From the NCBI GenBank assembly GCA_001797335.1, contig MGPE01000008.1, positions 62,001 through 126,000 of the forward strand: a stretch of DNA of 64,000 nucleotides, in the 5' to 3' direction. The DNA comes from Deltaproteobacteria bacterium GWA2_38_16 (GTDB taxonomy: Bacteria > Bdellovibrionota > JACOXK01 > 2-02-FULL-40-11). A program made the position numbers and the translations under genes. The notes under the pieces are model-generated. The model made no database searches. It was given only the letters and a program-made list of their open reading frames with translations, and was not told the origin of the DNA. Shown here piece by piece: positions 1-64,000 of the stretch. The number at the start of each line of letters is the position of its first letter. Position 1 is the stretch's first letter.

Positions 1-69
1 TTAGTTGTGTATGATCAATGTGCGGGCAAGAATTGTTTAATAAAGAATCAAATACGGTAAATCCACACT

Positions 70-95
70 GTCATCCCCGCGAAAGCGGGGATCTA
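70..95. repeat. GTCATCC...GGATCT palindromic element, copy 1
   Basis: This 26-bp element has the ends GTCATCC and GGATCTA around a perfect CCCCGC-GAAA-GCGGGG hairpin. The same 26 bases recur at 61347-61372 inside actB. It lies just upstream of the promoter of the first gene. It resembles dispersed REP-like palindromes, and no transposase accompanies it. Confidence 0.8.
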
Positions 96-112
96 GAAAG
101 TTCTTGAAGTTA

Positions 113-140
113 TTGACAAAAGCATTTTTTTAGCATAAAA
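113..140 (+). promoter_or_regulatory. Putative sigma-70 promoter of the 235-1149 gene
   Basis: A perfect -35 box TTGACA lies at 113-118. A weak -10 (CATAAA at 134-139, or ATAAAA at 135-140) follows after 15-16 bases. It is the only promoter-like pair between the repeat at 70-95 and the gene at 235. Confidence 0.4.
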
Positions 141-158
141 GAGCCTACCTTTGAAAGA

Positions 159-180
159 TGGCATGGCTTTTGCGATGCCA
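159..180 (+). promoter_or_regulatory. Leader hairpin upstream of the secreted-protein gene
   Basis: The inverted repeat TGGCAT/ATGCCA has an inner GC/GC pair and a TTTT loop, separated by a G-G mismatch. It would lie in the 5' untranslated RNA, about 55 bases before the start codon and upstream of the AGGAGG ribosome binding site near 222-227. It could stabilise the mRNA. There is no T-run, so it does not look like a terminator. Confidence 0.35.
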
Positions 181-234
181 CACATAAACCACCCCTCAAC
201 ACGTGTTTTAAAGGGAAAATAGGAGGAAAAAGTA

Positions 235-1149
235 ATGAAAAAGTATGTGGTATTTAGTTTCTTAATGATTGTGGGCTTAGTAAGCTCCTCAGTGTATGCT
301 TTGCATCCTGGATCTACAACGTCTAAGGAGCAACCAGTGGCTCCTCAAGCAAGTGCTCCAGTAGCTACTTCTCAAGCTGCTGTTCCCGAGGTTAAAAGTC
401 CTTGGTCTGGCTCTGTTAAAATTGAAATGGAAAGATCTACGGATAAAAAACCTTTAGCAGCATTAAAAAATAGAACCAGCGTAACTTTAGGAAGAACATT
501 GTTTGATGATGTAAGTGTAAACTTAGCTATTCTTTTAGATAATAAGTTTACAGCAGATACTGCTAAACAGGGAGTTAATCGATACTTTACGACAAAAGAT
601 CCATTGTTGTATGTCAGTAAAGGCAAGGTAGCAGAAGTTCTAGGGATAAATATCTCAGCAGCGCCTTTCCAAGTTTGGTTACCCATCACAGAAAATAGCA
701 GACGTAATGGTGATGAAAGAAATCCCCATAATGGGATTTATCGTTCTGCAATTCTTTTAACAAAAGATATTGGAGCGTGGTCATTGGCTTCTTTAAATCG
801 TGTTTCTTATTTTAATTATCGGAGACAATTTTCTGCAGATGGTTCAGAAAATGCTCGTTTTGGGATGCTCAATGAGTTAGCTGCTTCTTATAAATTATCG
901 GAAGTTGTGGCTTTATCTTCTGTGGTTGATTTTGTAAGTGTTGAAAGTCGAGATCTTGGAAAGACAGCACTGGATTCTACCTTAGAATGGTCACCTTCTC
1001 TAGATTTAACGCCGGCACAGAATTTGGAAGTTTCTTTAGGAGTCACATTAACAGCTCCTAATAAAACTCCTCGTCGATATTGGGAAAGTGCTGAGTCTCG
1101 AATTGCTAATACGAGCAGTGGATTAGTAGTCAGTTATAAATTCCTTTAA
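235..1149 (+). CDS. Secreted protein, probable outer-membrane beta-barrel, unknown function
   Basis: The 304-aa product begins with a clear signal peptide (MKKYVVFSFLMIVGLVSSSV, then YALH). A Pro/Ala/Gln-rich linker follows at about residues 27-55, and then a region of alternating hydrophobic and polar residues that fits beta-strands. The protein ends in Tyr-Lys-Phe-Leu, an aromatic C-terminal strand of the kind seen in outer-membrane barrels. I recognise no named family. The start is well supported: an AGGAGG site sits 7-8 bases before the ATG. The gene stands alone, with its own leader and a strong terminator at 1187-1223. The barrel assignment is inference from composition and the C-terminus. 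Confidence 0.7.
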   Translation: MKKYVVFSFLMIVGLVSSSVYALHPGSTTSKEQPVAPQASAPVATSQAAVPEVKSPWSGSVKIEMERSTDKKPLAALKNRTSVTLGRTLFDDVSVNLAILLDNKFTADTAKQGVNRYFTTKDPLLYVSKGKVAEVLGINISAAPFQVWLPITENSRRNGDERNPHNGIYRSAILLTKDIGAWSLASLNRVSYFNYRRQFSADGSENARFGMLNELAASYKLSEVVALSSVVDFVSVESRDLGKTALDSTLEWSPSLDLTPAQNLEVSLGVTLTAPNKTPRRYWESAESRIANTSSGLVVSYKFL

Positions 1150-1157
1150 AAAAAGGT

Positions 1158-1184
1158 GTCATCCTGCACTTGATGCGGGATCTA
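1158..1184. repeat. GTCATCC...GGATCT element, copy 2 (diverged)
   Basis: The ends GTCATCCTGC and GCGGGATCTA flank a different centre (ACTTGAT). It shares its termini with the other copies in the window. It lies between the stop codon of the preceding gene and its terminator hairpin. Confidence 0.6.
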
Positions 1185-1186
1185 AG

Positions 1187-1223
1187 AAAAAGCCGTTTCT
1201 CAAGTGACAGAAACGGCTTTTTT
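1187..1223 (+). terminator. Rho-independent terminator
   Basis: A 14-bp stem AAAAAGCCGTTTCT / AGAAACGGCTTTTT with an 8-base loop is followed by T residues. It ends the transcript of the secreted-protein gene at 235-1149. The next reading frame can be extended back to a GTG inside this hairpin (1204), which argues that the real start of that gene is further downstream. Confidence 0.85.
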
Positions 1224-1248
1224 GTTTATGATGTGTGTGATGAAGCAT

Positions 1249-1644
1249 ATGAAAAAAATAGATCATATTGGTATTGCGGTGTCTAATTTAAGTGCTGCGA
1301 TAAAGACCTATGAACTTTTGGGTTTTAAAATAGAACATAGGGAAGAAGTCACAGATATGAACGTCCGAGTGGCCTTTTTACCCATTGGAGATACTCGATT
1401 TGAACTTTTAGAACCTTTCTCAAAAGATTCTGTAGTGGCAAAATTTATTGAAAAAAGAGGTGAGGGTATTCATCATATTTGTATTGAAGTGAAAGACATT
1501 CAAAAAGCATTACAAGACTTAAAAGATAAAAATATTAATTTAGTATATGACGTTCCCAAAAAAGGGGCCAATAATACCCTTATTTCTTTTATCCACCCTA
1601 AATCGAGCCATGGACTTTTAATTGAGTTATGTCAGAAATGTTAG
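1249..1644 (+). CDS. mce: Methylmalonyl-CoA epimerase (VOC superfamily)
   Basis: The enzyme interconverts (2R)- and (2S)-methylmalonyl-CoA in propionyl-CoA/succinyl-CoA metabolism. From the ATG at 1249 the product is 131 aa, close to the family's usual length of about 135. It starts with the characteristic KKIDHIGIAV strand (metal-binding His). It has the second VOC half at GEGIHHICIEV and ends with LLIELC, which supplies the final metal-ligand Glu. An in-frame GTG at 1204 lies within the terminator stem and adds residues not found in the family, so 1249 is preferred; an ATG at 1240 is also possible. No mutase or carboxylase gene is adjacent. Function is assigned by family resemblance. Confidence 0.82.
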   Translation: MKKIDHIGIAVSNLSAAIKTYELLGFKIEHREEVTDMNVRVAFLPIGDTRFELLEPFSKDSVVAKFIEKRGEGIHHICIEVKDIQKALQDLKDKNINLVYDVPKKGANNTLISFIHPKSSHGLLIELCQKC

Positions 1645-1679
1645 CATCTGAACCTTTTTGAACAGCCTGACAAAAATAG

Positions 1680-2060
1680 CTAGTTTTGTTGAATATATTT
1701 AGTGATCAGCTTTTTGTCTTGAGTAGAGAGATTTACAAATTTTAACCCAGACCCGGCACGGGGTTGTGTAGTAGTGGTATTTGAAAAAATAATATCACTT
1801 TGTACACAAATCAGTCTTGAAGATTTTGGAAGTGTAAATTTTAAAATAGAACGATCTTTGCACGAAGGACTTTCTATTTTCTTTTCTAGAAAAATGCCCC
1901 CTTCACTAATGTCTGTAGCTTTATATAAGAAATAATAATCACCTTTTTCTTCTCTAACCCAAATATTGACAGGAACTCTTCGAAAAATACGCCGATCCGA
2001 TTCTTTTTTGGCTGATTCTTTTTTAACTACGCCTTTTTTAGATGAACTTTTGCTTGCCAT
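1680..2060 (-). CDS. PilZ-domain protein (probable c-di-GMP receptor)
   Basis: This 126-aa protein has a Lys/Ser-rich N-terminal tail of about 20 residues. A PilZ domain follows, with the RxxxR-type motif in RRIFRRVPV and the DxSxxG motif in TDISEGGIF. Both are the known c-di-GMP contact elements, so nucleotide binding is likely. There is no fused output domain, so it may act by protein-protein contact on motility, secretion or a synthase. A GAGGG-like ribosome site precedes the ATG. It is monocistronic, divergent from the rhomboid gene, with a promoter at 2113-2140. The target is unknown. Confidence 0.82.
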   Translation of the reverse strand: MASKSSSKKGVVKKESAKKESDRRIFRRVPVNIWVREEKGDYYFLYKATDISEGGIFLEKKIESPSCKDRSILKFTLPKSSRLICVQSDIIFSNTTTTQPRAGSGLKFVNLSTQDKKLITKYIQQN

Positions 2061-2112
2061 ATGAACACCCTCTTAAAAAATGCATACAACACACAACGCC
2101 TAACTCTTTAGT

Positions 2113-2140
2113 ACTGTAACAAAGTGGTCAAAGTTGTCAA
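2113..2140 (-). promoter_or_regulatory. Putative promoter of the PilZ gene, with a motif shared with 36597-36613
   Basis: On the minus strand TTGACA (2140-2135) and TACAGT (2118-2113) are 16 bases apart. The top-strand 17-mer GTAACAAAGTGGTCAAA at 2116-2132 recurs with 15 of 17 identities at 36597-36613, also upstream of a minus-strand gene. That suggests a common promoter context or operator. Confidence 0.45.
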
Positions 2141-2408
2141 GTTTGAAAAGAATTTTTGCCAATTCCTTGGCATTTTTACAGACTTTTGTTACCATAAGTA
2201 CGAAAGTAGCGATTCCTTTGATTTTATAAACAGCAAGGAGTGTGCCATATTTAATGGAGGTTAAGAAAAGAGACTAAAATCTTAAAATACTTGAATTAAA
2301 TAAAGAAGTTAAGAATATTTTTGAAAGCTATAAATATGAACTATTTTGAGAGGAAAATCTGTAAAAGGTCTAAACGTAGTGTAAATATTTCATCTTATTT
2401 TTAAATAT
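2141..2408. other. AT-rich intergenic region with one small hairpin
   Basis: This lies between the divergent PilZ and rhomboid genes. It holds an inverted repeat TGCCAA-TTCC-TTGGCA at 2157-2172, flanked by T-runs on both sides, which could act as a weak terminator-like hairpin. The rest is AT-rich, and I see no convincing gene or promoter in it. Confidence 0.35.
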
Positions 2409-3107
2409 ATGTATCGTCAGTCATTACAAGGAACTTTTGTGGGGAGAATGACCCCCATGGTAAAAATTTTAATTATCATCAATTGCACTGTCTTTATTTT
2501 GCAACTGATTTCTGAAAAAATAATCGGTTTTGACCTGACTCTTATCTTTGGGTTAGTGCCTGTTTCTATCACAAAACGATTATTTTTGTGGCAGTTTTTT
2601 ACCTATTTATTCTTTCATGGTGGCATTATGCATTTGGTATTCAATATGCTGGTGTTATGGATGCTGGGGGGAGAAATCGAAGAGAGTGTTTTTTGGTCAA
2701 AAGGATTTTTAAAATATTACTTTATTTGTGGAGTTGGAGCGGCGTTATTGAATGTGTTATTTTCGTTGCACTCAGAAGTTCCTATTATTGGAGCTTCAGG
2801 GGCGATTTATGGAATTTTAGTGGCCTATGCAGTTTTTTTTGGAAATCGTCAGTTGGTTTTATTTCCCTTTCCTGTGTTGGTTCGTGCAAAATATTTTATT
2901 TTAGTCATTGTGGCCATTGAACTCATTTCTTCTATTTTTTATACCACCGATGGAATTGCACATGTAGCCCACTTAGGAGGGATGGTGGCTGGATATATTT
3001 ATATTATGTATAGAATTCAAGGCCCCAGACAGATGTGGAAAAAATTTATTCCTCGATTGCCTACGAAAAAACCAAAATTTCGGATTATTGAAGGTGGACA
3101 AAATTAA
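2409..3107 (+). CDS. Rhomboid-family intramembrane serine protease
   Basis: Rhomboids cleave transmembrane helices within the inner membrane. The 232-aa product has about six hydrophobic segments. The catalytic serine is in GASGAIYG after transmembrane segment 3, and the catalytic histidine is in AHVAHLGG in the last segment. The conserved HGGIMHLVFNM loop, with the His/Asn that stabilise the transition state, lies near residue 70. It is compact, with no cytosolic domain beyond a basic C-terminal tail. The ATG at 2409 has no obvious ribosome site; the ATG at 2457 would remove 16 residues and leave the fold intact. Substrate unknown. Confidence 0.88.
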   Translation: MYRQSLQGTFVGRMTPMVKILIIINCTVFILQLISEKIIGFDLTLIFGLVPVSITKRLFLWQFFTYLFFHGGIMHLVFNMLVLWMLGGEIEESVFWSKGFLKYYFICGVGAALLNVLFSLHSEVPIIGASGAIYGILVAYAVFFGNRQLVLFPFPVLVRAKYFILVIVAIELISSIFYTTDGIAHVAHLGGMVAGYIYIMYRIQGPRQMWKKFIPRLPTKKPKFRIIEGGQN

Positions 3108-3143
3108 AACTTAGTGTTAAAAACAACTATCAGTTTAAAGTTT

Positions 3144-3209
3144 GTCATCCTGAGCGAAGCGAAGGATCCCATAAAAGAGATTCTTCGACTCTTTGAGTCT
3201 CAGAATGAC
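3144..3209. repeat. Long GTCATCC...AATGAC element
   Basis: A 66-bp imperfect palindrome opens with GTCATCCTGAGCGAAGCGAA and closes with CTCAGAATGAC, the near-complement of its start. The same bipartite form occurs at 27483-27538, and half-elements occur at 34545 and 35673. It sits between the rhomboid gene and the small gene at 3255. RNA from it would fold into a long hairpin. Confidence 0.75.
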
Positions 3210-3254
3210 TGTTTTAGGAAATAACTATTCTTTAAAAAGGGGGAATTACAAAAC

Positions 3255-3443
3255 ATGACAAAAGTAGATAAATTAACTGAAAATTCAGATGAAAAATTAT
3301 TGGATAAAAGAATTATTCAAAGAAATATCACCAAAAAATTAATTTCAAAAGAGGACTATAAGGCCTATCTTTCAAAATTGAAAGATGAGTCTGATCAGTG
3401 TGAATCTGCGACGGTAGAAGAAGACGATCCTGCTCAGGTGTAA
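3255..3443 (+). CDS. Small charged protein, unknown
   Basis: The 62-aa product is rich in Lys, Asp and Glu and has no signal peptide or membrane segment. It has one Cys near the C-terminus. An AAAAAGGGGG ribosome-site-like stretch precedes the ATG. The stop and the next start overlap as TAATG, so it is translationally coupled to the heme-motif porin that follows. I recognise no family. The coupling suggests co-expression with the outer-membrane protein but says nothing about mechanism. The good ribosome site and tight coupling argue that it is real. Confidence 0.55.
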   Translation: MTKVDKLTENSDEKLLDKRIIQRNITKKLISKEDYKAYLSKLKDESDQCESATVEEDDPAQV

Positions 3444-4708
3444 TGAAAAAAATATTTTCCCCTCTGGTTGTTTTGGCTTTTTTGCTTCAAACAACATTTC
3501 TTTTTGCTCTTCCTAAATATTCACTTCAAGAAAAAAAACGATGCTATAGCTGCCATTTTAATAAAAATGGGGGTGGCCCTTTAAATAAAGAGGGGAAATA
3601 CTATAGTGAACATCGAAGCTTTGAACCTCTATCTGAAAAAGTAGTTAAAAAAGTGATTGTAGCCAAAAAAGAGCAACCTCAAAAAGAGAAAACCAAAAAA
3701 GAAGCAGTAGAAAAAGTTATTCCAGAAGTTGAAATTATTGAAGAAAAGCCTTCGGTCGTTGCCGTAAGAGAGGTTACTCTTTTAGATAAAACCAATCTGA
3801 GTGCTGATATTTCAATGGCTTTTATGGTGAGTGAGTCTAAAACGGATCCCCAAAACTTTTATTTAATGAAAGCAGAGCCATTGGTAACAACTCAAGTGGC
3901 AAAAAATTTTTTAACGGTGTTTGGATATAATTTTGCAGCTCCTATCTTAACTGCTTATGGCCAATATAGTTTTGGAAAATCGTATGTTCAGTTAGGGTCT
4001 TTTCATATTCCCTTTGGGCTGGATGTATTGGATTATAATAATGTTATTTCTACGTATATTAAAGAAAACTATGATTTAGCTCTTGATACCCGAGATGTGG
4101 GAGTTGAAATTGGGAGTCGAGAAGATTTTTATGGCAGAGTGGTCATTGCAAATGGTGCAAGAGATCCTAGGGATCGCTCAGCTCTTATCAGGCCTTCTTT
4201 TGATCGAGACTTGGGATATTTAATAGATGGAGGCTATCAGGGAATATTTTATACCGTTCCCTTTTTATTGGGGGCTTCATACTTGGTGGAAAAAAGAATT
4301 CCTCCGGGGCTTCCTGTAAGAGGAATCCCCTCTAATCCTACCAGTGGTTTGCGAGCAGTAACTCAGCTTTTTGGGCTTTATGGGCAGCTCAATTATAAAA
4401 AATTTGGGATGTTGGGTGAATTTGCATTTGGCAGGCACACGCCAGTTCGAGGAGATCGTTCTTACGGATTTTATTTAAAACCTTTTTACAATATTCAAAA
4501 TAATTGGAACGCCGCTTTAAGGGCAGAGCTTTTTGCCAGAGACCGTCAGTTTTTAGGGGATAGTCTTATGCGATATGTTTTATCAACGGAGTATCAGTTT
4601 TCAAAATATGTTTCCATTGAGCCCATGTATCGAATTAACCTGGAACTGGGCAATCTTGCTCACGTCAAAAATAATGATGCCATTGTTTTGCTAGCCATGA
4701 AATTCTAG
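3443..4708 (+). CDS. Porin-like outer-membrane protein with N-terminal heme motif CYSCH
   Basis: The 421-aa product has a signal peptide (residues 1-23), then a single c-type heme motif CYSCH (near residues 34-38). A Lys/Glu-rich linker spans roughly residues 70-105. A long beta-rich region follows with porin-like repeats (strands such as YGQYSFGKSYVQLG and MLGEFAFGR) and the protein ends in Met-Lys-Phe, a terminal aromatic residue typical of barrels. Heme attachment is predicted from the motif only. One heme tethered to a barrel by a charged linker is unusual and would suit electron entry or exit at the outer membrane. It is coupled to the 62-aa protein upstream and ends at a terminator. Confidence 0.7.
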   Translation: MKKIFSPLVVLAFLLQTTFLFALPKYSLQEKKRCYSCHFNKNGGGPLNKEGKYYSEHRSFEPLSEKVVKKVIVAKKEQPQKEKTKKEAVEKVIPEVEIIEEKPSVVAVREVTLLDKTNLSADISMAFMVSESKTDPQNFYLMKAEPLVTTQVAKNFLTVFGYNFAAPILTAYGQYSFGKSYVQLGSFHIPFGLDVLDYNNVISTYIKENYDLALDTRDVGVEIGSREDFYGRVVIANGARDPRDRSALIRPSFDRDLGYLIDGGYQGIFYTVPFLLGASYLVEKRIPPGLPVRGIPSNPTSGLRAVTQLFGLYGQLNYKKFGMLGEFAFGRHTPVRGDRSYGFYLKPFYNIQNNWNAALRAELFARDRQFLGDSLMRYVLSTEYQFSKYVSIEPMYRINLELGNLAHVKNNDAIVLLAMKF

Positions 4709-4709
4709 C

Positions 4710-4735
4710 GTCATCCCGGGCTTGACCTGGGATCC
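4710..4735. repeat. GTCATCC...GGATCC element (diverged centre)
   Basis: The element starts two bases after the porin stop codon. Its arms GTCATCCCGGG and CTGGGATCC flank CTTGAC. It shares its outer ends with the other dispersed copies. Confidence 0.6.
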
Positions 4736-4750
4736 ATTTTCAAAAAATAC

Positions 4751-4781
4751 GAATGCATTTTCCTCTTGCATTCTTTTTTTT
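4751..4781 (+). terminator. Rho-independent terminator
   Basis: The stem GAATGCA / TGCATTC has a 9-base loop and is followed by eight T residues. It ends the transcript of the 62-aa gene and the porin-like gene. Confidence 0.75.
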
Positions 4782-4790
4782 GTTCTTATA

Positions 4791-4814
4791 ACTTATATAA
4801 GTGTTTATATAAGT
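4791..4814 (+). promoter_or_regulatory. Tandem palindromic 12-mers, candidate operator
   Basis: ACTTATATAAGT (4791-4802) is a perfect 12-bp palindrome. It is followed with no gap by GTTTATATAAGT, which differs at two positions. Two adjacent palindromic boxes about 50 bases before a ribbon-helix-helix gene is the usual arrangement for autoregulation by that family. The binding itself is inference. Confidence 0.45.
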
Positions 4815-4866
4815 AATCTGAGATCTCCATTTTTATGGGAATGACAGAAGAAAGGAGAATGTGTGC

Positions 4867-5184
4867 ATGACGAAACAAAGTGATGAATTTGAGGCTAGTA
4901 ACTTAGCGATGGCTGAGGATTCAGGATTGGTGGAAACTTTATACAGTCGAAGACCAATAATGCTTTCCAAAAGGAGAAAAAGAAAAGGATTCAGAAATGG
5001 TCGAAGGAAAAGACCAAAACATTATAAATTAGTGTGTATTTCTCTTTATAATCACGACATTGAAAAGCTAGAAGGGCATGTGCAGGCGCTTAAAAAGAAA
5101 GGGCATACGAAGGCTAATAAATCTCAAGTCATTCGTTTTGCGATTGATAAGGTGCCAGTGGTTAAAATGCCCAAAGCCTACTAA
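4867..5184 (+). CDS. Ribbon-helix-helix-like DNA-binding protein
   Basis: The 105-aa protein has an acidic N-terminus, a very basic patch (KRRKRKGFRNGRRKRPK, about residues 35-51), and a C-terminal segment with the outline of a ribbon-helix-helix fold. A beta-strand KLVCISLYN is followed by helix DIEKLEGHVQALKKKG and helix NKSQVIRFAI. The ATG at 4867 is chosen because AAAGGAG at 4851-4857 is nine bases away. The upstream GTG at 4861 would be only three bases from it. A tandem palindrome upstream suggests autoregulation. The 3' end overlaps the end of selD by three bases, convergently. Targets unknown. Confidence 0.6.
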   Translation: MTKQSDEFEASNLAMAEDSGLVETLYSRRPIMLSKRRKRKGFRNGRRKRPKHYKLVCISLYNHDIEKLEGHVQALKKKGHTKANKSQVIRFAIDKVPVVKMPKAY

Positions 5185-6227
5185 ATAAATTGAATGACGG
5201 AAGGAGTGCCTTCATAAACTTCGCCAATGATCTGAGCTTCCTTAAGATTGGCAGTGTGAAGTTTATTGAGTAGAGAGGGAGCTTCTTCTTTGGGGAGAGA
5301 GATGAGAAGTCCCCCTGAGGTTTGGGGATCAAAAAGAATGGCTTCAAATTCTTCTGCACATTTTTTTTGAAATTCAATCATCCCTTTTACATATTCACGA
5401 TTGGTTTTATTGGCGCCAGTTAAATATCCTTTCTTGGCAAATGATAAAGCCTCTGAATATAGAGGTAAGCGATCGCTGTAAAATCGAAGGGAAACGTGAC
5501 TGGCATCGGCCAATTGGTAACTATGGCCAGTTAATCCAAATCCGGTAATATCAGTACAGGCATGAATGGTAAAATTTGCCATGGCTTCAGCAGCACTTTT
5601 ATTTAAAAGTGCCATCCAGGTGCACACTTTTTCAATAGTCTCTGAAGAGGCTTTTCGTTTTTTAATGGCGGTAGTGATAATGCCTGTCCCCAGAGGTTTT
5701 GTAAGAATGAGTTGATCTCCCACTTTGGCGCCTTTATTGGTATAAATTTTTTGAGGATGAATGATCCCTGTAATAGACATCCCATATTTTAATTGGTCGT
5801 CTTGAACAGAATGACCACCGAGAATGACAGTATTGGCTTCGTGAGCTTTGTCGTGTCCTCCTTGTAAAATTTTTTGTAGAGGTTCCAAAGGGAAGTCTGT
5901 CGGAAAAGCACAAATATTTAATGCGGTTAAAGGTGTTCCTCCCATAGCATAAATATCTGAAAGAGCATTGGCAGCGGCAATTTGGCCAAAGACATAGGGA
6001 TCGTCCACAATGGGAGTAAAAAAATCAACGGTTTGAACCAGGGCGAGATCTTGAGAGATTTGATACACCCCCGCATCATCTGAGGTTTCGGTGCCAACGA
6101 GGACGTTGGCGTTTCTACTCAAGGTCAGAGAACGGGTTAATTGCCGCAACACCGTTGGGCTTAGTTTTGCAGCTCAACCCGCACATTTTACTTTTTGTGT
6201 GAGCTGCCAAATGTCTTTTTTGGTCAT
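5181..6227 (-). CDS. selD: Selenide, water dikinase SelD, itself a selenoprotein (UGA at codon 18)
   Basis: SelD makes selenophosphate from selenide and ATP, the selenium donor for selenocysteine and selenouridine. Reading from the ATG at 6227 gives 348 codons with one in-frame TGA at 6176-6174. The context is VKCAGUAAKLSP, exactly where SelD enzymes carry the catalytic Cys or Sec shortly before the essential Lys. A SECIS-like hairpin lies 13 bases downstream of the TGA. Without read-through only a 323-aa fragment lacking the active site would remain. The rest matches the family (TSDDAGVYQ, TVDFFTPIVDDPY, ALSDIYAMGG, ITGFGLTGH, DPQTSGGLL). The start overlaps the nadA stop as ATGA, which supports the longer reading and indicates an operon. 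Sec insertion is inferred from sequence. Confidence 0.93.
6143..6160 (-). promoter_or_regulatory. SECIS-like hairpin of selD
   Basis: Minus-strand GCCCAACGGTGTTGCGGC folds as GCC/GGC and CAAC/GTTG with one bulged C and a GGU loop. The loop G lies about 21 bases after the UGA, inside the 16-37 base range known for bacterial SECIS apical loops. The GGU loop matches the type recognised by SelB. Confidence 0.7.
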
Positions 6228-7300
6228 GATTTTATTTCTAACATTCTCTGAAGTGCTTTTTTGGCATTTTCTTTAATATGAGAGGGGACGGTAATGCGAT
6301 GTACTTCAGAAGTTTCTAGATGATCCAGTGTCCACAAGAGATTTTGAAGATTAATTTTATACATATTGGGACAAAAAGAACGTGCCATGCCAATAATTTT
6401 TTTATCTTGATTCCAAATGTCTAAGTTCATGGCATGGTTAATTTCTGTTCCCACAATAATGGTTGAATCTAGGGGAGCATTTTCGACATATCGTTTAATA
6501 AAGCTTGTAGAGCCACATGCATCTGCCATTTCAACTATTTCTCGGGTGCATTCGGGATGAACAACGACCAAGGCATCTGGATATTTTTCTTTTAAAGTAC
6601 GAATATGTTCTGGTTTAAAAAAAGTATGGACATGACAATAGCCTTTCCAAAGAATAAGACGGGCTTTTGAAATTTCTTCTCGGGTATTTCCGCCCAGTTC
6701 AAGAGTAGGATCCCATACAATCATGTCATTTTCTGTGAGCCCCATCTGAAGAGCAGTATTTCGGCCCAGATGTTCATCGGGGAAAAAGAAAATCTTTTTA
6801 GCAACATTTTGATAGTAAAATTGAAAAAGAGGGGCAGCATTAGAAGAGGTGCACACAGCACCATCGTATTTTCCACAAAATGCTTTAAGGCTTGCTGTTG
6901 AATTCATATAAGTAATGGGGATAATTTTTTCAGTGCAAATAGACGTGATTTCTTCCCAGGCTTGTTCAACATCAAAAGAATCCCCCATATCGGCCATGGG
7001 ACAACCGGCAAACAAATTGGGAAGATATACTGTTTGATCTTCTCGAGATAAGATGTCTGCGGATTCTGCCATGAAATGAACTCCACAAAATATAATGTGT
7101 TTTGCGGTGGATTGAGCAGCTTTGGCAGATAAATCTAGGGAATCACCTTGAAAATCAGAGTGGCGAATAACGTCATAGCGTTGGTAGTAATGGCCCAAAA
7201 TGACGAGATCTTTTCCATACTCTTTTCGTTTAGCATCAATAGCCGTATGAAGATCTGCGGTAGGCATTTTTAAATATTTTTCTGGTAAATAAGAGGCCAT
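6224..7300 (-). CDS. nadA: Quinolinate synthase A
   Basis: NadA condenses iminoaspartate with dihydroxyacetone phosphate to quinolinate, the NAD precursor, using an oxygen-sensitive [4Fe-4S] cluster. The 358-aa protein has the expected three cluster cysteines in FCGVHFMAE (Cys72), VHPECTREI and SFCPNMYKI. It also has the conserved GHYYQ and MNSTASLKA segments. Its stop overlaps the selD start by four bases (ATGA), so the two are probably one transcript. nadB and nadC are not in the window. No functional link between NAD synthesis and selenophosphate is obvious from the sequence; both enzymes are redox-sensitive. Confidence 0.95.
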   Translation of the reverse strand: MASYLPEKYLKMPTADLHTAIDAKRKEYGKDLVILGHYYQRYDVIRHSDFQGDSLDLSAKAAQSTAKHIIFCGVHFMAESADILSREDQTVYLPNLFAGCPMADMGDSFDVEQAWEEITSICTEKIIPITYMNSTASLKAFCGKYDGAVCTSSNAAPLFQFYYQNVAKKIFFFPDEHLGRNTALQMGLTENDMIVWDPTLELGGNTREEISKARLILWKGYCHVHTFFKPEHIRTLKEKYPDALVVVHPECTREIVEMADACGSTSFIKRYVENAPLDSTIIVGTEINHAMNLDIWNQDKKIIGMARSFCPNMYKINLQNLLWTLDHLETSEVHRITVPSHIKENAKKALQRMLEIKS

Positions 7301-7372
7301 AGGTGTGCTCAGACTATATGATGGGCTTTTTTTGTTGTCAAGAAAGCGGCCAAAAGTGTAAACTTTAGAATA

Positions 7373-8035
7373 ATGGTTGATCTTGCACCACGCATTCGAC
7401 GGACCCAGTATTTAATTGCCAAGAGTTTTCAGCTTCGATTTGCCCTGCTTTTATCCGGAGTAGGGGTGATTGTCACCTCTATTATAGGATTTCTTTTATA
7501 TGGAGTGTTGGCTAAAACTCAAAATCTCTTGGCAGATTCAGGAGTAGCACTTTCTCCTGCAGCGATTGAATTCTTGCAACAACAACGAAGCCTATATCTT
7601 TATTCACTTTTTGGAACCTTTATTGGGGTAACACTTATTTTAATGATGCTAGGGATTTTTATTTCGCATCGCTTGGCAGGGCCTATTTTTGCACTCACTC
7701 GAAGATTAAATGATCTTTCTCAGGGAAATTTTAACGCCCTTTTAAGCTTAAGAAAGGGGGATGAATTTCAAGATTTGAAAGATAAATTTAATACCTTGGT
7801 TCATGCTCTACAAAATCAGGTCAAAGGGGAACTTATTAAAGTGCATTCTGTTTTGGATGCTATTGAAATGGTGTTAAGTAAAGAAAAGCTTTCTTCAGAA
7901 TCTACAGATAACTTGCGATCTGCGTTTCATGAATTACAGGCGTATTATAATTATAAAAAGAGTTTAATTGATCCGCAATCTTCCAAAAGCTTTAAACCTG
8001 CCGAATCTTCCCCCGAAGACGAAGTCTTAGTTTAA
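7373..8035 (+). CDS. Membrane protein with HAMP domain and no output domain
   Basis: The 220-aa protein has a transmembrane segment near residues 22-46, a short periplasmic loop of about 30 residues, and a second transmembrane segment near residues 73-95. A HAMP domain follows (HRLAGPIFALTRRL to KGDEFQDLKDKFN, about residues 96-145), and then a coiled-coil-like helix with a Ser-rich tail. HAMP domains relay signals in chemoreceptors and histidine kinases, but here neither a methyl-accepting nor a kinase domain follows. It may partner with a separate kinase or cyclase. It starts with ATG next to the divergent nadA gene and overlaps the converging phosphatase gene by nine bases. Confidence 0.75.
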   Translation: MVDLAPRIRRTQYLIAKSFQLRFALLLSGVGVIVTSIIGFLLYGVLAKTQNLLADSGVALSPAAIEFLQQQRSLYLYSLFGTFIGVTLILMMLGIFISHRLAGPIFALTRRLNDLSQGNFNALLSLRKGDEFQDLKDKFNTLVHALQNQVKGELIKVHSVLDAIEMVLSKEKLSSESTDNLRSAFHELQAYYNYKKSLIDPQSSKSFKPAESSPEDEVLV

Positions 8036-9163
8036 AAAAGAACTGCAATTGTATTCTTCTAGGGTCTTTTTGGATTTAGGATGAATAAACATGGGATTAA
8101 TGAGCCATTTTCCATCAGAATTTTCATGGGAGTGGCACATGAGTTCAGGTTTATTCCGATCAATGACAAGTCTTAACACTGTGGCATCTTTTAGAAAGAA
8201 AAAGTCACCATCAGAATCCCCAGCTGCAAAAGTAATAGGGGTAGGTTCCATCATGCGTTTTGGATCCTTTATGTTAAAAACAATTTTATTAAGCCAACAT
8301 CTTTTACCCATTCGATAACTCCAAATATCTTTATTTCCATCGGGGTAGGGGCCACAAGATTCAAAAGAATCCGTTAATTCCCCTTTTTTATCTAGAATTT
8401 GGCGAACGCCAATCACATGATCCTTTTTAATTCCTACTTTTTGAGCCGCGACTTCAACGGTAGGTTGAATCGAGGCAGAAATAATCCACACATCAAAGCC
8501 ATGCTTTTGTAAATTAGAAACCAGAATTTTCATGGGAGTATAAATACGAATATAGGCAATATATTCTTTGGAACCTATTTTCTGTTTGGTGTCTATTTTA
8601 TTTTTTAAATTCCATTCCAGGGCTTTTTGAGTAAACGAGCGTAATTCTTGAGGTGAATATCCTTGGAAAAGCTGAGCATAGAAGGCATAAGAAGGTAAAA
8701 TTCTGTCTGGATCAGGTGAGGCCTTCCAAGGTGTTTTTCCATTGGATAAGTTTTCTTCATTGTAAATGGTGAGTAAGGTGTCTGCACAGGCAGCTTGAGT
8801 TTTTGTTGGAAGAAGTTCGGAGGTTCCAGCGCAATTTTTATGAAGTTCTTCAATGGCATCTTGGGTGAGCCAGGGGTTCATATCAGGCCAACTTTTTGGG
8901 CGCTTTATTTTTCCATTGGCTACCATCCAAAAAAGAGTGGCTTCGCCAATGTCATTTTTAATCATCGTATTATCCCAATCAAACGCTGCCACAGGTTTAT
9001 GGTGGGGATCGTAAGAAGGGCTCAGGCTTCCATGTGTGTGTATGAAGCTGTTTAATTTTTCCAGGTTATCTCCAAACCAAACTTCGCTTGGGTCAAGAGC
9101 ATAAGAATGGGGCATCAAGATCACACCAAAAATCAGAATTAAATTTATTTTTTTTGAGTTCAT
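8027..9163 (-). CDS. Secreted HAD-superfamily phosphatase
   Basis: The 378-aa product begins with a signal peptide (about residues 1-22), so it acts in the periplasm or outside. HAD motif I is AFDWDNTMIKND (nucleophile and acid/base Asp), motif II is WIISASIQP, and the motif III/IV region is AAGDSDGDFFFLKDA. All three catalytic regions are present, in the phosphoserine-phosphatase-like branch with a large helical cap between motifs I and II. The substrate cannot be deduced. It has no operon partner; the HepT gene lies 25 bases upstream beyond its own stop. It converges with the HAMP gene with a nine-base overlap. Confidence 0.8.
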   Translation of the reverse strand: MNSKKINLILIFGVILMPHSYALDPSEVWFGDNLEKLNSFIHTHGSLSPSYDPHHKPVAAFDWDNTMIKNDIGEATLFWMVANGKIKRPKSWPDMNPWLTQDAIEELHKNCAGTSELLPTKTQAACADTLLTIYNEENLSNGKTPWKASPDPDRILPSYAFYAQLFQGYSPQELRSFTQKALEWNLKNKIDTKQKIGSKEYIAYIRIYTPMKILVSNLQKHGFDVWIISASIQPTVEVAAQKVGIKKDHVIGVRQILDKKGELTDSFESCGPYPDGNKDIWSYRMGKRCWLNKIVFNIKDPKRMMEPTPITFAAGDSDGDFFFLKDATVLRLVIDRNKPELMCHSHENSDGKWLINPMFIHPKSKKTLEEYNCSSFLN

Positions 9164-9188
9164 AGTGGCTATCGTCTCAGATTCAAGT

Positions 9189-9524
9189 TCATTCGAATAA
9201 GTGTAGAATAGTTTGAATTTGCTTTTTGAGTTCAGGAATATTTTTCTGAGTTATTTCCCATACAGTCGTTATGTCCGTTCCTAAATAGTTGTGAATTAAA
9301 ACATCTCTTAAGCCAGCAATTCTTTTCCATGGAATATTAGGATATTTTGATCGAAAATCTTCAGGGAGTTGCTTAGTAGCTTCCCCTATAATTTCAAGTT
9401 GTCTAATGGTAGCATCTTGCCAATGAGAAGTGGAAAGAAAGACATCTTTTCCAACAGAAACATAAGACTCAATTTTTTGAATGGCATCTATAATATGCTG
9501 TAAATAAACCTGATGTTCTTTCAT
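9189..9524 (-). CDS. hepT: HepT-like toxin (DUF86)
   Basis: The 111-aa protein matches HepT ribonuclease-type toxins. It is all-helical, with the motif RDVLIHNYLG, which is the conserved R-x4-H-x-Y of the HEPN fold. It is paired with a MntA-type nucleotidyltransferase encoded immediately upstream; the start overlaps the mntA stop by four bases. In characterised pairs MntA adds AMP to the Tyr of this motif and so silences HepT. Both the motif and the pairing are intact here, so the system looks functional. Confidence 0.85.
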   Translation of the reverse strand: MKEHQVYLQHIIDAIQKIESYVSVGKDVFLSTSHWQDATIRQLEIIGEATKQLPEDFRSKYPNIPWKRIAGLRDVLIHNYLGTDITTVWEITQKNIPELKKQIQTILHLFE

Positions 9525-9808
9525 AGATTAACAGCAGATTTTAATATAGCATCGCGCATATATGGACTGATGGCATCTTTTGTAACAACGTCCACGGGAC
9601 AGCCTAAAAGCTCTTCCAGATCTTGTTTAATGGCAACAATGTCTAAGAGTGTACGTCCTTGTTCAAGCTCAATGAGTAAATCAAGATCGCTTGAAGGTGT
9701 TCCTTGATCTCTAGAAATAGAACCGAAAACACGCACATGATGAGCTCCATATTTTGTGGCTATAGCAAGTATTTTCGATCTGTATATTTTTAGCTTATTT
9801 AAATCCAT
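9521..9808 (-). CDS. mntA: MntA-like nucleotidyltransferase antitoxin
   Basis: The 95-aa minimal nucleotidyltransferase has the signature GSISRDQGTPSSDLDLLIE, the GS-x(n)-DxD motif that binds nucleotide and metal. The order antitoxin then toxin with an ATGA overlap is the standard arrangement of MntA/HepT toxin-antitoxin modules. By family knowledge it inactivates HepT by AMPylation. It lies between a secreted phosphatase gene and a short relic reading frame, a setting consistent with a small mobile module. Confidence 0.85.
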   Translation of the reverse strand: MDLNKLKIYRSKILAIATKYGAHHVRVFGSISRDQGTPSSDLDLLIELEQGRTLLDIVAIKQDLEELLGCPVDVVTKDAISPYMRDAILKSAVNL

Positions 9809-9927
9809 AGATAAATTATACTTTAACAGAAGCTATTAAGAACCGCAACTCGATAAAAGAATTTGATGCTTCTTTTGAAGATAAAAAGTTTGTAAAAACT
9901 TTCGATGATATTCTTAAATTGAAATAA
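9808..9927 (+). pseudogene. Possible C-terminal relic of a lost gene
   Basis: An open stretch of about 39 codons without a start reads ...TEAIKNRNSIKEFD... and ends at TAA 9925-9927. It abuts the mntA start codon. The composition looks protein-like, but in AT-rich DNA this could be chance. It may be the remaining tail of a gene displaced when the toxin-antitoxin pair arrived. I recognise no family. Confidence 0.2.
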
Positions 9928-9932
9928 TAAGG

Positions 9933-11138
9933 TTATTTGTCCTCCTGTGGGGTTTGTCCTTGCGATAGCTCTAGTAAAGGTTTGAGATTTTCTTCCATGG
10001 CTGAACGAAGGTCATTTATAGATGCATGTATGTTAACTCTATAATGTTCATTCTTAGATGGATTTAAAAATAAAGCGACTAAGTTATCATCTACTTGATT
10101 AAACATATTTAGCATGTCAACGGACCTTTCTAACAAGTCGTTATCGCGTGTTTCAATCTTTCTAAATCGCCAAAAATCGTTGTAACGATTTTCTAAAGTA
10201 TGGTTGTCCCATGTTCGTGGATTTTCTTTGGGTTTTGACGTGGTTTCAAAACGTCTAAACTCGTAATCTATGACATTTAAGTGCGCTAGTGTTTTATCGA
10301 CCCATGTGCGATATCTTTCGATATGAAGAATGGTTCCAGATTTTAATGCAGTATATAAAAAATTTCTATATTTACCATACGCTCCAGGTGTTTCCCAAGT
10401 GGGATGGATTTGTATTTTTTCTGGATGAGCTTCTGTCAAGATCATGGCCAGAAATTGTCTAATAGATGTTGAATTAGAAATATTTTTCTCTATAGGAATG
10501 ATCTGATGTCTGGGAATTGCATACTGAAGTTGAACTAAAGTAGAGCCCGATACTTGATCCCTTTTATTAGAAAATAAATTGGCCCATAAATACAATTCCT
10601 CGTGAAGATAAAGAATCGCTTTTTGTGTTTCATCTAATTTATTAAAAATGCGAGGGTCATAATATATAATATTGTTAGCAGAATCTCGAACCACAACCTG
10701 AACAAGACATGCATTTTTTGGCAAATAGTAAAACTCTGCTGAATCCTGTACGTCACGCACTCCATCAGGAGCCTTAATCCAAGTAAAAGAACTTTCCAAA
10801 TATTCGGCAGTTTTTAGCCACTGGTAATAAAAAGTAAAAAGAGGTTGTATGCGATCTCGGATGTTTTTAGCAATGGCTTTGGCTGAATCTTCCGTTGGGA
10901 TATTTAAAGCGATGTCAGCTGGATTACTTTCAGCCAATAATTTTACGTCATAAAAATCTAGAATTTCTACTTTATCTATAGATTGAAGTCCTTCTTCTGT
11001 AATCTTGCCATTGGCTATAGCCTGCTCAAGTGGGATTGAAAAATAAACAACGGCATCGCCCCCGTTTCCCACTTCCGGGCCGGTAGCGTAGGCGTTGGTG
11101 GCGAGAAGTCCTAATAATAGGATGATTATATTTTTCAT
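9933..11138 (-). CDS. Secreted 'GNGGD' protein, unknown function
   Basis: The 401-aa protein has a signal peptide (residues 1-18, cleavage after AYA) and a mature N-terminus TGPEVGNGGDAVVYF. Short Gly-Asn-Gly-Gly-Asp segments of this kind occur in many uncharacterised secreted proteins of Bdellovibrio-like bacteria. The rest is mixed alpha/beta with a helix-rich C-terminal half, and no catalytic motif can be recognised. ILYLHEELYLWA contains a His-Glu-Glu pair, but this is not a standard HExxH site. Its start overlaps the stop of the TIGR02147 gene by four bases, so the two are co-transcribed and the regulator probably controls it. Confidence 0.7.
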   Translation of the reverse strand: MKNIIILLLGLLATNAYATGPEVGNGGDAVVYFSIPLEQAIANGKITEEGLQSIDKVEILDFYDVKLLAESNPADIALNIPTEDSAKAIAKNIRDRIQPLFTFYYQWLKTAEYLESSFTWIKAPDGVRDVQDSAEFYYLPKNACLVQVVVRDSANNIIYYDPRIFNKLDETQKAILYLHEELYLWANLFSNKRDQVSGSTLVQLQYAIPRHQIIPIEKNISNSTSIRQFLAMILTEAHPEKIQIHPTWETPGAYGKYRNFLYTALKSGTILHIERYRTWVDKTLAHLNVIDYEFRRFETTSKPKENPRTWDNHTLENRYNDFWRFRKIETRDNDLLERSVDMLNMFNQVDDNLVALFLNPSKNEHYRVNIHASINDLRSAMEENLKPLLELSQGQTPQEDK

Positions 11139-11944
11139 GTGTTCTCCTTCGTTGTAAGTTTGAAAAACTGGATATTGAGTTGGTAGAGGTCGTCTCCGCC
11201 TTCAACATCGAGTTCGGCATTCATCTTTTGCCGAAATTCTTTAATGAGCTTTTTAGTTTTTGCCATTTGGGAGGGTTTAAAAGATACAGTAATGGAACTA
11301 ATATCTCTGTCTTGTACGGCTTCATGCTCAATAGCCTCCAACGCTTTTCCCACCATTTGCTTGTGATAATTTTTAATAGCAATGGATGAAATATCATGGG
11401 TGGTGGTTACGTTGGCATGGTTGACAGCTACGTAGTTATTTTTTTCTTCTCTTAAAAGAGTTAGATTTTTGAGTCGTTCGATGGCAAGCTTTACTTCATG
11501 AATGCTAATGCCCAGACGTTTGGCGATCCATTGAGGATTGGATTTAAATCCCTTGGTTTTAGTCAGAGCTAAAAGAGCAAAGTGATACCAGTCTGAAATA
11601 ATCCTAAAAGCATCCAGATCAACGGTTCGAGGGTGATCAATGGATCTTCTTTTTTCAATTCGTTCAATAATGGATTGTTTTACTTTATCGTTTTTAGATT
11701 CTTCTAGGAGAATCAAATCGGAAAAATAAGCTCTTTCAACTTCACTGTGCCCTAAAAGCATGGAAACATGGGCGGCCATTTTGGTGGTGAGATTTCTTTT
11801 GCCATTTAAAATTCGAGAAAGATTTGAAGGGCTCATATTGAGCTGCCCTGCAAAGGCGCGAAGGGAAAATTGAGGATTCTTAGCGCATTTTTCCGCCAAA
11901 AGTGTGTTTAAATAACTTCGATAATGGGTATGGTCTATCAGCAT
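11135..11944 (-). CDS. TIGR02147-family regulator (DUF4423)
   Basis: The 269-aa protein starts HYRSYLNTLL and carries a helix-turn-helix in SLRAFAGQLNMSPSNLSRIL (about residues 28-47). GKRNLTTKMA follows, then the longer DUF4423-like region. This is the layout of the TIGR02147 family, common in Fibrobacter and Bdellovibrio-type genomes and often found next to secreted-protein genes. The ATG at 11944 is chosen. An upstream extension would begin at TTG and add a hydrophobic stretch foreign to the family. It overlaps the secreted-protein gene by four bases. Repeated GGCAAC/GTTGC half-sites upstream may be its operator. Confidence 0.8.
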   Translation of the reverse strand: MLIDHTHYRSYLNTLLAEKCAKNPQFSLRAFAGQLNMSPSNLSRILNGKRNLTTKMAAHVSMLLGHSEVERAYFSDLILLEESKNDKVKQSIIERIEKRRSIDHPRTVDLDAFRIISDWYHFALLALTKTKGFKSNPQWIAKRLGISIHEVKLAIERLKNLTLLREEKNNYVAVNHANVTTTHDISSIAIKNYHKQMVGKALEAIEHEAVQDRDISSITVSFKPSQMAKTKKLIKEFRQKMNAELDVEGGDDLYQLNIQFFKLTTKENT

Positions 11945-11991
11945 CGTGGAGAGGCTTATACAGCTAAAAAAGAAGGGCGTCAAGTCGAATG

Positions 11992-12018
11992 GCAACAAAA
12001 TCGTTGCTATTTGGCAAC
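11992..12018. promoter_or_regulatory. GGCAAC/GTTGC half-site cluster, candidate operator
   Basis: GCAAC (11992-11996) and GTTGC (12003-12007) form an inverted repeat with a 6-base gap. A direct copy GGCAAC follows at 12013-12018. The cluster lies upstream of the regulator and upstream of the promoter of the 12144 gene, so it could serve either. Confidence 0.35.
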
Positions 12019-12061
12019 AAGGATCAAATTTCGGGCGGCTTTGACAAAGTCTTAAGTTTTT

Positions 12062-12110
12062 TTGACATCTCTAAAGAAAGAGGTAAAATAAGTTTTGTGT
12101 AGAACGTTTA
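12062..12110 (+). promoter_or_regulatory. Promoter and shared leader motif of the RCC1 lipoprotein gene
   Basis: TTGACA (12062-12067) and TAAAAT (12084-12089) are 16 bases apart. GAACGTTTA follows at 12102-12110. The 36733 and 50725 genes, also for large surface lipoproteins, have the same 16-base spacing and a GRACGTTTRT sequence downstream. Confidence 0.55.
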
Positions 12111-12143
12111 TGGTTGATTGACTTTATTTTACATTAACGATTC

Positions 12144-15100
12144 ATGAGAATGAAAAAAGAATTATTTATAGTTTTAGGATTGGCCATTCTTTCGGGTTGT
12201 AGTGGTGGTGGAGGAGGAGGTGGCGGAACGAATGCCATTGTGACCAGTCCTGCTCCCCAGGCTCAAAATGAAGTAAATCCCACTCAAATTTCAATTAATG
12301 GTGCACAAGATATTAAAGCGGGAGAATGTAGTGGCCCCTACACCCTTCAAACATTGGATGCAGAAGGAAAGCCATTAGCTGTTTTAAATGATACAACGGT
12401 TATATTTATAGAAGCGGAATCTTCTACTCTTTATGAAGATGCAGCGTGTGATGTATCTATTACTTCTTATGAAGTGATTTTTTCTAAAGGGGCATCCTCC
12501 TCTAAAGATATTTATTTAAAACATACGGTGGCAGAAGGATTCCAATTAGCCGTGGGGGCTGATGGCTTAACCTTGATAGCCCCTCTTTCTATTAACGTTA
12601 GTGCAAATGCTGCTCATACATTTTTTATTTCAGGAAATAATCAAATTAAAGCAGGAAATTGTGAGGGACCTTTTGGAGTTCAGCTCAGGGATCCATATGA
12701 TAATCTTGTCAGTGTGTCAGAAGATATGAACATTAATCTTTTGGCGCCCAATGCCTCTTTTTATAATGATGCCTCTTGTAGTACAGCTTGGACTTCCTCT
12801 TCTCTTGAATTTTATGTGAAAGATCTTGTTGCAGAAACATTTTATATCCGTGTTTCAGCATCTTCTTCAGCATCTTCTAATGAAGCGATTGAACCTTTAC
12901 AGTATTCTATTCAAAGTCTTCCCAAAGATGCATCGAAATTAGAATTTTCAGATCTTCCAGACAACATAAGGGCTGGGAGTTGCCAAAGATTAACCCTTGT
13001 TTCTCAAGATGAGAACCATAATCCATCTTCTGTTTCTCGAGATATCCAAATTCAACTTTCGGGAGGAATATTTTATTCAGGTCCTGGATGTGAGACTAAG
13101 ATTTCAGAAGTCATATTATCGGAAGGTCAAAATACCATTCAAGTGTATTTAAAAGAATTGGTTGCTTATGGGATAAACATTCATGCAACAGCCTCTGGTT
13201 TTTCAGATGGCAATGCGACTATTGTGGTAGTGCCAGCAATGACTTCAAAACTATCATTTTTAGGGGAGCATTCTACCACAGCCGGTATTTGTAAGATGTA
13301 TCAAATGATGTCATCGGATGAATATGGAAATGAAAATCCTATTGCCTCTGGGGTAGCAGTAGCTTCTTTTGATATGCAAAGGGCGGGCGAAGGAAAATTT
13401 TTTGGAAGTGAATCAGAATGTAATTTAGGAACAGAAGGAGGGGCAAAATTACTGACCAGCATTGATATTATAGAGGGAGAGTCTGTATCTAAAAATTTTT
13501 ATTTTAGAGATACGAAAGCAGAAAGGGTGAGCTTGGAAGCAACTTCGGATGGATTTATCGTAGAATCTTTTGATGTCCTGATTGATCCAGCGGCTCCATC
13601 ATGGTTTGAACTGAGTGGCCTTTCTAACATTCTAGCGGGTACTTGTTATCCTTATGCCATTAAAACACGAGATCGTTATTCTAATCTTTCTAAACTATCG
13701 GGAGATATAAGTGTTAATTTAACTGGGGATTCTAATACGCGATTTTATTCTAATGATAACTGCTCTTCAGATTCCACTTCTAGCATTCTGTTTCCAGCCC
13801 ATCAAGATACTCAAAGTGTTTTTTTGAAAGATCCGAATGTGGGAACGCTTCATATAAGTGTGGAGGATAAAGACCATCGCTTAACGTCTGCTTCTTTAGA
13901 TCTTTCTATTTCTCCTGCCAGGCCACAAAATATTTTACTCTCTTGCCCTTCTTCTCTAACGGCAGGGAGTTGTGGAGGTCCTTGTCAGATTCAAATTGTA
14001 GATGAGCATGGGAATCCTTCTCCTCTGACAGAAACCATTACGGTAACGGTAGGAGGAGGTCAGGCTCAATTTTTTGAAGATGATGGATGTCATACGCCAC
14101 TTTCTACTGGGCAGATTGAAATTTCAGAAGGTATCTCTGAAAAAACATTTTATGTGACGGATCTACGTGCAGAAGCGCTGTTATTAAATATTTCTCATGG
14201 AAATTTGGGATCCGATGCAAGAAATGTAGTTGTGAATCCAGATGTTCCTTCAAAGCTCGTTTTTAATGGTTCTTCGGCTGTTCGTGCTAGTGATTGTAAT
14301 CAATATGAACTTATTTTATATGATGCCAATAACAATGAGAGCTTATTTTCCACTGATCAGTCAATTACTCTTAGAACAACCCGAGGAGGATTTTCAGAAG
14401 CATGTACTGGTTTACAATCAAATTATGCAATTACTTTTTCAGCGAATGAACATCGAAAGTTACTTTATTTTAAAAGTAATCAAAGTGGAGAAGCTTTATT
14501 TTCAAGCTTAAGTAATGATATTGCCTTAGAACCGGCAAGTGTAACTGTGAATCCAGGAGCTCCCAGTCGACTAGAGCTGGTCGGCCCTTCTCCCAGTTCA
14601 TTTCCTCTTAATACGTGTGTCAAATGGAGTGTTTCTTTAAAAGATGCTCAAGGAAATTTAATTTTGAATTCTTATCCCATTCAGTTTACAAGCACTGCTC
14701 AAGGGAGTTCCTTCCACTCTGATGAGGCTTGTACAGAAGCGGTGCCTATGGAGATTCAATCTTCTCTCACATTTTATTTTAAAGGAACACAAGAAAGTAC
14801 CAATGCTCAAATACAAGCGGTGAGTAACGCCATTTCTTCAAACACAGTCTCTGTCAATATTATAATACCTGCCACTCAAGTGTCAGCAGGTGGGTTTCAT
14901 ACGTGCGCTCTTCTCCAAAATGGATCCGTAAAGTGTTGGGGTGATAATAATAGTGGCCAGTTGGGAAATAACATGACTACTGACAGTTCAACCCCATTTC
15001 AAGTATTGGGACTTGGGAGTGAAGTCTCAGCGATTTCTGCAGGGTATCAGCATGCCTGTGCGATTCAAAATGGCTCTGTCAAATGTTGGGGTTATAATTA

Positions 15101-15959
15101 TTCTGGCCAGTTAGGGGATAATACGACCACGAATAGCTCAACCCCAGTTCAAGTATCTGGGTTAGATAGTGGTGTTTCAGCTATTTCTGCAGGAAGTCAT
15201 CACACGTGTGCACTCCTTCAAAATGGCTCTGTCAAATGTTGGGGTATTAATAATAATGGCCAGTTAGGAGATAATACGACCACGAATAGCTCAACCCCAG
15301 TTCAAGTATCTGGGTTGGATAGTGGTGTTTCAGCTATTTCTGCAGGAAGTCATCACGCGTGTGCACTCCTTCAAAATGGCTCTGTCAAATGTTGGGGAAG
15401 AAATAACCAGGGACAACTGGGAGATAATACCACAAATATGAGTCAAACCCCTATTTCAGTTGTAGGATTTGATAGTGGTGTTTCAGCGATTTCAGAAGGT
15501 GGAAATCATACCTGTGCGATTCAAAATGGCTCTGTCAAATGTTGGGGTTCTAATAGCTACGGACAGTTGGGGAATAATACTATTGCCAATAGCTCAACAC
15601 CTGTTCAGGTAGTCTCTAATAGCTCTTTTAGTCCTTTAATAAATGTCTCTGCAATATCAGTAGGTGAAAATCACACCTGTGCGATGCTTCAAAATGGTTT
15701 TGTCAAATGTTGGGGACAAGGTAATTTTGCTCAAATGGGAAATGGTTCATCTAATGAAATTAATAGACTTCCTGTTACTGTGATTGAAAGTACGGGAGGT
15801 ATCTTAGCGAATATCTCCGCTATTGAAGCAGGAGGGACACATACCTGTGCGATTCAAAATGGCTCTGTCAAATGTTGGGGTTCTAATTATGATGGCCAGC
15901 TAGGACGTGGAGCAGGAATTGGTATCTTTAATACGGCTCAACGAGTTGTAGGATTTTGA
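12144..15959 (+). CDS. Giant lipoprotein: eight Cys-paired modules plus seven-repeat RCC1 propeller
   Basis: The 1271-aa protein has a lipoprotein signal peptide (LSGC lipobox) followed by Ser and a Gly run. About eight repeated modules of roughly 110 residues come next (to about residue 910). Each has an AGxC-type start, a D.yGN-like turn and a second Cys some 45 residues later, often after FYxD. An Ig-like fold closed by a disulfide is likely. The C-terminal ~350 residues are seven RCC1 repeats of the pattern HTCAxxNGSVKCWGxNxxGQLG, enough for a seven-bladed propeller with two Cys per blade. It is probably surface-displayed; binding partner unknown. The 36733-40206 gene is a paralogue with the same design. 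Its end overlaps gcvPB by 22 bases. Confidence 0.85.
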   Translation: MRMKKELFIVLGLAILSGCSGGGGGGGGTNAIVTSPAPQAQNEVNPTQISINGAQDIKAGECSGPYTLQTLDAEGKPLAVLNDTTVIFIEAESSTLYEDAACDVSITSYEVIFSKGASSSKDIYLKHTVAEGFQLAVGADGLTLIAPLSINVSANAAHTFFISGNNQIKAGNCEGPFGVQLRDPYDNLVSVSEDMNINLLAPNASFYNDASCSTAWTSSSLEFYVKDLVAETFYIRVSASSSASSNEAIEPLQYSIQSLPKDASKLEFSDLPDNIRAGSCQRLTLVSQDENHNPSSVSRDIQIQLSGGIFYSGPGCETKISEVILSEGQNTIQVYLKELVAYGINIHATASGFSDGNATIVVVPAMTSKLSFLGEHSTTAGICKMYQMMSSDEYGNENPIASGVAVASFDMQRAGEGKFFGSESECNLGTEGGAKLLTSIDIIEGESVSKNFYFRDTKAERVSLEATSDGFIVESFDVLIDPAAPSWFELSGLSNILAGTCYPYAIKTRDRYSNLSKLSGDISVNLTGDSNTRFYSNDNCSSDSTSSILFPAHQDTQSVFLKDPNVGTLHISVEDKDHRLTSASLDLSISPARPQNILLSCPSSLTAGSCGGPCQIQIVDEHGNPSPLTETITVTVGGGQAQFFEDDGCHTPLSTGQIEISEGISEKTFYVTDLRAEALLLNISHGNLGSDARNVVVNPDVPSKLVFNGSSAVRASDCNQYELILYDANNNESLFSTDQSITLRTTRGGFSEACTGLQSNYAITFSANEHRKLLYFKSNQSGEALFSSLSNDIALEPASVTVNPGAPSRLELVGPSPSSFPLNTCVKWSVSLKDAQGNLILNSYPIQFTSTAQGSSFHSDEACTEAVPMEIQSSLTFYFKGTQESTNAQIQAVSNAISSNTVSVNIIIPATQVSAGGFHTCALLQNGSVKCWGDNNSGQLGNNMTTDSSTPFQVLGLGSEVSAISAGYQHACAIQNGSVKCWGYNYSGQLGDNTTTNSSTPVQVSGLDSGVSAISAGSHHTCALLQNGSVKCWGINNNGQLGDNTTTNSSTPVQVSGLDSGVSAISAGSHHACALLQNGSVKCWGRNNQGQLGDNTTNMSQTPISVVGFDSGVSAISEGGNHTCAIQNGSVKCWGSNSYGQLGNNTIANSSTPVQVVSNSSFSPLINVSAISVGENHTCAMLQNGFVKCWGQGNFAQMGNGSSNEINRLPVTVIESTGGILANISAIEAGGTHTCAIQNGSVKCWGSNYDGQLGRGAGIGIFNTAQRVVGF
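15111..15416 (+). repeat. Two near-identical 153-bp tandem copies within RCC1 blades
   Basis: Copies 15111-15263 and 15264-15416 each encode one 51-residue blade. They differ at only about three positions over their first 134 bases. Other blades are far more diverged at the DNA level, so this duplication or conversion is recent. Confidence 0.85.
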
Positions 15960-17386
15960 TACGTTAAAATTAAATTTCTAGCTGCTTTAACTTCATCCAC
16001 ACGACGGACAGGAGTGGTGTGGGGTGCTTCATGAACTTTTTGAGGGTTACTTTCGCATTCTTTGGCAATAGCGATCATGGCATCGCAAAAGCGATCGATT
16101 TCTTCTTTGGATTCTGTCTCGGTGGGCTCAATCATCAAGGCTCCAGAAACAATCAAGGGAAAATAAACAGTTGGAGGATGAAATCCAAAGTCCATTAAGC
16201 GTTTTGCAATATCGAGTGTTTTTATCGAATGTTTTAATTGTTTTTTATCGCTAAAAATAACTTCATGCATGCAGGGGCGATCATTATAGGGAAGATCATA
16301 CGCGTCTTTCAGACGGTGTTTAATGTAGTTGGCATTTAAAACGGCCATTTGAGAAACTTTCTTTAACCCTTCCTGTCCCATGGCTCTCATGTAAGTATAG
16401 GCGCGAACCAAGACCCCAAAATTTCCATAAAAACCTTTTAAGCGGCCAATAGATTTTTGCGATTGCGTTTCTAGTTTATAGAAATCTTTTTCTTTAATGA
16501 CTCGAGGTAGAGGTAAGTACGGTTTTAATTTTTCTGTAACTCCTACAGGGCCAGCGCCAGGGCCGCCGCCACCATGAGGAGTTGAAAACGTTTTATGAAG
16601 ATTAAATTGTAAAACATCTACTCCCATTTCAGCTAGTTTCGCTTGGCCCATCAAAGCATTAAAGTTAGCTCCATCACAGTAGAGGAGAGCATTTTTTTGA
16701 TGAAGAAGTTTTGCGATCGCCACAATATTTTCTTCAAAAAGTCCAAGAGTGTTGGGGTTAGTCATCATGAGAGCCGCCACATCGTCATCTAACACTTTAG
16801 ATACCTGTTCGATATCTAAAAGGCCTATTGAATTGGAAGGGACCTTTTGAACATCATAGCCACATAGGGTGGAGCTTGCAGGATTGGTACCATGGGCAGA
16901 GTCTGGGATAAGAATTTTTGTTTTTTTAAGGCCCTTATCCAAATGATAGGCACGAATAAGCTTTAACCCAGTAAATTCTCCTTGGGCACCAGCGGCAGGT
17001 TGAAGAGTGACTGCACTCATACCAGTCAGTTCACACAGCCATTGTTCTACTTCGTACATCAGTTTTAAAGCCCCTTGGACGAGATCTTGGGGTGCATACG
17101 GATGAAGATTAGAAAATCCCGAAAGCCCTGCCATGTCTTCATTAATTCTGGGATTATATTTCATCGTGCAAGACCCCAGAGGGTATAGACCTTTTTCAAT
17201 ATTAAAATTTAAACTGGCCAAATGCACATAATGACGAATAATTTCTAGCTCGCTCAACTCTGGTAATCCTAAAGAAGTGTTTGACTCTTTGAGTAGGCTT
17301 TTTGGGATGGAATTTTTTTCTTTTACAAAAGGAAAATCACAGGCACTTCGATGCTCACTTGATTTTTCAAAAATAAGTTTTGTCAT
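15938..17386 (-). CDS. gcvPB: Glycine dehydrogenase (decarboxylating) subunit 2
   Basis: This is the C-terminal half of the split P-protein of the glycine cleavage system. It carries the pyridoxal-phosphate site, with the Schiff-base Lys in NLHKTFSTPHGGGGPG. The 482-aa length is normal for the two-subunit form. Other family segments are GSCTMKYNPRINE near the N-terminus and MIEPTETESKEEIDRF near the C-terminus. It is the last gene of the folD-metF-gcvT-gcvH-gcvPA-gcvPB operon and its start overlaps gcvPA by four bases. It converges with the RCC1 lipoprotein gene with a 22-base overlap and no obvious intrinsic terminator between them. Confidence 0.96.
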   Translation of the reverse strand: MTKLIFEKSSEHRSACDFPFVKEKNSIPKSLLKESNTSLGLPELSELEIIRHYVHLASLNFNIEKGLYPLGSCTMKYNPRINEDMAGLSGFSNLHPYAPQDLVQGALKLMYEVEQWLCELTGMSAVTLQPAAGAQGEFTGLKLIRAYHLDKGLKKTKILIPDSAHGTNPASSTLCGYDVQKVPSNSIGLLDIEQVSKVLDDDVAALMMTNPNTLGLFEENIVAIAKLLHQKNALLYCDGANFNALMGQAKLAEMGVDVLQFNLHKTFSTPHGGGGPGAGPVGVTEKLKPYLPLPRVIKEKDFYKLETQSQKSIGRLKGFYGNFGVLVRAYTYMRAMGQEGLKKVSQMAVLNANYIKHRLKDAYDLPYNDRPCMHEVIFSDKKQLKHSIKTLDIAKRLMDFGFHPPTVYFPLIVSGALMIEPTETESKEEIDRFCDAMIAIAKECESNPQKVHEAPHTTPVRRVDEVKAARNLILTYQNPTTR

Positions 17387-18714
17387 AAAGTCTCACAGAG
17401 CGTTTTTATATGGTCTTCGGTATTAAGTTCTGTGGTACAGATTAAAAGGCAATTCTTTAGTTCTGGATAATAGGTTTCTAAAGAAATACCTCCTAGAATT
17501 TTTTTATCTCTTAATCTTTTTTCAATATCGGGCAGCGGTGACTGTGTTTCAATGACGACTTCATTAAAGAAGGGGGATGTGAATTTTATTTTTGCTTTTC
17601 CTTTTAGATGTTCACACAGTGTATTGGTTAGAGAGTGGTTCCACTGGGCGAGTTTTTTAAGCCCTTGTTCTCCTAATGTAGAAAGATAAATGGTGGCACG
17701 AGTAGCAAGTAAGGCTTGATTTGTGCAAATATTGGATGTGGCTTTTTCCCGACGGATATGTTGCTCTCGGGTAGACAGGGTTAAGGTAAAAGCACGCTCT
17801 CCATTGACATCGACGGTTTCTCCTACAATTCGTCCCGGCATGGCTCGGACAAAAGACATTCGAGTAGCAAAAAAACCCACATGAGGTCCCCCAAACGAAA
17901 GAGGATTTCCAAAAGATTGTGTTTCTCCTACGACGATATCAGCTCCATAGGCTCCAGGACTTTTTAAAAGAGCCAAAGATAGAGGCTCTGTGACAGCAAC
18001 AATCAACAAGGCTTCATGAGCTTTACAGATTTTTTGAATGGCTTCTAGATCTTCAAGTACTCCAAAAAAATTAGGGGATTGAACTAAAATAGCTAAGCAC
18101 TTTTCACTGGCTTCTTTTTCAAGAGAAGAGAGGTTAATGGTTCCTGTTTTCGAATCGTAAGGAATTGGGATGAGGGTAACATCTTGAGCTTCAAGATAAG
18201 TTTGGCACACAGCTCGGTAATCTGGATGAATATTTTGAGGAATAAGAATATGGGTTTTATCGGGATGAATGCGCTTGGCCATGAGGCAACCTTCCGCCAG
18301 TGCAGAAGCTCCGTCATACATCGAGGCATTGGCCACTTCCATGCCTGTGAGACGGCTCATCATGGTTTGAAATTCAAAAATAGTTTGAAGTGTTCCTTGG
18401 GAAATTTCAGGTTGATAGGGTGTGTAGGCGGTTAAAAATCCTCCTTGAGAGGAAAGATAATTGACAATGGTGGGAATAAAATGTTGGTAGCATCCACCAC
18501 CCAAAAAACTAGTATACTGCGTAGCTTCATTTTGGTGAGCCAGAGATTCAATTTCGGTTCTTAGCTCCATTTCTGAAAGAGAAGGGGGGAGATTTAAAGA
18601 TTTTTTAAGACGAAATTCTTTAGGAATAGAAGAAAAAAGGTCATCAACCGAAGAAACACCAATGGTTTTTAGCATTTGTTCTACGTCTTTTGATGTGTGA
18701 GGGATATATCTCAT
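17383..18714 (-). CDS. gcvPA: Glycine dehydrogenase (decarboxylating) subunit 1
   Basis: This N-terminal half of the split P-protein decarboxylates glycine together with GcvPB and passes aminomethyl to GcvH. It begins MRYIPHTSKDVEQML at the ATG 18714, which gives 443 aa, the usual size. An upstream in-frame extension would run into gcvH and is rejected. Typical family segments are FLGGGCYQHFIPTIV, TAYTPYQPEISQGTLQ, GASALAEG and TSNICTNQALLA. The gene starts five bases after the gcvH stop and its stop overlaps the gcvPB start as ATGA. Confidence 0.95.
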   Translation of the reverse strand: MRYIPHTSKDVEQMLKTIGVSSVDDLFSSIPKEFRLKKSLNLPPSLSEMELRTEIESLAHQNEATQYTSFLGGGCYQHFIPTIVNYLSSQGGFLTAYTPYQPEISQGTLQTIFEFQTMMSRLTGMEVANASMYDGASALAEGCLMAKRIHPDKTHILIPQNIHPDYRAVCQTYLEAQDVTLIPIPYDSKTGTINLSSLEKEASEKCLAILVQSPNFFGVLEDLEAIQKICKAHEALLIVAVTEPLSLALLKSPGAYGADIVVGETQSFGNPLSFGGPHVGFFATRMSFVRAMPGRIVGETVDVNGERAFTLTLSTREQHIRREKATSNICTNQALLATRATIYLSTLGEQGLKKLAQWNHSLTNTLCEHLKGKAKIKFTSPFFNEVVIETQSPLPDIEKRLRDKKILGGISLETYYPELKNCLLICTTELNTEDHIKTLCETL

Positions 18715-18719
18715 GAATT

Positions 18720-19100
18720 TTAAGATGCTACAAGTTTTTGATATTGTTCCTGCGTAAGAAGATCTTTTAATTCCTGAGGATTGGAGACTTTGACTTCGAT
18801 CATCCACCCTTTATCGTAGGGGTCTTTGTTGATGATGTCAGGAGAATTTTTAAGGGGGTCATTCATTTTAACCACTTCTCCACTGACGGGTGAATACAGA
18901 TCTGAAACGGCTTTGACAGATTCTACAACGCCAAACGTTTTTCCCTTTTCAAGTGTGGTGCCCACTTTAGGAAGCTCAAGATAGACAATGTCTCCCAATT
19001 GATCTTGGGCAAAGGCTGTAATTCCAACGGTAACGGTGCCGTTTTTGTTTAAAGCCCATTCATGATCTTTTGTATAGAGCAAAGTTTCTGGGAAATTCAT
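18720..19100 (-). CDS. gcvH: Glycine cleavage system H protein
   Basis: This lipoyl carrier shuttles the aminomethyl group from P- to T-protein and then to the lipoamide dehydrogenase. The 126-aa product has the lipoylation Lys in VVESVKAVSDLYSP and the starting segment LLYTKDHEW. The ATG at 19100 is chosen because AAGGAGG lies just upstream; an ATG 24 bases earlier lacks this. It is followed after five bases by gcvPA and preceded by gcvT after 32 bases, where its own strong ribosome site would allow higher expression of this small, abundant subunit. Confidence 0.95.
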   Translation of the reverse strand: MNFPETLLYTKDHEWALNKNGTVTVGITAFAQDQLGDIVYLELPKVGTTLEKGKTFGVVESVKAVSDLYSPVSGEVVKMNDPLKNSPDIINKDPYDKGWMIEVKVSNPQELKDLLTQEQYQKLVAS

Positions 19101-19132
19101 ATATTTAACCTCCTTCAGCGCCACCCGCCTAC

Positions 19133-20236
19133 TTACTTATGTCTGGTCACAAACGGTGTTTGTACGACTTTAGCTTTTACTTTTTTCCCTCTGATCTCTA
19201 CATATAATTCTTGTCCAATGGTCGAAAAAGTAGGTTTTACAAAGCCAATCCCTATGGCTTTATTGAGCGTGGGTGAAAGTGTTCCGCTCGTGACTTCTCC
19301 TATGGGTTCATTTTGAAGTGAATAAAGAGGGTATCCTTGGCGTGCAATTCCTGGCTCTAAAAGTTCAAAGCCAACACTTTTTCGAGGGATTCCTTGAGTT
19401 TGTTGATCCATTAGTGCTTTTTTCCCTATAAAATTGGGTTTTGAAAATTTAACTGTCCAAGACAAATCAGCTTCCAAAGGAGTAATCGTTTGACTCAGTT
19501 CATGTCCATAGAGAGGATATTTCATTTCAACTCTCAGCGTGTCTCTGGCGCCCAGCCCGCAGGGTTTAATCTGAAACTTTTGTCCTTTTTCTAAGAGATC
19601 ATCCCACAGTGTAGAGCCATATTGAGAGGGAACATACAGTTCAAAACCATCTTCACCTGTATATCCTGTACGAGAAATAATCATGGAGATATTAGAAACT
19701 TTTCCTTGGGTGAAGCGATAATATTTTATTTTCGAAAGATCTGTAGAGGTAAATAAAACCAAAAGTTCTTTGGCTTTGGGACCTTGAATAGCAATTTGTA
19801 CATATTCGGAAGATGAATTTTTAAGAGTGATATTTTGGGTTGTTTTGTGAGATGTAATCCACTCAAAATCTTTATCGGTGTTGGAAGCATTGACACACAG
19901 GAAAATGTGTTCCGTCGATAGAGGATAAATTAAAATGTCATCAACAACGCCCCCTTCGGGGTAACACATGAGTGAATATTGGATTTGCTCACCTACTTTT
20001 GCTTTCGATACATCTTGGGTGACGAGTTGTTGAATGAAAGAAAAGGCATCTTTTCCTTTTATTTCGATTTCTCCCATGTGGCTAACATCAAAAAGACCAA
20101 TATGGGTTCGGGTATTCACATGTTCTTCAATAATGCTGGTGTATTGAACAGGCATATGCCAGCCACCAAAGTCTACCATCCTGGCATTTAATCTTAAGTG
20201 ATTTTCATGAAGAGGTGTTTTTTTAAGATCCGTCAT
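19133..20236 (-). CDS. gcvT: Aminomethyltransferase (T protein)
   Basis: GcvT transfers the methylene group from aminomethyl-lipoyl H protein to tetrahydrofolate, releasing ammonia. The 367-aa length is typical. It shows the N-terminal LNARMVDFGGWHMPVQY and FDVSHMGEIE segments (folate and catalytic Asp region), and SRTGYTGEDGFELY. The C-terminal barrel carries GEVTSGTLSPTLNKAIG. Its start overlaps the metF stop by four bases. The product 5,10-methylene-THF is the substrate of both MetF and FolD, encoded directly upstream, so the operon unites the enzymes around one intermediate. Confidence 0.96.
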   Translation of the reverse strand: MTDLKKTPLHENHLRLNARMVDFGGWHMPVQYTSIIEEHVNTRTHIGLFDVSHMGEIEIKGKDAFSFIQQLVTQDVSKAKVGEQIQYSLMCYPEGGVVDDILIYPLSTEHIFLCVNASNTDKDFEWITSHKTTQNITLKNSSSEYVQIAIQGPKAKELLVLFTSTDLSKIKYYRFTQGKVSNISMIISRTGYTGEDGFELYVPSQYGSTLWDDLLEKGQKFQIKPCGLGARDTLRVEMKYPLYGHELSQTITPLEADLSWTVKFSKPNFIGKKALMDQQTQGIPRKSVGFELLEPGIARQGYPLYSLQNEPIGEVTSGTLSPTLNKAIGIGFVKPTFSTIGQELYVEIRGKKVKAKVVQTPFVTRHK

Positions 20237-21105
20237 AAGGTTTTTACATGATTTAAAATATCGACTATTTTTTCTTCATATTTAATCGCCATCAAATGTA
20301 CCCCATGACACAGCCCTTGGAGTGACTTTATTTGTCTGGCTGCTATTTCAACTCCTGTTTGCATGGGATTAGAAGAGTCTTTTAATTCTTGTTTAAGCGC
20401 TTCTGGAATATTTAATCCCGGTACGTGGTGTCTTAAATAGTTGACATTTTTGTGAGAACGGATGAGCAAAATACCTGCAATAATTTTAGTATTAAATTTT
20501 TGAGCTTCTTTCATGAAAACTTCAAATGCTTTTAAATCAAACACAGCTTGAGTTTGGAAAAACTTTGCGCCTGCTTCTATTTTTTTCTCCATGCGTTTAA
20601 GATGAGTATTGATATTGGGAGCAGTGGGATTAACGACGGCTCCTGCAAAAAAGTTTGTTTTTCCATCGATAGGATTATCGTAAAAATCAAAACCATTATT
20701 CATTTTTTTAATGGTTTGAAGAAGTTTTACAGATTCAAATTCAAAAACACCTTTGGCTAATTGATGATCGCCTGCTCGAATGGGATCGCCGGTGAGAGGC
20801 AAAAGATTTTGAATGCCAAGCCGGGAAGCGCCTAAAAGATCTGATTCCAATGCCAGGGAATTTCTATCTCGGCAAGAAATTTGAAAAATAGGTTCCAGCC
20901 CTGCTTGTACCAAAAGATGTGAGGAAACCAGGGCGCTAAACCGCATGACTGAGCGTTGATTGTCCGTCACATTAAAGGCATGAACGTGATCTTTTAAAAG
21001 CAGTGCTTTTTCAAGGAATTCTTTTGTGTCAGGACCTTTGGGAGGGCACACTTCTGCTGTAATCACAAATTCATTTTTAGAAAGTCGTTCTTGAAAAGTA
21101 CTCAT
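20233..21105 (-). CDS. metF: Methylenetetrahydrofolate reductase
   Basis: MetF reduces 5,10-methylene-THF to 5-methyl-THF for methionine synthesis or for a methyl branch. The 290-aa TIM-barrel protein has FVITAEVCPPKGPD near the N-terminus, the folate/FAD-site region FNVTDNQRS, and LLPLTGDPIRAGDHQ. The GDP/GDH pattern and the variant start resemble the MetF-like branch found in acetogens and deltaproteobacteria rather than the classical E. coli form. It overlaps folD and gcvT by four bases on either side. No methylenetetrahydrofolate reductase partner such as MetV is visible. Confidence 0.87.
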   Translation of the reverse strand: MSTFQERLSKNEFVITAEVCPPKGPDTKEFLEKALLLKDHVHAFNVTDNQRSVMRFSALVSSHLLVQAGLEPIFQISCRDRNSLALESDLLGASRLGIQNLLPLTGDPIRAGDHQLAKGVFEFESVKLLQTIKKMNNGFDFYDNPIDGKTNFFAGAVVNPTAPNINTHLKRMEKKIEAGAKFFQTQAVFDLKAFEVFMKEAQKFNTKIIAGILLIRSHKNVNYLRHHVPGLNIPEALKQELKDSSNPMQTGVEIAARQIKSLQGLCHGVHLMAIKYEEKIVDILNHVKTL

Positions 21106-21941
21106 AACGCAGTATTTAAAAAAGCTTTATATGTGTTTTTAAGAAGCATGGCAATCGTCATGGGACCTATGCCACCTGGAACAGGCGTGATGTAAGAAAC
21201 TTTTTCTTGGACGGTATCAAAATCCACATCACCAACGATTTTATCTTTTAGGCGATTCATGCCCACATCTACTACCACAGCCCCTTTTTTAACGAAAGAA
21301 TTTTTAATAAAGTGTGGTTGGCCTATGGCAGCAATTAAAATATCGGCTGTTTGACACTCTTCCTCTAGATTTTTGGTTTTAGAATGGCAAATGGTGACAG
21401 TTGCGTTTTGAGAGAGGAGAAGATGAGCCATGGGTTTTCCAACAATCAAAGAGCGTCCGACAACCACTGCTTTTTTCCCTGCTACGTCAATGTGGTATTC
21501 TTTTAAAAGTTCCATAATTCCTTGGGGAGTGCAGGGAATAAAAAGCGGATCCCCCATCATGAGGCGGCCTAAATTAAAGGGATGAAACCCATCTACATCT
21601 TTATGAGGAGAAACTGCATTTAAAATGAATTGCGTTTGAATATGGGGAGGCAGCGGCATTTGGACGAGGATGCCATGAATTTTAGGAGATTCATTGAGAA
21701 ATTGAATTAAACTTAATATTTCTTTTTCTGAAGCGGCTCGAGGTAAACGATGCACTTCTGAATACATTCCTAGTTCTTTAGCGGTTTTTTCTTTTTTGCT
21801 GACATAAATTTTTGATGCGGGGTTATCTCCCACTAGAATAACGGCTAATCCCGGAGGTAATTTTTTTAGTTTTTGAATATCTTCTTTAAGCTGAGATATA
21901 ATTTTTTGAGATAATTTTTTACCATCTAAAAGTGTTGCCAT
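21102..21941 (-). CDS. folD: Methylenetetrahydrofolate dehydrogenase / methenyl-THF cyclohydrolase
   Basis: The bifunctional FolD links 10-formyl-, 5,10-methenyl- and 5,10-methylene-THF with NADP. The 279-aa product has the active-site YVSKKEKTAKELGM (catalytic Tyr and Lys), the ILVQMPLPPH segment, the DVDGFHPFNLG loop, the dinucleotide site VVGRSLIVGKPMAHLL and the C-terminal PVPGGIGPMTIAMLL. It is the first gene of the six-gene one-carbon/glycine cleavage operon and faces the flgM gene divergently, so the operon promoter must lie close to or within the short gap at 21942-22011. Confidence 0.97.
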   Translation of the reverse strand: MATLLDGKKLSQKIISQLKEDIQKLKKLPPGLAVILVGDNPASKIYVSKKEKTAKELGMYSEVHRLPRAASEKEILSLIQFLNESPKIHGILVQMPLPPHIQTQFILNAVSPHKDVDGFHPFNLGRLMMGDPLFIPCTPQGIMELLKEYHIDVAGKKAVVVGRSLIVGKPMAHLLLSQNATVTICHSKTKNLEEECQTADILIAAIGQPHFIKNSFVKKGAVVVDVGMNRLKDKIVGDVDFDTVQEKVSYITPVPGGIGPMTIAMLLKNTYKAFLNTAL

Positions 21942-22011
21942 ATGAAGCCTCTACTTTAGGGGAAATGATTTGTATTTTCAACAGGTTTATGCTAATGATG
22001 ATTTCTTAATC

Positions 22012-22224
22012 ATGAGTCAAAAAGACGATACAAAAAAGGGTAAACCCCCGCTCACCTTGATTAAAAATTTGGAAAAATCTTTTGAAGGTGAGAAACGCGC
22101 CCCCCAGATTGATCTTAAGAAAGTAAATCGCATTCGAAAAGCGATTCAGTCCGGCCAATATCAAATTGATTATGAAAAATTGGCTGAAAAATTGTTAGAG
22201 ACTGAAGATTTAAAAAATAAATAA
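22012..22224 (+). CDS. flgM: FlgM-like anti-sigma-28 factor
   Basis: The 70-aa protein has a charged N-terminus. Its C-terminal half, IDLKKVNRIRKAIQSGQYQI, followed by DYEKLAEKLLE, has the form of FlgM proteins, which bind FliA (sigma-28) until the flagellar hook is complete. The ATG at 22012 is used; the longer frame begins at a TTG inside the folD promoter gap. No other flagellar gene is in the window, so it is separated from the usual flagellar operons. The ribosome site is weak. Assignment rests on the conserved C-terminal segment. Confidence 0.75.
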   Translation: MSQKDDTKKGKPPLTLIKNLEKSFEGEKRAPQIDLKKVNRIRKAIQSGQYQIDYEKLAEKLLETEDLKNK

Positions 22225-22231
22225 GTAACGT

Positions 22232-23272
22232 ATGTCTACCATTCGAGAATCTTTAGAAGAAAAAGAAAAAAGTATTTTATCGCCAAAAGCTGCGTTGAGT
22301 GGTGAAGCCAAGCGTCCCCGCCCAGAAAAAGAATGTGATTTAAGAACCGCTTTTCAAAAAGATCGAGATAAAATTTTACACAGTAAGCCTTTTCGAAGAT
22401 TAAAACATAAAACCCAGGTGTTTTTATCTCCCGTGGGAGATCACTATCGAACGCGTTTAACGCATACGTTGGAAGTGATGCAAATCGGAAGAACCATGGC
22501 CAGAAGCTTACATCTCAATGAAGATTTGGTGGAGGCTGCAACACTGGGGCATGATCTAGGCCACACACCTTTTGGTCATTCTGGAGAAGCCATTTTAAAT
22601 AAAATTCATCCAGGCGGATTTCATCACGCCATCCAGAGTGTTAGGATTATTGATGTCATTGGCAATAATGGCCATCGGAAAGGATTAAATTTAACAACAG
22701 AGGTTCGCGAGGCCATTCAAAAACATTCTAAAGGGAAAGGTCCCATTTTATCGGATGATCCCGCCTTAAAAGCTAAAACGTTGGAAGGTCAAATTGTTCG
22801 GATTGCCGATGTAATGGCATATGTGAATCATGATTTAGATGATTCTATTCGAGCCGGAGTTTTAACTTTAAAAGAAGTCCCCAAGGAACTACTTCAAATT
22901 TTTGGTTCCACTCATTCTCAAAGAATTGAAACAATGGTAAAAGATGTGATTCAAGAAACGATAGCTTATGATTTGGATAAAATCCGAATCAGTTCTGAAA
23001 AACTCGATGCCTTAAATGCACTGCGCGCCTTTATGTTTAATGAAGTTTATGAAACGGATCTAGTTCAACGAGAACTAAGGAAAGCTCAAAAGGTGCTAGA
23101 GTCTCTCTATCAACATTACTTAAAAAATTCAGATCAGCTACTAGCTGAAATGAGTTTAGACGAGTTTACCGATCCCATCGATCAGCATGTGATTGATTAT
23201 CTTTCTGGCATGACCGATCGCTACGCTATCCAAAAATATAATGAACTCTTCTTACCTAAATCTTGGAAGTGA
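22232..23272 (+). CDS. dgt: Deoxyguanosinetriphosphate triphosphohydrolase-like protein
   Basis: HD-domain phosphohydrolases of this family cleave dNTPs to nucleoside and triphosphate. The 346-aa protein has the signature RRLKHKTQVF, the first metal His in RLTHTLEV, the HD pair in GHDLGHTPFGHSGE, and a later Asp in VMAYVNHDLDD. The length suits the type 2 group of bacterial dGTPase-like proteins. It begins seven bases after flgM stops, so the two may be co-transcribed. The ribosome site is poor, which would fit coupling to flgM translation. Substrate preference among dNTPs cannot be read from the sequence. Confidence 0.9.
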   Translation: MSTIRESLEEKEKSILSPKAALSGEAKRPRPEKECDLRTAFQKDRDKILHSKPFRRLKHKTQVFLSPVGDHYRTRLTHTLEVMQIGRTMARSLHLNEDLVEAATLGHDLGHTPFGHSGEAILNKIHPGGFHHAIQSVRIIDVIGNNGHRKGLNLTTEVREAIQKHSKGKGPILSDDPALKAKTLEGQIVRIADVMAYVNHDLDDSIRAGVLTLKEVPKELLQIFGSTHSQRIETMVKDVIQETIAYDLDKIRISSEKLDALNALRAFMFNEVYETDLVQRELRKAQKVLESLYQHYLKNSDQLLAEMSLDEFTDPIDQHVIDYLSGMTDRYAIQKYNELFLPKSWK

Positions 23273-23344
23273 TGGACGGAAATCCGAAATAAAATCAAGG
23301 AAAGACTTTGGCATTAAACATGCACATGGATGAAATGGATGTTT

Positions 23345-23373
23345 TTGACAATACCTCATATATGAGGTATTAT
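23345..23373 (+). promoter_or_regulatory. hicAB promoter with a 20-bp palindromic operator in its spacer
   Basis: TTGACA (23345-23350) and TATTAT (23368-23373) are 17 bases apart. ATACCTCATATATGAGGTAT (23351-23370) is a perfect palindrome that fills the spacer and enters the -10 box. Binding of HicB would block the polymerase directly. Confidence 0.75.
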
Positions 23374-23386
23374 AGAGGAGTTATGT

Positions 23387-23569
23387 ATGCCACTCAGTGG
23401 CAAAGAAATGTTAAAAATCTATCTTCATGCAGGATGGAGAATTATTCACCAAAAGGGTTCTCATATAAAAGTAGGAAAAAATGGAGACCGAGAAACAATT
23501 CCCATGCATAAAGAATTAAAAAAAGGATTAGAACAAAAACTATTAAAACGAATCGGTTATAAAAGATGA
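23387..23569 (+). CDS. hicA: HicA-family mRNA interferase toxin
   Basis: The 60-aa toxin has the double-stranded-RNA-binding-like fold, with the catalytic His in QKGSHIKVGK and the start MPLSGKEMLKIYLHAGW typical of HicA. By family knowledge it cleaves mRNA and tmRNA independently of ribosomes. A GGAG ribosome site at 23377-23380 precedes the ATG. The stop region overlaps the hicB start by four bases. Toxin-first order with a palindromic operator in the promoter is the usual HicAB layout. The catalytic residue is present, so it looks active. Confidence 0.93.
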   Translation: MPLSGKEMLKIYLHAGWRIIHQKGSHIKVGKNGDRETIPMHKELKKGLEQKLLKRIGYKR

Positions 23570-24000
23570 AATATTTTTTTAAATATTACAAAGATAAACG
23601 TGGGGGATATTGGGGAGAATTCCTAGATCTTCCAGGTTGTCAAACCCAGGCCAATTCTTTGGATAAGCTAAGAAAAATGGCAGAAGAAGTATTAGAGCTC
23701 TACTTTGAAGATAACTATGATTTTCAATGTAAGATCCCTCTCCCAATGAAAGAGGCGGAAGAACAAGGGTTTTATGTTCCTGTGAGCCCATCTATTGCTT
23801 TTCCTATTCTTCTTCGAAAGGCTCGTTTAAAGTTGGGGCTCACTCAACAAGAAATGGCTCATAAGTTAGGATTAAAATCAGTAGGTGCCTATCAGCGCTT
23901 AGAAACACTTTTTCAATCCAATCCTAGATTAGATACCATTTATAAAATATCAACTATATTGGGAGAACAATTTACAGCCATCCTTAAAAAAGTTGCTTAA
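23566..24000 (+). CDS. hicB: HicB-family antitoxin with HTH domain
   Basis: The 144-aa antitoxin has the N-terminal degraded RNase H-like domain (YYKDKRGGYWGEFLDLPGC, about residues 7-25, and the following helices), which binds HicA. A C-terminal helix-turn-helix of Xre type follows (LRKARLKLGLTQQEMAHKLG and GAYQRLE, about residues 85-115). The HTH is expected to bind the 20-bp palindrome at 23351-23370. The start overlaps hicA by four bases. The gene ends about 70 bases before pal with no clear terminator. Confidence 0.93.
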   Translation: MKYFFKYYKDKRGGYWGEFLDLPGCQTQANSLDKLRKMAEEVLELYFEDNYDFQCKIPLPMKEAEEQGFYVPVSPSIAFPILLRKARLKLGLTQQEMAHKLGLKSVGAYQRLETLFQSNPRLDTIYKISTILGEQFTAILKKVA

Positions 24001-24073
24001 AAGGGCACTCTCTAATCGGCTAATTCTTGACATTTTTTTGTAGTTCCATAATGATGATTGTTCCGGAGGTTAT

Positions 24074-24562
24074 ATGATGAAAAAGTGTTATTTTCCTATC
24101 TTCATGGGGCTTCTCATGATGGCCATAGGTTTTAGTTTTCAAGCCTGCTCTAAAAAACAAGTGAAAACAGAAGAAGGCGGAGCAGGAAAAATGAAAAAAG
24201 AAGGAATCGTTGAAATTGGCTACTCAGGGGCGATGCAAACTATTTATTTTGAATTTGATAAATATACATTATCTGATGAAGCCAGAGAAATTCTTAAAGA
24301 AAATGCACAATGGTTAAAAAGTAAAAAATCCATTAAAGTTCAAGTGGAAGGCCATTGTGATAATCGGGGATCTGAAGAATATAATCTGGCGTTAGGACAG
24401 AAAAGAGCTGAATCTGTTAGAAAATATTTATTGGATTTAGGAGTGGCGGCTTCTCGATTAACGACGCTTAGTTATGGAGAAGAAAAGCCTCTGGATAAAA
24501 TAGACGCAGAAGAAGCTTGGTCAAAAAATAGAAGAGCTGAATTTATTATTACAGATACATGA
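24074..24562 (+). CDS. pal: Peptidoglycan-associated lipoprotein Pal
   Basis: Pal is an outer-membrane lipoprotein that binds peptidoglycan and works with Tol-TolB during envelope constriction. The 162-aa protein has a lipobox ending FQAC (Cys near residue 25) and an OmpA-like domain. IYFEFDKYTLSDEA, EGHCDNRGSEEYNLALGQKRAE and LSYGEEKPLD carry the peptidoglycan-binding residues. A TTGACA box at 24027-24032 may belong to its promoter. It overlaps the DUF4398 gene by four bases and is followed by a CpoB-like gene, so this is the 3' part of a tol-pal-like operon without tolQRAB. Confidence 0.95.
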   Translation: MMKKCYFPIFMGLLMMAIGFSFQACSKKQVKTEEGGAGKMKKEGIVEIGYSGAMQTIYFEFDKYTLSDEAREILKENAQWLKSKKSIKVQVEGHCDNRGSEEYNLALGQKRAESVRKYLLDLGVAASRLTTLSYGEEKPLDKIDAEEAWSKNRRAEFIITDT

Positions 24563-24876
24563 TGAGTATACTTAAAAGAGGGTGTTTCATTAGGTTTATT
24601 TTTTTGGGATTTATTTTTTTGGTGTCCAGTTGTGCTTACTATATCCCGGATCAAGAAATCATGTTAGCAGAAGTAGCTGTGGAAGCGGCTAGGGATGCCA
24701 AAGCGGATGTATATTCTCCCAGTCTTTTTAGTAAAGCAGAAGATTACCTAAAGGCAGCTAAAAAAGCTAGACGTGATCGGGAATTTGAAGATGCAGCAAA
24801 ATTTTCACTTCTTGCAAAACAGTATGCAGAAAAAGCAGAAAATGAATCCGTCGTAAAATATGAACAAAACAAATAG
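24559..24876 (+). CDS. DUF4398 lipoprotein
   Basis: The 105-aa product has an N-terminal lipoprotein signal (FLVSSC lipobox). A helical domain follows with the DUF4398 pattern: Ala-rich helix EVAVEAARDAKADVYSP, then LFSKAEDYLKAAKKARR and a final helix AAKFSLLAKQYAEKAE. Proteins of this family occur next to OmpA/Pal-type lipoproteins, as here. The start overlaps the pal stop and the gene ends just before cpoB, so it is part of the same transcript. The function is uncharacterised; a structural partner of Pal at the envelope is plausible. Confidence 0.78.
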   Translation: MMSILKRGCFIRFIFLGFIFLVSSCAYYIPDQEIMLAEVAVEAARDAKADVYSPSLFSKAEDYLKAAKKARRDREFEDAAKFSLLAKQYAEKAENESVVKYEQNK

Positions 24877-24892
24877 CAGAGGAGATATGCCC

Positions 24893-25717
24893 ATGAAATT
24901 AATGTGGTGTATAATATTTAGTTGTTTAGTATTGGCCTCTTGTGCTTCTAACCCTCGGACCAAAAGAGTAGAGGCGGTTCAAAAGCTTCAAGAGGAAGTA
25001 GAAAAATTAAAACAAACTAAAGCAGATAAAGCAGATTCTAATGTTCAGTTGGATGATTTTAAAACAGAAATTCAAGTTTTAAGTGGAAAGATTGAAGAAA
25101 GCCAACACACATTAAAAATCCTTCAAAAAAATATTGAAAAAAATAATGAGCGTTTAGATCGAATAATTTCAGATTATGATAAAAAAATAATGTCTTTAGA
25201 AGAAGCAAATAAAAAACAAGATGAGAAAGTGACTGCATTAGAAAAAAATCAGGATGAAAAGCTGGATGCTTTAGAAAAGAAAATAGAAGAAGAGCGGCTT
25301 AAAAAAGCTGAAAAGGCTGAAAAAGCTGAAAAAGCTCAAACATCTGATGTAAAAGCAGATTTTTCAAATGGGATGAAGCGATTTAAAAATAAAGAGTATG
25401 CGAGTAGCATTACACTTTTTTCTCGGTATATCCAAAATTTTCCTGCTGGAAAATCAATAAAAGATGCAAGGTATTATTTGGCGGATGCATATTATGCCAA
25501 GAAAGAATATCAGGATGCCATTTTAAAATTTGAAGAATTTAAAGAGAAATATCCAAAAGATTCCCATGTTCCTGAGGCGTTGTATAAGCAGGGGATGTCC
25601 TTTGTAGAGCTTGGGAAAAAGTCCGATGCCAAACCTTTCTTAACGGAAGTGATCTCTAACTTTCCAGACTCTTCCTTCGCCAAAAAAGCAAAAGGTGAAT
25701 TAGAAAAGATAAAGTAG
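24893..25717 (+). CDS. cpoB: CpoB/YbgF-like lipoprotein with coiled coil and TPRs
   Basis: The 274-aa protein starts MKLMWCIIFSCLVLASC, a lipobox, whereas E. coli CpoB is soluble. A long coiled coil (about residues 25-145, rich in Lys and Glu) is followed by three TPR units in the last 120 residues (ARYYLADAYYAKKEYQDAI, PEALYKQGMSFVELGKKSDA). CpoB coordinates Tol-Pal with peptidoglycan synthesis. The ATG at 24893 sits eight bases after GGAG; an in-frame ATG at 24887 is too close. It follows pal and the DUF4398 gene, and the selenoprotein gene starts 15 bases after it. Confidence 0.85.
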   Translation: MKLMWCIIFSCLVLASCASNPRTKRVEAVQKLQEEVEKLKQTKADKADSNVQLDDFKTEIQVLSGKIEESQHTLKILQKNIEKNNERLDRIISDYDKKIMSLEEANKKQDEKVTALEKNQDEKLDALEKKIEEERLKKAEKAEKAEKAQTSDVKADFSNGMKRFKNKEYASSITLFSRYIQNFPAGKSIKDARYYLADAYYAKKEYQDAILKFEEFKEKYPKDSHVPEALYKQGMSFVELGKKSDAKPFLTEVISNFPDSSFAKKAKGELEKIK

Positions 25718-25732
25718 TAAGATAAGGAAATT

Positions 25733-27478
25733 ATGAAGCCATATCTTTGGATACTGGGTGTGTTGTGCGTAGTGGGTGTGGTGCAAGGGTGTTCATCTAA
25801 AAAAGGGGGAGGAACAGTTAACATTGTTTATACCTCTAGTGTTTTAGGTGAAATTGAGCCCTGTGGCTGAAAACTCCATCAACTTGGCGGTCTGGCCAGG
25901 AAAAAAGCGTTGGTGGAAAAACTTCAGTCTGGAAAAACTCCTACTCTCATTTTAGATAGTGGAGATTTATTGTTTAAATCTTCGATGGCACCCGATTATT
26001 TACGAGCGCAGTGGAAAGACCAAGCTGAATTTTTGGTAGATCAATTTAATCTCATTGGGTGCGATGCCATTGGAATTGGAGATAATGATTTTGCGTTGGG
26101 AGTTGATTTTTTACAAGAACTTCAGAAAAAAGCAAAATTTCCTTTTTTAAGTGCCAATATCATTGATCATAAAAGTGGAAAAACACTTTTTACTCCGTAT
26201 ATTATTAAAACGGTTTTAGGAGTTAAGGTGGGTATTTTTTCTGTAATAGATGCTTCTTTAAAATTACCGGAATCTGTTCATAGTCAAGATGCCATCGTGA
26301 TGGCTCAAGAAGTGATAAAAGAACTTTCGCCGAAGGTAGACTTCATGATTGCCTTAACGCATCAAGGAGTGGAGAAGGATATTCTTCTTGCTCAAAAAGT
26401 AAAAGGCATTGATTTTATTTTGGGAGGTCATGATGGAGCCTATTTAGCTCAGCCAAAACAGGTGGGAAATACCCTTATTTTTGAAGCCGGGGATCAAGGG
26501 AAATATGTAGGGGTTTTAAAAGCATCTCTTAAAAAAGGGGTTCATACGTATGCTAGCCCTGCCGATATTCAGGGGAGTGAAGGAAAAGTAATCCAAATTG
26601 ACGACCAACTGAAACAGCTTCGAGAGATGAAAAAAGGAGATTTGTATCAATCAGATATTGGATTTAAGAGTAGTACGGATCGTCAGGAACAAGAACTCCT
26701 GAGACAAAAATGGGAATTAGAACAAGAAATAGAGCTTTCTAAAACGAAGGGAAATCAGTTTACGCATCAATTGATTGCCTTAGATGAACAAATGGGAAAT
26801 GGAGATAATCGCATTTTTCAAAATGTTCAGCAGTTTAAGATTCATAAAATAGAGTTAGATCAAAAAATTCCGATGGACACAAAAATGGGAGCGCTTACTA
26901 AAAAGGGGAATACCTTAGAATATGCAACGTATCAAAAGTGTAAAGAGTGTCACAAAACACAACAAGAAGTATGGGAAAAATCAAAACATGCCACTGCCAT
27001 GATTCCTCTTTATATTCGAAACCAACATAAAAACCCGGAATGTTTGATCTGTCATAGCGTTGGACTTCAAAAGCCAGGTGGGTTTTCGGGTTTAGATAAA
27101 TCCATGGAAGTTTTTTTAGAGAAAGTGATCGATAAAAAATATAAAGGATCCATGATAGAGCTTCGAGAACATCCAGACGTTGATCAAAAGTTGAGAGCTC
27201 AATATCTTAAAGCCGTGAAAAAAGAAAATTGGAAAAAAGATTTTATGGGAGTTCAATGCGAAAATTGTCATGGAGCCAGAGGGTTAAAAAATGCCCAAGG
27301 GGCATTTATTCCCCATTTTACCGAGGATCAATTTCCTAAAAAAGTCGTTGCCCAAAATTGTCTTGAATGCCATACTCGCCAGCAATCCCCTCATTTTGAT
27401 TTTGCAAAGGATAAGCGCATTAAAGGTGAAGCCGGCGGAGCGATGGCTCCCTTTCACTGTGCGGAAGGGAAATTTTGA
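25733..27478 (+). CDS. UshA-like selenoprotein fused to a tetraheme cytochrome domain (UGA at codon 46)
   Basis: The gene reads through one in-frame TGA (25868-25870) from the ATG at 25733 to give 581 codons. Upstream of the TGA lies a lipoprotein signal (VVQGC, Cys20) and the segment GEIEPCGU. Downstream the same frame continues KLHQLGGLARK into a metallophosphoesterase-like domain (LDSGDLLF, GIGDNDFALG, ALTHQG, GGHDG). Cysteine versions of the family read PCGCK at this place, so the UGA is best read as selenocysteine in a Cys-Gly-Sec motif. Residues about 240-310 are coiled, and the C-terminal third has four heme motifs: CKECH, CLICH, CENCH and CLECH. A SECIS-like hairpin follows the UGA. 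The canonical first metal ligand Asp is replaced, so hydrolase activity is uncertain; a redox role is likely. It follows cpoB by 15 bases. Confidence 0.9.
25883..25900 (+). promoter_or_regulatory. SECIS-like hairpin of the UshA-like selenoprotein
   Basis: CTTGGCGGTCTGGCCAGG forms six base pairs (one G-T) around a GGUCUG loop. The loop begins 19 bases after the UGA. GGUCU matches the loop of the well-studied E. coli fdhF SECIS element, the part contacted by SelB. Confidence 0.8.
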
Positions 27479-27482
27479 TGGA

Positions 27483-27538
27483 GTCATCCTGAACGAAGTG
27501 AAGGATCTCATGGGATTCTTCGCTGTGCTCAGAATGAC
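27483..27538. repeat. Long GTCATCC...AATGAC element
   Basis: A 56-bp imperfect palindrome begins GTCATCCTGAACGAAGTGAA and ends GCTCAGAATGAC. It starts four bases after the selenoprotein stop and ends nine bases before the tsaD start, so it occupies the whole gap between the genes. Confidence 0.8.
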
Positions 27539-27547
27539 AAAATAAAT

Positions 27548-28561
27548 ATGTACGTACTAGGAATAGAGACATCCTGTGATGAAACCAGTGCCGCTGTTAT
27601 CAAAGATGGCACTCAACTTCTTTCCAATATCGTAGCCTCTCAAGATGAACTTCATGAACCTTATGGAGGAGTGGTTCCAGAGCTGGCTTCCAGGTGTCAC
27701 ATTGAAAAAATTGAATCTATTGTGGATTTGTCCTTAGAAAAAGCAAGCATTTCTTTGGAAGATATCAATGGCATTGCGGTAACTTCTGGCCCAGGACTGG
27801 TTGGATCTTTGGTGGTCGGCCTTTCCTATGCCAAGGCATTGTCTTATGCAAAAAAAATTCCTTTTTATGGAGTAAATCATTTAGAAGCGCATCTTCATGC
27901 CATTTTTTTAGAGAAAAAAATAGAATATCCTTTTATTGGACTTTTGGTTTCGGGAGGACATACTTCTTTATATGATATTCGAGGCGTTGGAAATTATACC
28001 TTATTAGGATCTACAGTGGATGATGCGTGTGGAGAAGCCTTTGATAAAGTAGCTAAAATTTTGGGTTTGGGATATCCCGGTGGACGGAAAATAGATGAAA
28101 TAGCAAAAAAAGGAAACGCCAAAGCTATTTTATTTCCCAGACCCCGTTTAAAAGAAGACGATTTAAATTTTAGTTTTAGTGGATTAAAAACCGCAGTTCT
28201 TAATTATTGCCAGAAATTGGGGAAGTCTCTTTCAGAAGTCGAAAGAAATGATATTGCCGCTTCTTTTCAAGAAACAGTAGTTGAAACGCTTCTTCAGAAA
28301 TCTTTAAAAGCCTTAGAAAAAATGCAGTATCCAAAACTTGTGATTGCAGGAGGTGTTGCTGCCAATTCAAGACTCAGAGCGGCGTTTCAACACATGTCCA
28401 AAGAAAAAAATATTGAACTTTTTATCCCTTCCTTAAAACTCTGTACCGATAATGCCGCCATGGTGGGAGCTTTGGGATATCATTATCTTGTGGCTGGTCA
28501 AAAAGCGCCTTTTTCTTTAAATGCTTATGCAACAACATCATCATCACAAGCATCATTCTAA
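27548..28561 (+). CDS. tsaD: tRNA N6-adenosine threonylcarbamoyltransferase TsaD
   Basis: TsaD transfers threonylcarbamoyl to A37 of ANN-decoding tRNAs, working with TsaB, TsaE and TsaC. The 337-aa ASKHA-fold protein has LGIETSCDETSAA at the start, the metal-binding HLEAHLHA, LVSGGHTSLY, FDKVAKILGLGYPGG and GGVAANSRLR. Its length and motifs are normal. The repeat element fills the space just upstream and leaves no clear ribosome site. Its last 41 bases overlap the DUF2062 gene in another frame. tsaB and tsaE are not in the window. Confidence 0.97.
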   Translation: MYVLGIETSCDETSAAVIKDGTQLLSNIVASQDELHEPYGGVVPELASRCHIEKIESIVDLSLEKASISLEDINGIAVTSGPGLVGSLVVGLSYAKALSYAKKIPFYGVNHLEAHLHAIFLEKKIEYPFIGLLVSGGHTSLYDIRGVGNYTLLGSTVDDACGEAFDKVAKILGLGYPGGRKIDEIAKKGNAKAILFPRPRLKEDDLNFSFSGLKTAVLNYCQKLGKSLSEVERNDIAASFQETVVETLLQKSLKALEKMQYPKLVIAGGVAANSRLRAAFQHMSKEKNIELFIPSLKLCTDNAAMVGALGYHYLVAGQKAPFSLNAYATTSSSQASF

Positions 28562-29054
28562 ACATCATGCATGGGGAAGATTTCGACGGCGTTTAAAATA
28601 TTTTTATTATCATTTTATTCGAGATCCCTCTCCAGAACGTGTATTAAGGGGCATTTCTGTGGGTGTATTTTTTGGATGTACGCCGTTTTTAGGGATCCAT
28701 ATGCTTTTTGCTTTTGTAACGGCAGCCGTCATTAATGGGAATAAAATACTGGCGGTGATTTCTACCTGGATTATGAATCCTTTGACTCTGGTTCCTCTTT
28801 TTATCTTGGATTATAGGGTGGGGCGATTTTTATTTTATCCATCCTTGTCATTAACAGTAGAGTTTTCTGAAAAAAATTTAACATCTATTCGATCCATTAT
28901 TGGACTGGGATGGGATGTGTTTGGGGCCTGTTCTTTGGGAGGAGTTATTGTTGGCTTGATATTGGCTTTAATATTTTATGTCATGATGAGACCTCTCTAT
29001 CATTATTTTCGAAGACTTCATCTTTTAGAGCGATTTAAAAAACATGGACGTTAA
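28521..29054 (+). CDS. DUF2062 membrane protein with His-rich N-terminus
   Basis: The 177-aa protein opens with a His run (HHHHKHHSKHH). A basic amphipathic stretch RRRLKYFYYHFIRDPSPERVLRG follows (given here only to mark residues about 21-43), then three hydrophobic segments with the family motif GVFFGCTPFLGIH and STWIMNPLTLVPLF. DUF2062 proteins are uncharacterised membrane proteins, often beside glycosyltransferase or lipid genes. The start lies within the 3' end of tsaD and the stop overlaps rsmA by 11 bases, giving a tightly packed tsaD-DUF2062-rsmA group. The His-rich tail could bind metal, but it may simply reflect the overlap with tsaD. Confidence 0.8.
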   Translation: MLMQQHHHHKHHSKHHAWGRFRRRLKYFYYHFIRDPSPERVLRGISVGVFFGCTPFLGIHMLFAFVTAAVINGNKILAVISTWIMNPLTLVPLFILDYRVGRFLFYPSLSLTVEFSEKNLTSIRSIIGLGWDVFGACSLGGVIVGLILALIFYVMMRPLYHYFRRLHLLERFKKHGR

Positions 29055-29892
29055 AAAAGTTCTTACTCATTATCATCTGCGCGCCAGCCAATATCTAAGC
29101 CAAAACTTTTTACATTCAGAAGCACTGGCCGATCGAATTGTAGAGGCCTCTCACATTGAAAAAGAGGATATTGTTTTAGAAGTGGGGGCAGGGCTGGGGA
29201 TTTTAACTAAGGCTTTGGCCAAAAAAGCTAAAACCGTTATGACGTTTGAAAAAGATAAAAAATTATGGGGACCTCTTCCAGAAATTTTAAAAGAATACAA
29301 GAATATTGAATTTATTTTCTCTGATTTTTTAGCGTATCCCTTGGGAGATCTTTCGAATAAAAAAGTAAAAGTTGTCGCTAATTTACCTTTTTCTATTTCT
29401 ACAGAAATTATGTTTCATTTTTTTAAATATCGAAAATGCATAGAAACGATGACCCTCATGTTTCAAAAAGAAGTAGCCAAACGAATTGTTGCCGTTCCAA
29501 ACACCAAAGATTATGGCGTACTATCGATTTTATCTCAGCTATATTCGACCCCCAAAATTTTATTTTCTGTACCCCCCTCATCCTTTTATCCTGTGCCAGA
29601 AGTAGCGGCAGCCGTTATCCACTTTAAAATGAATGAGGTGCTTCTTATCCCCCAGCAGCAAGAGCATTTCTTTATTCGGGTGGTTAAGACCGCTTTTATG
29701 AAGCGGCGAAAGATGCTTAGTAATTCTTTACATAAACTTATTCCTCAAGAAATCCTTCAAACGGTATCGGCGAAAACAGGTATTAGTTTAAAGCGTCGAA
29801 TGGAAACATTGTCTTTGGAAGAATTAAAAAAATTTGTAGGACTTCTTTATTCCTGCTTAGGAGAAGCAGGAGCAAATCGCTTAATAATTTGA
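29044..29892 (+). CDS. rsmA: 16S rRNA (adenine1518/1519-N6)-dimethyltransferase RsmA
   Basis: RsmA (KsgA) dimethylates two adjacent adenosines in helix 45 of 16S rRNA during late small-subunit assembly. The 282-aa protein has SQNFLHSEALADRIV, SAM motif I LEVGAGLGILTKAL, acidic motif FEKDKKL, the catalytic NLPF motif and SVPPSSFYPVPEV in the target-binding part. Length is normal. It overlaps DUF2062 by 11 bases upstream and converges with the 29847-31424 gene with a 46-base overlap of the 3' ends. No feature is missing. Confidence 0.96.
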   Translation: MDVKKVLTHYHLRASQYLSQNFLHSEALADRIVEASHIEKEDIVLEVGAGLGILTKALAKKAKTVMTFEKDKKLWGPLPEILKEYKNIEFIFSDFLAYPLGDLSNKKVKVVANLPFSISTEIMFHFFKYRKCIETMTLMFQKEVAKRIVAVPNTKDYGVLSILSQLYSTPKILFSVPPSSFYPVPEVAAAVIHFKMNEVLLIPQQQEHFFIRVVKTAFMKRRKMLSNSLHKLIPQEILQTVSAKTGISLKRRMETLSLEELKKFVGLLYSCLGEAGANRLII

Positions 29893-31424
29893 TCAATGTC
29901 GTTTTGGTGGCTTTTAATATTTGCCTCAGTATCTAAAATTTCTGTTTCTAAAGAGGCTCTTTCTTCGGGATCTGTCATAACCAATAATTTTTCTGAAAGT
30001 TGAGTGCGAATATCGTTTAACCTTTGAATTTCTCGCTCATGTCCTTGGATGAGCATTTGAGCATAAATATCTCCTACTTCGGTAGAAGGTCGGGTAGGTG
30101 GAGCCTGCCCCCCATATTCTGGTTCGCCGGGTTGAGGGGGAAGATCGCCTAGATAAGGTTTGGGAACAAACGGCGGTTGAGATTGTGATTCAGGTTCATC
30201 TAAAAAGTACATAAGGACCATCATTCCTGGATTAATGATATTGATAAAAATCCAATGTTTAAAATGCCGTCCTCCCTTCATGAAAGGAATGGGATTATAA
30301 CTACCTTCTATTTTTTGAAGTTCTGGGATGAGCCCTTCAAAGCCTTCTCTATCAAATATTTCTTCTAGTTTTAAAAGAAGTGCATCGTCCGTTGGAGAAG
30401 AGCCTACATTCCCTAATCCTTTCATGACATCAAATTGAGCAGATAAGACTTGGGCACGTTGTTCAATGGCTCTTTGAATATAGCGATTGGGAAGAGTTAA
30501 AAATGTTCGCGGTTGAGCATGAACAGATTGAGAAAGAAGGGTTGTAAAATCCAGAAAAAATTTTGAAAGTTCTTGAGGATCTTGTGGAACGCTGTTAGGA
30601 ATTTTCACAATGGTTTGCCATCGTTTAAACAATCTAAACCAATTACTTTTTAAACGGGCTGAGTGGCTCCAATGATTTGTCCATAGATACCACCAGCGAT
30701 GTTGAAGTTTAAGAGCAAATCGGGCTTCGGCATAACTATACAAATATTGATGTTGCTCGGAGAGATTTCTTAAAATTAAAACAATTCTATCCAGGGCAGC
30801 TTGATCCATGGCTTTTCCACCTTGATTTAACAAACGATAGAATTCTTGTTGAAGCTGTTCCTGGCGAAGGCTATTGAGTTCTCGAAGAGCAGATTTTGCG
30901 GAACGTGTTCCTGATGCAATCAAAGCCAATTCTTCTACTTCTGTTAACACACGAAGGCCTCTTAAAATAACCATTTCTTCTGGAAGTAAGATACCCTTTT
31001 CAATCCATTTTTGTTTTTCTATATAGCGAATCAAATCGTCCTGACTTTTAAAAGCATCGGACATTTCAGAATAAAATTTCTTAAGGCCTACCGCAGCAGC
31101 TTCTTCTCCATCTCGCACCACTTCTTGAGTCATGGATTTTGTAAAACGTCTTAAGAGATTGGCGCGCATCTCTTCTAAAATTTCGCCATACCATCTTTTT
31201 TCAACTTCCCGAATGGTTTGCTGAGCTTCGAGTGTTAGGGCTTCTGTAAAAACAGAGTTGACAGAGTCAAACCAAATAATTCCACTTTCTCCGGTTTCTC
31301 CTCGAGTAGAAGAAATAAATTTTTTAACCAGCTTTAGAGCTACTTCTTCTTTGACATTTTGGGCAAAAGAAGAGGGAGCTAAAAATGACATGAAAATGAG
31401 GCTTAAAAGAAGCTTTTTCATCAA
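29847..31424 (-). CDS. Large secreted or envelope protein, unknown
   Basis: The 525-aa product starts with a signal peptide (cleavage near SSFAQ, residue 22). It is predominantly helical with many Arg/Glu/Leu heptad-like stretches. A hydrophobic segment near residue 395 (IFINIINPGMMVLMYF) could be a single membrane anchor. It is followed by a Pro-rich linker (EPESQSQPPFVPKP, PGEPEYGGQAPPTRP) and a C-terminal coiled coil (about residues 455-515). I recognise no family and no catalytic motif. It is monocistronic, with 190 bases of non-coding DNA before the divergent FadL-like gene. Confidence 0.65.
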   Translation of the reverse strand: MMKKLLLSLIFMSFLAPSSFAQNVKEEVALKLVKKFISSTRGETGESGIIWFDSVNSVFTEALTLEAQQTIREVEKRWYGEILEEMRANLLRRFTKSMTQEVVRDGEEAAAVGLKKFYSEMSDAFKSQDDLIRYIEKQKWIEKGILLPEEMVILRGLRVLTEVEELALIASGTRSAKSALRELNSLRQEQLQQEFYRLLNQGGKAMDQAALDRIVLILRNLSEQHQYLYSYAEARFALKLQHRWWYLWTNHWSHSARLKSNWFRLFKRWQTIVKIPNSVPQDPQELSKFFLDFTTLLSQSVHAQPRTFLTLPNRYIQRAIEQRAQVLSAQFDVMKGLGNVGSSPTDDALLLKLEEIFDREGFEGLIPELQKIEGSYNPIPFMKGGRHFKHWIFINIINPGMMVLMYFLDEPESQSQPPFVPKPYLGDLPPQPGEPEYGGQAPPTRPSTEVGDIYAQMLIQGHEREIQRLNDIRTQLSEKLLVMTDPEERASLETEILDTEANIKSHQNDIDQIIKRFAPASPKQE

Positions 31425-31615
31425 GCTTCACACAAAATGCAATCACTGTGCCAGGGATGTATTTAAAAAATACTAATAATATCAAATAGTTGTTATTTTA
31501 ACTTCAAGCTAAATATGTCTATAAAGTAAACACTGTAATTTTGCTACTCAGAACTTTCTTTAATGAGTTGTTGCTTGATTTTTAGGCATTTCTGCTGTAC
31601 ATTCCATACCCTCTT

Positions 31616-32914
31616 ATGATGAGATCCATTCTTCGTATTGTTCTTATTTATCTAGGCATTTTCTTTTTAGTGGCTTCTAAACTTTTTGCTTCCAGCGCCG
31701 ATATGTTTGGGCTAAGTTCTCGTCTTTCAGCTACGGCCGGTCTTCCTACTTTTTCAAATCCAGATCCAGCGTTGATTTACCAAAACCCAGCTTTTTTAAC
31801 GCAGGCACAAAAATTATATACAACGGTGGGCATTTTAAATACGGCTGATTTTTTTAAGCCCATTGAAAATGTAGTAGTTCAAAATGAACTCTCCGGATTG
31901 TCAGTAGAAACGGGAAATCCAAAAACCGATGCTGAAAATATGATGGGGATGAATTTGGGACTTCTTCTTCCGGTAAGAACGGATTTTCCAAAGATAGGGG
32001 CGGGGGTCATTGGATTTATTCCCTTTGGAAGTTTGGCCAGTGTGAATACAGGAGAAAATTACGTGCCCAGCTATGCGCTTTATTACAATCGCCCAAAACA
32101 TTTTTCGTTTATTGGGGGAGTTGGAATTAAACCGTGGGATGAACTTTCTATGGGTGTGGGAGCAAATCTTTACTTAACTTCCGGTGCTAACACCAAAATG
32201 AATATTAATGGAACCAATTCTTCGGTGGCTTTGGCCATGGATATTAAGCCAGCGGTATCTTTTATTGTAGGTAGTCAATATCGGTGGGATGAATGGAGCG
32301 TAGATGCTTCTTATCATCAAGATTTGAATTATGCGATGGTTTTAAAAAATGAAACAAAATTGTTTGATTTACCCATCGTTGAATTTTTGGCTAAAACAGC
32401 AATGTTTTATGATCCTCAAATGGTGGGAGTGGGAATTTCTCGCATATTTAAAAATGGAGTACAATTGGGAACACGGCTTGATTGGAAAAATTGGAAGAAG
32501 TATCAAATTGCTTTAAATCAAGTGACGTTTTCAAATCCTGCCGATACAGATTCATCTAACCCGGTTCCTTCTTTTCTTCCAGAGGTGCAGTTTAAAAACA
32601 TTTTTTCTCCCAGTCTTGGGATAGAGTTTCCTCTAAAATCTACCTGGATTCGGGCCGGATATCGCTATGAACCAGAGCATATAAAATCTCAAGAAGAAAA
32701 TAGTAATTTTTTAGATACGGATGTTCATATCTTGTCCTGTGGAATGGGGCGATCCTTTGGCATATTTACCGTAGATCTTCATCTTCAATATCATCAATTG
32801 GTTTCTCAAGTGGTCCAAAAAACAGATTCTGCCGCTGTGGGGTATAAAGAGGGGGGATATATTGTGGGAGGATCCCTCTTGAATTATGGGTTAACTCTTG
32901 GTACGACGTTTTAG
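31616..32914 (+). CDS. FadL-like outer-membrane transport protein
   Basis: The 432-aa protein has a signal peptide (about residues 1-25) and then SSADMFGLSSRLSATAGL and PDPALIYQNPAFLT. The latter is similar to the conserved NPA segment of the FadL/TodX hatch. The remainder is beta-rich (GVGANLYLTSG, WSVDASYHQDLNYAM, IRAGYRYEPEH) and ends in Thr-Thr-Phe, an aromatic C-terminal residue of barrel proteins. FadL-type proteins admit fatty acids or other hydrophobic molecules. A weak promoter (TTGATT at 31575, TACATT at 31598) precedes it. panB starts two bases after its stop. The family call is by resemblance; substrate unknown. Confidence 0.68.
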   Translation: MMRSILRIVLIYLGIFFLVASKLFASSADMFGLSSRLSATAGLPTFSNPDPALIYQNPAFLTQAQKLYTTVGILNTADFFKPIENVVVQNELSGLSVETGNPKTDAENMMGMNLGLLLPVRTDFPKIGAGVIGFIPFGSLASVNTGENYVPSYALYYNRPKHFSFIGGVGIKPWDELSMGVGANLYLTSGANTKMNINGTNSSVALAMDIKPAVSFIVGSQYRWDEWSVDASYHQDLNYAMVLKNETKLFDLPIVEFLAKTAMFYDPQMVGVGISRIFKNGVQLGTRLDWKNWKKYQIALNQVTFSNPADTDSSNPVPSFLPEVQFKNIFSPSLGIEFPLKSTWIRAGYRYEPEHIKSQEENSNFLDTDVHILSCGMGRSFGIFTVDLHLQYHQLVSQVVQKTDSAAVGYKEGGYIVGGSLLNYGLTLGTTF

Positions 32915-32916
32915 CG

Positions 32917-33714
32917 ATGATGAAACGACTTAGCATTCTTGATCTTCAAAGAAAGAAACAAGAAAAAGAAAAAATTGTGGCCCTTACGGCCTATGATGCC
33001 ACATTTGCGGCATTGGTGGATGAGGCGTCAGATATTGTTCTGGTCGGTGATTCATTGGGTATGGTGATTCAAGGGAAAGAAAACACCCTGTCTGTTTCTT
33101 TGGAAGACATGATGTATCATACTCGTGCGGTAGACCAAAAATTAAAAAAAGCACATTTAGTAACCGACATGCCTTTTTTGAGCTATCAAGTATCGATGGA
33201 AAAAGCGATAGAGAGTGCGGGACGTTTGTTACAAGCCGGTGCGCAAAGTGTAAAGTTAGAAGGTGGAGAAGAGGTATGTGATCTTGTCCATCGATTGACT
33301 CGATTGGGAATGCCGGTAATGGGGCATCTGGGGCTTACTCCTCAATCCATTCATCAGTTGGGGGGATATCGAGTACAAGGAAAAGAAGAGAGAAAAAAAG
33401 ATGAGCTTTTAAAAGATGCAAAACGGTTGGAAGAAGCCGGCGCTTATGCGGTTGTTTTAGAATCTATCCCAGAAGATTTGGCGAACGATATTACAAAAAA
33501 CCTTCGTATTCCGACGATTGGGATTGGAGCAGGGCGTGATTGTGATGGTCAGATCTTAGTGATTTATGATCTTTTAGGAATGGATGTGAGTTTTCATCCC
33601 AAGTTTGTTAAACGCTATGCCCATCTTTCCCAAACCATCGAAGAGGCTCTCAAAAATTATGCCCAGGAAGTAAAATCGGGACTATTTCCAGACGATTCCC
33701 ATGTTTTTCACTAA
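32917..33714 (+). CDS. panB: 3-methyl-2-oxobutanoate hydroxymethyltransferase
   Basis: PanB makes ketopantoate from 2-oxoisovalerate and 5,10-methylene-THF, the first step of pantothenate synthesis. The 265-aa TIM-barrel enzyme has LTAYDATFAALVDEA, the metal-site VLVGDSLGMVIQG, VKLEGGEE, MGHLGLTPQS and IGIGAGRDCDGQILV. Length is normal. It begins two bases after the FadL-like gene and overlaps panC by 14 bases, so panB and panC are translationally coupled. The one-carbon donor is also the product of the gcv operon upstream in the window. Confidence 0.97.
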   Translation: MMKRLSILDLQRKKQEKEKIVALTAYDATFAALVDEASDIVLVGDSLGMVIQGKENTLSVSLEDMMYHTRAVDQKLKKAHLVTDMPFLSYQVSMEKAIESAGRLLQAGAQSVKLEGGEEVCDLVHRLTRLGMPVMGHLGLTPQSIHQLGGYRVQGKEERKKDELLKDAKRLEEAGAYAVVLESIPEDLANDITKNLRIPTIGIGAGRDCDGQILVIYDLLGMDVSFHPKFVKRYAHLSQTIEEALKNYAQEVKSGLFPDDSHVFH

Positions 33715-34576
33715 ATATTTTTCTATTGCAGAGATGAAAGCGTGGTCTTTGGACCAACGACAAAAGGGAAAAACCATTGGCTTTGTTCCAACGATGGGCG
33801 CTTTACATGAAGGGCATTTGTCCCTTGTCAGAATAGCTCGTCAACACTCAGATACAGTTGTGGTGAGTATCTTTGTCAATCCCCTGCAGTTTGCCCCTCA
33901 TGAAGATTTAGATCGTTATCCTAAAACGTTAGAAAAAGATGTTGAGCTTTTAAAAAAAGAAGGGGTGGCTGTGGTATTTATTCCCAAGGCGTCTGAAATG
34001 TATTCTCCTCATTTTCAAACCGTCGTAGAAGTGACAGAACTCTCTAAACATTTGTGTGGAAACAGTAGACCGGGGCATTTTAGAGGAGTGGCTACGGTTG
34101 TGTTAAAACTATTTCAAATTGTTAATCCACATATTGCTATTTTTGGGGATAAAGATTTTCAACAACGGCTGGTGATTGCGCGGTTAGTGAAAGATTTAGG
34201 ATTAGAGATTAAAATTCTAGCGGGACCCATTGTGAGAGAAGCCGATGGATTGGCTATGAGCTCACGTAATCAATATCTATCGTTGGATGAACGCAAACGC
34301 GCATGTGTTTTGTATGAAGCATTAACGAAAGCTTTAACTATGTTTCAGAGTGGAGAGAGAAATAGCGCCAGAATCATCATGAAAGTTTCAGAAATGATTG
34401 ACAAGGTAAGTCCAACCCACGTAGACTACATGAAAATCTGCGATGCTGAAACTCTGGAAGAGGTTTGGAGTATCCAGAAAAAAGCCATACTAGCAGTGGC
34501 GGTATATTTTAATAAAACACGGCTTATTGATAATGTTATTCTAAGTCATCCTGAACGAAGTGAAGGATCTGTATGA
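33701..34576 (+). CDS. panC: Pantothenate synthetase with repeat-derived C-terminus
   Basis: PanC joins pantoate and beta-alanine using ATP. The 291-aa protein has the HxGH nucleotide motif in PTMGALHEGHLSLV, VVSIFVNPLQF, FGDKDFQQ and the KMSKS-like AMSSRNQYL. The last residues, LSHPERSEGSV, are a translation of the dispersed element at 34545-34570, so the native C-terminus has been extended or replaced by the repeat. The catalytic core ends earlier (VAVYFNKTRLIDN) and should be intact. The stop overlaps the DUF502 start as ATGA, just outside the repeat. Confidence 0.95.
   Translation: MFFTKYFSIAEMKAWSLDQRQKGKTIGFVPTMGALHEGHLSLVRIARQHSDTVVVSIFVNPLQFAPHEDLDRYPKTLEKDVELLKKEGVAVVFIPKASEMYSPHFQTVVEVTELSKHLCGNSRPGHFRGVATVVLKLFQIVNPHIAIFGDKDFQQRLVIARLVKDLGLEIKILAGPIVREADGLAMSSRNQYLSLDERKRACVLYEALTKALTMFQSGERNSARIIMKVSEMIDKVSPTHVDYMKICDAETLEEVWSIQKKAILAVAVYFNKTRLIDNVILSHPERSEGSV
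34545..34570. repeat. GTCATCC...GGATCT element forming the 3' end of panC
   Basis: The 26-bp half-element begins GTCATCCTGAACGAAGTGAA and ends GGATCT. It is in frame with panC and encodes SHPERSEGS at its C-terminus. It matches the first half of the element at 27483-27538. Confidence 0.9.
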
Positions 34577-35211
34577 TAAAATTTAAAGATTTTTTAAAAA
34601 CAAATTTTCTAACTGGTTTTTTAATTCTGGTTCCCATCGGGGCAACCTATACGCTTATTAGTATTATTATTCGTAAATCAGATGAAGTGATTCGGTTGCT
34701 TCCTCATATGTTACGTCCAGAAACCTATTTGGGATTTCCGATCCCTGGTTTAGGTCTTTTGTTGACGTTTATTCTTATTATTTTTATTGGTGTTTTGGGA
34801 CGTGTGTATTTTGGAAAATTTTTAATTCAGATGGGCGAAAATATTATTCATAAAATTCCTTTTATCAGTGGGTTTTACGCTGCCATGAAGCAACTCATGG
34901 ACACAATGTTTGCATCGTCTAGTAAGGGAGGAGATAACCGTAAAGTAGTAATGGTGGAATTTCCTAGAAAAGGGCTTTATAGTATTGGATTTGTAACATC
35001 GGTTGCCAAAGGAGAAACTCAAGCTAAAACCGCAGCAACGGTTGTAAATGTTTTTGTCCCAACTACCCCCAATCCGACTTCGGGTTTCTTTTTTATGGTT
35101 CCTCAGGAAGATATTACTCCTCTCAATATGAGTATTGAAGAAGCGTTTAAACTCATTGTTTCTGGGGGAATTGTTTCACCCGAAGATTTGCATAAACACG
35201 TTCCAAAGTGA
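34573..35211 (+). CDS. DUF502 inner-membrane protein
   Basis: The 212-aa protein has two transmembrane segments (about residues 13-35 and 55-80), then the conserved segment IPFISGFYAAMKQLMDTMF and a soluble C-terminal domain (VVMVEFPRKGLYSIGFVT, VFVPTTPNPTSGFFFMVP). This is the full pattern of DUF502 proteins, a widespread family without established function; plant members are called LIKE COV. It lies between panC and smpB with four-base overlaps at both ends and so belongs to the same transcript. Its role in the operon is unknown. Confidence 0.88.
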   Translation: MIKFKDFLKTNFLTGFLILVPIGATYTLISIIIRKSDEVIRLLPHMLRPETYLGFPIPGLGLLLTFILIIFIGVLGRVYFGKFLIQMGENIIHKIPFISGFYAAMKQLMDTMFASSSKGGDNRKVVMVEFPRKGLYSIGFVTSVAKGETQAKTAATVVNVFVPTTPNPTSGFFFMVPQEDITPLNMSIEEAFKLIVSGGIVSPEDLHKHVPK

Positions 35212-35666
35212 CCGAAAATATTAAAATTGTTTGTACCAATAAAAAAGCCAGCCACAACTATTTTTTAGAAGAGAAATTTGAAGCAGGATTAGTGCTTTTG
35301 GGCACAGAGGTCAAATCTCTTAGGGAAGGCCAGGTCAATTTAAATGATAGCTATGCTCTTGTAAAAGCAGATGCAGTTTATCTCTTAAATTGTCATGTAA
35401 GTCCTTATAAAGCTGGCAATCAGTTTAACCATGAACCTACACGGACCCGGAAATTATTACTTCACAAAAGTGAGATTGATAAACTGTGGTCTAAAACCCA
35501 AACTAAGGGGTATTCTTTAATCCCTACAAAAATTTATTTTTTGCGGGGCAGGGCTAAAGTAGAATTAGCCCTTGCGAAGGGAAAAAAGAAAGGGGATAAA
35601 AGAGAGACGATTAAAAAACGTGAACAAGACCGTGAGACACAACGTGCCATTAAAGTGAGAAAGTGA
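35208..35666 (+). CDS. smpB: SsrA-binding protein SmpB
   Basis: SmpB binds the tRNA-like part of tmRNA and delivers it to stalled ribosomes. The 152-aa product has KKASHNYFLEEKFEAGLVL, GTEVKSLREGQVNLNDSY, HEPTRTRKLLLHKSEI and the basic tail KGKKKGDKRETIKKRE, all family features. The start is GTG at 35208, overlapping the DUF502 stop. The tmRNA gene ssrA begins 50 bases downstream, so the two partners of trans-translation are adjacent. A dispersed repeat lies in the gap. Confidence 0.96.
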   Translation: MTENIKIVCTNKKASHNYFLEEKFEAGLVLLGTEVKSLREGQVNLNDSYALVKADAVYLLNCHVSPYKAGNQFNHEPTRTRKLLLHKSEIDKLWSKTQTKGYSLIPTKIYFLRGRAKVELALAKGKKKGDKRETIKKREQDRETQRAIKVRK

Positions 35667-35672
35667 CAAACC

Positions 35673-35698
35673 GTCATCCTGAGCGAAGCGAAGGATCT
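35673..35698. repeat. GTCATCC...GGATCT element upstream of ssrA
   Basis: This 26-bp copy begins GTCATCCTGAGCGAAGCGAA and lies seven bases after the smpB stop. It covers the place where the -35 box of the ssrA promoter would be. Confidence 0.85.
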
Positions 35699-35700
35699 CG

Positions 35701-35709
35701 TGTTATAAT
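35701..35709 (+). promoter_or_regulatory. Extended -10 promoter of ssrA
   Basis: TGTTATAAT is a perfect extended -10 (TGnTATAAT). It ends seven bases before the predicted tmRNA 5' end at 35717. No good -35 lies 16-19 bases upstream because the repeat element is there. The extended -10 can explain strong transcription without it. Confidence 0.75.
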
Positions 35710-35716
35710 CATTTAT

Positions 35717-36063
35717 GGGGGCGATCTGGTTTCGACGGGGATATGAAGCTTGTTCTGGCATGCCAAGGCCCTGTAGCTTGTAAAACACAGGAACTGTTTA
35801 ATTGCCAACGAGCAATTAGCACTCGCCGCTTAATTTAAGCAGCGCGTTCTTTTAGACTTCGCCTGTAGGGTTTAAAAGGGCGACGATTATACAGGATAGT
35901 TTCTCCTGTTGCTTTCTGATGGAGAAGCGAAACTTTAAGAAAGATATCTTTCGTGTGAGCCTGCACCCCGGCGCACCGAAGGAGAAATTTAAGTTGAGGT
36001 GATAAGCATGTAGTCAGCCAAGGGGAGTATTTCCGGACGCGGGTTCAATTCCCGCCGCCTCCA
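35717..36063 (+). ncRNA. ssrA: tmRNA (SsrA), tag ANEQLALAA
   Basis: The tRNA-like ends pair as GGGGGCG (35717-35723) with CGCCTCC (36056-36062), with one G-U pair and discriminator A at 36063; CCA is not encoded. The conserved 5' segment CTGGTTTCGACGGGG and the T-arm GCGGGTTCAATTCCCGC are present. The tag frame GCC AAC GAG CAA TTA GCA CTC GCC GCT TAA (35804-35833) encodes ANEQLALAA, ending in the Leu-Ala-Ala degradation signal. The RNA is about 347 nt. smpB is directly upstream and a strong terminator overlaps the 3' end. Confidence 0.96.
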
Positions 36064-36110
36064 AAAATAAAAATGCGGACTGAAAAGTTCGCTTTTTTAT
36101 TTTTGGAGGC
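36057..36110 (+). terminator. Long terminator overlapping the tmRNA 3' end
   Basis: The 25-bp arms run from GCCTCCAAAAATAAAAA to TTTTTTATTTTTGGAGGC around GCGGACT-GAAA-AGTTCGC, with only two mismatches. The T-rich 3' arm makes it a good intrinsic terminator. The 5' arm includes the last bases of the tmRNA acceptor strand, so the precursor could fold into an alternative structure until trimmed. Confidence 0.8.
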
Positions 36111-36120
36111 TTTCTAATAA

Positions 36121-36145
36121 GTAAATAGTCCAGTGGACTATTTAC
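36121..36145. repeat. Perfect odd palindrome, 12-bp arms
   Basis: The arms GTAAATAGTCCA and TGGACTATTTAC flank a single G. It stands alone between the ssrA terminator and the structured segment. It could be a protein-binding site or a recombination core; there is no direct evidence for either. Confidence 0.5.
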
Positions 36146-36155
36146 AATCAAAGAA

Positions 36156-36269
36156 GGGAATTGAATGGCGCAGTCGAGCGGTTACCTGCTTTAGCAGGTG
36201 CGAGCGAGCCCCGGCTGGAGGCAAATTTGCGAAGCGAATTTGATCGAAAGCCAATTCCCGCCGCCTCCA
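36156..36269 (+). other. Structured segment ending in a copy of the tmRNA 3' end
   Basis: GGGAATTG (36156-36163) can pair with CAATTCCC (36252-36259). Inside lie the hairpins ACCTGC-TTTA-GCAGGT (36184-36199) and CAAATTTGC-GAA-GCGAATTTG (36222-36242). The last 18 bases, CAATTCCCGCCGCCTCCA (36252-36269), repeat the tmRNA 3' end at 36046-36063. It looks like an attachment-site duplication or a tmRNA-derived repeat. I could not fold it as a standard tRNA. Confidence 0.5.
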
Positions 36270-36271
36270 CA

Positions 36272-36541
36272 TTAGTAACGTATGTGTCCCGTCTCAATAT
36301 CACAGTCGCGATCAAGACAGTTACGTTGCTTACTTGTGCGCAGGTTTGGATCACAAATCTTTGGAGCCACATATTTGTTACCTAAATTTTTCTTTTTTAA
36401 TTTCTCGCGCTGGCATCTTACTTCTGCATCATTTGTATCATCTTCAATAAACCGACGTCCTCTCGTGCCTGCAAAGGCTTGGTCACTTAATTGAAAACCT
36501 AAAAGAAAAATTACAATGGCGTATAATGTATAATGCTTCAT
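36272..36541 (-). CDS. Small secreted cysteine-containing protein
   Basis: The 89-aa product has a signal peptide (MKHYTLYAIVIFLLGFQLSD, cleavage near AFAG). The mature part is short and highly charged with four cysteines (VRCQR, KICDP, RNCLD, RDCDI), enough for two disulfides. I recognise no family. A perfect AAGGAGG ribosome site lies before the ATG, and a promoter at 36584-36612 fits, so it is likely expressed. Its stop codon is three bases from the duplicated tmRNA 3' end, so it could be cargo of a past insertion. Confidence 0.65.
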   Translation of the reverse strand: MKHYTLYAIVIFLLGFQLSDQAFAGTRGRRFIEDDTNDAEVRCQREKLKKKNLGNKYVAPKICDPNLRTSKQRNCLDRDCDIETGHIRY

Positions 36542-36583
36542 GTATTTCCTCCTTAAGTATTTTTCAGAATTAGAACGTCATTT

Positions 36584-36612
36584 ATAGTAACATTATGTTA
36601 CAAAGTAGTCAA
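36584..36612 (-). promoter_or_regulatory. Promoter of the small secreted-protein gene
   Basis: On the minus strand TTGACT (36612-36607) and TACTAT (36589-36584) have a 17-base spacer. The top-strand 17-mer GTTACAAAGTAGTCAAA (36597-36613) covers the -35 and its spacer and is nearly the same as one upstream of the PilZ gene at 2116-2132. Confidence 0.5.
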
Positions 36613-36639
36613 AAATGAGTCTCCAAAATGGCACTCCGT

Positions 36640-36700
36640 TTGACTTCAGAGTAAAGGATCGTATAATTAAAGATAACATGTAAGATAGTGGAACGTTTAT
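36640..36700 (+). promoter_or_regulatory. Promoter and shared leader motif of the second RCC1 lipoprotein gene
   Basis: TTGACT (36640-36645) and a perfect TATAAT (36662-36667) are 16 bases apart. GAACGTTTAT lies at 36691-36700. This is the same layout as upstream of 12144 and 50725. Confidence 0.65.
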
Positions 36701-36732
36701 TGTTAAGAATTCATTAGATCTTTATATTTTTT

Positions 36733-39700
36733 ATGAATAAGAGTCGTATTTTGCTTTTGATGAGCATATTAATAGGGGCTTTTGCCTTGACCTATTGCAG
36801 CGGAGGTGGAGGTGGCGGCGGTGATGGTGGAAGTAGTAGCGGAGGTGAAGAAAGCACTTCTTCGAGTGAATCTATTTCCAATTATTTCAGGGTGGAATCT
36901 TCAGTTTCTCACATTATCGCAGGAAAATGTAGCGGTCCTTATACAGTAAAAATCGTAGATCCTAAGGGGAAGACAATCACGGTATCTGAAGATACGTATA
37001 TGGATTTCATGAGTGGATCGAGTGCTTTTTTTGCTGATGCTAATTGCACAAAAATTTTTGATCCAGATACAGACATTCAAGCCCTTTTTATTCCTACCGG
37101 GAAAGAGAGTGCAGAATTCTATCTTAAAAATCCTTTGGCAGGAACCATGGAATTAGAAGTCAGTGGCAGTGGTTTAGATACCAAAAATCCTCTTTTGCTA
37201 ACCATAGAGCCCACGACGGCAGAAAAATTGTCATTAGATGGTTCTCCGTATGATGTAGAGGCGGATAGATGCCAAGGGCCTTATTCGGTGTATACGCGAG
37301 ATCAATATGAAAATGATACCTCTGTTTCCCAAGACACAGTGGTAACTTTAGAAGGAGGATCTCAGGCTACATTTTATGAAGATGATGGATGTAATAAAAA
37401 AACTTCTTCCATAACAGTTCTGGCAGGAAATCGGTCCCAAAAATTTTATTTAAAAAGCTCTGCTACAGAAGCTCTTATCATTGAGGCATCTACCCCAGAT
37501 TTTCAAGGGAAAACACTTTCTCTCTATGCATCTGGAGCTAGCGCAGCGGTTGGTCAAGAGCCGCCCCAGGTCTTTCTTTTGGGGAGTTCTGATCTTTTTT
37601 CAGGCTCGTGTGCTTCGTATGTCATGATGTTTGATGATAAAGAGGGGAATAGTTTTATTAAGGATAATTACACAGCTTCTTTTAATTTAGATAAAGCCAA
37701 AGGAGGAAAATTTTATTTGGATGAATGTGGTACAGGGATTTCAAACTTTCCCATTATTAAAGGCCAAAAATCTCAAAAATTCTATTTTAAAAGTACAAAT
37801 CCGGGAGAGGCTTTAATTGAAATCAGCATTCCAGAATTAGAAGCATTTATCGCGTCTTTTCCCTTAACCATAAAGCCTCGAGATCCGTCAAAACTAAAAC
37901 TCATTTGCCCAGAGGATATGACAGCCGGATTTTGTACCCCTTGCCATGTTCAAACGGTGGATCATTCTGAAAATATGGCTCCTGTAAGAGAGGATACTTC
38001 TATTAAGTTTATGGCAATAAATGGACAGACTTTATTTTATTCGGATATGGGATGTTCTTCTCAAGTTTCTCAAGCAACATTAGCAAAAAATCAAGATACA
38101 CTCCCTATTTTTGTTAAGGAGACAGTAGCGGGAACCATAAAGTTATCGGCCTATGATGAGGATGATGTATTCGGGTCATCTGATCGGTCAATAAATGTTA
38201 AAGCGGCTGAGGTTCATAATATGATTCTTCAAGGTCCTCCGGATTTTTTGGTGGCAGGTACGTGTAGCTCTGAATATACGCTTAAAATAGTAGATGATTT
38301 TGGAAATCTGACCTCTGATACCCAAATTCGTCTTTCAAATAGGGAGGGCCAGATTTCTTTTTATGAAGATAGGGGTTGTCAAAATGCGCTTTCTTCTTTT
38401 GATCTTTCTAAAAATGAAAAATCTTTTTATGTGAAAGGTGAAAAAGCAGGGTCTTTCTTTATTTTTGGAGAATCTTCAAGAATTTCTTCCCGTGCCTTAT
38501 CTTCGGTAACGATTGAACCTGGAGATATTTCCAATATTTTCATTTCCGGAGATTCTACAATTAAAGCAGGTGACTGCCACAAATACCAGGTTTTTGCCAA
38601 AGATAGTTACGGGAATGGGACAGGGCTTGAAGGAAATTCCGTTCTGGTACTGTCAGGCCAAGAGCAAGGAATGTTTTATGTAGAAAAAGAATGTGCAGGC
38701 CAAAGTATTTCTCAAATTTCTATGGGTGCTCCCAGAGGAAGTGTGTCTTTTTACTATAAAGGCAGAGGTATGGGGGATGTGAAATTAAAGGCAACCCTTG
38801 TAGGCCAACAAAGAGAGATACGTAAAGAAAAAGAATATCCTGTGACAGTCATTGTTGGAAAACCTTCTCGCTTGGTTCTTACATTTGATACACAAACCTT
38901 TGGAGCGGGGCAATGCGTGAAGGGATCTGCAGCACTTCAAGATCTCTATGAGAATTTAGCTAGTTTTGATGCTCCCCAAGATATTTTCTTTCAGAAATCT
39001 CGGCACCTAAAACTTTTTAGTGATTCCAGTTGTACTCAATCTTTGACGTCTCGAAGTGGATTTTTTGTGTCTCAACTATCGTCTAAACTAGACTTTTATA
39101 TGAAAAATTCTGCTACGGAAACAGATATGCTTTATGCGGAAAGTCATATGCTCCGTTCTGCTGCGTATGTAATAACAACACAGGCACTTCCCATGGCCAT
39201 GAGTTCAGCGGCTCATCACACCTGTGCCATTATTGGAAGCGGATTAAAATGTTGGGGTGAAAATAATTTTGGACAATTGGGAGATGGAACCAAGACGAAC
39301 CGCCTGAAGCCTGTTTTTGTATCAGAGCTTACGATGGATGTTTCAGCGATATCGGTAGGAAGTGGCCATGCCTGTGCAATTCAACATGGGAAGTTAAAGT
39401 GCTGGGGTTATGGAGAAGAAGGACAATTGGGGGGAAATTCTAGTGGCAAGGGAGTTATTGCACCATTTCCTATACCTGTCAGTAATCTAGGGTCGGATGT
39501 CGTTTCTGTTTCAGCAGGATATAATCACACGTGTGCTATTGTTGGGAATACACGAGGACTTGAATGTTGGGGAAAAAATCAGGTTGGGCAATTGGGAGAT
39601 GGGACATCTCAGGATCGAAGTTTCCCAAATCCTGTAAACGGTTTGGGTCGTGATGTATGGGCCGTTTCTGCGGGTGGTTCTGCAACCTGTGCCATTGTGG

Positions 39701-40206
39701 GAGAGGAAAAAGCCTTAAAGTGTTGGGGATTATCTCATTCGTCGACACCAGAGGAGGTGGTGCAAGGTCTTGAGAAAGATGTTGTGGCTGTCTCCACAGG
39801 AAGCGGTGATGGATGTGCCATTGTGGGAGAGGAAAAAGCCTTAAAATGTTGGAATACATCTCATCAACTAACGACAATATTTGAAAGCGGTGTCTCAAGT
39901 GTGGTGGTTGGAGGAAATGGACATACCTGTGCAATTCAAAACGGCGGTTTAAAGTGTTGGGGATTAAATGATCATGGACAGGTTGGGAATGGGGAAGTGA
40001 ATGATAGCAATGAAGTTATTCCAATGGTGTCTGTACCAGGCTTAGAAAGCGGCGTTTCAGCAGTAGCGTTGGGTAGTAATCATACCTGTGTCATTCAGAA
40101 TGATAAAATAAAATGCTGGGGAATGAACCATCGAGGCCAAGTTGGACAAGGTTTTATCGACGTTCATGTCCTTTCTCCCGGTATTGTAGGAACGCAAAAC
40201 AAATAA
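36733..40206 (+). CDS. Giant lipoprotein paralogue: seven Cys-paired modules plus seven RCC1 repeats
   Basis: The 1157-aa protein shares the plan of the 12144-15959 product. It has a lipobox (ALTYC) followed by Ser, a Gly-rich run and a Ser/Glu linker. About seven modules follow, each starting near an AGxC motif (IIAGKC, FSGSC, VAGTC, IKAGDC) with a second Cys about 45 residues on. The RCC1 domain at the end has seven repeats such as HTCAIIGSGLKCWGENNFGQLG; blades 4 and 5 are shortened (KALKCWG, KALKCWN), so the propeller is less regular. Surface display is likely, ligand unknown. The 3' end overlaps ccsA by 53 bases on the other strand. Confidence 0.83.
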   Translation: MNKSRILLLMSILIGAFALTYCSGGGGGGGDGGSSSGGEESTSSSESISNYFRVESSVSHIIAGKCSGPYTVKIVDPKGKTITVSEDTYMDFMSGSSAFFADANCTKIFDPDTDIQALFIPTGKESAEFYLKNPLAGTMELEVSGSGLDTKNPLLLTIEPTTAEKLSLDGSPYDVEADRCQGPYSVYTRDQYENDTSVSQDTVVTLEGGSQATFYEDDGCNKKTSSITVLAGNRSQKFYLKSSATEALIIEASTPDFQGKTLSLYASGASAAVGQEPPQVFLLGSSDLFSGSCASYVMMFDDKEGNSFIKDNYTASFNLDKAKGGKFYLDECGTGISNFPIIKGQKSQKFYFKSTNPGEALIEISIPELEAFIASFPLTIKPRDPSKLKLICPEDMTAGFCTPCHVQTVDHSENMAPVREDTSIKFMAINGQTLFYSDMGCSSQVSQATLAKNQDTLPIFVKETVAGTIKLSAYDEDDVFGSSDRSINVKAAEVHNMILQGPPDFLVAGTCSSEYTLKIVDDFGNLTSDTQIRLSNREGQISFYEDRGCQNALSSFDLSKNEKSFYVKGEKAGSFFIFGESSRISSRALSSVTIEPGDISNIFISGDSTIKAGDCHKYQVFAKDSYGNGTGLEGNSVLVLSGQEQGMFYVEKECAGQSISQISMGAPRGSVSFYYKGRGMGDVKLKATLVGQQREIRKEKEYPVTVIVGKPSRLVLTFDTQTFGAGQCVKGSAALQDLYENLASFDAPQDIFFQKSRHLKLFSDSSCTQSLTSRSGFFVSQLSSKLDFYMKNSATETDMLYAESHMLRSAAYVITTQALPMAMSSAAHHTCAIIGSGLKCWGENNFGQLGDGTKTNRLKPVFVSELTMDVSAISVGSGHACAIQHGKLKCWGYGEEGQLGGNSSGKGVIAPFPIPVSNLGSDVVSVSAGYNHTCAIVGNTRGLECWGKNQVGQLGDGTSQDRSFPNPVNGLGRDVWAVSAGGSATCAIVGEEKALKCWGLSHSSTPEEVVQGLEKDVVAVSTGSGDGCAIVGEEKALKCWNTSHQLTTIFESGVSSVVVGGNGHTCAIQNGGLKCWGLNDHGQVGNGEVNDSNEVIPMVSVPGLESGVSAVALGSNHTCVIQNDKIKCWGMNHRGQVGQGFIDVHVLSPGIVGTQNK

Positions 40207-41818
40207 GCCCAATTTCTAATGTTACATAGCTTAAGACATAGTTTAAGCCACCTGAACCAAAACCGTAGCTATGTAGTCCAACCCCCAGCACAAAATTTAC
40301 TCCGTACCAGGCCATGAGTACTCCTTGGAAAGCTAAAATAGAAGCCGCCACAATACCAAAGTCTTTAAGCCACCCAGCATATTTTCCATGAATGACTGCC
40401 AGATACAAAAGAAGGGCAATCAAAGCCCAGACTTCTTTAGGATCCCATCCCCAAAAACGTCCCCAAGAATAATCTGCCCATACGCCACCTAAAATGGTTC
40501 CAGCCGCTAAAAGCAAAACTCCAATTTGAATACTTCGGTAAATAAATTGGACGAGCTGTTTTATCTCTTTTTCATGGTTTTTGTATTTCATAAATTTAAA
40601 TATAGCCCAGTTTCCCAGTCCCATGGCCAGAGCAAAGGCAGCGTAGCTTAATGTAATGATAAGTACATGGGTTGTTAGCCAAAAATTACTTCGAAGGACA
40701 GGGGCCAAAGGACGAATGGTAGAATCTAAGACCATGGGAAGGTTATCTGCTAAAATAAGTCCAATGGCAGAAACGGTACTGGCTGCAGTAACAATGATGA
40801 GATTTTTATAAGAATAAAAAAGGATAAATGAAAAGAAAACAGCACCCAAACTTACCCACACAACCGATTCATACATGGTCCCCACAGGAGCGCGTCCTGT
40901 GATAACACATCTTAAATAAAATCCAAAAACATGAAGTAAAAAAGCCAAAACACTGGTAGCGATTCCAATGGTATCTATATATTTCTTTTTGAAAATAAAA
41001 AAAGTAATAAAAAAGATTAAAGACACTACATAGAGAATCCATGCTTTTCGAAAAGGATGAAAGTGGTTATAAAAAACTTCTGAAGAGAGAGTTCCAACAT
41101 AGGGGTAACCACTCTCTTTTGGAAGTTCAGAAAGAAGCTGCCTAAATTTTAAAGAAGTCAGAGAAAATGTTTTTGGATCTTTTTGAAGATAGGACTCAGA
41201 CATTCCTTGAAATGTCATTTTTAATTCTGAAATTTTAACCTGGGAAGCAGGATCTGCGTATATTTTATCAATATCAGAGGATGCAAGGGCAGAAAGGGGG
41301 ATCCAGGGAGCGGTTTCGCCCTGCTCATAGGGAGGAATAAGCGTTACAAATTCTCCTGAAAGTGTCCGGTCTAAAATAAAAAGTTGAGACGAAAGGCGAT
41401 CGATAGATTGTTCAAAAGGAGACAATTTTTCTTCAGCTTGATTTTTAAGATGTACGGCTTGGGAAAATTGAGAAAATTGAGGAAGGGCTTGAATTTGAAG
41501 AGCGGTAAAATGTCTTTGTTCTTTGGGTAAGCCAAAGGTTTGCTTAACCTCTAAAGAAGTAATTTCAATGAGAGGCGTTTGAACCCATTTTTCGGGAGAA
41601 TAAATCCAAGACCATACCATTTCTACAGCGTTCATCCCTTGAAAGGTTTGTTTCCCGGTGATGAGCTGAACGACTTCACGAGAAAATGTATCAAAAGGTT
41701 TAATGCGGCCACCATGTTGAATGGGAATGGTTTCAAGAGGTTTAAAGTTTAGTGTTTCTGCACTACTACTAATACTGACAAAAAGGATGAGAAGGGGAAG
41801 GGCATATTTAGAAAGCAT
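40154..41818 (-). CDS. ccsA: Cytochrome c biogenesis protein CcsA/ResC (System II)
   Basis: CcsA with ResB forms the System II heme-delivery and ligation complex for c-type cytochromes. The 554-aa protein has a signal-like N-terminus, a periplasmic region of about 220 residues and then eight or so transmembrane helices. The tryptophan-rich heme-binding WWD motif is WGRFWGWDPKEVWALI near residue 455, flanked by conserved His (HVLIITLSYAAF, HSYGFG). The large N-terminal extension occurs in related bacteria. It overlaps resB by 11 bases. Its placement with the cytochrome genes fits the 40 heme motifs in this window. Confidence 0.93.
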   Translation of the reverse strand: MLSKYALPLLILFVSISSSAETLNFKPLETIPIQHGGRIKPFDTFSREVVQLITGKQTFQGMNAVEMVWSWIYSPEKWVQTPLIEITSLEVKQTFGLPKEQRHFTALQIQALPQFSQFSQAVHLKNQAEEKLSPFEQSIDRLSSQLFILDRTLSGEFVTLIPPYEQGETAPWIPLSALASSDIDKIYADPASQVKISELKMTFQGMSESYLQKDPKTFSLTSLKFRQLLSELPKESGYPYVGTLSSEVFYNHFHPFRKAWILYVVSLIFFITFFIFKKKYIDTIGIATSVLAFLLHVFGFYLRCVITGRAPVGTMYESVVWVSLGAVFFSFILFYSYKNLIIVTAASTVSAIGLILADNLPMVLDSTIRPLAPVLRSNFWLTTHVLIITLSYAAFALAMGLGNWAIFKFMKYKNHEKEIKQLVQFIYRSIQIGVLLLAAGTILGGVWADYSWGRFWGWDPKEVWALIALLLYLAVIHGKYAGWLKDFGIVAASILAFQGVLMAWYGVNFVLGVGLHSYGFGSGGLNYVLSYVTLEIGLICFAFLQYREKGHERR

Positions 41819-43616
41819 GGGTTTCCTCAGGTTTAAGTTTTAAAGTTTCTTTTTTTTTAAGATATTCTTGGGCAGCTTCCATATAGATTTTTTTAAAGAA
41901 AAACATCCACAAAATTCCTAATACAATAAGAAGTGAGCCTGCATATTTTAACGAACGACCCGGGTCATACATAACAGAAAGCACACTCCCAATAGGGCGT
42001 CCCTCTTCATCATTTTGATAACTGGATTGATAAAATGTAAATTTTTTGTGTGTTAATGGTTCATTCATCGTAACTAAGTGATCTTGAACAATTCCTCCAG
42101 CGGCGGAATCTTTTAAAGTCACATGGCTTTTATACGTGGCTGGATTATTGGTTCCTGGATCTGTGCCCATTTCAAATTGTTTTAAGTGGAGCGAAAAATA
42201 TAAAGGTAGAATTTTTGGAAGATAAGAAATCGTATAATGTTCTCCCTCAAAAACCACATGCTTATTTTCATAAAATTCAAGCCACTCTTTGTGAGTAAGA
42301 GTACCATTTTTGAAAAAAGAGAGATGCAGTGCCGGCAAGGCTTTTGGATTATTGGGATCCTTTGGAATAAAAGGAGAAAAACTACTTTTTTTAGTGGCGT
42401 GAGGGAAAAATTGTTCAGCGGTGAACGTAAGGTCCATCCATCCCGTGTCATAGGATTTCCCAACCACTATTTCTCCAGACCGATTTTCCTTGGCAGAAGA
42501 AACCTTATAGTAGAGTTTTTGATTGGGAGTTACGGCTAAGTATAAAGTGTGTTGTTGCGAAGAATGAACATGAGAGTCATGGGCCATAAACTCGACCTTG
42601 GCATTATACACAGTTGTTTTTTGATGCATGGATGAAAAATTGGGAAAGTTAGTAAAGGAGATATATTTTTCTGAACCTTCAGGGCCTTCTAATACAAATT
42701 GAAGGGCAGGATTGGTGAGGGTTTCTGAGCGATTGACGAGTTTTCCATTTTGCACCTGGGCATCTGAAAAATATTGGAAATTTTTGAGTTTAAAAGCACT
42801 TCCATTTAGAGGGATTGTTTTTGATAGTTCTGAAGAAGAAATGGGGAGGGTCCAGTGTTGATTATGAATCGTAAGTTTTAATTCTCCTAAACTGTTTTTT
42901 TGAGAAGCTGTTTTTGTGTGCAAAAAAGAGTGAAGGGAAGAGGCATCTTTTAATTTTTTAAAAATAAGCGTAGCAGGACCTACTTGAAGTTCTTCATTTC
43001 CTGTTTCATTCATCAAGAGCCATTGATCAAAGGCTGCAAAGGGATTTTTAAGATGAAGTTTAATGCCTTCATAGTTCGATGTCTTATCTTCAACAATGCT
43101 TTCTTCTACTTTCGCATAGGGTAAAAAGGTGTCTACTCTAACCTCTGTTGTTGGATCTGGAGAAAACGTGGCTAAAGCACCTTTTTTAACATAAGGGCCT
43201 AGGTTTAAGATTTTGGTAAGAGAGATATTTTTTTGAGGGATTTCTAGAGTTAAGGTTTGTTCATCAGAAAGCATGTAATCTTTTTCTTCGTTGTTATAAA
43301 GGGGGAGATTACCTTCCACGCCAAACCAAAAAGAAATAAAAGAACCCACAATCATGACTAAAATACCTAAATGAGTAATGACAAATCCTACTTGATGTTT
43401 TTTCCAGGGGTATTTTTTAAGGGCTGCGAAAGTAACATTGATGGCAATGAGAATAAGTAAAAGGCCAAACCAAGCGGTTTTATAAATAGAGTATTGAACG
43501 GCTCGCGTGCCATAAGAAGACTCAAAAAAAGTAGCTACAATGAGAACAATGGCAAAAAGGCAAATCAGCACAATGCCCAGCTTTAAGGATCCTAAATATG
43601 AAGAAAGTTTTTTCAT
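41808..43616 (-). CDS. resB: Cytochrome c biogenesis protein ResB/Ccs1 (System II)
   Basis: ResB is the partner of CcsA that holds apocytochrome and channels heme. The 602-aa protein has transmembrane segments near residues 13-31, 44-64 and 76-102 (QVGFVITHLGILVMIVGSF). A large periplasmic domain (about residues 105-550) follows, and then a last transmembrane segment (YAGSLLIVLGILWMFFF). The His in VITHLG and the late conserved strand KFTFYQSSYQND are family features. It overlaps ccsA at its 3' end. It is preceded, 59 bases away, by the MtrB-like gene on the same strand, so maturation and client genes are probably expressed together. Confidence 0.9.
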   Translation of the reverse strand: MKKLSSYLGSLKLGIVLICLFAIVLIVATFFESSYGTRAVQYSIYKTAWFGLLLILIAINVTFAALKKYPWKKHQVGFVITHLGILVMIVGSFISFWFGVEGNLPLYNNEEKDYMLSDEQTLTLEIPQKNISLTKILNLGPYVKKGALATFSPDPTTEVRVDTFLPYAKVEESIVEDKTSNYEGIKLHLKNPFAAFDQWLLMNETGNEELQVGPATLIFKKLKDASSLHSFLHTKTASQKNSLGELKLTIHNQHWTLPISSSELSKTIPLNGSAFKLKNFQYFSDAQVQNGKLVNRSETLTNPALQFVLEGPEGSEKYISFTNFPNFSSMHQKTTVYNAKVEFMAHDSHVHSSQQHTLYLAVTPNQKLYYKVSSAKENRSGEIVVGKSYDTGWMDLTFTAEQFFPHATKKSSFSPFIPKDPNNPKALPALHLSFFKNGTLTHKEWLEFYENKHVVFEGEHYTISYLPKILPLYFSLHLKQFEMGTDPGTNNPATYKSHVTLKDSAAGGIVQDHLVTMNEPLTHKKFTFYQSSYQNDEEGRPIGSVLSVMYDPGRSLKYAGSLLIVLGILWMFFFKKIYMEAAQEYLKKKETLKLKPEETHAF

Positions 43617-43675
43617 GGGATTAAAACATGACCTTAATCAACTTCATCTCAAAAATCAAATCTTAAAAATTTGTA

Positions 43676-45700
43676 TCAGAAATTCTTAAGAGTCGCTTTG
43701 ACAGATGCCAGATGGTAGTCATAGTCATCTATATGGGCGCGGCTAGAGATGCGATAAAGGCCGGTTTCATAAGAAGGGGTAATTTCTAAGTTTTTGCGAA
43801 TTTTCCAACCAGCTTCCACATGAAGATTATCAAATTTATGATCTATGCCCACAGGAAGTCCTGTGCCCGAAAAGTCATCAAAATTATCATTGCTCCATGT
43901 TTTTTGATAATCGGCTTTTAAAGAAAGTTTATCTCCTACGTCATAGGTGAGTGAAGAGAGAAAAGTGTTAAATCCTCCTTTATTTTTAGGAAGGTTTACG
44001 GAACTGACATCTTGTGCAATGGTGTTTGTCTCTAGTTTTTGATATGCAAACGATTCTATCAGAGTTAAATAATCCCAGGGGATTAAGGTTAAAACTCCCA
44101 TATGTTTTTGGGTTCGACTATGCGATTTAACGGAGGCTGGTGCAGCTTCTTTTAGCATTCTAAACTGTGTGTCGCTCCATTGAAATCGATAATCCGTATA
44201 AAGCCAGGACAAAGGCCGAATAGAAATAGTGGTTTTAGTACCATAGGATCGGTTTCTCATATCATCCACAAATGCAGATTTATCACTGGTAGGGGTACCG
44301 GCAATTTCCCTCGTATCTTTATAGCTATCGATGTTGTTATCTGTAAACCCTTGAGCAGATAATTTCATCCAACGATAAGGGTAAGAATAAAATCCTCCTG
44401 TTACTAAAAATTTATACACTTTTAGTTTCGTGGTTCTATAAAAATCATCTGCAGCAGCAGTGTTTACTTGATCCTCTGTAAGCTTTAATATATTTTGTTC
44501 AAGCTCGGCCTTAAGATAAGGAGTAAAAGCGGTCCTGCCTTTATAGGTGAGGATTAATTGTTCTCCAAATCCAAATCCTTTATCTGAGGTGTCAATATTA
44601 TTGGTGTTATTAATAATGCCATCTGTGTCGGTATCCCTAGGATAGGTAGCATCCGAAGAACGAGATTTTAAATTCACCCTCCCTCGGGTGGTTAAGAAAA
44701 AGTTTTTCCCTAAGTCTGATAAAAGATTTATCCCCCAAATGTGTTGAGAGATTTTATTGTCTGCTTCAGCTCCATATCGATTGTGGCCGCTAACCTGAGC
44801 GCCGGTAGCTTCAGTAAAGACCCGTAGATCTTCGTTTTCTTCGGAGCTACCTTTTTCAAATCGATAGACCAAACTTCCAATAAAACGATCTTCTTTGAAA
44901 TGTTTTAATGTTTTTAGGGTTGCTGCATAATTGAAGCCATCTAATTTTGTGATCTGACGAACCATACTAGGTGTGGCAGAGTTTCTATTGTGCTCTTCAC
45001 GGACAGGAACTTCTCTTAAAATAGCTAAATCATTTTTAAATTCAATTTCATATCCTTTGATTTCTTTTGAAAGATTTAAACTAAATTCATGGAGATTTTC
45101 ACGGCGAAGATTGGTAAAACCAGGGACAAATTTGCGTGTATTGCCTGTGTAAGGCGCCGTTCTTGCAGCACCCCAATTAAGATTAGCAGACTTTCCTTGT
45201 TTATGATGCCATAGATATTCTAAATCCATATGAGCAAAATTAAAAATGGGGGCAGCGATAGTGGCAAAAAGTTTTCCATCAAAAAGAATGAGATCTCTAT
45301 CAATATTAAAAGAAGAGGGGGTAATAGCACCATGATGTCCCCCTGTATTATCATAATAACGATTAAATGCATTGATCCCCATTTTAAAATCAAAAAGGTC
45401 TCGATCATTTTTGTTAAAAATGTTTAAGATTCCTCGGTATTCATTATTTTCAATAAGGGCTTTTTCTACATCTAAGTCAAAATCTAGTGTAGATCCCAGG
45501 GGAGATTTTAAAAGAAGTTGGTCTAGCCCTCCAATAAAATTTCGTTTGGTATCGTTTAATTCTCGAAATTTTACTGTATCGTTATCCACAAAGTAGTATT
45601 TAAATACCGGCGAGATTAGGAATGTTTTTTCAGAGCCATATACGTGGATAATGGGAAGTAAAGAGATGAATAGAAATAAGGAGATAGTTTTTTTCATCAA
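43676..45700 (-). CDS. MtrB/PioB-like outer-membrane porin of a porin-cytochrome conduit
   Basis: The 674-aa product has a signal peptide (about residues 1-22), no transmembrane helix and a long series of beta-strands with alternating aromatic residues. Tyr/Trp/Phe-rich strands include LEYLWHHKQGKSANLNW, WLYTDYRFQWSD and LKADYQKTW, and it ends Leu-Lys-Asn-Phe. Length and context match the 26-strand barrels that sheathe MtrA-type cytochromes. It directly follows the multiheme lipoprotein gene with a four-base overlap, which is the defining pairing. N-terminal CxxC motifs of some MtrB proteins are absent. The family call rests on size, barrel features and neighbour. Confidence 0.78.
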   Translation of the reverse strand: MMKKTISLFLFISLLPIIHVYGSEKTFLISPVFKYYFVDNDTVKFRELNDTKRNFIGGLDQLLLKSPLGSTLDFDLDVEKALIENNEYRGILNIFNKNDRDLFDFKMGINAFNRYYDNTGGHHGAITPSSFNIDRDLILFDGKLFATIAAPIFNFAHMDLEYLWHHKQGKSANLNWGAARTAPYTGNTRKFVPGFTNLRRENLHEFSLNLSKEIKGYEIEFKNDLAILREVPVREEHNRNSATPSMVRQITKLDGFNYAATLKTLKHFKEDRFIGSLVYRFEKGSSEENEDLRVFTEATGAQVSGHNRYGAEADNKISQHIWGINLLSDLGKNFFLTTRGRVNLKSRSSDATYPRDTDTDGIINNTNNIDTSDKGFGFGEQLILTYKGRTAFTPYLKAELEQNILKLTEDQVNTAAADDFYRTTKLKVYKFLVTGGFYSYPYRWMKLSAQGFTDNNIDSYKDTREIAGTPTSDKSAFVDDMRNRSYGTKTTISIRPLSWLYTDYRFQWSDTQFRMLKEAAPASVKSHSRTQKHMGVLTLIPWDYLTLIESFAYQKLETNTIAQDVSSVNLPKNKGGFNTFLSSLTYDVGDKLSLKADYQKTWSNDNFDDFSGTGLPVGIDHKFDNLHVEAGWKIRKNLEITPSYETGLYRISSRAHIDDYDYHLASVKATLKNF

Positions 45701-46452
45701 TACCTCAAATGAGGATCAAAATTTGATCCATGGGGTTTGGTATGACATCCGGCACTCCAACAGGTCCCTTGAACAGAATAGCCTGAGTGTGCAGATCTTT
45801 TTCCAATGGTTGGATAATCTACTTGAGCATGGCACTTTATACACAAATTTTTATCGTTTTGAAGAAGCATTTTAGGATGAATTGATCCGTGAGGATTATG
45901 ACACACCGTGCATGAAGATGCCAGGGCCTCGTGTTCGTAGGATAAAGGGCCTTGTTTGCCTGCATGGCATTTAAAGCAGGTATCATTGGTTCCGCGTATG
46001 GAGACGGCGGACCAAGGTTGAACATCTGATCCATGCGGATCATGACAATCTGTACATTTTACTTTTCCTTCTAAAACCGGGTGGTGAGAGAGAAGTTTAA
46101 ACTCTGCTTTCTTTTCCAAATGGCATTGAAAACACGATTCGTTGTCTTTTTTAAGATTTAAAATTTTGGTTTTATCTCCACCGCCTTCCACGTGCAGACT
46201 TCCTGGGCCATGGCACATTTCGCAGGATGTCCCATGGACGCCTTCAACTCCGGACACTTCAATTCTAAAGTGATCGGCGAGTTTAAAATCTCTGACTTTT
46301 TTTTCGTGGCAGGTGGCGCACGTCTCTTTTCCCACATATTCAGCTCCTCGGCTTGCATTTCTAAAGTAGGGAGGATTGACCACAATTTCTTTCTTAGGCG
46401 TGCAAGAGAAGAGAAGAATAACTACTATTAAAAAGCTTATTTTTTGAATCAT
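45697..46452 (-). CDS. Multiheme c-type cytochrome, MtrA/DmsE/OmaB-like lipoprotein
   Basis: The 251-aa protein has a lipobox (LLFSC, Cys17) and seven CxxCH motifs: CATCH, CEMCH, CFQCH, CTDCH, CFKCH, CTVCH and CIKCH. An eighth site near the C-terminus is the rarer CX4CH form, CWSAGCH. HxxxxxxPHGS segments after several hemes (DCHDPHGSD, VCHNPHGSI) supply distal ligands and are typical of the DmsE/MtrA family. MtrA and DmsE have ten hemes and Geobacter OmaB has eight, so by heme number it is closer to OmaB. It should sit within the MtrB-like barrel encoded next to it and conduct electrons across the outer membrane. Confidence 0.88.
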   Translation of the reverse strand: MIQKISFLIVVILLFSCTPKKEIVVNPPYFRNASRGAEYVGKETCATCHEKKVRDFKLADHFRIEVSGVEGVHGTSCEMCHGPGSLHVEGGGDKTKILNLKKDNESCFQCHLEKKAEFKLLSHHPVLEGKVKCTDCHDPHGSDVQPWSAVSIRGTNDTCFKCHAGKQGPLSYEHEALASSCTVCHNPHGSIHPKMLLQNDKNLCIKCHAQVDYPTIGKRSAHSGYSVQGTCWSAGCHTKPHGSNFDPHLRY

Positions 46453-46614
46453 CGGGTTTATTCCTAAGAAAAATATTAAGTGATGTCAATGGAATTAGCA
46501 TTATTAAGTATCAAAAAGTTGATCTATGTCAAAATAGTTTCAGAAAAATGGGCGAATTCATTTGCAATTGTATTTTCACTTCAGGTAAAAATTAAGAACA
46601 GGGAGGAAAATTGT

Positions 46615-46935
46615 ATGAAAATAGTTACTCTACTCTTCGTGAGTGTATTTTTTGTTTTTTCTGGAGTGGTCTATGGGGCGGGAGCGGATTTGTATAAAGG
46701 TAAATGTGCCTCTTGTCATGGAAAAGCAGGGGAAGGATCTGCTGCTTTAGCTAAAATGCTCAAAGTCGATAATGCAAAACTGGCTTTAAATTCAGCCACT
46801 ACGCAAAAGCTTTCCAATGCAGAGCTTTTAAAGGTGACTTCTGATGGTCGAGGAAAAATGCCTGCATATAAAGGAAAACTGAAAGATGATGAATTAAAGC
46901 AATTGGTTGACTTTATCCGTACACTGAAAAAATAG
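46615..46935 (+). CDS. Small periplasmic monoheme cytochrome c
   Basis: The 106-aa precursor has a signal peptide (MKIVTLLFVSVFFVFSGVVY, then GAGAD) and a class I cytochrome fold. The heme motif is KCASCHGKAGEGS, the distal Met is in GRGKMPAYKGKL, and the final helix is ELKQLVDFIRTLKK. A strong AGGGAGG ribosome site is just upstream of this ATG; the longer frame to 46480 reads non-coding-like sequence. It is a soluble shuttle candidate between inner-membrane quinol oxidisers and the porin-cytochrome complex. The 3' end overlaps the CbcL-like gene by 42 bases, convergently. It is a paralogue of the 49004-49360 product. Confidence 0.92.
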   Translation: MKIVTLLFVSVFFVFSGVVYGAGADLYKGKCASCHGKAGEGSAALAKMLKVDNAKLALNSATTQKLSNAELLKVTSDGRGKMPAYKGKLKDDELKQLVDFIRTLKK

Positions 46936-48951
46936 CGTTATATAAATAAATAACGCGGTTATTAGTCCCAAGACGAGGGCTGTAAATCCAATCCAGCGAG
47001 CCAATCTTTCTTCAAAGGCAGTGGGTGGTTTTGTGAGAAGTTGTTCTAGCTTCCCACTGTTTTTGAGGTTTTCATATTCTTCCGGTCGTTCTTCTATAAA
47101 TCGATCTAGGGGCATTTTCCCTGTGAAAATGACGGTATCAATGGGAAAGCTCTCGGGTTTAAGATGGGTGTGAAAAAAGTGAATCGTAAAAATGAAGCTT
47201 ACTGCTAAGAGGGCCTCTTCGCTGTGAACGACCATGGCAATATTAATGAGATATCCTGGTAGAAAGTGTGTAAAAAATTCTGGAAACCACAAAATAAGTC
47301 CTGAGAGTCCAATAACAGGGACTCCCCAAAACACAGCAAAATAATCAAATTTTTCCCAATACGACCATCGGCCAATGTGGGGTCTTTCTCCTAGGTATAA
47401 AAACCAGCGGATATTATGATAAAAGTCGATAAGATCTTTTTTTCGAGGAATTAAAGAATCAGGGCTTAAAAGATCAAATTTTTTATAAAAAATGTACCCA
47501 ATATGAAACATGAAATAGCCAAATGTAATGATGGCGCAAAATCTATGGATGAAACGAGTTACTTCGATGCCTCCTAAAAGGATGTTCATTACATGAGCCC
47601 AATGGGCTTCATGATATTTAAGAGGAATTCCTGTTAAGGCTAGTCCTAGAAAACTAATGATCACAAAAAGATGCGTGAGTCGGTGAGTGGAGGAAAATCG
47701 CTTGATGTATGTGTCTTTATTCCAGTACCGTGTAAATTCCTTTCGGATGGCGCCTACAATAGAGCGTTGCAGCCACAACAGTGTGTGAAGGCCAAAAAAT
47801 CCAAATACGCCGATTAGAAGAAGGAGCATGAAACGGTGAAAATAATATACGATCGGGGATTGTGATTTATCGTTGGCATTGAGATGGGGATCGTAAGAAA
47901 TAAATTTTTCATTTATACTAGAGTGGCATTTTCCGCAGGTTTTAGTGAGATTGCTCTTGTGTATAGTAGAAAGGGGATCATTTTTAGAAAGATTTAAATG
48001 AGGGGTGTGACAATCTGCACACCCTGCGGCAACGACATATCCAAAAGAAGTGGCTTTTCCATGGAAAGTATCTCCATAGGTAGGTGCTTTATCAACGTGG
48101 CAGGTCCCACATTTATGAGGAATATCTAGTTTAAAACTATCTGAACGAGGATCGGAAATTTGATGGGAAGTGTGGCAAGTGGTACAGACAGGGCCCTTTA
48201 AATTTTCTTCTTTCCACATTTTTCCATGAGCGCTTTTTTCAAAATCGGACAAAATCCCCACATGGCATTTCCCGCAAGTTAAAGGGACTTGGGTATGAAA
48301 AATGGAAGATTGTACGTTGGTTTTTGCTTTCACCTCATGAGCGGTATGGCAATCCGTACAAACGGCCGATACGATGAGTCCACTTTCAGTAATGCCTTTC
48401 CCATGGACACTTTGACGATAATTTTGAATAAATTCAGGAGTGGGAATAGGGTGCTTATGAGTGATTTTTTCATTGGTGTGACACTGAGAACACAGCTCGG
48501 GAACATTCATGTGATAAATGGGAGAAGTGGGGTCAGATTTGGGTAAAATTCCATGGGTGCCATGGCAATGAGTGCAGCGAGGGACATCAGAGATCTGACT
48601 GTGCTTTCCTTCCTGATGAGCACTTTGAGCCAGATGATCGGCAATTTCCGTATGGCATGAGCCACAATTGACCTTAGAAGTGCTTCCAGAATAGTGATCA
48701 CTTTCAATGGTTTGATGGCAATCCGTACATTTTAAAGGTGCATGGACAGATTTTTTGAGGAGGCTAAGATCCACCACCGGTTCTATAGATTTGTGACAGC
48801 CTAAGCAGGTATCAGCATATAGAGGGGGCTCAGTGGTTATGAATAAACTTAAAAGAACAAACAAAAATACTTTCAAAATACGTTTTTGATATTGGCTAAT
48901 CCTCTCTTGAGTCAAGCGAATTCCACTAAAATGTTGATTTTGATCATTCAT
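46894..48951 (-). CDS. Eleven-heme cytochrome c fused to a cytochrome b domain (CbcL-like)
   Basis: The 685-aa protein has an N-terminal membrane anchor (about residues 25-42) and 11 CxxCH motifs in the first ~360 residues (CLGCH, CTDCH, CGSCH, CTHCH, CSQCH, CTDCH, CGKCH, CTTCH, CGTCH, CADCH, CGKCH). A cytochrome b561/HydC-like membrane domain follows with His in THRLTHLFVIISFLG, RFIHRFCAIITFGY, HSEEALLAV and IHFFHTHLKPE. Geobacter CbcL has the same fused design and oxidises menaquinol for low-potential extracellular electron transfer. The match is by architecture; heme count differs from CbcL. Located between two monoheme cytochrome genes. Confidence 0.85.
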   Translation of the reverse strand: MNDQNQHFSGIRLTQERISQYQKRILKVFLFVLLSLFITTEPPLYADTCLGCHKSIEPVVDLSLLKKSVHAPLKCTDCHQTIESDHYSGSTSKVNCGSCHTEIADHLAQSAHQEGKHSQISDVPRCTHCHGTHGILPKSDPTSPIYHMNVPELCSQCHTNEKITHKHPIPTPEFIQNYRQSVHGKGITESGLIVSAVCTDCHTAHEVKAKTNVQSSIFHTQVPLTCGKCHVGILSDFEKSAHGKMWKEENLKGPVCTTCHTSHQISDPRSDSFKLDIPHKCGTCHVDKAPTYGDTFHGKATSFGYVVAAGCADCHTPHLNLSKNDPLSTIHKSNLTKTCGKCHSSINEKFISYDPHLNANDKSQSPIVYYFHRFMLLLLIGVFGFFGLHTLLWLQRSIVGAIRKEFTRYWNKDTYIKRFSSTHRLTHLFVIISFLGLALTGIPLKYHEAHWAHVMNILLGGIEVTRFIHRFCAIITFGYFMFHIGYIFYKKFDLLSPDSLIPRKKDLIDFYHNIRWFLYLGERPHIGRWSYWEKFDYFAVFWGVPVIGLSGLILWFPEFFTHFLPGYLINIAMVVHSEEALLAVSFIFTIHFFHTHLKPESFPIDTVIFTGKMPLDRFIEERPEEYENLKNSGKLEQLLTKPPTAFEERLARWIGFTALVLGLITALFIYITLFFQCTDKVNQLL

Positions 48952-49003
48952 TCGGATTAGGATTTATTCTATGTATTATAGAAAAAAGAGAGGGAGTAAA
49001 TCT

Positions 49004-49360
49004 ATGAAAAGTTTCTGTTTAATTATCTTTACCTTGAGTTTTATCCTTATACATATGGGAAGTGGTAGAGCTCAGAATACGGTGGACACGGTGGATATGG
49101 AAAAAGTGATTAAGTTTTATAATACAAAATGTGCGATGTGCCATGGAAAAAAAGGAGAGGGAGCTCCCCGAATGGCCAAAATGATTAAGGTCCCAGAAAA
49201 ACTTTTGGTGTTAAAAAAGGAAGAACTTAAAAAGATGTCAAATACGGTTCTTTTGGAACTGCTGATGGATGGTAAAAATAAAATGCCCGGATATCGAAAA
49301 TATTTGAGTGCCCATGAAGCTGAGAAGCTTATTGAATATATGCGGTCTTTTAATAAATAA
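49004..49360 (+). CDS. Small periplasmic monoheme cytochrome c
   Basis: The 118-aa precursor starts MKSFCLIIFTLSFILIHMGS with cleavage near GRAQ. The heme motif KCAMCHGKKGEGAPR and distal Met region GKNKMPGYRKYL align closely with the 46615-46935 product, so the two are paralogues flanking the CbcL-like gene. The ATG at 49004 has GAGGGAG before it; an ATG at 48971 lacks one. The TAATG junction couples it to the tetraheme gene that follows. It probably carries electrons between the membrane-bound tetraheme proteins and other cytochromes. Confidence 0.9.
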   Translation: MKSFCLIIFTLSFILIHMGSGRAQNTVDTVDMEKVIKFYNTKCAMCHGKKGEGAPRMAKMIKVPEKLLVLKKEELKKMSNTVLLELLMDGKNKMPGYRKYLSAHEAEKLIEYMRSFNK

Positions 49361-49854
49361 TGAAAAAATGGCTTAAATGGATTTTATTTGTAGGGATTTT
49401 TGTTATTCCTCTGGCGTTACTTTTTGTAACAACATCTATTTCTTTTAAAGTATCTAAATCTATTCAGTTTTGTAGCTCTTGTCACAAAATGTCTCTCTAT
49501 GCCAAAGATCTCCTAAATCCTGCCAGTGATTCTTTGGCATCTAGACATTACCGGGATCGAGGAAAACAACCCGATCAGTGTGCGGCTTGTCATGTGAATT
49601 ACAATATGCTGGGCCCTATTGATGCCAAAGCCAGAGGGCTTTTGCATTTAGCGTTTTATTATTTTGATTATGATGTGGCCAGAGAATTAAAACTCTATCT
49701 TCCTTATCCCAATAAAAATTGTTTATTTTGTCATTCTCAAATGGGAACCTTTAAAGAAAAAAAACATCACGAAGAATTTATGTGTGAATTAAAATCAGGA
49801 AAATTAAGCTGCCTATCTTGTCATGGCCCTATTCACAAGATAGAAAGGGACTAA
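49360..49854 (+). CDS. NapC/NirT-type membrane-anchored tetraheme cytochrome c
   Basis: The 164-aa protein has one N-terminal transmembrane anchor (KWILFVGIFVIPLALLFV) and four heme motifs: CSSCH, CAACH, CLFCH and CLSCH. The order and spacing, with ASRHYRDRGKQPDQCAACHVNY between the first two, match the NapC/NirT/NrfH quinol dehydrogenase family. Such proteins take electrons from menaquinol and pass them to periplasmic partners. It is coupled by TAATG to the monoheme gene upstream and followed after two bases by a closely similar gene, a tandem duplication. No reductase catalytic subunit is adjacent. Confidence 0.88.
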   Translation: MKKWLKWILFVGIFVIPLALLFVTTSISFKVSKSIQFCSSCHKMSLYAKDLLNPASDSLASRHYRDRGKQPDQCAACHVNYNMLGPIDAKARGLLHLAFYYFDYDVARELKLYLPYPNKNCLFCHSQMGTFKEKKHHEEFMCELKSGKLSCLSCHGPIHKIERD

Positions 49855-49856
49855 AA

Positions 49857-50378
49857 ATGACACTGAAGACAAAATTAAATTTATTGTTTTGTTTAATCAT
49901 TTTTCCTTTCGCATTTATTTTTGCGATTTCAACCTCCTTTATTTCTCTTAAAAAAGGGTCTACCAATACTTTTTGTGGTTCGTGTCATTTGATGAAATCT
50001 CACTATGAAGGACTCGTTGAGCCTAAAAGCCAATACTTGTCTGCCAAGCATTATCGTCTTCGAGAAAAACAAGAGGATCAATGTGCCACTTGTCATGTGA
50101 ATTATCGATGGTTGGGGCCACTTGAGGCCAGGTGGAGAGGAGCCAAACATCTGCTGACTTATTATTTAGATCCTAAATTACGAGAAGAAAAACTAAAACT
50201 TAAGGAACCCTATCCCAATAATAATTGTTTACATTGTCATATTGATCGGAAAAATTTTGAAAACAGTAAAGCCCATGAACCTGTTTTGTGTGAAATAAAA
50301 ATAAATGAAATTAGTTGTATCAGTTGTCACGGGCCGATGCACCCTAAAGGGGATGGAGGTAAATCAAAAAATGAATAA
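49857..50378 (+). CDS. NapC/NirT-type tetraheme cytochrome c, tandem paralogue
   Basis: The 173-aa protein has an N-terminal anchor (LNLLFCLIIFPFAFIFAIS) and four heme motifs: CGSCH, CATCH, CLHCH and CISCH. It shares segments such as SAKHYRLREKQEDQCATCHVNY, EPYPNNNCLHCH and SCISCHGPMH with its upstream neighbour. The ATG at 49857 is preceded by AAAGGGA, and the extension to 49818 would overlap the previous gene. The duplicate may serve a different partner or form a hetero-oligomer. It overlaps the next small gene by eight bases. Confidence 0.88.
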   Translation: MTLKTKLNLLFCLIIFPFAFIFAISTSFISLKKGSTNTFCGSCHLMKSHYEGLVEPKSQYLSAKHYRLREKQEDQCATCHVNYRWLGPLEARWRGAKHLLTYYLDPKLREEKLKLKEPYPNNNCLHCHIDRKNFENSKAHEPVLCEIKINEISCISCHGPMHPKGDGGKSKNE

Positions 50379-50613
50379 AAGAATTTGGATAGCCTTGGTT
50401 TTGACGGCACTCGGTGTTTTAACTGCGCTCTTTTGTTTATACCGGACCACTCCCTATACCATTACCCAATTCTTTTTTGTGGGTTGGCCTTGTATTATAT
50501 TGGGAGTGATTGTGTATGTGGTAGATGTGGTTATGCAAATTCGAAAATTGCAGCAAGAAGCCAAACATCAAGTGGTTTGTGCCAACTGTGGGCACAAATC
50601 CCACCATCGTTAG
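50371..50613 (+). CDS. Small two-helix membrane protein with zinc-ribbon-like tail
   Basis: The 80-aa product has two transmembrane segments (about residues 5-22 and 33-55), a short coiled stretch (MQIRKLQQEAKHQ) and the C-terminal CANCGHKSHHR, one CxxC pair with following His residues. I recognise no family. GGAGGT at 50355-50360 is about ten bases before the ATG at 50371, so this start is preferred to the frame from 50305 that lies inside the previous gene. It is the last gene of the cytochrome group, overlapping it by eight bases. It could be an accessory subunit of the tetraheme proteins. Confidence 0.6.
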   Translation: MNKRIWIALVLTALGVLTALFCLYRTTPYTITQFFFVGWPCIILGVIVYVVDVVMQIRKLQQEAKHQVVCANCGHKSHHR

Positions 50614-50619
50614 CCCATT

Positions 50620-50670
50620 TTGAGATCCTTGAGAGCTATGGTATAATTTAAGTATATCTGGGACGTTTGT
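50620..50670 (+). promoter_or_regulatory. Promoter and shared leader motif of the FG-GAP lipoprotein pair
   Basis: TTGAGA (50620-50625) and TATAAT (50642-50647) are 16 bases apart, and GGACGTTTGT follows at 50661-50670. It resembles the upstream regions at 12062 and 36640 in box spacing and in the GRACGTTTRT sequence. Confidence 0.6.
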
Positions 50671-50724
50671 AGAAGTTGTTGAAATTACTATAGTTTTTGT
50701 CCTAAATAGGTAAAAATAACAAAA

Positions 50725-52398
50725 ATGGATGTAAAGAAAGCTATCTTTATTCTTTTACTGTGCAGCCTTTGGGGCTTTTTGTCCTGTTCCCCTATGGGTG
50801 AGCCAGAGCCACTTTCTGATACCCAATCAACCACTGGAGGGGGTCAAACCAATCCCTTACCCACAACTCCCACTCAACCTACCACGCCAACGACACCAAC
50901 AACTCCTACTAACCCCACTACACCGACTACTCCGACTACTCCGACTACTCCAACTCCTCCTGCTTTTTCTTTAGTGATAAGAACTTTTTCTTCTCCTCTA
51001 ACACTACAGCCGAGTGGTGTGGGATCTAATTTTGGGAAAAGTGATTTTGCTATGGGAGATTTAGATGGCGATGGGAAAAGTGATTTAGCGATTAACGATC
51101 CAGATTATAGACTTGGCTATACTTCTAGCGGAACAGCTTTACCTCCCAATGGTTCTCAAAAAGGAAAACTCTATATTTATTTTGGAAAATATCTTTCCGG
51201 TAATAATCCAATCCCTAATATTACGTATGTGAAACACGGGGAAGGAACGGCCAATGGAAATATGACATTGGTTATTGGAAAATATAGTAGCCAAGATCCT
51301 TTGTATACCGGTACCTGTTCTCAGTGTGAAGATCTATTCATTGGAAATTCTGAGTCTTATTATTGGATGGAGGCTACAGAGGGAATTAAGGGAGCCGTGA
51401 GAGGATATAAGGGAGAAACGCTGGCAGGCCTAGTTCAAAATGGTACTCAAACGGTAGATGCTATAAAATGTTTTGAGCCATATAATTTTCCAGGTGGTTT
51501 TGCTTATAAATATTGTACGTGGAGTGAAGATTTTTCAATTTATCCCTTAAGTGCAAAGCTGTTTGAATCAGAGTGTTATAACACCTATAGGCCTTTAAGT
51601 TTTGGGATTGGTTTAGAACTTCTAGATACCGATGGTGATTCAAAAAATAATCTTTTAGTGAGTGATTTAAAATCACCACAGGGGAAAATTTATCTTTTTA
51701 ATCAGTCTAAATTTAATTTGACCCAGCGTGCGATTACCCACTGTAAGGCCAGTAGTATTTATGGATTTGCTTCTAATGATACGAGCTTAACAGGTCCTTT
51801 GATGGCCTTGGGAAAAATAACCACAGGAGTTCAAAAAACGGTGGCCATTCCTTATCGTGCTCAAGGAAGACTGAATATTTATAAAGGGAATGCTACGGTC
51901 AGTGGATTAACGCTATTAATGTATATAACGGGAAATCCGGGTTCTTTCCCGTCGGCAGTGACTTCAGCAGGGGATCTTAATAAAGATGGTTACGATGATT
52001 TTATAACCAGCGATATGACAGGGGATGGAGTGGTAAATATATTTTATGGGGCATCGACGATGTCAGCATCTACGGCGATGAGTTCTTCAATCAGAATCAA
52101 TGGCCTTTCCAATAGCCAATTTGGAAAAGATTTGGCGGTGGCAGATCTTAATAACGATACTCATTTAGATATTTTGATTAGTGCGCCCGGTCTTAAAAAG
52201 ATTTTTATTTTTTATGGAAAACCCAATCGATGGGATAAACCTACTCAGATGGTGACATTGGCGGCTTCTAATGCTGATCAAACGATAGAATTGGCACAAG
52301 ATGGTTTTGGATCAATTTTAAAAGTAGGGGATGTCAATGGAGATGGAAAAATAGATCTTATTATTGGAGCGAGTGGAAAAGCATATGTATACCCATAA
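50725..52398 (+). CDS. FG-GAP propeller lipoprotein with Thr-Pro linker
   Basis: The 557-aa protein has a lipobox (WGFLSC, Cys21) followed by SPMGEPEP. A Thr/Pro linker of roughly 45 residues (repeats of PTTPTT) separates the anchor from a beta-propeller. Propeller repeats carry the calcium-binding DxDxDxxxD pattern: GDLDGDGKSDLAI, DTDGDSKNNLLV, DLNKDGYDDFIT, ADLNNDTHLDILI and DVNGDGKIDLII. This is the integrin-alpha-like FG-GAP architecture used in adhesion. It is probably held away from the outer surface by the linker. The gene overlaps a paralogue downstream by 14 bases. Confidence 0.85.
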   Translation: MDVKKAIFILLLCSLWGFLSCSPMGEPEPLSDTQSTTGGGQTNPLPTTPTQPTTPTTPTTPTNPTTPTTPTTPTTPTPPAFSLVIRTFSSPLTLQPSGVGSNFGKSDFAMGDLDGDGKSDLAINDPDYRLGYTSSGTALPPNGSQKGKLYIYFGKYLSGNNPIPNITYVKHGEGTANGNMTLVIGKYSSQDPLYTGTCSQCEDLFIGNSESYYWMEATEGIKGAVRGYKGETLAGLVQNGTQTVDAIKCFEPYNFPGGFAYKYCTWSEDFSIYPLSAKLFESECYNTYRPLSFGIGLELLDTDGDSKNNLLVSDLKSPQGKIYLFNQSKFNLTQRAITHCKASSIYGFASNDTSLTGPLMALGKITTGVQKTVAIPYRAQGRLNIYKGNATVSGLTLLMYITGNPGSFPSAVTSAGDLNKDGYDDFITSDMTGDGVVNIFYGASTMSASTAMSSSIRINGLSNSQFGKDLAVADLNNDTHLDILISAPGLKKIFIFYGKPNRWDKPTQMVTLAASNADQTIELAQDGFGSILKVGDVNGDGKIDLIIGASGKAYVYP

Positions 52399-54004
52399 GA
52401 AATATTATTTTTATATTATTCTTTTATTGCTGGCATGTATGATGGGAGCTTGCTCGCCTATGGGTGAGCCAGAGCCTTCTACTACTCCTTCTACCATAGG
52501 ATCAGGAGGTGGAACAGCTCCTCTGCCAACAGCCCCAACCACACCCACCGCCCCTACATCTCCCACGACGCCAACAACTCCAACGACACCGACAACACCA
52601 ACGACTCCGACTACTCCTGTACCTCCTGTGCTTCAGCCTTTAGACAGAAACAGTTTAAATAAAATAACCCTTCAGGGGGCATCTATTGATGAGTATTTTG
52701 CTGCTGATATGACCGCAGCAAATTTAGATGGAGATGTTTTTAGTGATGTTGTGGTGTCAACCAAAGGAGGAAATATCTATATTTTTTATGGGAAAGATCT
52801 TCATGGGAAACAAGGACAAACTATTTCTGTAAATACCAATACCAAAGTAATTAAAAATACTTCTGTGACGTATACAGCACAAAACACCAATGTCTCTATT
52901 CTTGGATCTAATGTGACAACAGGGAGATTTACAACCAGTAATACGGCCAATGATTTAAGGGAAGATTTGGTTATTCATAATTCGGCATATCAGAATTATT
53001 TAGGCGGTGTTTTTATTTTTACTCCTGATCAACTCAATAGTATTGGAAGTGGTGGGATTGAACTTTCTCAAGCACGATATCAAATTAAAGGAGAAGTATC
53101 GACGGTAGAGGGAGAATACACCCCTGGATTTGGTGCCTATGTGACTTTTGTGGATTTAAATGGGGATAGTAAAAATGAACTGGCTATTTCTGCTCCTGCA
53201 GCCAAGACTTCTCAGGGGAGAGCGGCAGGGAGAGTTTATTTTTATGAATTGAACGATTTTAATACTGTCCCTACAGGGGCAGTATCAGAAGCAAAATTTT
53301 CTGGAAAATTTATAGAGGGAAAAGCAGCCTATGAATATTTAGGGTATTTTTTAAAGAATATAGGCGATGTTAATGGCGATAAAAAAGAGGATATTTCTTT
53401 AAGTGCCAAAGTAATGTCTGCCTTGGGTTTTAAAACAGATGCCATGGTAGGAATAAAAGGATCCTTAGATTTATTAAAAAGTGGGCCGGTTGATATTCAA
53501 AATTCGATTTTCTTTTCATTGGATTGGATGGTTGTTCGTGGCGAAATTCTGTATTCTTTATCTGATGTGAATGGAGATGGGAAAACAGATATTACCTATG
53601 ATAAATCGATTTATTTTGGGAGTGCTTCTTCTATGACTTCGAATGTAAATATCACCAGTACTCTTTCAGATGCGAATTATACCGCTGTGGCATCGGCTGA
53701 TATCGATAGGGATGGTTTTCAAGATGTATTTATCAAGGCTTTAAGTTCCTATGTGAAGCCTTATCCTTCTCTTTATATTGTATGGGGAAAATCCAGTGGT
53801 TTTTCTAATTCCATATCCCTTCCTCCTTCTTCTACAGAGGCTAAGGAAATTTCATATCCTGATCAAAATACGTGGTGCAAAAAAGTGATGAGCAGAGATA
53901 TCAATGGAGATGGGGTAAAAGATTTTATATTTTCTGCTCCTTATAACTCCAGTCTTTCTTCGCCGGCTAGTTATGGATATATCTATATTTATTTTCTTCA
54001 ATAA
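52385..54004 (+). CDS. FG-GAP propeller lipoprotein, tandem paralogue
   Basis: The 539-aa protein has a signal MYTHKKYYFYIILLLLACMM ending in a lipobox (MGAC), and then SPMGEPEP, identical to the upstream paralogue. A Gly-rich and Thr-Pro linker of about 45 residues follows. The propeller has repeats such as ANLDGDVFSDVVV, VDLNGDSKNELAI, GDVNGDKKEDISL, SDVNGDGKTDITY, ADIDRDGFQDVFI and DINGDGVKDFIF. The ATG at 52385 is the one directly before the signal sequence. The two proteins have diverged in the propeller but keep the anchor and linker, which fits a duplicated surface-adhesin design. Confidence 0.85.
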   Translation: MYTHKKYYFYIILLLLACMMGACSPMGEPEPSTTPSTIGSGGGTAPLPTAPTTPTAPTSPTTPTTPTTPTTPTTPTTPVPPVLQPLDRNSLNKITLQGASIDEYFAADMTAANLDGDVFSDVVVSTKGGNIYIFYGKDLHGKQGQTISVNTNTKVIKNTSVTYTAQNTNVSILGSNVTTGRFTTSNTANDLREDLVIHNSAYQNYLGGVFIFTPDQLNSIGSGGIELSQARYQIKGEVSTVEGEYTPGFGAYVTFVDLNGDSKNELAISAPAAKTSQGRAAGRVYFYELNDFNTVPTGAVSEAKFSGKFIEGKAAYEYLGYFLKNIGDVNGDKKEDISLSAKVMSALGFKTDAMVGIKGSLDLLKSGPVDIQNSIFFSLDWMVVRGEILYSLSDVNGDGKTDITYDKSIYFGSASSMTSNVNITSTLSDANYTAVASADIDRDGFQDVFIKALSSYVKPYPSLYIVWGKSSGFSNSISLPPSSTEAKEISYPDQNTWCKKVMSRDINGDGVKDFIFSAPYNSSLSSPASYGYIYIYFLQ

Positions 54005-54051
54005 ACTTTAAACTTGTTTTTTTATCTGAGAATGGATAAAAAAATAGGGGC

Positions 54052-55155
54052 ATGGAAAAAATTAGAATAGGTGTTGTGGGGGTTGGCAATTGTGCGAGTT
54101 CTTTAATCCAAGGCATTGAATATTATCACGAAAAAAATAAGCATGAGCCGATTGGATTGATGCACCCCTTAATTGGTGACTATAGGCCTTCTGATATTGA
54201 AGTGGTGGCTGCCTTTGATATTGACAAACGAAAAGTGGGAAAAGACGTTTCAGAGGCTATTTTTTCCCTTCCCAATTGCACCACAATTTTTTGTAAAGAT
54301 ATCCCAAAAACCAATACAAAAGTGACGATGGGGCGGGTGTTGGATGGGGTGGCCGATCATATGGCCGACTTTTCCAATGACGAAAAATTTTTGGTCAGCT
54401 CTCACCCAGAATCTTCTAAAGAAGAAGTAGTGAAAATCTTAAAAGAGTCTAGAACAGAAATTCTTTTGAATTATCTTCCTGTGGGATCTCAAAAAGCCAC
54501 TGAATTTTATGCTGAATGCGCGCTGGAAGCTAATGTTGCTTTTATTAACAATATGCCTATTTTTATTGCGAGCCACCCAGAATGGGCAGAGCGATTTAAA
54601 GAAAAAAATCTTCCCATTATTGGAGATGATATTAAGGCCCAGTGTGGGGCAACCATTACTCACCGGATACTTTCAGATTTATTTAAAAAACGAGGCGTGA
54701 AATTAGAAAGAACCTATCAATTAAATACCGGTGGAAATACGGATTTTTTAAATATGTTAAACCGCACACGTCTTTCTTCTAAGAAGGAATCTAAAACCGA
54801 AGCGGTTCAATCAGTGGTTGGGCAAAGACTCCCAGCTCAAAATATTCACATTGGTCCCAGCGATTATGTGCCTTGGCAAAAAGACAATAAAATAGCGTTT
54901 ATTCGGATGGAAGGGAAACTCTTTGGTGATGTGCCGATGAATTTGGAATTGCGACTCTCTGTCGAAGATTCTCCTAATTCTGCAGGTGTGGCCATTGATG
55001 CAATTCGCTGCTCAAAACTGGCTCTTCTTCGAGGACAAGGAGGAGTGCTGTATTCTCCCTCTTCTTATTTTATGAAACACCCGCCCAAACAGTATTCAGA
55101 TGATATTGCCTACCAAATGACAGAAGAATTTATAAAAGGAATCCGAAGTTTTTAA
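54052..55155 (+). CDS. ino1: Inositol-3-phosphate synthase
   Basis: This enzyme converts glucose 6-phosphate to 1L-myo-inositol 3-phosphate with NAD+. The 367-aa protein belongs to the short prokaryotic group. It has the dinucleotide-binding start RIGVVGVGNCASSLIQG, AAFDIDKRKVG, LNYLPVGSQKATEFYAE, GDDIKAQCGATITHR, the conserved LNTGGNTDFLNM and KLALLRGQGGVLYSPSSYF. Inositol phosphate may feed phosphatidylinositol, other inositol lipids or osmolytes; no further pathway gene is in the window. It follows the FG-GAP pair by 47 bases and converges with the 55130-55960 gene with a 26-base overlap. Confidence 0.93.
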   Translation: MEKIRIGVVGVGNCASSLIQGIEYYHEKNKHEPIGLMHPLIGDYRPSDIEVVAAFDIDKRKVGKDVSEAIFSLPNCTTIFCKDIPKTNTKVTMGRVLDGVADHMADFSNDEKFLVSSHPESSKEEVVKILKESRTEILLNYLPVGSQKATEFYAECALEANVAFINNMPIFIASHPEWAERFKEKNLPIIGDDIKAQCGATITHRILSDLFKKRGVKLERTYQLNTGGNTDFLNMLNRTRLSSKKESKTEAVQSVVGQRLPAQNIHIGPSDYVPWQKDNKIAFIRMEGKLFGDVPMNLELRLSVEDSPNSAGVAIDAIRCSKLALLRGQGGVLYSPSSYFMKHPPKQYSDDIAYQMTEEFIKGIRSF

Positions 55156-55960
55156 CAAAATCTAAAATTTTTGGATCACTGGTAGAAAAAGGATCTTGTT
55201 TTTGACCACATGCCAGAGCATCTTCTGATTCTGAAGAAGCACGGTAGCTAATGGGCGTGCTTTCTACATGAGGAACTTTGGTTTTTTGTCCATCTTCTGC
55301 TGTAGATTCCGTTGTCCCTTGTACCTCAAAACTGGTACCGCCTCCGTAAGGGCCTGTCCAACCCCACCCAGCCCCAATTTTAAAGACAACGCGATCAATT
55401 TCAAAATTGGGATTATTGGCATCAACAATTTTTATAGAACCGTCGTCTTTATAGAGGAGCTTCCATTGAAAAGAAATTTTTTGAGGAGTGGGACCTCCTC
55501 CTTGTTTAAAAGAGAGAACTCCTTCAATATTGGAAATCGTGAGATCTTGGGTTTTGGTTTCTGGATTAAATTCCCCCAGTGTATAGTGAATAGCTAAAGT
55601 CATTTTTGCTGTTGGGTAATGAATAATATATTCTGTTCCTGTTTCGGTTTTATTAATTTCTCCATAATGTTCACTGAGTTTTACATCCACTTTATTTCCT
55701 TTGTCATCTTCTTGCCATTCATGTTTTTCTAAGTAAAAACTATTGGTGTCGATTTGACCAGAAGGAAGAAGAGATGCTTTTAAAATAGAGAAAGTTTGTG
55801 CTTGTTCTTCTAAAGCTCCCCCACAGCCTTTTCCAATACACTTCTGATCCACTGCTAAATTTAGATTTAAAAGAGAAATGGTTTTATTTTCTTGTGCCAT
55901 TAAAAATGAATATGGCAAAAGACAAGAAAACAAAACTGCAATAAAATACCTTATTTTCAT
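55130..55960 (-). CDS. Secreted protein, unknown function
   Basis: The 276-aa product starts at the ATG 55960 with the signal MKIRYFIAVLFSCLLPYSFL and cleavage near MAQE. The longer frame to 56002 only adds residues before the signal. The mature part is beta-rich, with CIGKGCGG near its N-terminus and one Cys near the C-terminal ALACGQKQDPF, and contains a Gly-rich stretch GAGWGWTGPYGGG. I recognise no family. It follows the cytochrome gene 56004-56531 on the same strand by 43 bases, so it may be the last gene of the alternative complex III transcript. A link to respiration is uncertain. Confidence 0.6.
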   Translation of the reverse strand: MKIRYFIAVLFSCLLPYSFLMAQENKTISLLNLNLAVDQKCIGKGCGGALEEQAQTFSILKASLLPSGQIDTNSFYLEKHEWQEDDKGNKVDVKLSEHYGEINKTETGTEYIIHYPTAKMTLAIHYTLGEFNPETKTQDLTISNIEGVLSFKQGGGPTPQKISFQWKLLYKDDGSIKIVDANNPNFEIDRVVFKIGAGWGWTGPYGGGTSFEVQGTTESTAEDGQKTKVPHVESTPISYRASSESEDALACGQKQDPFSTSDPKILDFVKNFGFLL

Positions 55961-56003
55961 ACGTGAAAGCTTTATTATACGGTAAAAAGTGGGTTTAGGC
56001 AAA

Positions 56004-56531
56004 TTACTCCACTAAAGTTCGAAGGTAGCGTTCTAGTTCTAAAAACTCTTCTTTGCTAAGCCTATCGATTCCGGTGGAAGGAAGATGGGGACTATCTTTA
56101 TGAAAACTCCAAGAGGTATTTTTAAGCAGGGGAACATGATAGGCAATATTTTCTTCTGCGTGATTTAAGTGTGTGCCTAAAAAAGAAAGAGCTTTTCCTC
56201 CTTGGCCTACGGGGCCATGGCAAGACAAACATTGTGCTTGATAGAATGCATGTGTTTTTGGAAATTGTTTGGATAACTCTTCTACTCTTTTTTCCCTTTT
56301 TAAAATGTGAGATTTGGAAAGTTCTTTGGGAGAATCAACTGACATCGTTTCTAAAACTTTTGAGACGGATTCTACAATGTTCATATTAATATCTGCGTAG
56401 CGATTAATCAGAGCTTCAGCCCTTAATCTTTTCGTGGATTCATAAATATGTGAAAAAATACGAATAACACCATACATGACGATAACTCCCACTATAAGCC
56501 AACCTATCAATGATTTTTTCGATTTCTTCAT
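56004..56531 (-). CDS. Membrane-anchored monoheme cytochrome c, seventh gene of the act operon
   Basis: The 175-aa protein has an N-terminal anchor (LIGWLIVGVIVMYGVIRIF), a helical linker of about 60 residues, and a class I-like heme domain with QCLSCHGPVGQGGKAL. The C-terminus is the helix LSKEEFLELERYLRTLV. Its start overlaps the actF stop by four bases, so it is translated with alternative complex III. In many operons an extra cytochrome or an oxidase follows act genes; this protein could be the electron acceptor of the complex or a subunit. No oxidase gene follows here. Confidence 0.85.
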   Translation of the reverse strand: MKKSKKSLIGWLIVGVIVMYGVIRIFSHIYESTKRLRAEALINRYADINMNIVESVSKVLETMSVDSPKELSKSHILKREKRVEELSKQFPKTHAFYQAQCLSCHGPVGQGGKALSFLGTHLNHAEENIAYHVPLLKNTSWSFHKDSPHLPSTGIDRLSKEEFLELERYLRTLVE

Positions 56532-57724
56532 TGATGAAACTCCAGTGACTCTTGTAACCTTGGGTCTTTTAGAGGGATTAGAGCGTGTTTTCTAAGGTTC
56601 CACACAAGAACTAATACAAAAAGACTCATCATCCAAAGAAGGGTGGTGATTTCTACCCATCCAAAAATAACTTTTGTTTTAGAAAAATTAGGCATAATGA
56701 GCCAAAATAAATCAACATAATGCATCATTAAAAGCCACGTGGCTCCCCAAAATAACACTTTTAAGTTTCGTTTGGCATGACGGGACATAAGAAAGAAAAA
56801 GGGAATAATAAAATGTCCTGTAAATAATCCTAATGATAACCATTGCCATCCCCGAACGCCGGGTTCAGCCATGAGGCGAGCACCGCGTTCAGCAAAAAAG
56901 ATGGTTTCTTCGGGAATATTGCCATACCAAATGAGCATGTATTGAGAAAAAGCAATATAGGCCCAAAAAATATTTAAGGCATAAAGAAGTTTTCCCAAAT
57001 CATGAAAATGATGTTCATTAATTTCTGTGAGGTATCCTTGTTTTTGAAGCATAAGAATTACCATAATTATTAAGGCTAAGCTTGCGACGACAGAGCCAGA
57101 AAAAAAGTAAACACCATAAATGGTACTAAACCAATCGGCTTTAAGAGACATCATCCAGTCTGTAGCGGCAAAGGTTAAGGTAATAGCGAATAACACAAAT
57201 CCCACACAGCTCCATTTTTTCATGTGATGGGTGAGATGAATATTTCCGGTATGATCTTGAGCCAAAGAAGGACGAATGATTTTTCGATAGAGAAAAGTCC
57301 AGACTAAAAAATAAATAAAAGTACGGATTATAAAAAAAGTGGGATTTAAGTAACTGGCTTTTCGAGCGAGTAAATGATTATGAGCCATAACGTCTGGATG
57401 AGACCAGTGAAAAAGTAAAGGAATGCCCCAAAAAATAGGGAGTGCCAGAATAATCCCAATAGGAAGGAGATGTGTAAAAGATTCAGCTATTCGTCTGACA
57501 ACCACACTCCAACCAGCGCTGGTGGCATGTTGAAGCATGGAAAAAAAGAGTCCTCCCAGAGCTAGGCTTATTAAGAACGTAAAAGCTAAAAGATAATTAA
57601 AAGCAACGTGTGTGGGAGAGTATTTAAATTCAAAAAGTAAAAGACCACTTAAGAAAATAAAAAGAAGAAAAGAGGTATTAATGAGTTTTTTTGCTCCTAA
57701 TGGATTTAAATGATGAGGTGTCAT
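56528..57724 (-). CDS. actF: Alternative complex III subunit ActF (NrfD-like)
   Basis: The 398-aa integral membrane protein has about ten transmembrane helices and belongs to the NrfD/PsrC group. It includes the conserved stretches FAATDWMMSLKADWFSTIYGVYFFSG, given here as residues about 176-201, and the IAFSQYMLIWYGNIPEET and WLLMMHYVDLFWLIMP segments. ActF is the smaller of the two quinol-domain subunits of the complex and probably forms part of a proton path. Overlaps of four bases with actE and with the cytochrome gene downstream show tight coupling. Confidence 0.92.
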   Translation of the reverse strand: MTPHHLNPLGAKKLINTSFLLFIFLSGLLLFEFKYSPTHVAFNYLLAFTFLISLALGGLFFSMLQHATSAGWSVVVRRIAESFTHLLPIGIILALPIFWGIPLLFHWSHPDVMAHNHLLARKASYLNPTFFIIRTFIYFLVWTFLYRKIIRPSLAQDHTGNIHLTHHMKKWSCVGFVLFAITLTFAATDWMMSLKADWFSTIYGVYFFSGSVVASLALIIMVILMLQKQGYLTEINEHHFHDLGKLLYALNIFWAYIAFSQYMLIWYGNIPEETIFFAERGARLMAEPGVRGWQWLSLGLFTGHFIIPFFFLMSRHAKRNLKVLFWGATWLLMMHYVDLFWLIMPNFSKTKVIFGWVEITTLLWMMSLFVLVLVWNLRKHALIPLKDPRLQESLEFHQ

Positions 57725-58233
57725 TGAGCGGCTCCTTGCCTATGAGCTTTTTCAAGTGCTCTTACATATAAAACGCATGTCCAGCGATCAAGGGGTGAAA
57801 TCTGGGCAGCATAAGAAGGCATAATGCCCTGGCCAGCAGAAATGACATGAAAAATTTTCCCATCTTTCCAGCTTTTTACTTTATCGGAAAAAAGAGGAGG
57901 AGGAGGAGCAAAGCCTTTTTTCACCACAGGACCAAATCCAGCACCGTCGGAATTATGACAGGGCAGGCAATAGACATTATAAATAAATTGTCCTCGAATG
58001 AGATGATGTTTGGTGGCGGGCAGAGGATTTTTTAGTTTTTTTTCTGCCACGTCTGGATCTGTAAACATATAAGATCTTTCTCCTCTTGGAACGGTTCCTT
58101 CGGGAGGTTCAAGGATAGCCGTTTGGGGCTTTACAATTTTTTGATCCTTCATATCGGGAAAAAATTGTATAGGAGGTTTGCTCCTGTCACAGGCCGTCAG
58201 AAGAAAAAATAAAAGAAAAATTATTCTACCCAT
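57721..58233 (-). CDS. actE: Alternative complex III subunit ActE (monoheme cytochrome c)
   Basis: The 170-aa lipoprotein (lipobox LLTAC, Cys15) has one heme motif in YCLPCHNSDGAGFGPVV and a distal Met in GQGIMPSYAAQI. The segment ERSYMFTDPDVAEKKLKNP precedes the heme, which is typical of ActE. It is attached to the periplasmic face of the complex and takes electrons from ActA. The start overlaps actD by 13 bases and the stop overlaps actF by four. The order of genes is the standard one for this complex. Confidence 0.93.
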   Translation of the reverse strand: MGRIIFLLFFLLTACDRSKPPIQFFPDMKDQKIVKPQTAILEPPEGTVPRGERSYMFTDPDVAEKKLKNPLPATKHHLIRGQFIYNVYCLPCHNSDGAGFGPVVKKGFAPPPPLFSDKVKSWKDGKIFHVISAGQGIMPSYAAQISPLDRWTCVLYVRALEKAHRQGAAQ

Positions 58234-58745
58234 CGAATATTCTCCGCATGGTGTTTATTAAAAATTTCTCGTAAACGATGTTCATTGAAAGCAGCGTCAG
58301 AAGCTTCTATAAAAATCATAAATTGGTCGTCTGTGGCTTTAAGTGCATGTGTGTCTTTTTCAAAAATAGATTCAAATTTTGGAAGTTTGCAAAAATAAAA
58401 GAGTGCAATGAAGGTAGCAAAAGCAGCAAATAAAACCCCACATTCAAACGTCACTGGGATAAAGGCGGGCAGAGCAAAGTGGGGTTTGCCCCCAATATTG
58501 AGTTTCCAATCGGCCACCGATGTCCACCATTGAAAATAAAGTCCGGCGGCTGCCCCGATTAATCCGAAAATGAGGGAGAACCAAGGAATATGAGAGCTTT
58601 TAATGTCCATGGCTTCATCCAGCCCATGAATGGGATATGGGGTGAAAACATCAAAATGTTTAATCCCCTGTTTATGCACCTGCCTGGCTGCTTTTATCAG
58701 TTCATGTGGGGAAGTAAAATTTGCAGCGAGACCTTTTTTAAACAT
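58221..58745 (-). CDS. actD: Alternative complex III subunit ActD (DUF3341)
   Basis: The 174-aa protein has a cytoplasmic N-terminus with [16 protein letters not shown], the DUF3341 signature. Two transmembrane helices follow (about residues 54-75 and 99-121) with the sequence [21 protein letters not shown] between them, and then a C-terminal alpha/beta tail. ActD is a two-helix subunit of the membrane core with no cofactor. It overlaps actC by eight bases and actE by 13 bases, an unusually compact arrangement even for this operon. Confidence 0.93.
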
Positions 58746-60108
58746 CGTTTACCTCACCTTTAGGATGTGCTCCTGGCATGACGCCTTTAATTTCACTCAT
58801 CGAAACTGCGGGTAAGAGTCTTACAAAAATAAGATAGAGTGTAAAAAAGAGTCCAAGAGATCCTGCCAAAATCCCAAAATCAAAAATAGTGGGAGTGTAC
58901 ATGCCCCAACTCGAGGGTAAAAAATCCCGATGGAGAGAGGTAACAATAATCACAAATCGTTCAAACCACATGCCAATGGTGACTAAAATGGCTACGACAA
59001 TCATGACGGGGATAGAAGTTCTAAAGCGTTTAAACCAAAAAAGTTGTGGAGAAAGGACGTTACAAAAAATCATGGTCCAATAGGTCCAAGCGTAAGGGCC
59101 AAAGGCTCTATTTTTAAACGCAAAAAATTCATAGTCATTAGCACTATACCAGGCTGTAAAAAATTCAACAGAGTAGGCATATCCGACGAGCATTCCTGCG
59201 GTGAGGAGAACCTTATTCATGTTTTCAAGATGAGTAATGGTAATGAAATCTTCCCATTGAAATACTTTTCGGGTAGCTACCAAGAGAAGAAGTACCATCG
59301 CAAATCCGCCAAAAATAGCACCGGCAACAAAGTAGGGTGGGAAAATGGTAGTGTGCCACCCAGGGATAATGGATGTGGCAAAGTCAAAACTAACAATACT
59401 ATGAACCGATAGTACCAGGGGCGTTGAAATGGCTGCAAAAATTAAATAGGCGGTTTCATACTGTTTCCACGATCTTTGAGAACTTCTCCACCCAAGACTT
59501 AAAATAGAATAAGCCACTTTTTTAATAGGGTTTGTGGTTCGATCCCGAAGTGTGGCCAGATCTGGGATAAGGCCTATGTACCAAAATAAAAACGAAACGA
59601 TAAAATAAGTGGAGACAGCAAATACATCCCACAAGAGAGGGGATCTAAAATTTACCCAAATTTTCATTTCGTTGGGAAGAGGGAAAAGCCAATAGGCAAA
59701 CCATGGGCGTCCAACGTGAATTAATGGAAAAATACCTGCGCACATAACGGCAAAAATCGTCATGGCTTCGGCAGCACGATTAATGGCCGTTCGCCAGCGC
59801 TGTCTAAATAAAAATAAAATGGCAGAAATGAGGGTTCCGGCGTGTCCAATCCCGATCCAAAAGACAAAGTTGGTAATATCAAAGGCCCATCCCACGGGGT
59901 TATTATTTCCCCACACCCCAATGCCTTTATAAATTGTCCAACCGATACATAAAAATCCTAGGGTCGCAATGCTGGCTGTAAAAGAAAAGAGTAAGAACCA
60001 TTTTTTCGATGGAAAACAATCTAAAGGTTTTGAGATAAGCTCTGTAATGGTTTTTCGATCTTTTTTGCCCAATACCAATTCTATTTTTTCTATAGTTTGA
60101 ACATTCAT
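58738..60108 (-). CDS. actC: Alternative complex III subunit ActC (NrfD-like, quinol site)
   Basis: The 456-aa protein has about ten transmembrane helices and family segments such as [23 protein letters not shown], here residues about 76-98. Others are [36 protein letters not shown] and [17 protein letters not shown]. In solved structures ActC carries the quinol-oxidation site near the iron-sulfur domain of ActB. All regions expected are present. It overlaps actB and actD by four and eight bases. Confidence 0.95.
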
Positions 60109-63068
60109 ATTTTAAATTTCTCTAGTTTTGGATGGGGGTTTCTAATTTTAGCTAAATAGGTAATGGCTGGACGAACGTTTAATTCTTCTAATACATGATA
60201 GCCATGTGATTGTTTTGAAGCCTTGGAAACTTTTGAGTGTGGATCATTTAAATCTCCAAAAATAATAGCTTCAGTGGGACAAGCCTCCTGGCAAGCAGTT
60301 TTAATGCTACCATCTAAAACCGGTTCTCCTCGCATTTTAGCTGCATTTTTTCCTTCAGAAATCCGTTGAATACAAAACGTACATTTCTCCATCACCCCAC
60401 GCATTCGGATAGTTACATCTGGATTTTTCCCCAGCTCTTGAGGGTATTCAATGGAGTTATTAAAATTAAAATAATTAAATCGTCTTACTTTATAGGGGCA
60501 ATTGTTGGCACAGTATCGGGTTCCCACACAGCGGTTATAGGTCATTTGATTAATACCCTCACTACTGTGTGTGGTTGCTGCTACAGGGCAAACAGTTTCA
60601 CAGGGGGCATTGTCACAATGCTGGCAAAGCATGGGCTGATGAACGGTTTTGATATCATGCTCTAAAGATGTTTCATAATATCGATCTAATCTCATCCATT
60701 GCATTTCTCGTCCTTTTAGGACCTGTGCTTTTCCAACAGATGGGATATTATTTTCAACATCGCAGGCAACAACACACCCACTGCATCCAACACAAGAAGT
60801 GAGATCAATGGCCATGCCCCATTTGTGTCCGGGATAAGGATATTCTTCATACATACTAAAAAGCTCGGGTGTGTGAGTTTTATGTTTTGGAAAATCGGGG
60901 GTATGTTTATATTCTTCAAGCGGTGCTTCTAAAACAATGGGTCTTCCTTCCATGCTGTGATGTGCTTGAGTAGTTGCAATTTTATGATGTCCAGATAATT
61001 TTTTAACGCGAATTGCATGTTGGAATTGTGAGCCTAAAGCAAAAACAGTGCTTCCAACACCAATGCCTACTTCGCCCCCTTTGCTTCGTCCATAACCGAG
61101 ACTGGTGGTAATGACACCATCGGCAAGGCCGGGCTGTAAAAAGATAGGTAATTTTATTTTATTTTCAATTTCAATGATGTCGCCTTGTTTTACTCCCAGT
61201 TTTTGGGCGGTGTTGGGACTGAGAGAAGCCACATTATCCCATGTGACTTTGGTGACAGGATCTGGAAGCTCTTGAAGAGATCCAATATTGGCAAATCGGC
61301 CGTCATAGACAGTGTAACTGGGGTGCAGTTGTAACTCTATACGCGTGTCATCCCCGCGAAAGCGGGGATCTAAATTCTTCATGACATTGTGTAAGGCTTC
61401 GGGTTTAAATGTAAAAGAATGCGAGCCAGTTACTTTTTCAAATACTACTCCATTATGCAACGCCGCTTCCCAAAATGCTTCAAAAGATGCCATGCGGGGT
61501 TGTTTTGAATAAATATGATTTTTCCAATAGGTTTTTAGTTCCGTAAGCCAGCCTTCTTCATGAATCCAACTCATCAATACTTCCCCCAGGCTTCTGGAAT
61601 CGTGAAGCGGTTGAATCGTGGGTTGAATAAGACTGATCATCCCTGTTTCAGGTTGGCTATCTCCCCAACTTTCTAAATCATGAGACAGCGGTGCTGCATA
61701 GTGAGAAAGGGCTGTGGTTTCGTCGTTATAAAGACTTAATCGAATGTGATGAGGGATTTTTTTAAAAAGGTCATTTATTTTTGAATCGGTCTGATAGGCA
61801 ATATTTCCACCGACGGTAATCAATATATCTACTTTTCCCTGTTCCATTTCTTGAGTAAGTGATTTTAGAGAATTAAATCCATTATTAAAACTGGCGGTCG
61901 ATATTTTTGTATCGATCGTCGTTCCATAACTTTGAAGTAGGGAATTTATAAAATGTCCTACAATTTGAAGTTCTAAAGATTCTTGTTCTCCAACCAAGAC
62001 CAAGGATTTTCCTCTATTTTTTGACAGATCATGGGCGAGTGCCCCTAAGAACTCTTTTTTATAGGAAGAAGAGTTTTCATCTGGAACGGATTTTAAGAGG
62101 GATCGAATGTTGGAATCTGTACTTAAATTAAATCGATAGACCAGAAGTTTTGCAAGCTGAAGAGAAAATAAAAGAAGTTCAGAAGGTTTTAGTGCGAGAC
62201 GATGATCTGCATTTGACCCGGTGAGAGAAAAATAGCTTTCCGCTACGTAAAGACGATTCAGGGTATCTTTTGGAGAAGTTATTTTTCGTTTATTGGCCCA
62301 CTGCCTGAGAAGAGCATTGCTGTCGAGCCTCCCTCCTAAAATATCGGCATTGATCGAAAGAAGAATATCAGCTTTTTCCAAATGAAATTTTGGAATATTA
62401 GGCCTTCCAAAGGCATGTTGGTAAGATTGCCGAGCGGTTTCTTGAGAAATGGGTTCATATTCATACCATTTGGTATTTGGAAATTTTTTGATAAATTTTT
62501 CAATAGTAGATCTTAACGTAGGACTTGTTATAGATTCTGTGAGAAGTCGAATCTGTTTATTTCCCCCTTCTTTTAATAATGAAATGATCTCTTTATTCCA
62601 TTCATCCCAAGAAACACTTTTATTACCGATAGTCGGCTTACGTTTACGATCCGGGTCATACAGTTCTAAAATGGAAGCCTGTGCAAACGTGCTGGCCGAT
62701 CCCAGACTTAAAGGATGATCAGGGTTTCCTTCTATTTTAATGGGGCGTCCTTCAATGGTTTTAACTAAAATTCCATAGGAATGATTGTTTAGCGCAAAGG
62801 TGGAAGCATAATATTGAGCCACTCCTGGTTTTAATGTTTCAGGTTGTCTGACATAGGGGAAGATTTTATGAACGGGTCGGCGGCAGGCCGTGGTGGCCAA
62901 TGCAACCGATGCCCCCAAAAGTTTTAAGAATTTTCGACGAGAGAGGGTAAAGAAATCAGATCCATCGTCTTCTTCCATAAATTCCCGTTGGGCTAATTCT
63001 AGGTAACGGGGATCTTGGGTGAGTTCCTCAAAACTTTTCCAATATATTTTATCTTGGTCTTTCATCAT
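60105..63068 (-). CDS. actB: Alternative complex III subunit ActB with a repeat-derived insertion
   Basis: The 987-aa protein is a fusion. A Tat-type signal [10 protein letters not shown] lies near residue 55, followed by a molybdopterin-oxidoreductase-like domain without cofactor (to about residue 720). The C-terminal iron-sulfur domain has four Cys clusters: [37 protein letters not shown], and CTFC...CQEACP. The start overlaps the actA stop as TAATGATG; either ATG is possible. The dispersed element at 61347-61372 is inserted in frame and encodes LDPRFRGDD, in a region otherwise matching the family, so the protein evidently tolerates it. Electrons from ActC quinol oxidation pass through these clusters to ActA. 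Confidence 0.95.
61347..61372. repeat. GTCATCC...GGATCT element inserted within actB
   Basis: This copy is identical over 26 bases to the one at 70-95. Read on the minus strand it encodes LDPRFRGDD without a stop and without shifting the actB frame. It is a palindrome with a GAAA-type loop. Confidence 0.9.
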
Positions 63069-63754
63069 TAATAATGACATGCAGAACAATCTAGGGAACA
63101 TCCAATTCTTTCATGCTCTTCTACCCAATGGATGCCTTTATATTGTTTCATGTTGTTTTTAAATTTTTCATACAAGTGTTTATCTTGTACGGCTTTTTCA
63201 AAAAAATCTTCTACCCGGGGGCTTTTGGTAAGAGGTGTTTCTTTTCGATGACAATCCAGGCACCACCCCATGCTCAAGGGTTTTTCCTGCCTGACTACTT
63301 CCATTTCATAAATTTTCCCATGGCAATCAAAGCAAGAAATACCCGCTTTGATATGAACATTGTGTTTAAAATGAACGTAATCGGGAAGTTTATGGACTCT
63401 TACCCATTCAATAGGTTTATTTTGGGTGTAGCTATCGATGATTTTTTTAACTTCTGGGTTCTCTCGTTGGACAACCAGGTGGCAGTTCATACAGACCTGT
63501 GTGGGAGGGATGGTAGCCGCGGCTAATTTTTCTGCATTTCCATGACAATAAAAACAAGAAATTTGAAGATCCCCTGCATGGAGTTTATGAGAGTAGGCAA
63601 TGGGCTGTTTGGGTGCATATCCGACATCGGTGACTTCTTTGGGATAAAGAAAAAGATAAAGACCTATACCAGTGGTCAAGAGAAGAATAACAACAACAAT
63701 TCCACCTACTTTTAGAACATAAAAATCAAGTTTTTTACCTAACGTAGACGACAC
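63068..63754 (-). CDS. actA: Alternative complex III subunit ActA (pentaheme cytochrome c)
   Basis: The 228-aa protein has a single N-terminal anchor (VGGIVVVILLLTTGIGLYLF) and five CxxCH motifs: CFYCH, CMNCH, CFDCH, CLDCH and CSACH. The segments PIAYSHKLHAGDLQISCFYCH and HFKHNVHIKAGISCFDCHG have the class III cytochrome pattern with early His ligands. ActA collects electrons from ActB and passes them to ActE. The start is GTG at 63754; there is no earlier ATG. It is the first gene of the act operon. A minus-strand TTGACA at 63791-63786 may be part of its promoter, but the -10 is unclear. Confidence 0.94.
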   Translation of the reverse strand: MSSTLGKKLDFYVLKVGGIVVVILLLTTGIGLYLFLYPKEVTDVGYAPKQPIAYSHKLHAGDLQISCFYCHGNAEKLAAATIPPTQVCMNCHLVVQRENPEVKKIIDSYTQNKPIEWVRVHKLPDYVHFKHNVHIKAGISCFDCHGKIYEMEVVRQEKPLSMGWCLDCHRKETPLTKSPRVEDFFEKAVQDKHLYEKFKNNMKQYKGIHWVEEHERIGCSLDCSACHY

Positions 63755-63903
63755 AAACTTACTAGCTAATCATTTGAAATGGGGTTGTCAATAAATTTAG
63801 TTAATTATTGTGATTTTAGTTATATTATAACCCTTAGTTTTAGTCTCCACTTTTATATACTTTTTTGGTTAAGTTTTTAATCTTTTATGTCGATAAGTGA
63901 AGC

Positions 63904-64000
63904 ATGGAAACCTCTAAAAAAGACTCTATCGCGTTTATGCTTTCAGGTGGGGGAGCACGGGCGGCTTACCAGCTAGGGGTTTTAAAATATATTTTTACGG
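63904..64000 (+). CDS. Patatin-like phospholipase, N-terminal part only
   Basis: The gene runs off the window. The visible 32 codons start at the ATG 63904 and include FMLSGGGARAAYQLGVLKYI. This is the glycine-rich oxyanion-hole motif and first helix of the patatin-like acyl hydrolase (RssA/YlbK) family. The catalytic Ser in GxSxG and the Asp in DGA/G would lie beyond position 64000 and cannot be checked. It is divergent from the act operon, with about 150 bases of AT-rich DNA between them. Members of this family act on lipids in the cytoplasm or are secreted. Confidence 0.8.
   Translation, partial: METSKKDSIAFMLSGGGARAAYQLGVLKYIFT

Follow-up and report, generated by a model that had tools for sequence, protein, structure and literature searches.

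An in-frame UGA very probably encodes selenocysteine in a UshA-like protein with a predicted lipid anchor and a tetraheme domain

In the window, which here denotes the whole stretch of 64,000 nucleotides that was analyzed, a reading frame on the forward strand starts with ATG at 25733, ends with TGA at 27476-27478 and is open throughout apart from one internal TGA at 25868-25870. Such a locus raises the questions whether this UGA is read as selenocysteine (Sec) and what kind of protein the read-through product of 581 residues would then be. An earlier note, made from the sequence alone, had proposed a selenocysteine in a UshA-like protein fused to a tetraheme cytochrome domain. The coding character of both sides of the UGA, on which this proposal was built, is confirmed in the sequence: 45 residues with a lipobox-type signal precede the codon, and a metallophosphoesterase-like domain and four CxxCH motifs come after it, all of them as described in the note (Table 1). 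It had also been foreseen that ordinary gene calling would begin the gene with TTG at 25910, and the mechanical list of open reading frames does so, by which the export signal would be lost.

Table 1. Features of the selenoprotein locus and of selD in the window (positions counted from the first letter of the window).
Feature	Position	Strand	Basis
selD with its own in-frame UGA at 6174-6176 (KCAG-U-AAK)	5283..6206	-	profile match, sequence
pal-like OmpA-domain lipoprotein	24074..24562	+	conserved neighbor
DUF4398 lipoprotein	24559..24876	+	conserved neighbor
CpoB/YbgF-like TPR protein	24860..25717	+	conserved neighbor
Predicted read-through CDS, UshA-like PCGU tetraheme selenoprotein, 581 aa	25733..27478	+	NF041198, 373 bits
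Putative signal peptide and lipobox VQGC, lipid-attachment Cys20	25733..25792	+	sequence
Metallophosphoesterase-fold domain, degenerate active site	25817..26542	+	domain match, Foldseek to UshA-type nucleotidases, alignment
E-I-E-P-C-G-Sec motif, predicted Sec46 codon UGA at 25868-25870	25850..25870	+	19-row alignment
Candidate bSECIS hairpin CUUGGC-GGUCUG-GCCAGG	25883..25900	+	folding, bSECIS criteria, fdhF comparison
Heme motif 1, CKECH, residue 403	26939..26953	+	sequence
Heme motif 2, CLICH, residue 437	27041..27055	+	sequence
Heme motif 3, CENCH, residue 509	27257..27271	+	sequence
Heme motif 4, CLECH, residue 543	27359..27373	+	sequence
tsaD, downstream	27548..28561	+	conserved neighbor
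rsmA, downstream			named from its sequence

The machinery on which a selenocysteine depends was found in the genome, whose 19 contigs add up to about 2.0 Mb and for which a completeness of 100% is listed. A tRNA-Sec with the anticodon UCA (76.5 bits) is present together with SelA (532 bits), SelB (279 bits) and SelD (380 bits), so that selA, selB, selC and selD are all at hand for Sec decoding. The selD gene lies in the window and carries an in-frame UGA of its own, which is an independent sign of Sec use by this genome and makes it the second selenoprotein gene in the window.

Homologues and tRNA-Sec were surveyed in 59 genomes. Across 19 aligned rows E40, P43, C44, G45 and C/U46 are invariant, and residue 46, where according to the note Cys should be looked for in homologues, is either Cys or encoded by UGA. 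All six members with UGA (G000, G001, G003, G004, G006 and G007) belong to genomes with a tRNA-Sec, and codon 46 is UGA in every member of the class that holds both gene and tRNA-Sec (n = 6); among the tetraheme relatives with a Cys codon (TGT/TGC) tRNA-Sec was absent in 12 of 12 tested. Since genomes are not independent draws, this match of codon and machinery is stated without a p-value. In G003, which is 83% complete, selA was not matched although tRNA-Sec is present. The gene of one relative (L053, G004:C145) lies in two frames at about 1091-1197, probably owing to an assembly error. For the gene in the window, frameshift or assembly error was considered and rejected, as no shift is needed and the same UGA recurs in five other assemblies.

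A close relative of the same family and with the same gene order as the Sec members, G002, carries TGT for Cys and lacks selA as well as tRNA-Sec. On the protein tree it sits among the Sec rows (group of five 100/100, inner placement 82/63), for which reason Sec probably came first and gave way to Cys as the machinery was lost. The locus allows a clean comparison of Sec and Cys in a gene whose chromosomal site is fixed, with Sec where the decoding machinery was kept and Cys where selA and tRNA-Sec are missing.

The hairpin of six pairs with a GGUCUG loop was confirmed where the note had placed it, beginning at the 13th base after the UGA, with stem arms at 25883-25888 and 25895-25900, the loop at 25889-25894 and one U.G among the six pairs. 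The published bSECIS model asks for a loop of 3-9 nt, a stem of 4-16 bp, a G in the first two loop positions, a distance of 16-37 nt from the UGA and an MFE of at most -7.5 (PMC13188914), and the hairpin lies within all of these bounds (6-nt loop, 6 bp, GG, 18 nt, -11.6 kcal/mol). Compared with fdhF of E. coli, G22-G23-U24-C25-U26 and U17 occupy identical positions, counted from the U of the UGA. All six stem pairs are formed in five of six UGA rows, the exception being G001 with two mismatched pairs, versus none of nine Cys rows. The hairpin exceeds what chance would give: when the same residues were recoded at random with synonymous codons, 1.7% of the recoded sequences formed all six pairs, 0.4% the four inner pairs together with GGUCU, and 0.5% folded locally as well. 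However, the peptide LGGLAR is itself conserved, so that conservation of the stem is partly confounded; two-sided compensatory changes or covariation were looked for in the hairpin and none were found, and taken as a whole the 48-mer does not fold with unusual stability (z = -1.0). The hairpin evidence is therefore supportive, but alone not decisive. Together with the machinery, the Cys homologues and the match of UGA with tRNA-Sec it strongly supports the selenocysteine that the note had claimed, and UGA46 very probably encodes Sec in what is predicted to be a secreted, lipid-anchored heme protein. Neither of the two observations that, according to the note, would have spoken against Sec (homologues with another residue at this position, or a genome devoid of selA, selB and tRNA-Sec) was made.

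As to the kind of protein, it is a member of an already named and catalogued selenoprotein family, NF041198 'UshA-like (seleno)protein' (PCGU), for which the whole protein scores 373 bits against a curated cut-off of 275; all 19 aligned members match this family too. In 2008 the Global Ocean Sampling metagenomes had already yielded UshA-like selenoproteins with a CxU motif (PMC2398784), and these are listed in reviews of 2022 and 2026 (PMC9312934, PMC13188914), in agreement with the note, which had called them known. The UshA-like ancestry is also borne out by the AlphaFold model (mean pLDDT 80, with the loop 46-51 under 50), for which the best Foldseek matches were UshA-type nucleotidases (E 8e-20); among the 50 matches listed, no solved structure paired heme and UshA domains. 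A literature search for fusions of metallophosphoesterase and multiheme domains, or for SoxB/UshA/PCGC, found nothing. Nevertheless, the novelty that had been ascribed to the multiheme fusion did not hold. The C-terminal 195 residues alone match the NF041198 profile at 400-455 (6e-26), and a Cys member with four CxxCH motifs spans profile positions 1-518; the tetraheme C-terminus is hence part of the family model and common to Cys members, and no special fusion needs to be assumed. The phylum also contains shorter relatives that have the Cys motif and are devoid of heme motifs.

The heme region itself corresponds to PF13435, cytochrome c554 (46.9 bits, cut-off 20.8), and the features expected of a c-type cytochrome are found together, i.e. 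CxxCH motifs, an export signal and, in the genome, genes for the assembly of c-type cytochromes. A lipobox-like Cys is common to most relatives. Outside the CxxCH motifs the well-conserved His residues are 419 and 528, so that not all hemes need be bis-His ligated. Elsewhere in the window, a cluster on the reverse strand (40154-48951) includes genes for a CcsB-type protein of cytochrome maturation (40154-41818), for a multiheme cytochrome resembling DmsE/GSU2203 (45697-46452) and for a multiheme and formate-dehydrogenase-gamma-like protein (46894-48951); two proteins encoded between these gave no NCBIfam match. A short dispersed repeat, TCATCCTGARCGAAGYGAAGGATCY, is found on the forward strand at 3145, 27484, 34546 and 35674, one copy lying directly 3' of the selenoprotein stop codon and another at the end of the open reading frame 33701-34576.

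The active site was examined in an alignment of PCG[U/C] members with canonical UshA paralogues, one of which (L057) stems from the same genome. Ligand positions are named after what we take to be their counterparts in UshA and in canonical paralogues of the same and related genomes; a check of the literature for the metal ligands of UshA yielded nothing. In the PCG[U/C] rows motif I reads IVYTSSVLG and the like instead of ILHTNDHHG, with loss of the Asp and His ligands, GDND replaces GNHD with loss of the catalytic His, and the Asp of the NHxxD motif is lost as well. D78 and H233 are retained in nearly all and H210 in most tetraheme rows, where the Asn of motif III and the second site is D or E, and D78, D117, H210 and H233 are kept or conservatively changed. 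One metal site is thus gone, while four possible ligands of the other remain, a combination that is less documented for the family. Judged by the motif-I Asp/His and the catalytic His, the protein does not qualify as a UshA-type 5'-nucleotidase, and their loss makes binuclear phosphatase activity very unlikely. The nucleotidase function is probably covered elsewhere, since the genome holds a canonical UshA paralogue with all metal-ligand motifs (G000:C13:64943-65716, L057 6875-8374). The idea that Sec replaces the first metal ligand was not upheld, as the lost Asp aligns with Ser36, and Sec46 stands 10 residues past it.

The genomic surroundings provide a further lead. The block pal - DUF4398 - cpoB-like - ushA-PCG[U/C] - tsaD - rsmA (window 24074-29892; L050-L056, L073-L079) is kept in five families of the phylum, with Sec and Cys proteins alike, which is likewise less documented. 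The same order was found in those members of this class whose contigs span the block, in G010, which comes from a third family, and in genomes of two more families, f8 (G053, G034) and f9 (G014, G028, G054, G058), where the exceptions are one missing DUF4398 match and, in f9, extra genes ahead of tsaD; around the copies in G037 and L018 the block was not seen. Genes upstream of pal vary (ribosomal operon, dgt and others), so that the conserved part is the envelope block. The conserved position of the gene behind pal, DUF4398 and cpoB-like suggests that the protein acts in the periplasm or the cell envelope, though gene order is a lead on function and not proof, as an old order may outlast functional ties.

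With a probability of roughly 0.7 we consider the protein to be a secreted, lipid-anchored redox enzyme of the cell envelope, which belongs to NF041198 and combines Cys-Gly-Sec with heme. By comparison with other genomes, SelB and tRNA-Sec would decode UGA46 as Sec on the hairpin just downstream; Cys44-Gly-Sec46 probably performs thiol/selenol chemistry on a substrate, one metal could still be bound through the four ligand positions that are retained, and the C-terminal c554-like tetraheme domain may carry electrons to or from Cys-Gly-Sec, at a location in the envelope presumably near the Pal and CpoB-like proteins. Sec recoding, family membership, loss of the motif-I ligands, the four heme motifs and the gene order are those parts for which comparison of sequences speaks. 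Of the note's final suggestion, a selenium-dependent redox enzyme rather than a nucleotidase, the second half stands with the loss of the nucleotidase center, and the redox role may reasonably be inferred.

Instead of performing thiol/selenol redox chemistry, Cys-Gly-Sec might bind an active-site metal, e.g. Cu, Ni or Zn, and its position closely following the lost motif-I ligands would fit, as would the CGC of most members, two Cys forming a usual metal-binding pair; we regard this as improbable, however, because CxU motifs are usually redox motifs. Against this objection, the authors of the 2008 study did not count the UshA-like family among those whose Cys-based redox motifs are conserved (PMC2398784). 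Slightly less probable still is a selenoprotein whose N-terminal domain has remained a hydrolase, with hemes of separate purpose, for instance one that releases sulfate from a thiol carrier as SoxB does, or a mononuclear phosphoesterase. SoxB is indeed the nearest curated enzyme family after NF041198, at 112 bits far under its cut-off of 550, and the retention of D78, H233 and mostly H210, with D or E at the motif-III Asn, also speaks in its favor; yet the motif-I Asp/His, the catalytic His after motif III and the NHxxD Asp are lost, an ordinary UshA is available in the same genome, and Sec within a hydrolase would be unusual. That UGA46 is a true stop, in a decayed or mis-assembled gene or between a short upstream peptide and a gene from TTG 25910, where the mechanical list starts it, can practically be dismissed, as exactly codon 46 is UGA in five other genomes and Cys in others, the protein sequence is conserved on either side, Sec machinery co-occurs with UGA, and the later start drops the export signal that a c-type cytochrome requires.

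For an unexplained selenoprotein family the redox reading offers a testable role, that of a redox enzyme with several hemes, linked to the Pal/CpoB-like block, and not of a nucleotidase. A wider generalization is tentative and carries markedly less of our confidence: the family might represent an uncharacterized class of cell-envelope oxidoreductases, in which Cys-Gly-[Sec/Cys] replaced one metal site of a degenerate phosphoesterase fold, was wired to a tetraheme domain and, in this phylum, acts at the outer membrane jointly with Pal and a CpoB-like protein.

Among known systems, the UshA-like CxU proteins of NF041198/COG0737 are closest, with the same PCG[U/C] and the same domain order including the tetraheme C-terminus; differences concern only details of length, i.e. 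a helical insert around residues 276-340 that several relatives lack. UshA-like family 2 (NF049981) shares the UshA-like domain (53 bits, residues 29-264), but the score is under the cut-off of 140, the model of 262 residues covers the N-terminal domain only, and the motif is CxxU. The likeness to the SoxB thiosulfohydrolase (TIGR04486) extends over residues 48-269, and SoxB is not known to possess a heme domain; the cytochrome c554 family PF13435 is represented here as the second domain within a larger protein. The 5'-nucleotidases UshA of E. coli and CD73, finally, are alike in the fold of the N-terminal domain, but the motif-I ligands and the catalytic His are missing in the selenoprotein, and where those enzymes possess a nucleotide-binding C-terminal domain, a heme domain follows instead.
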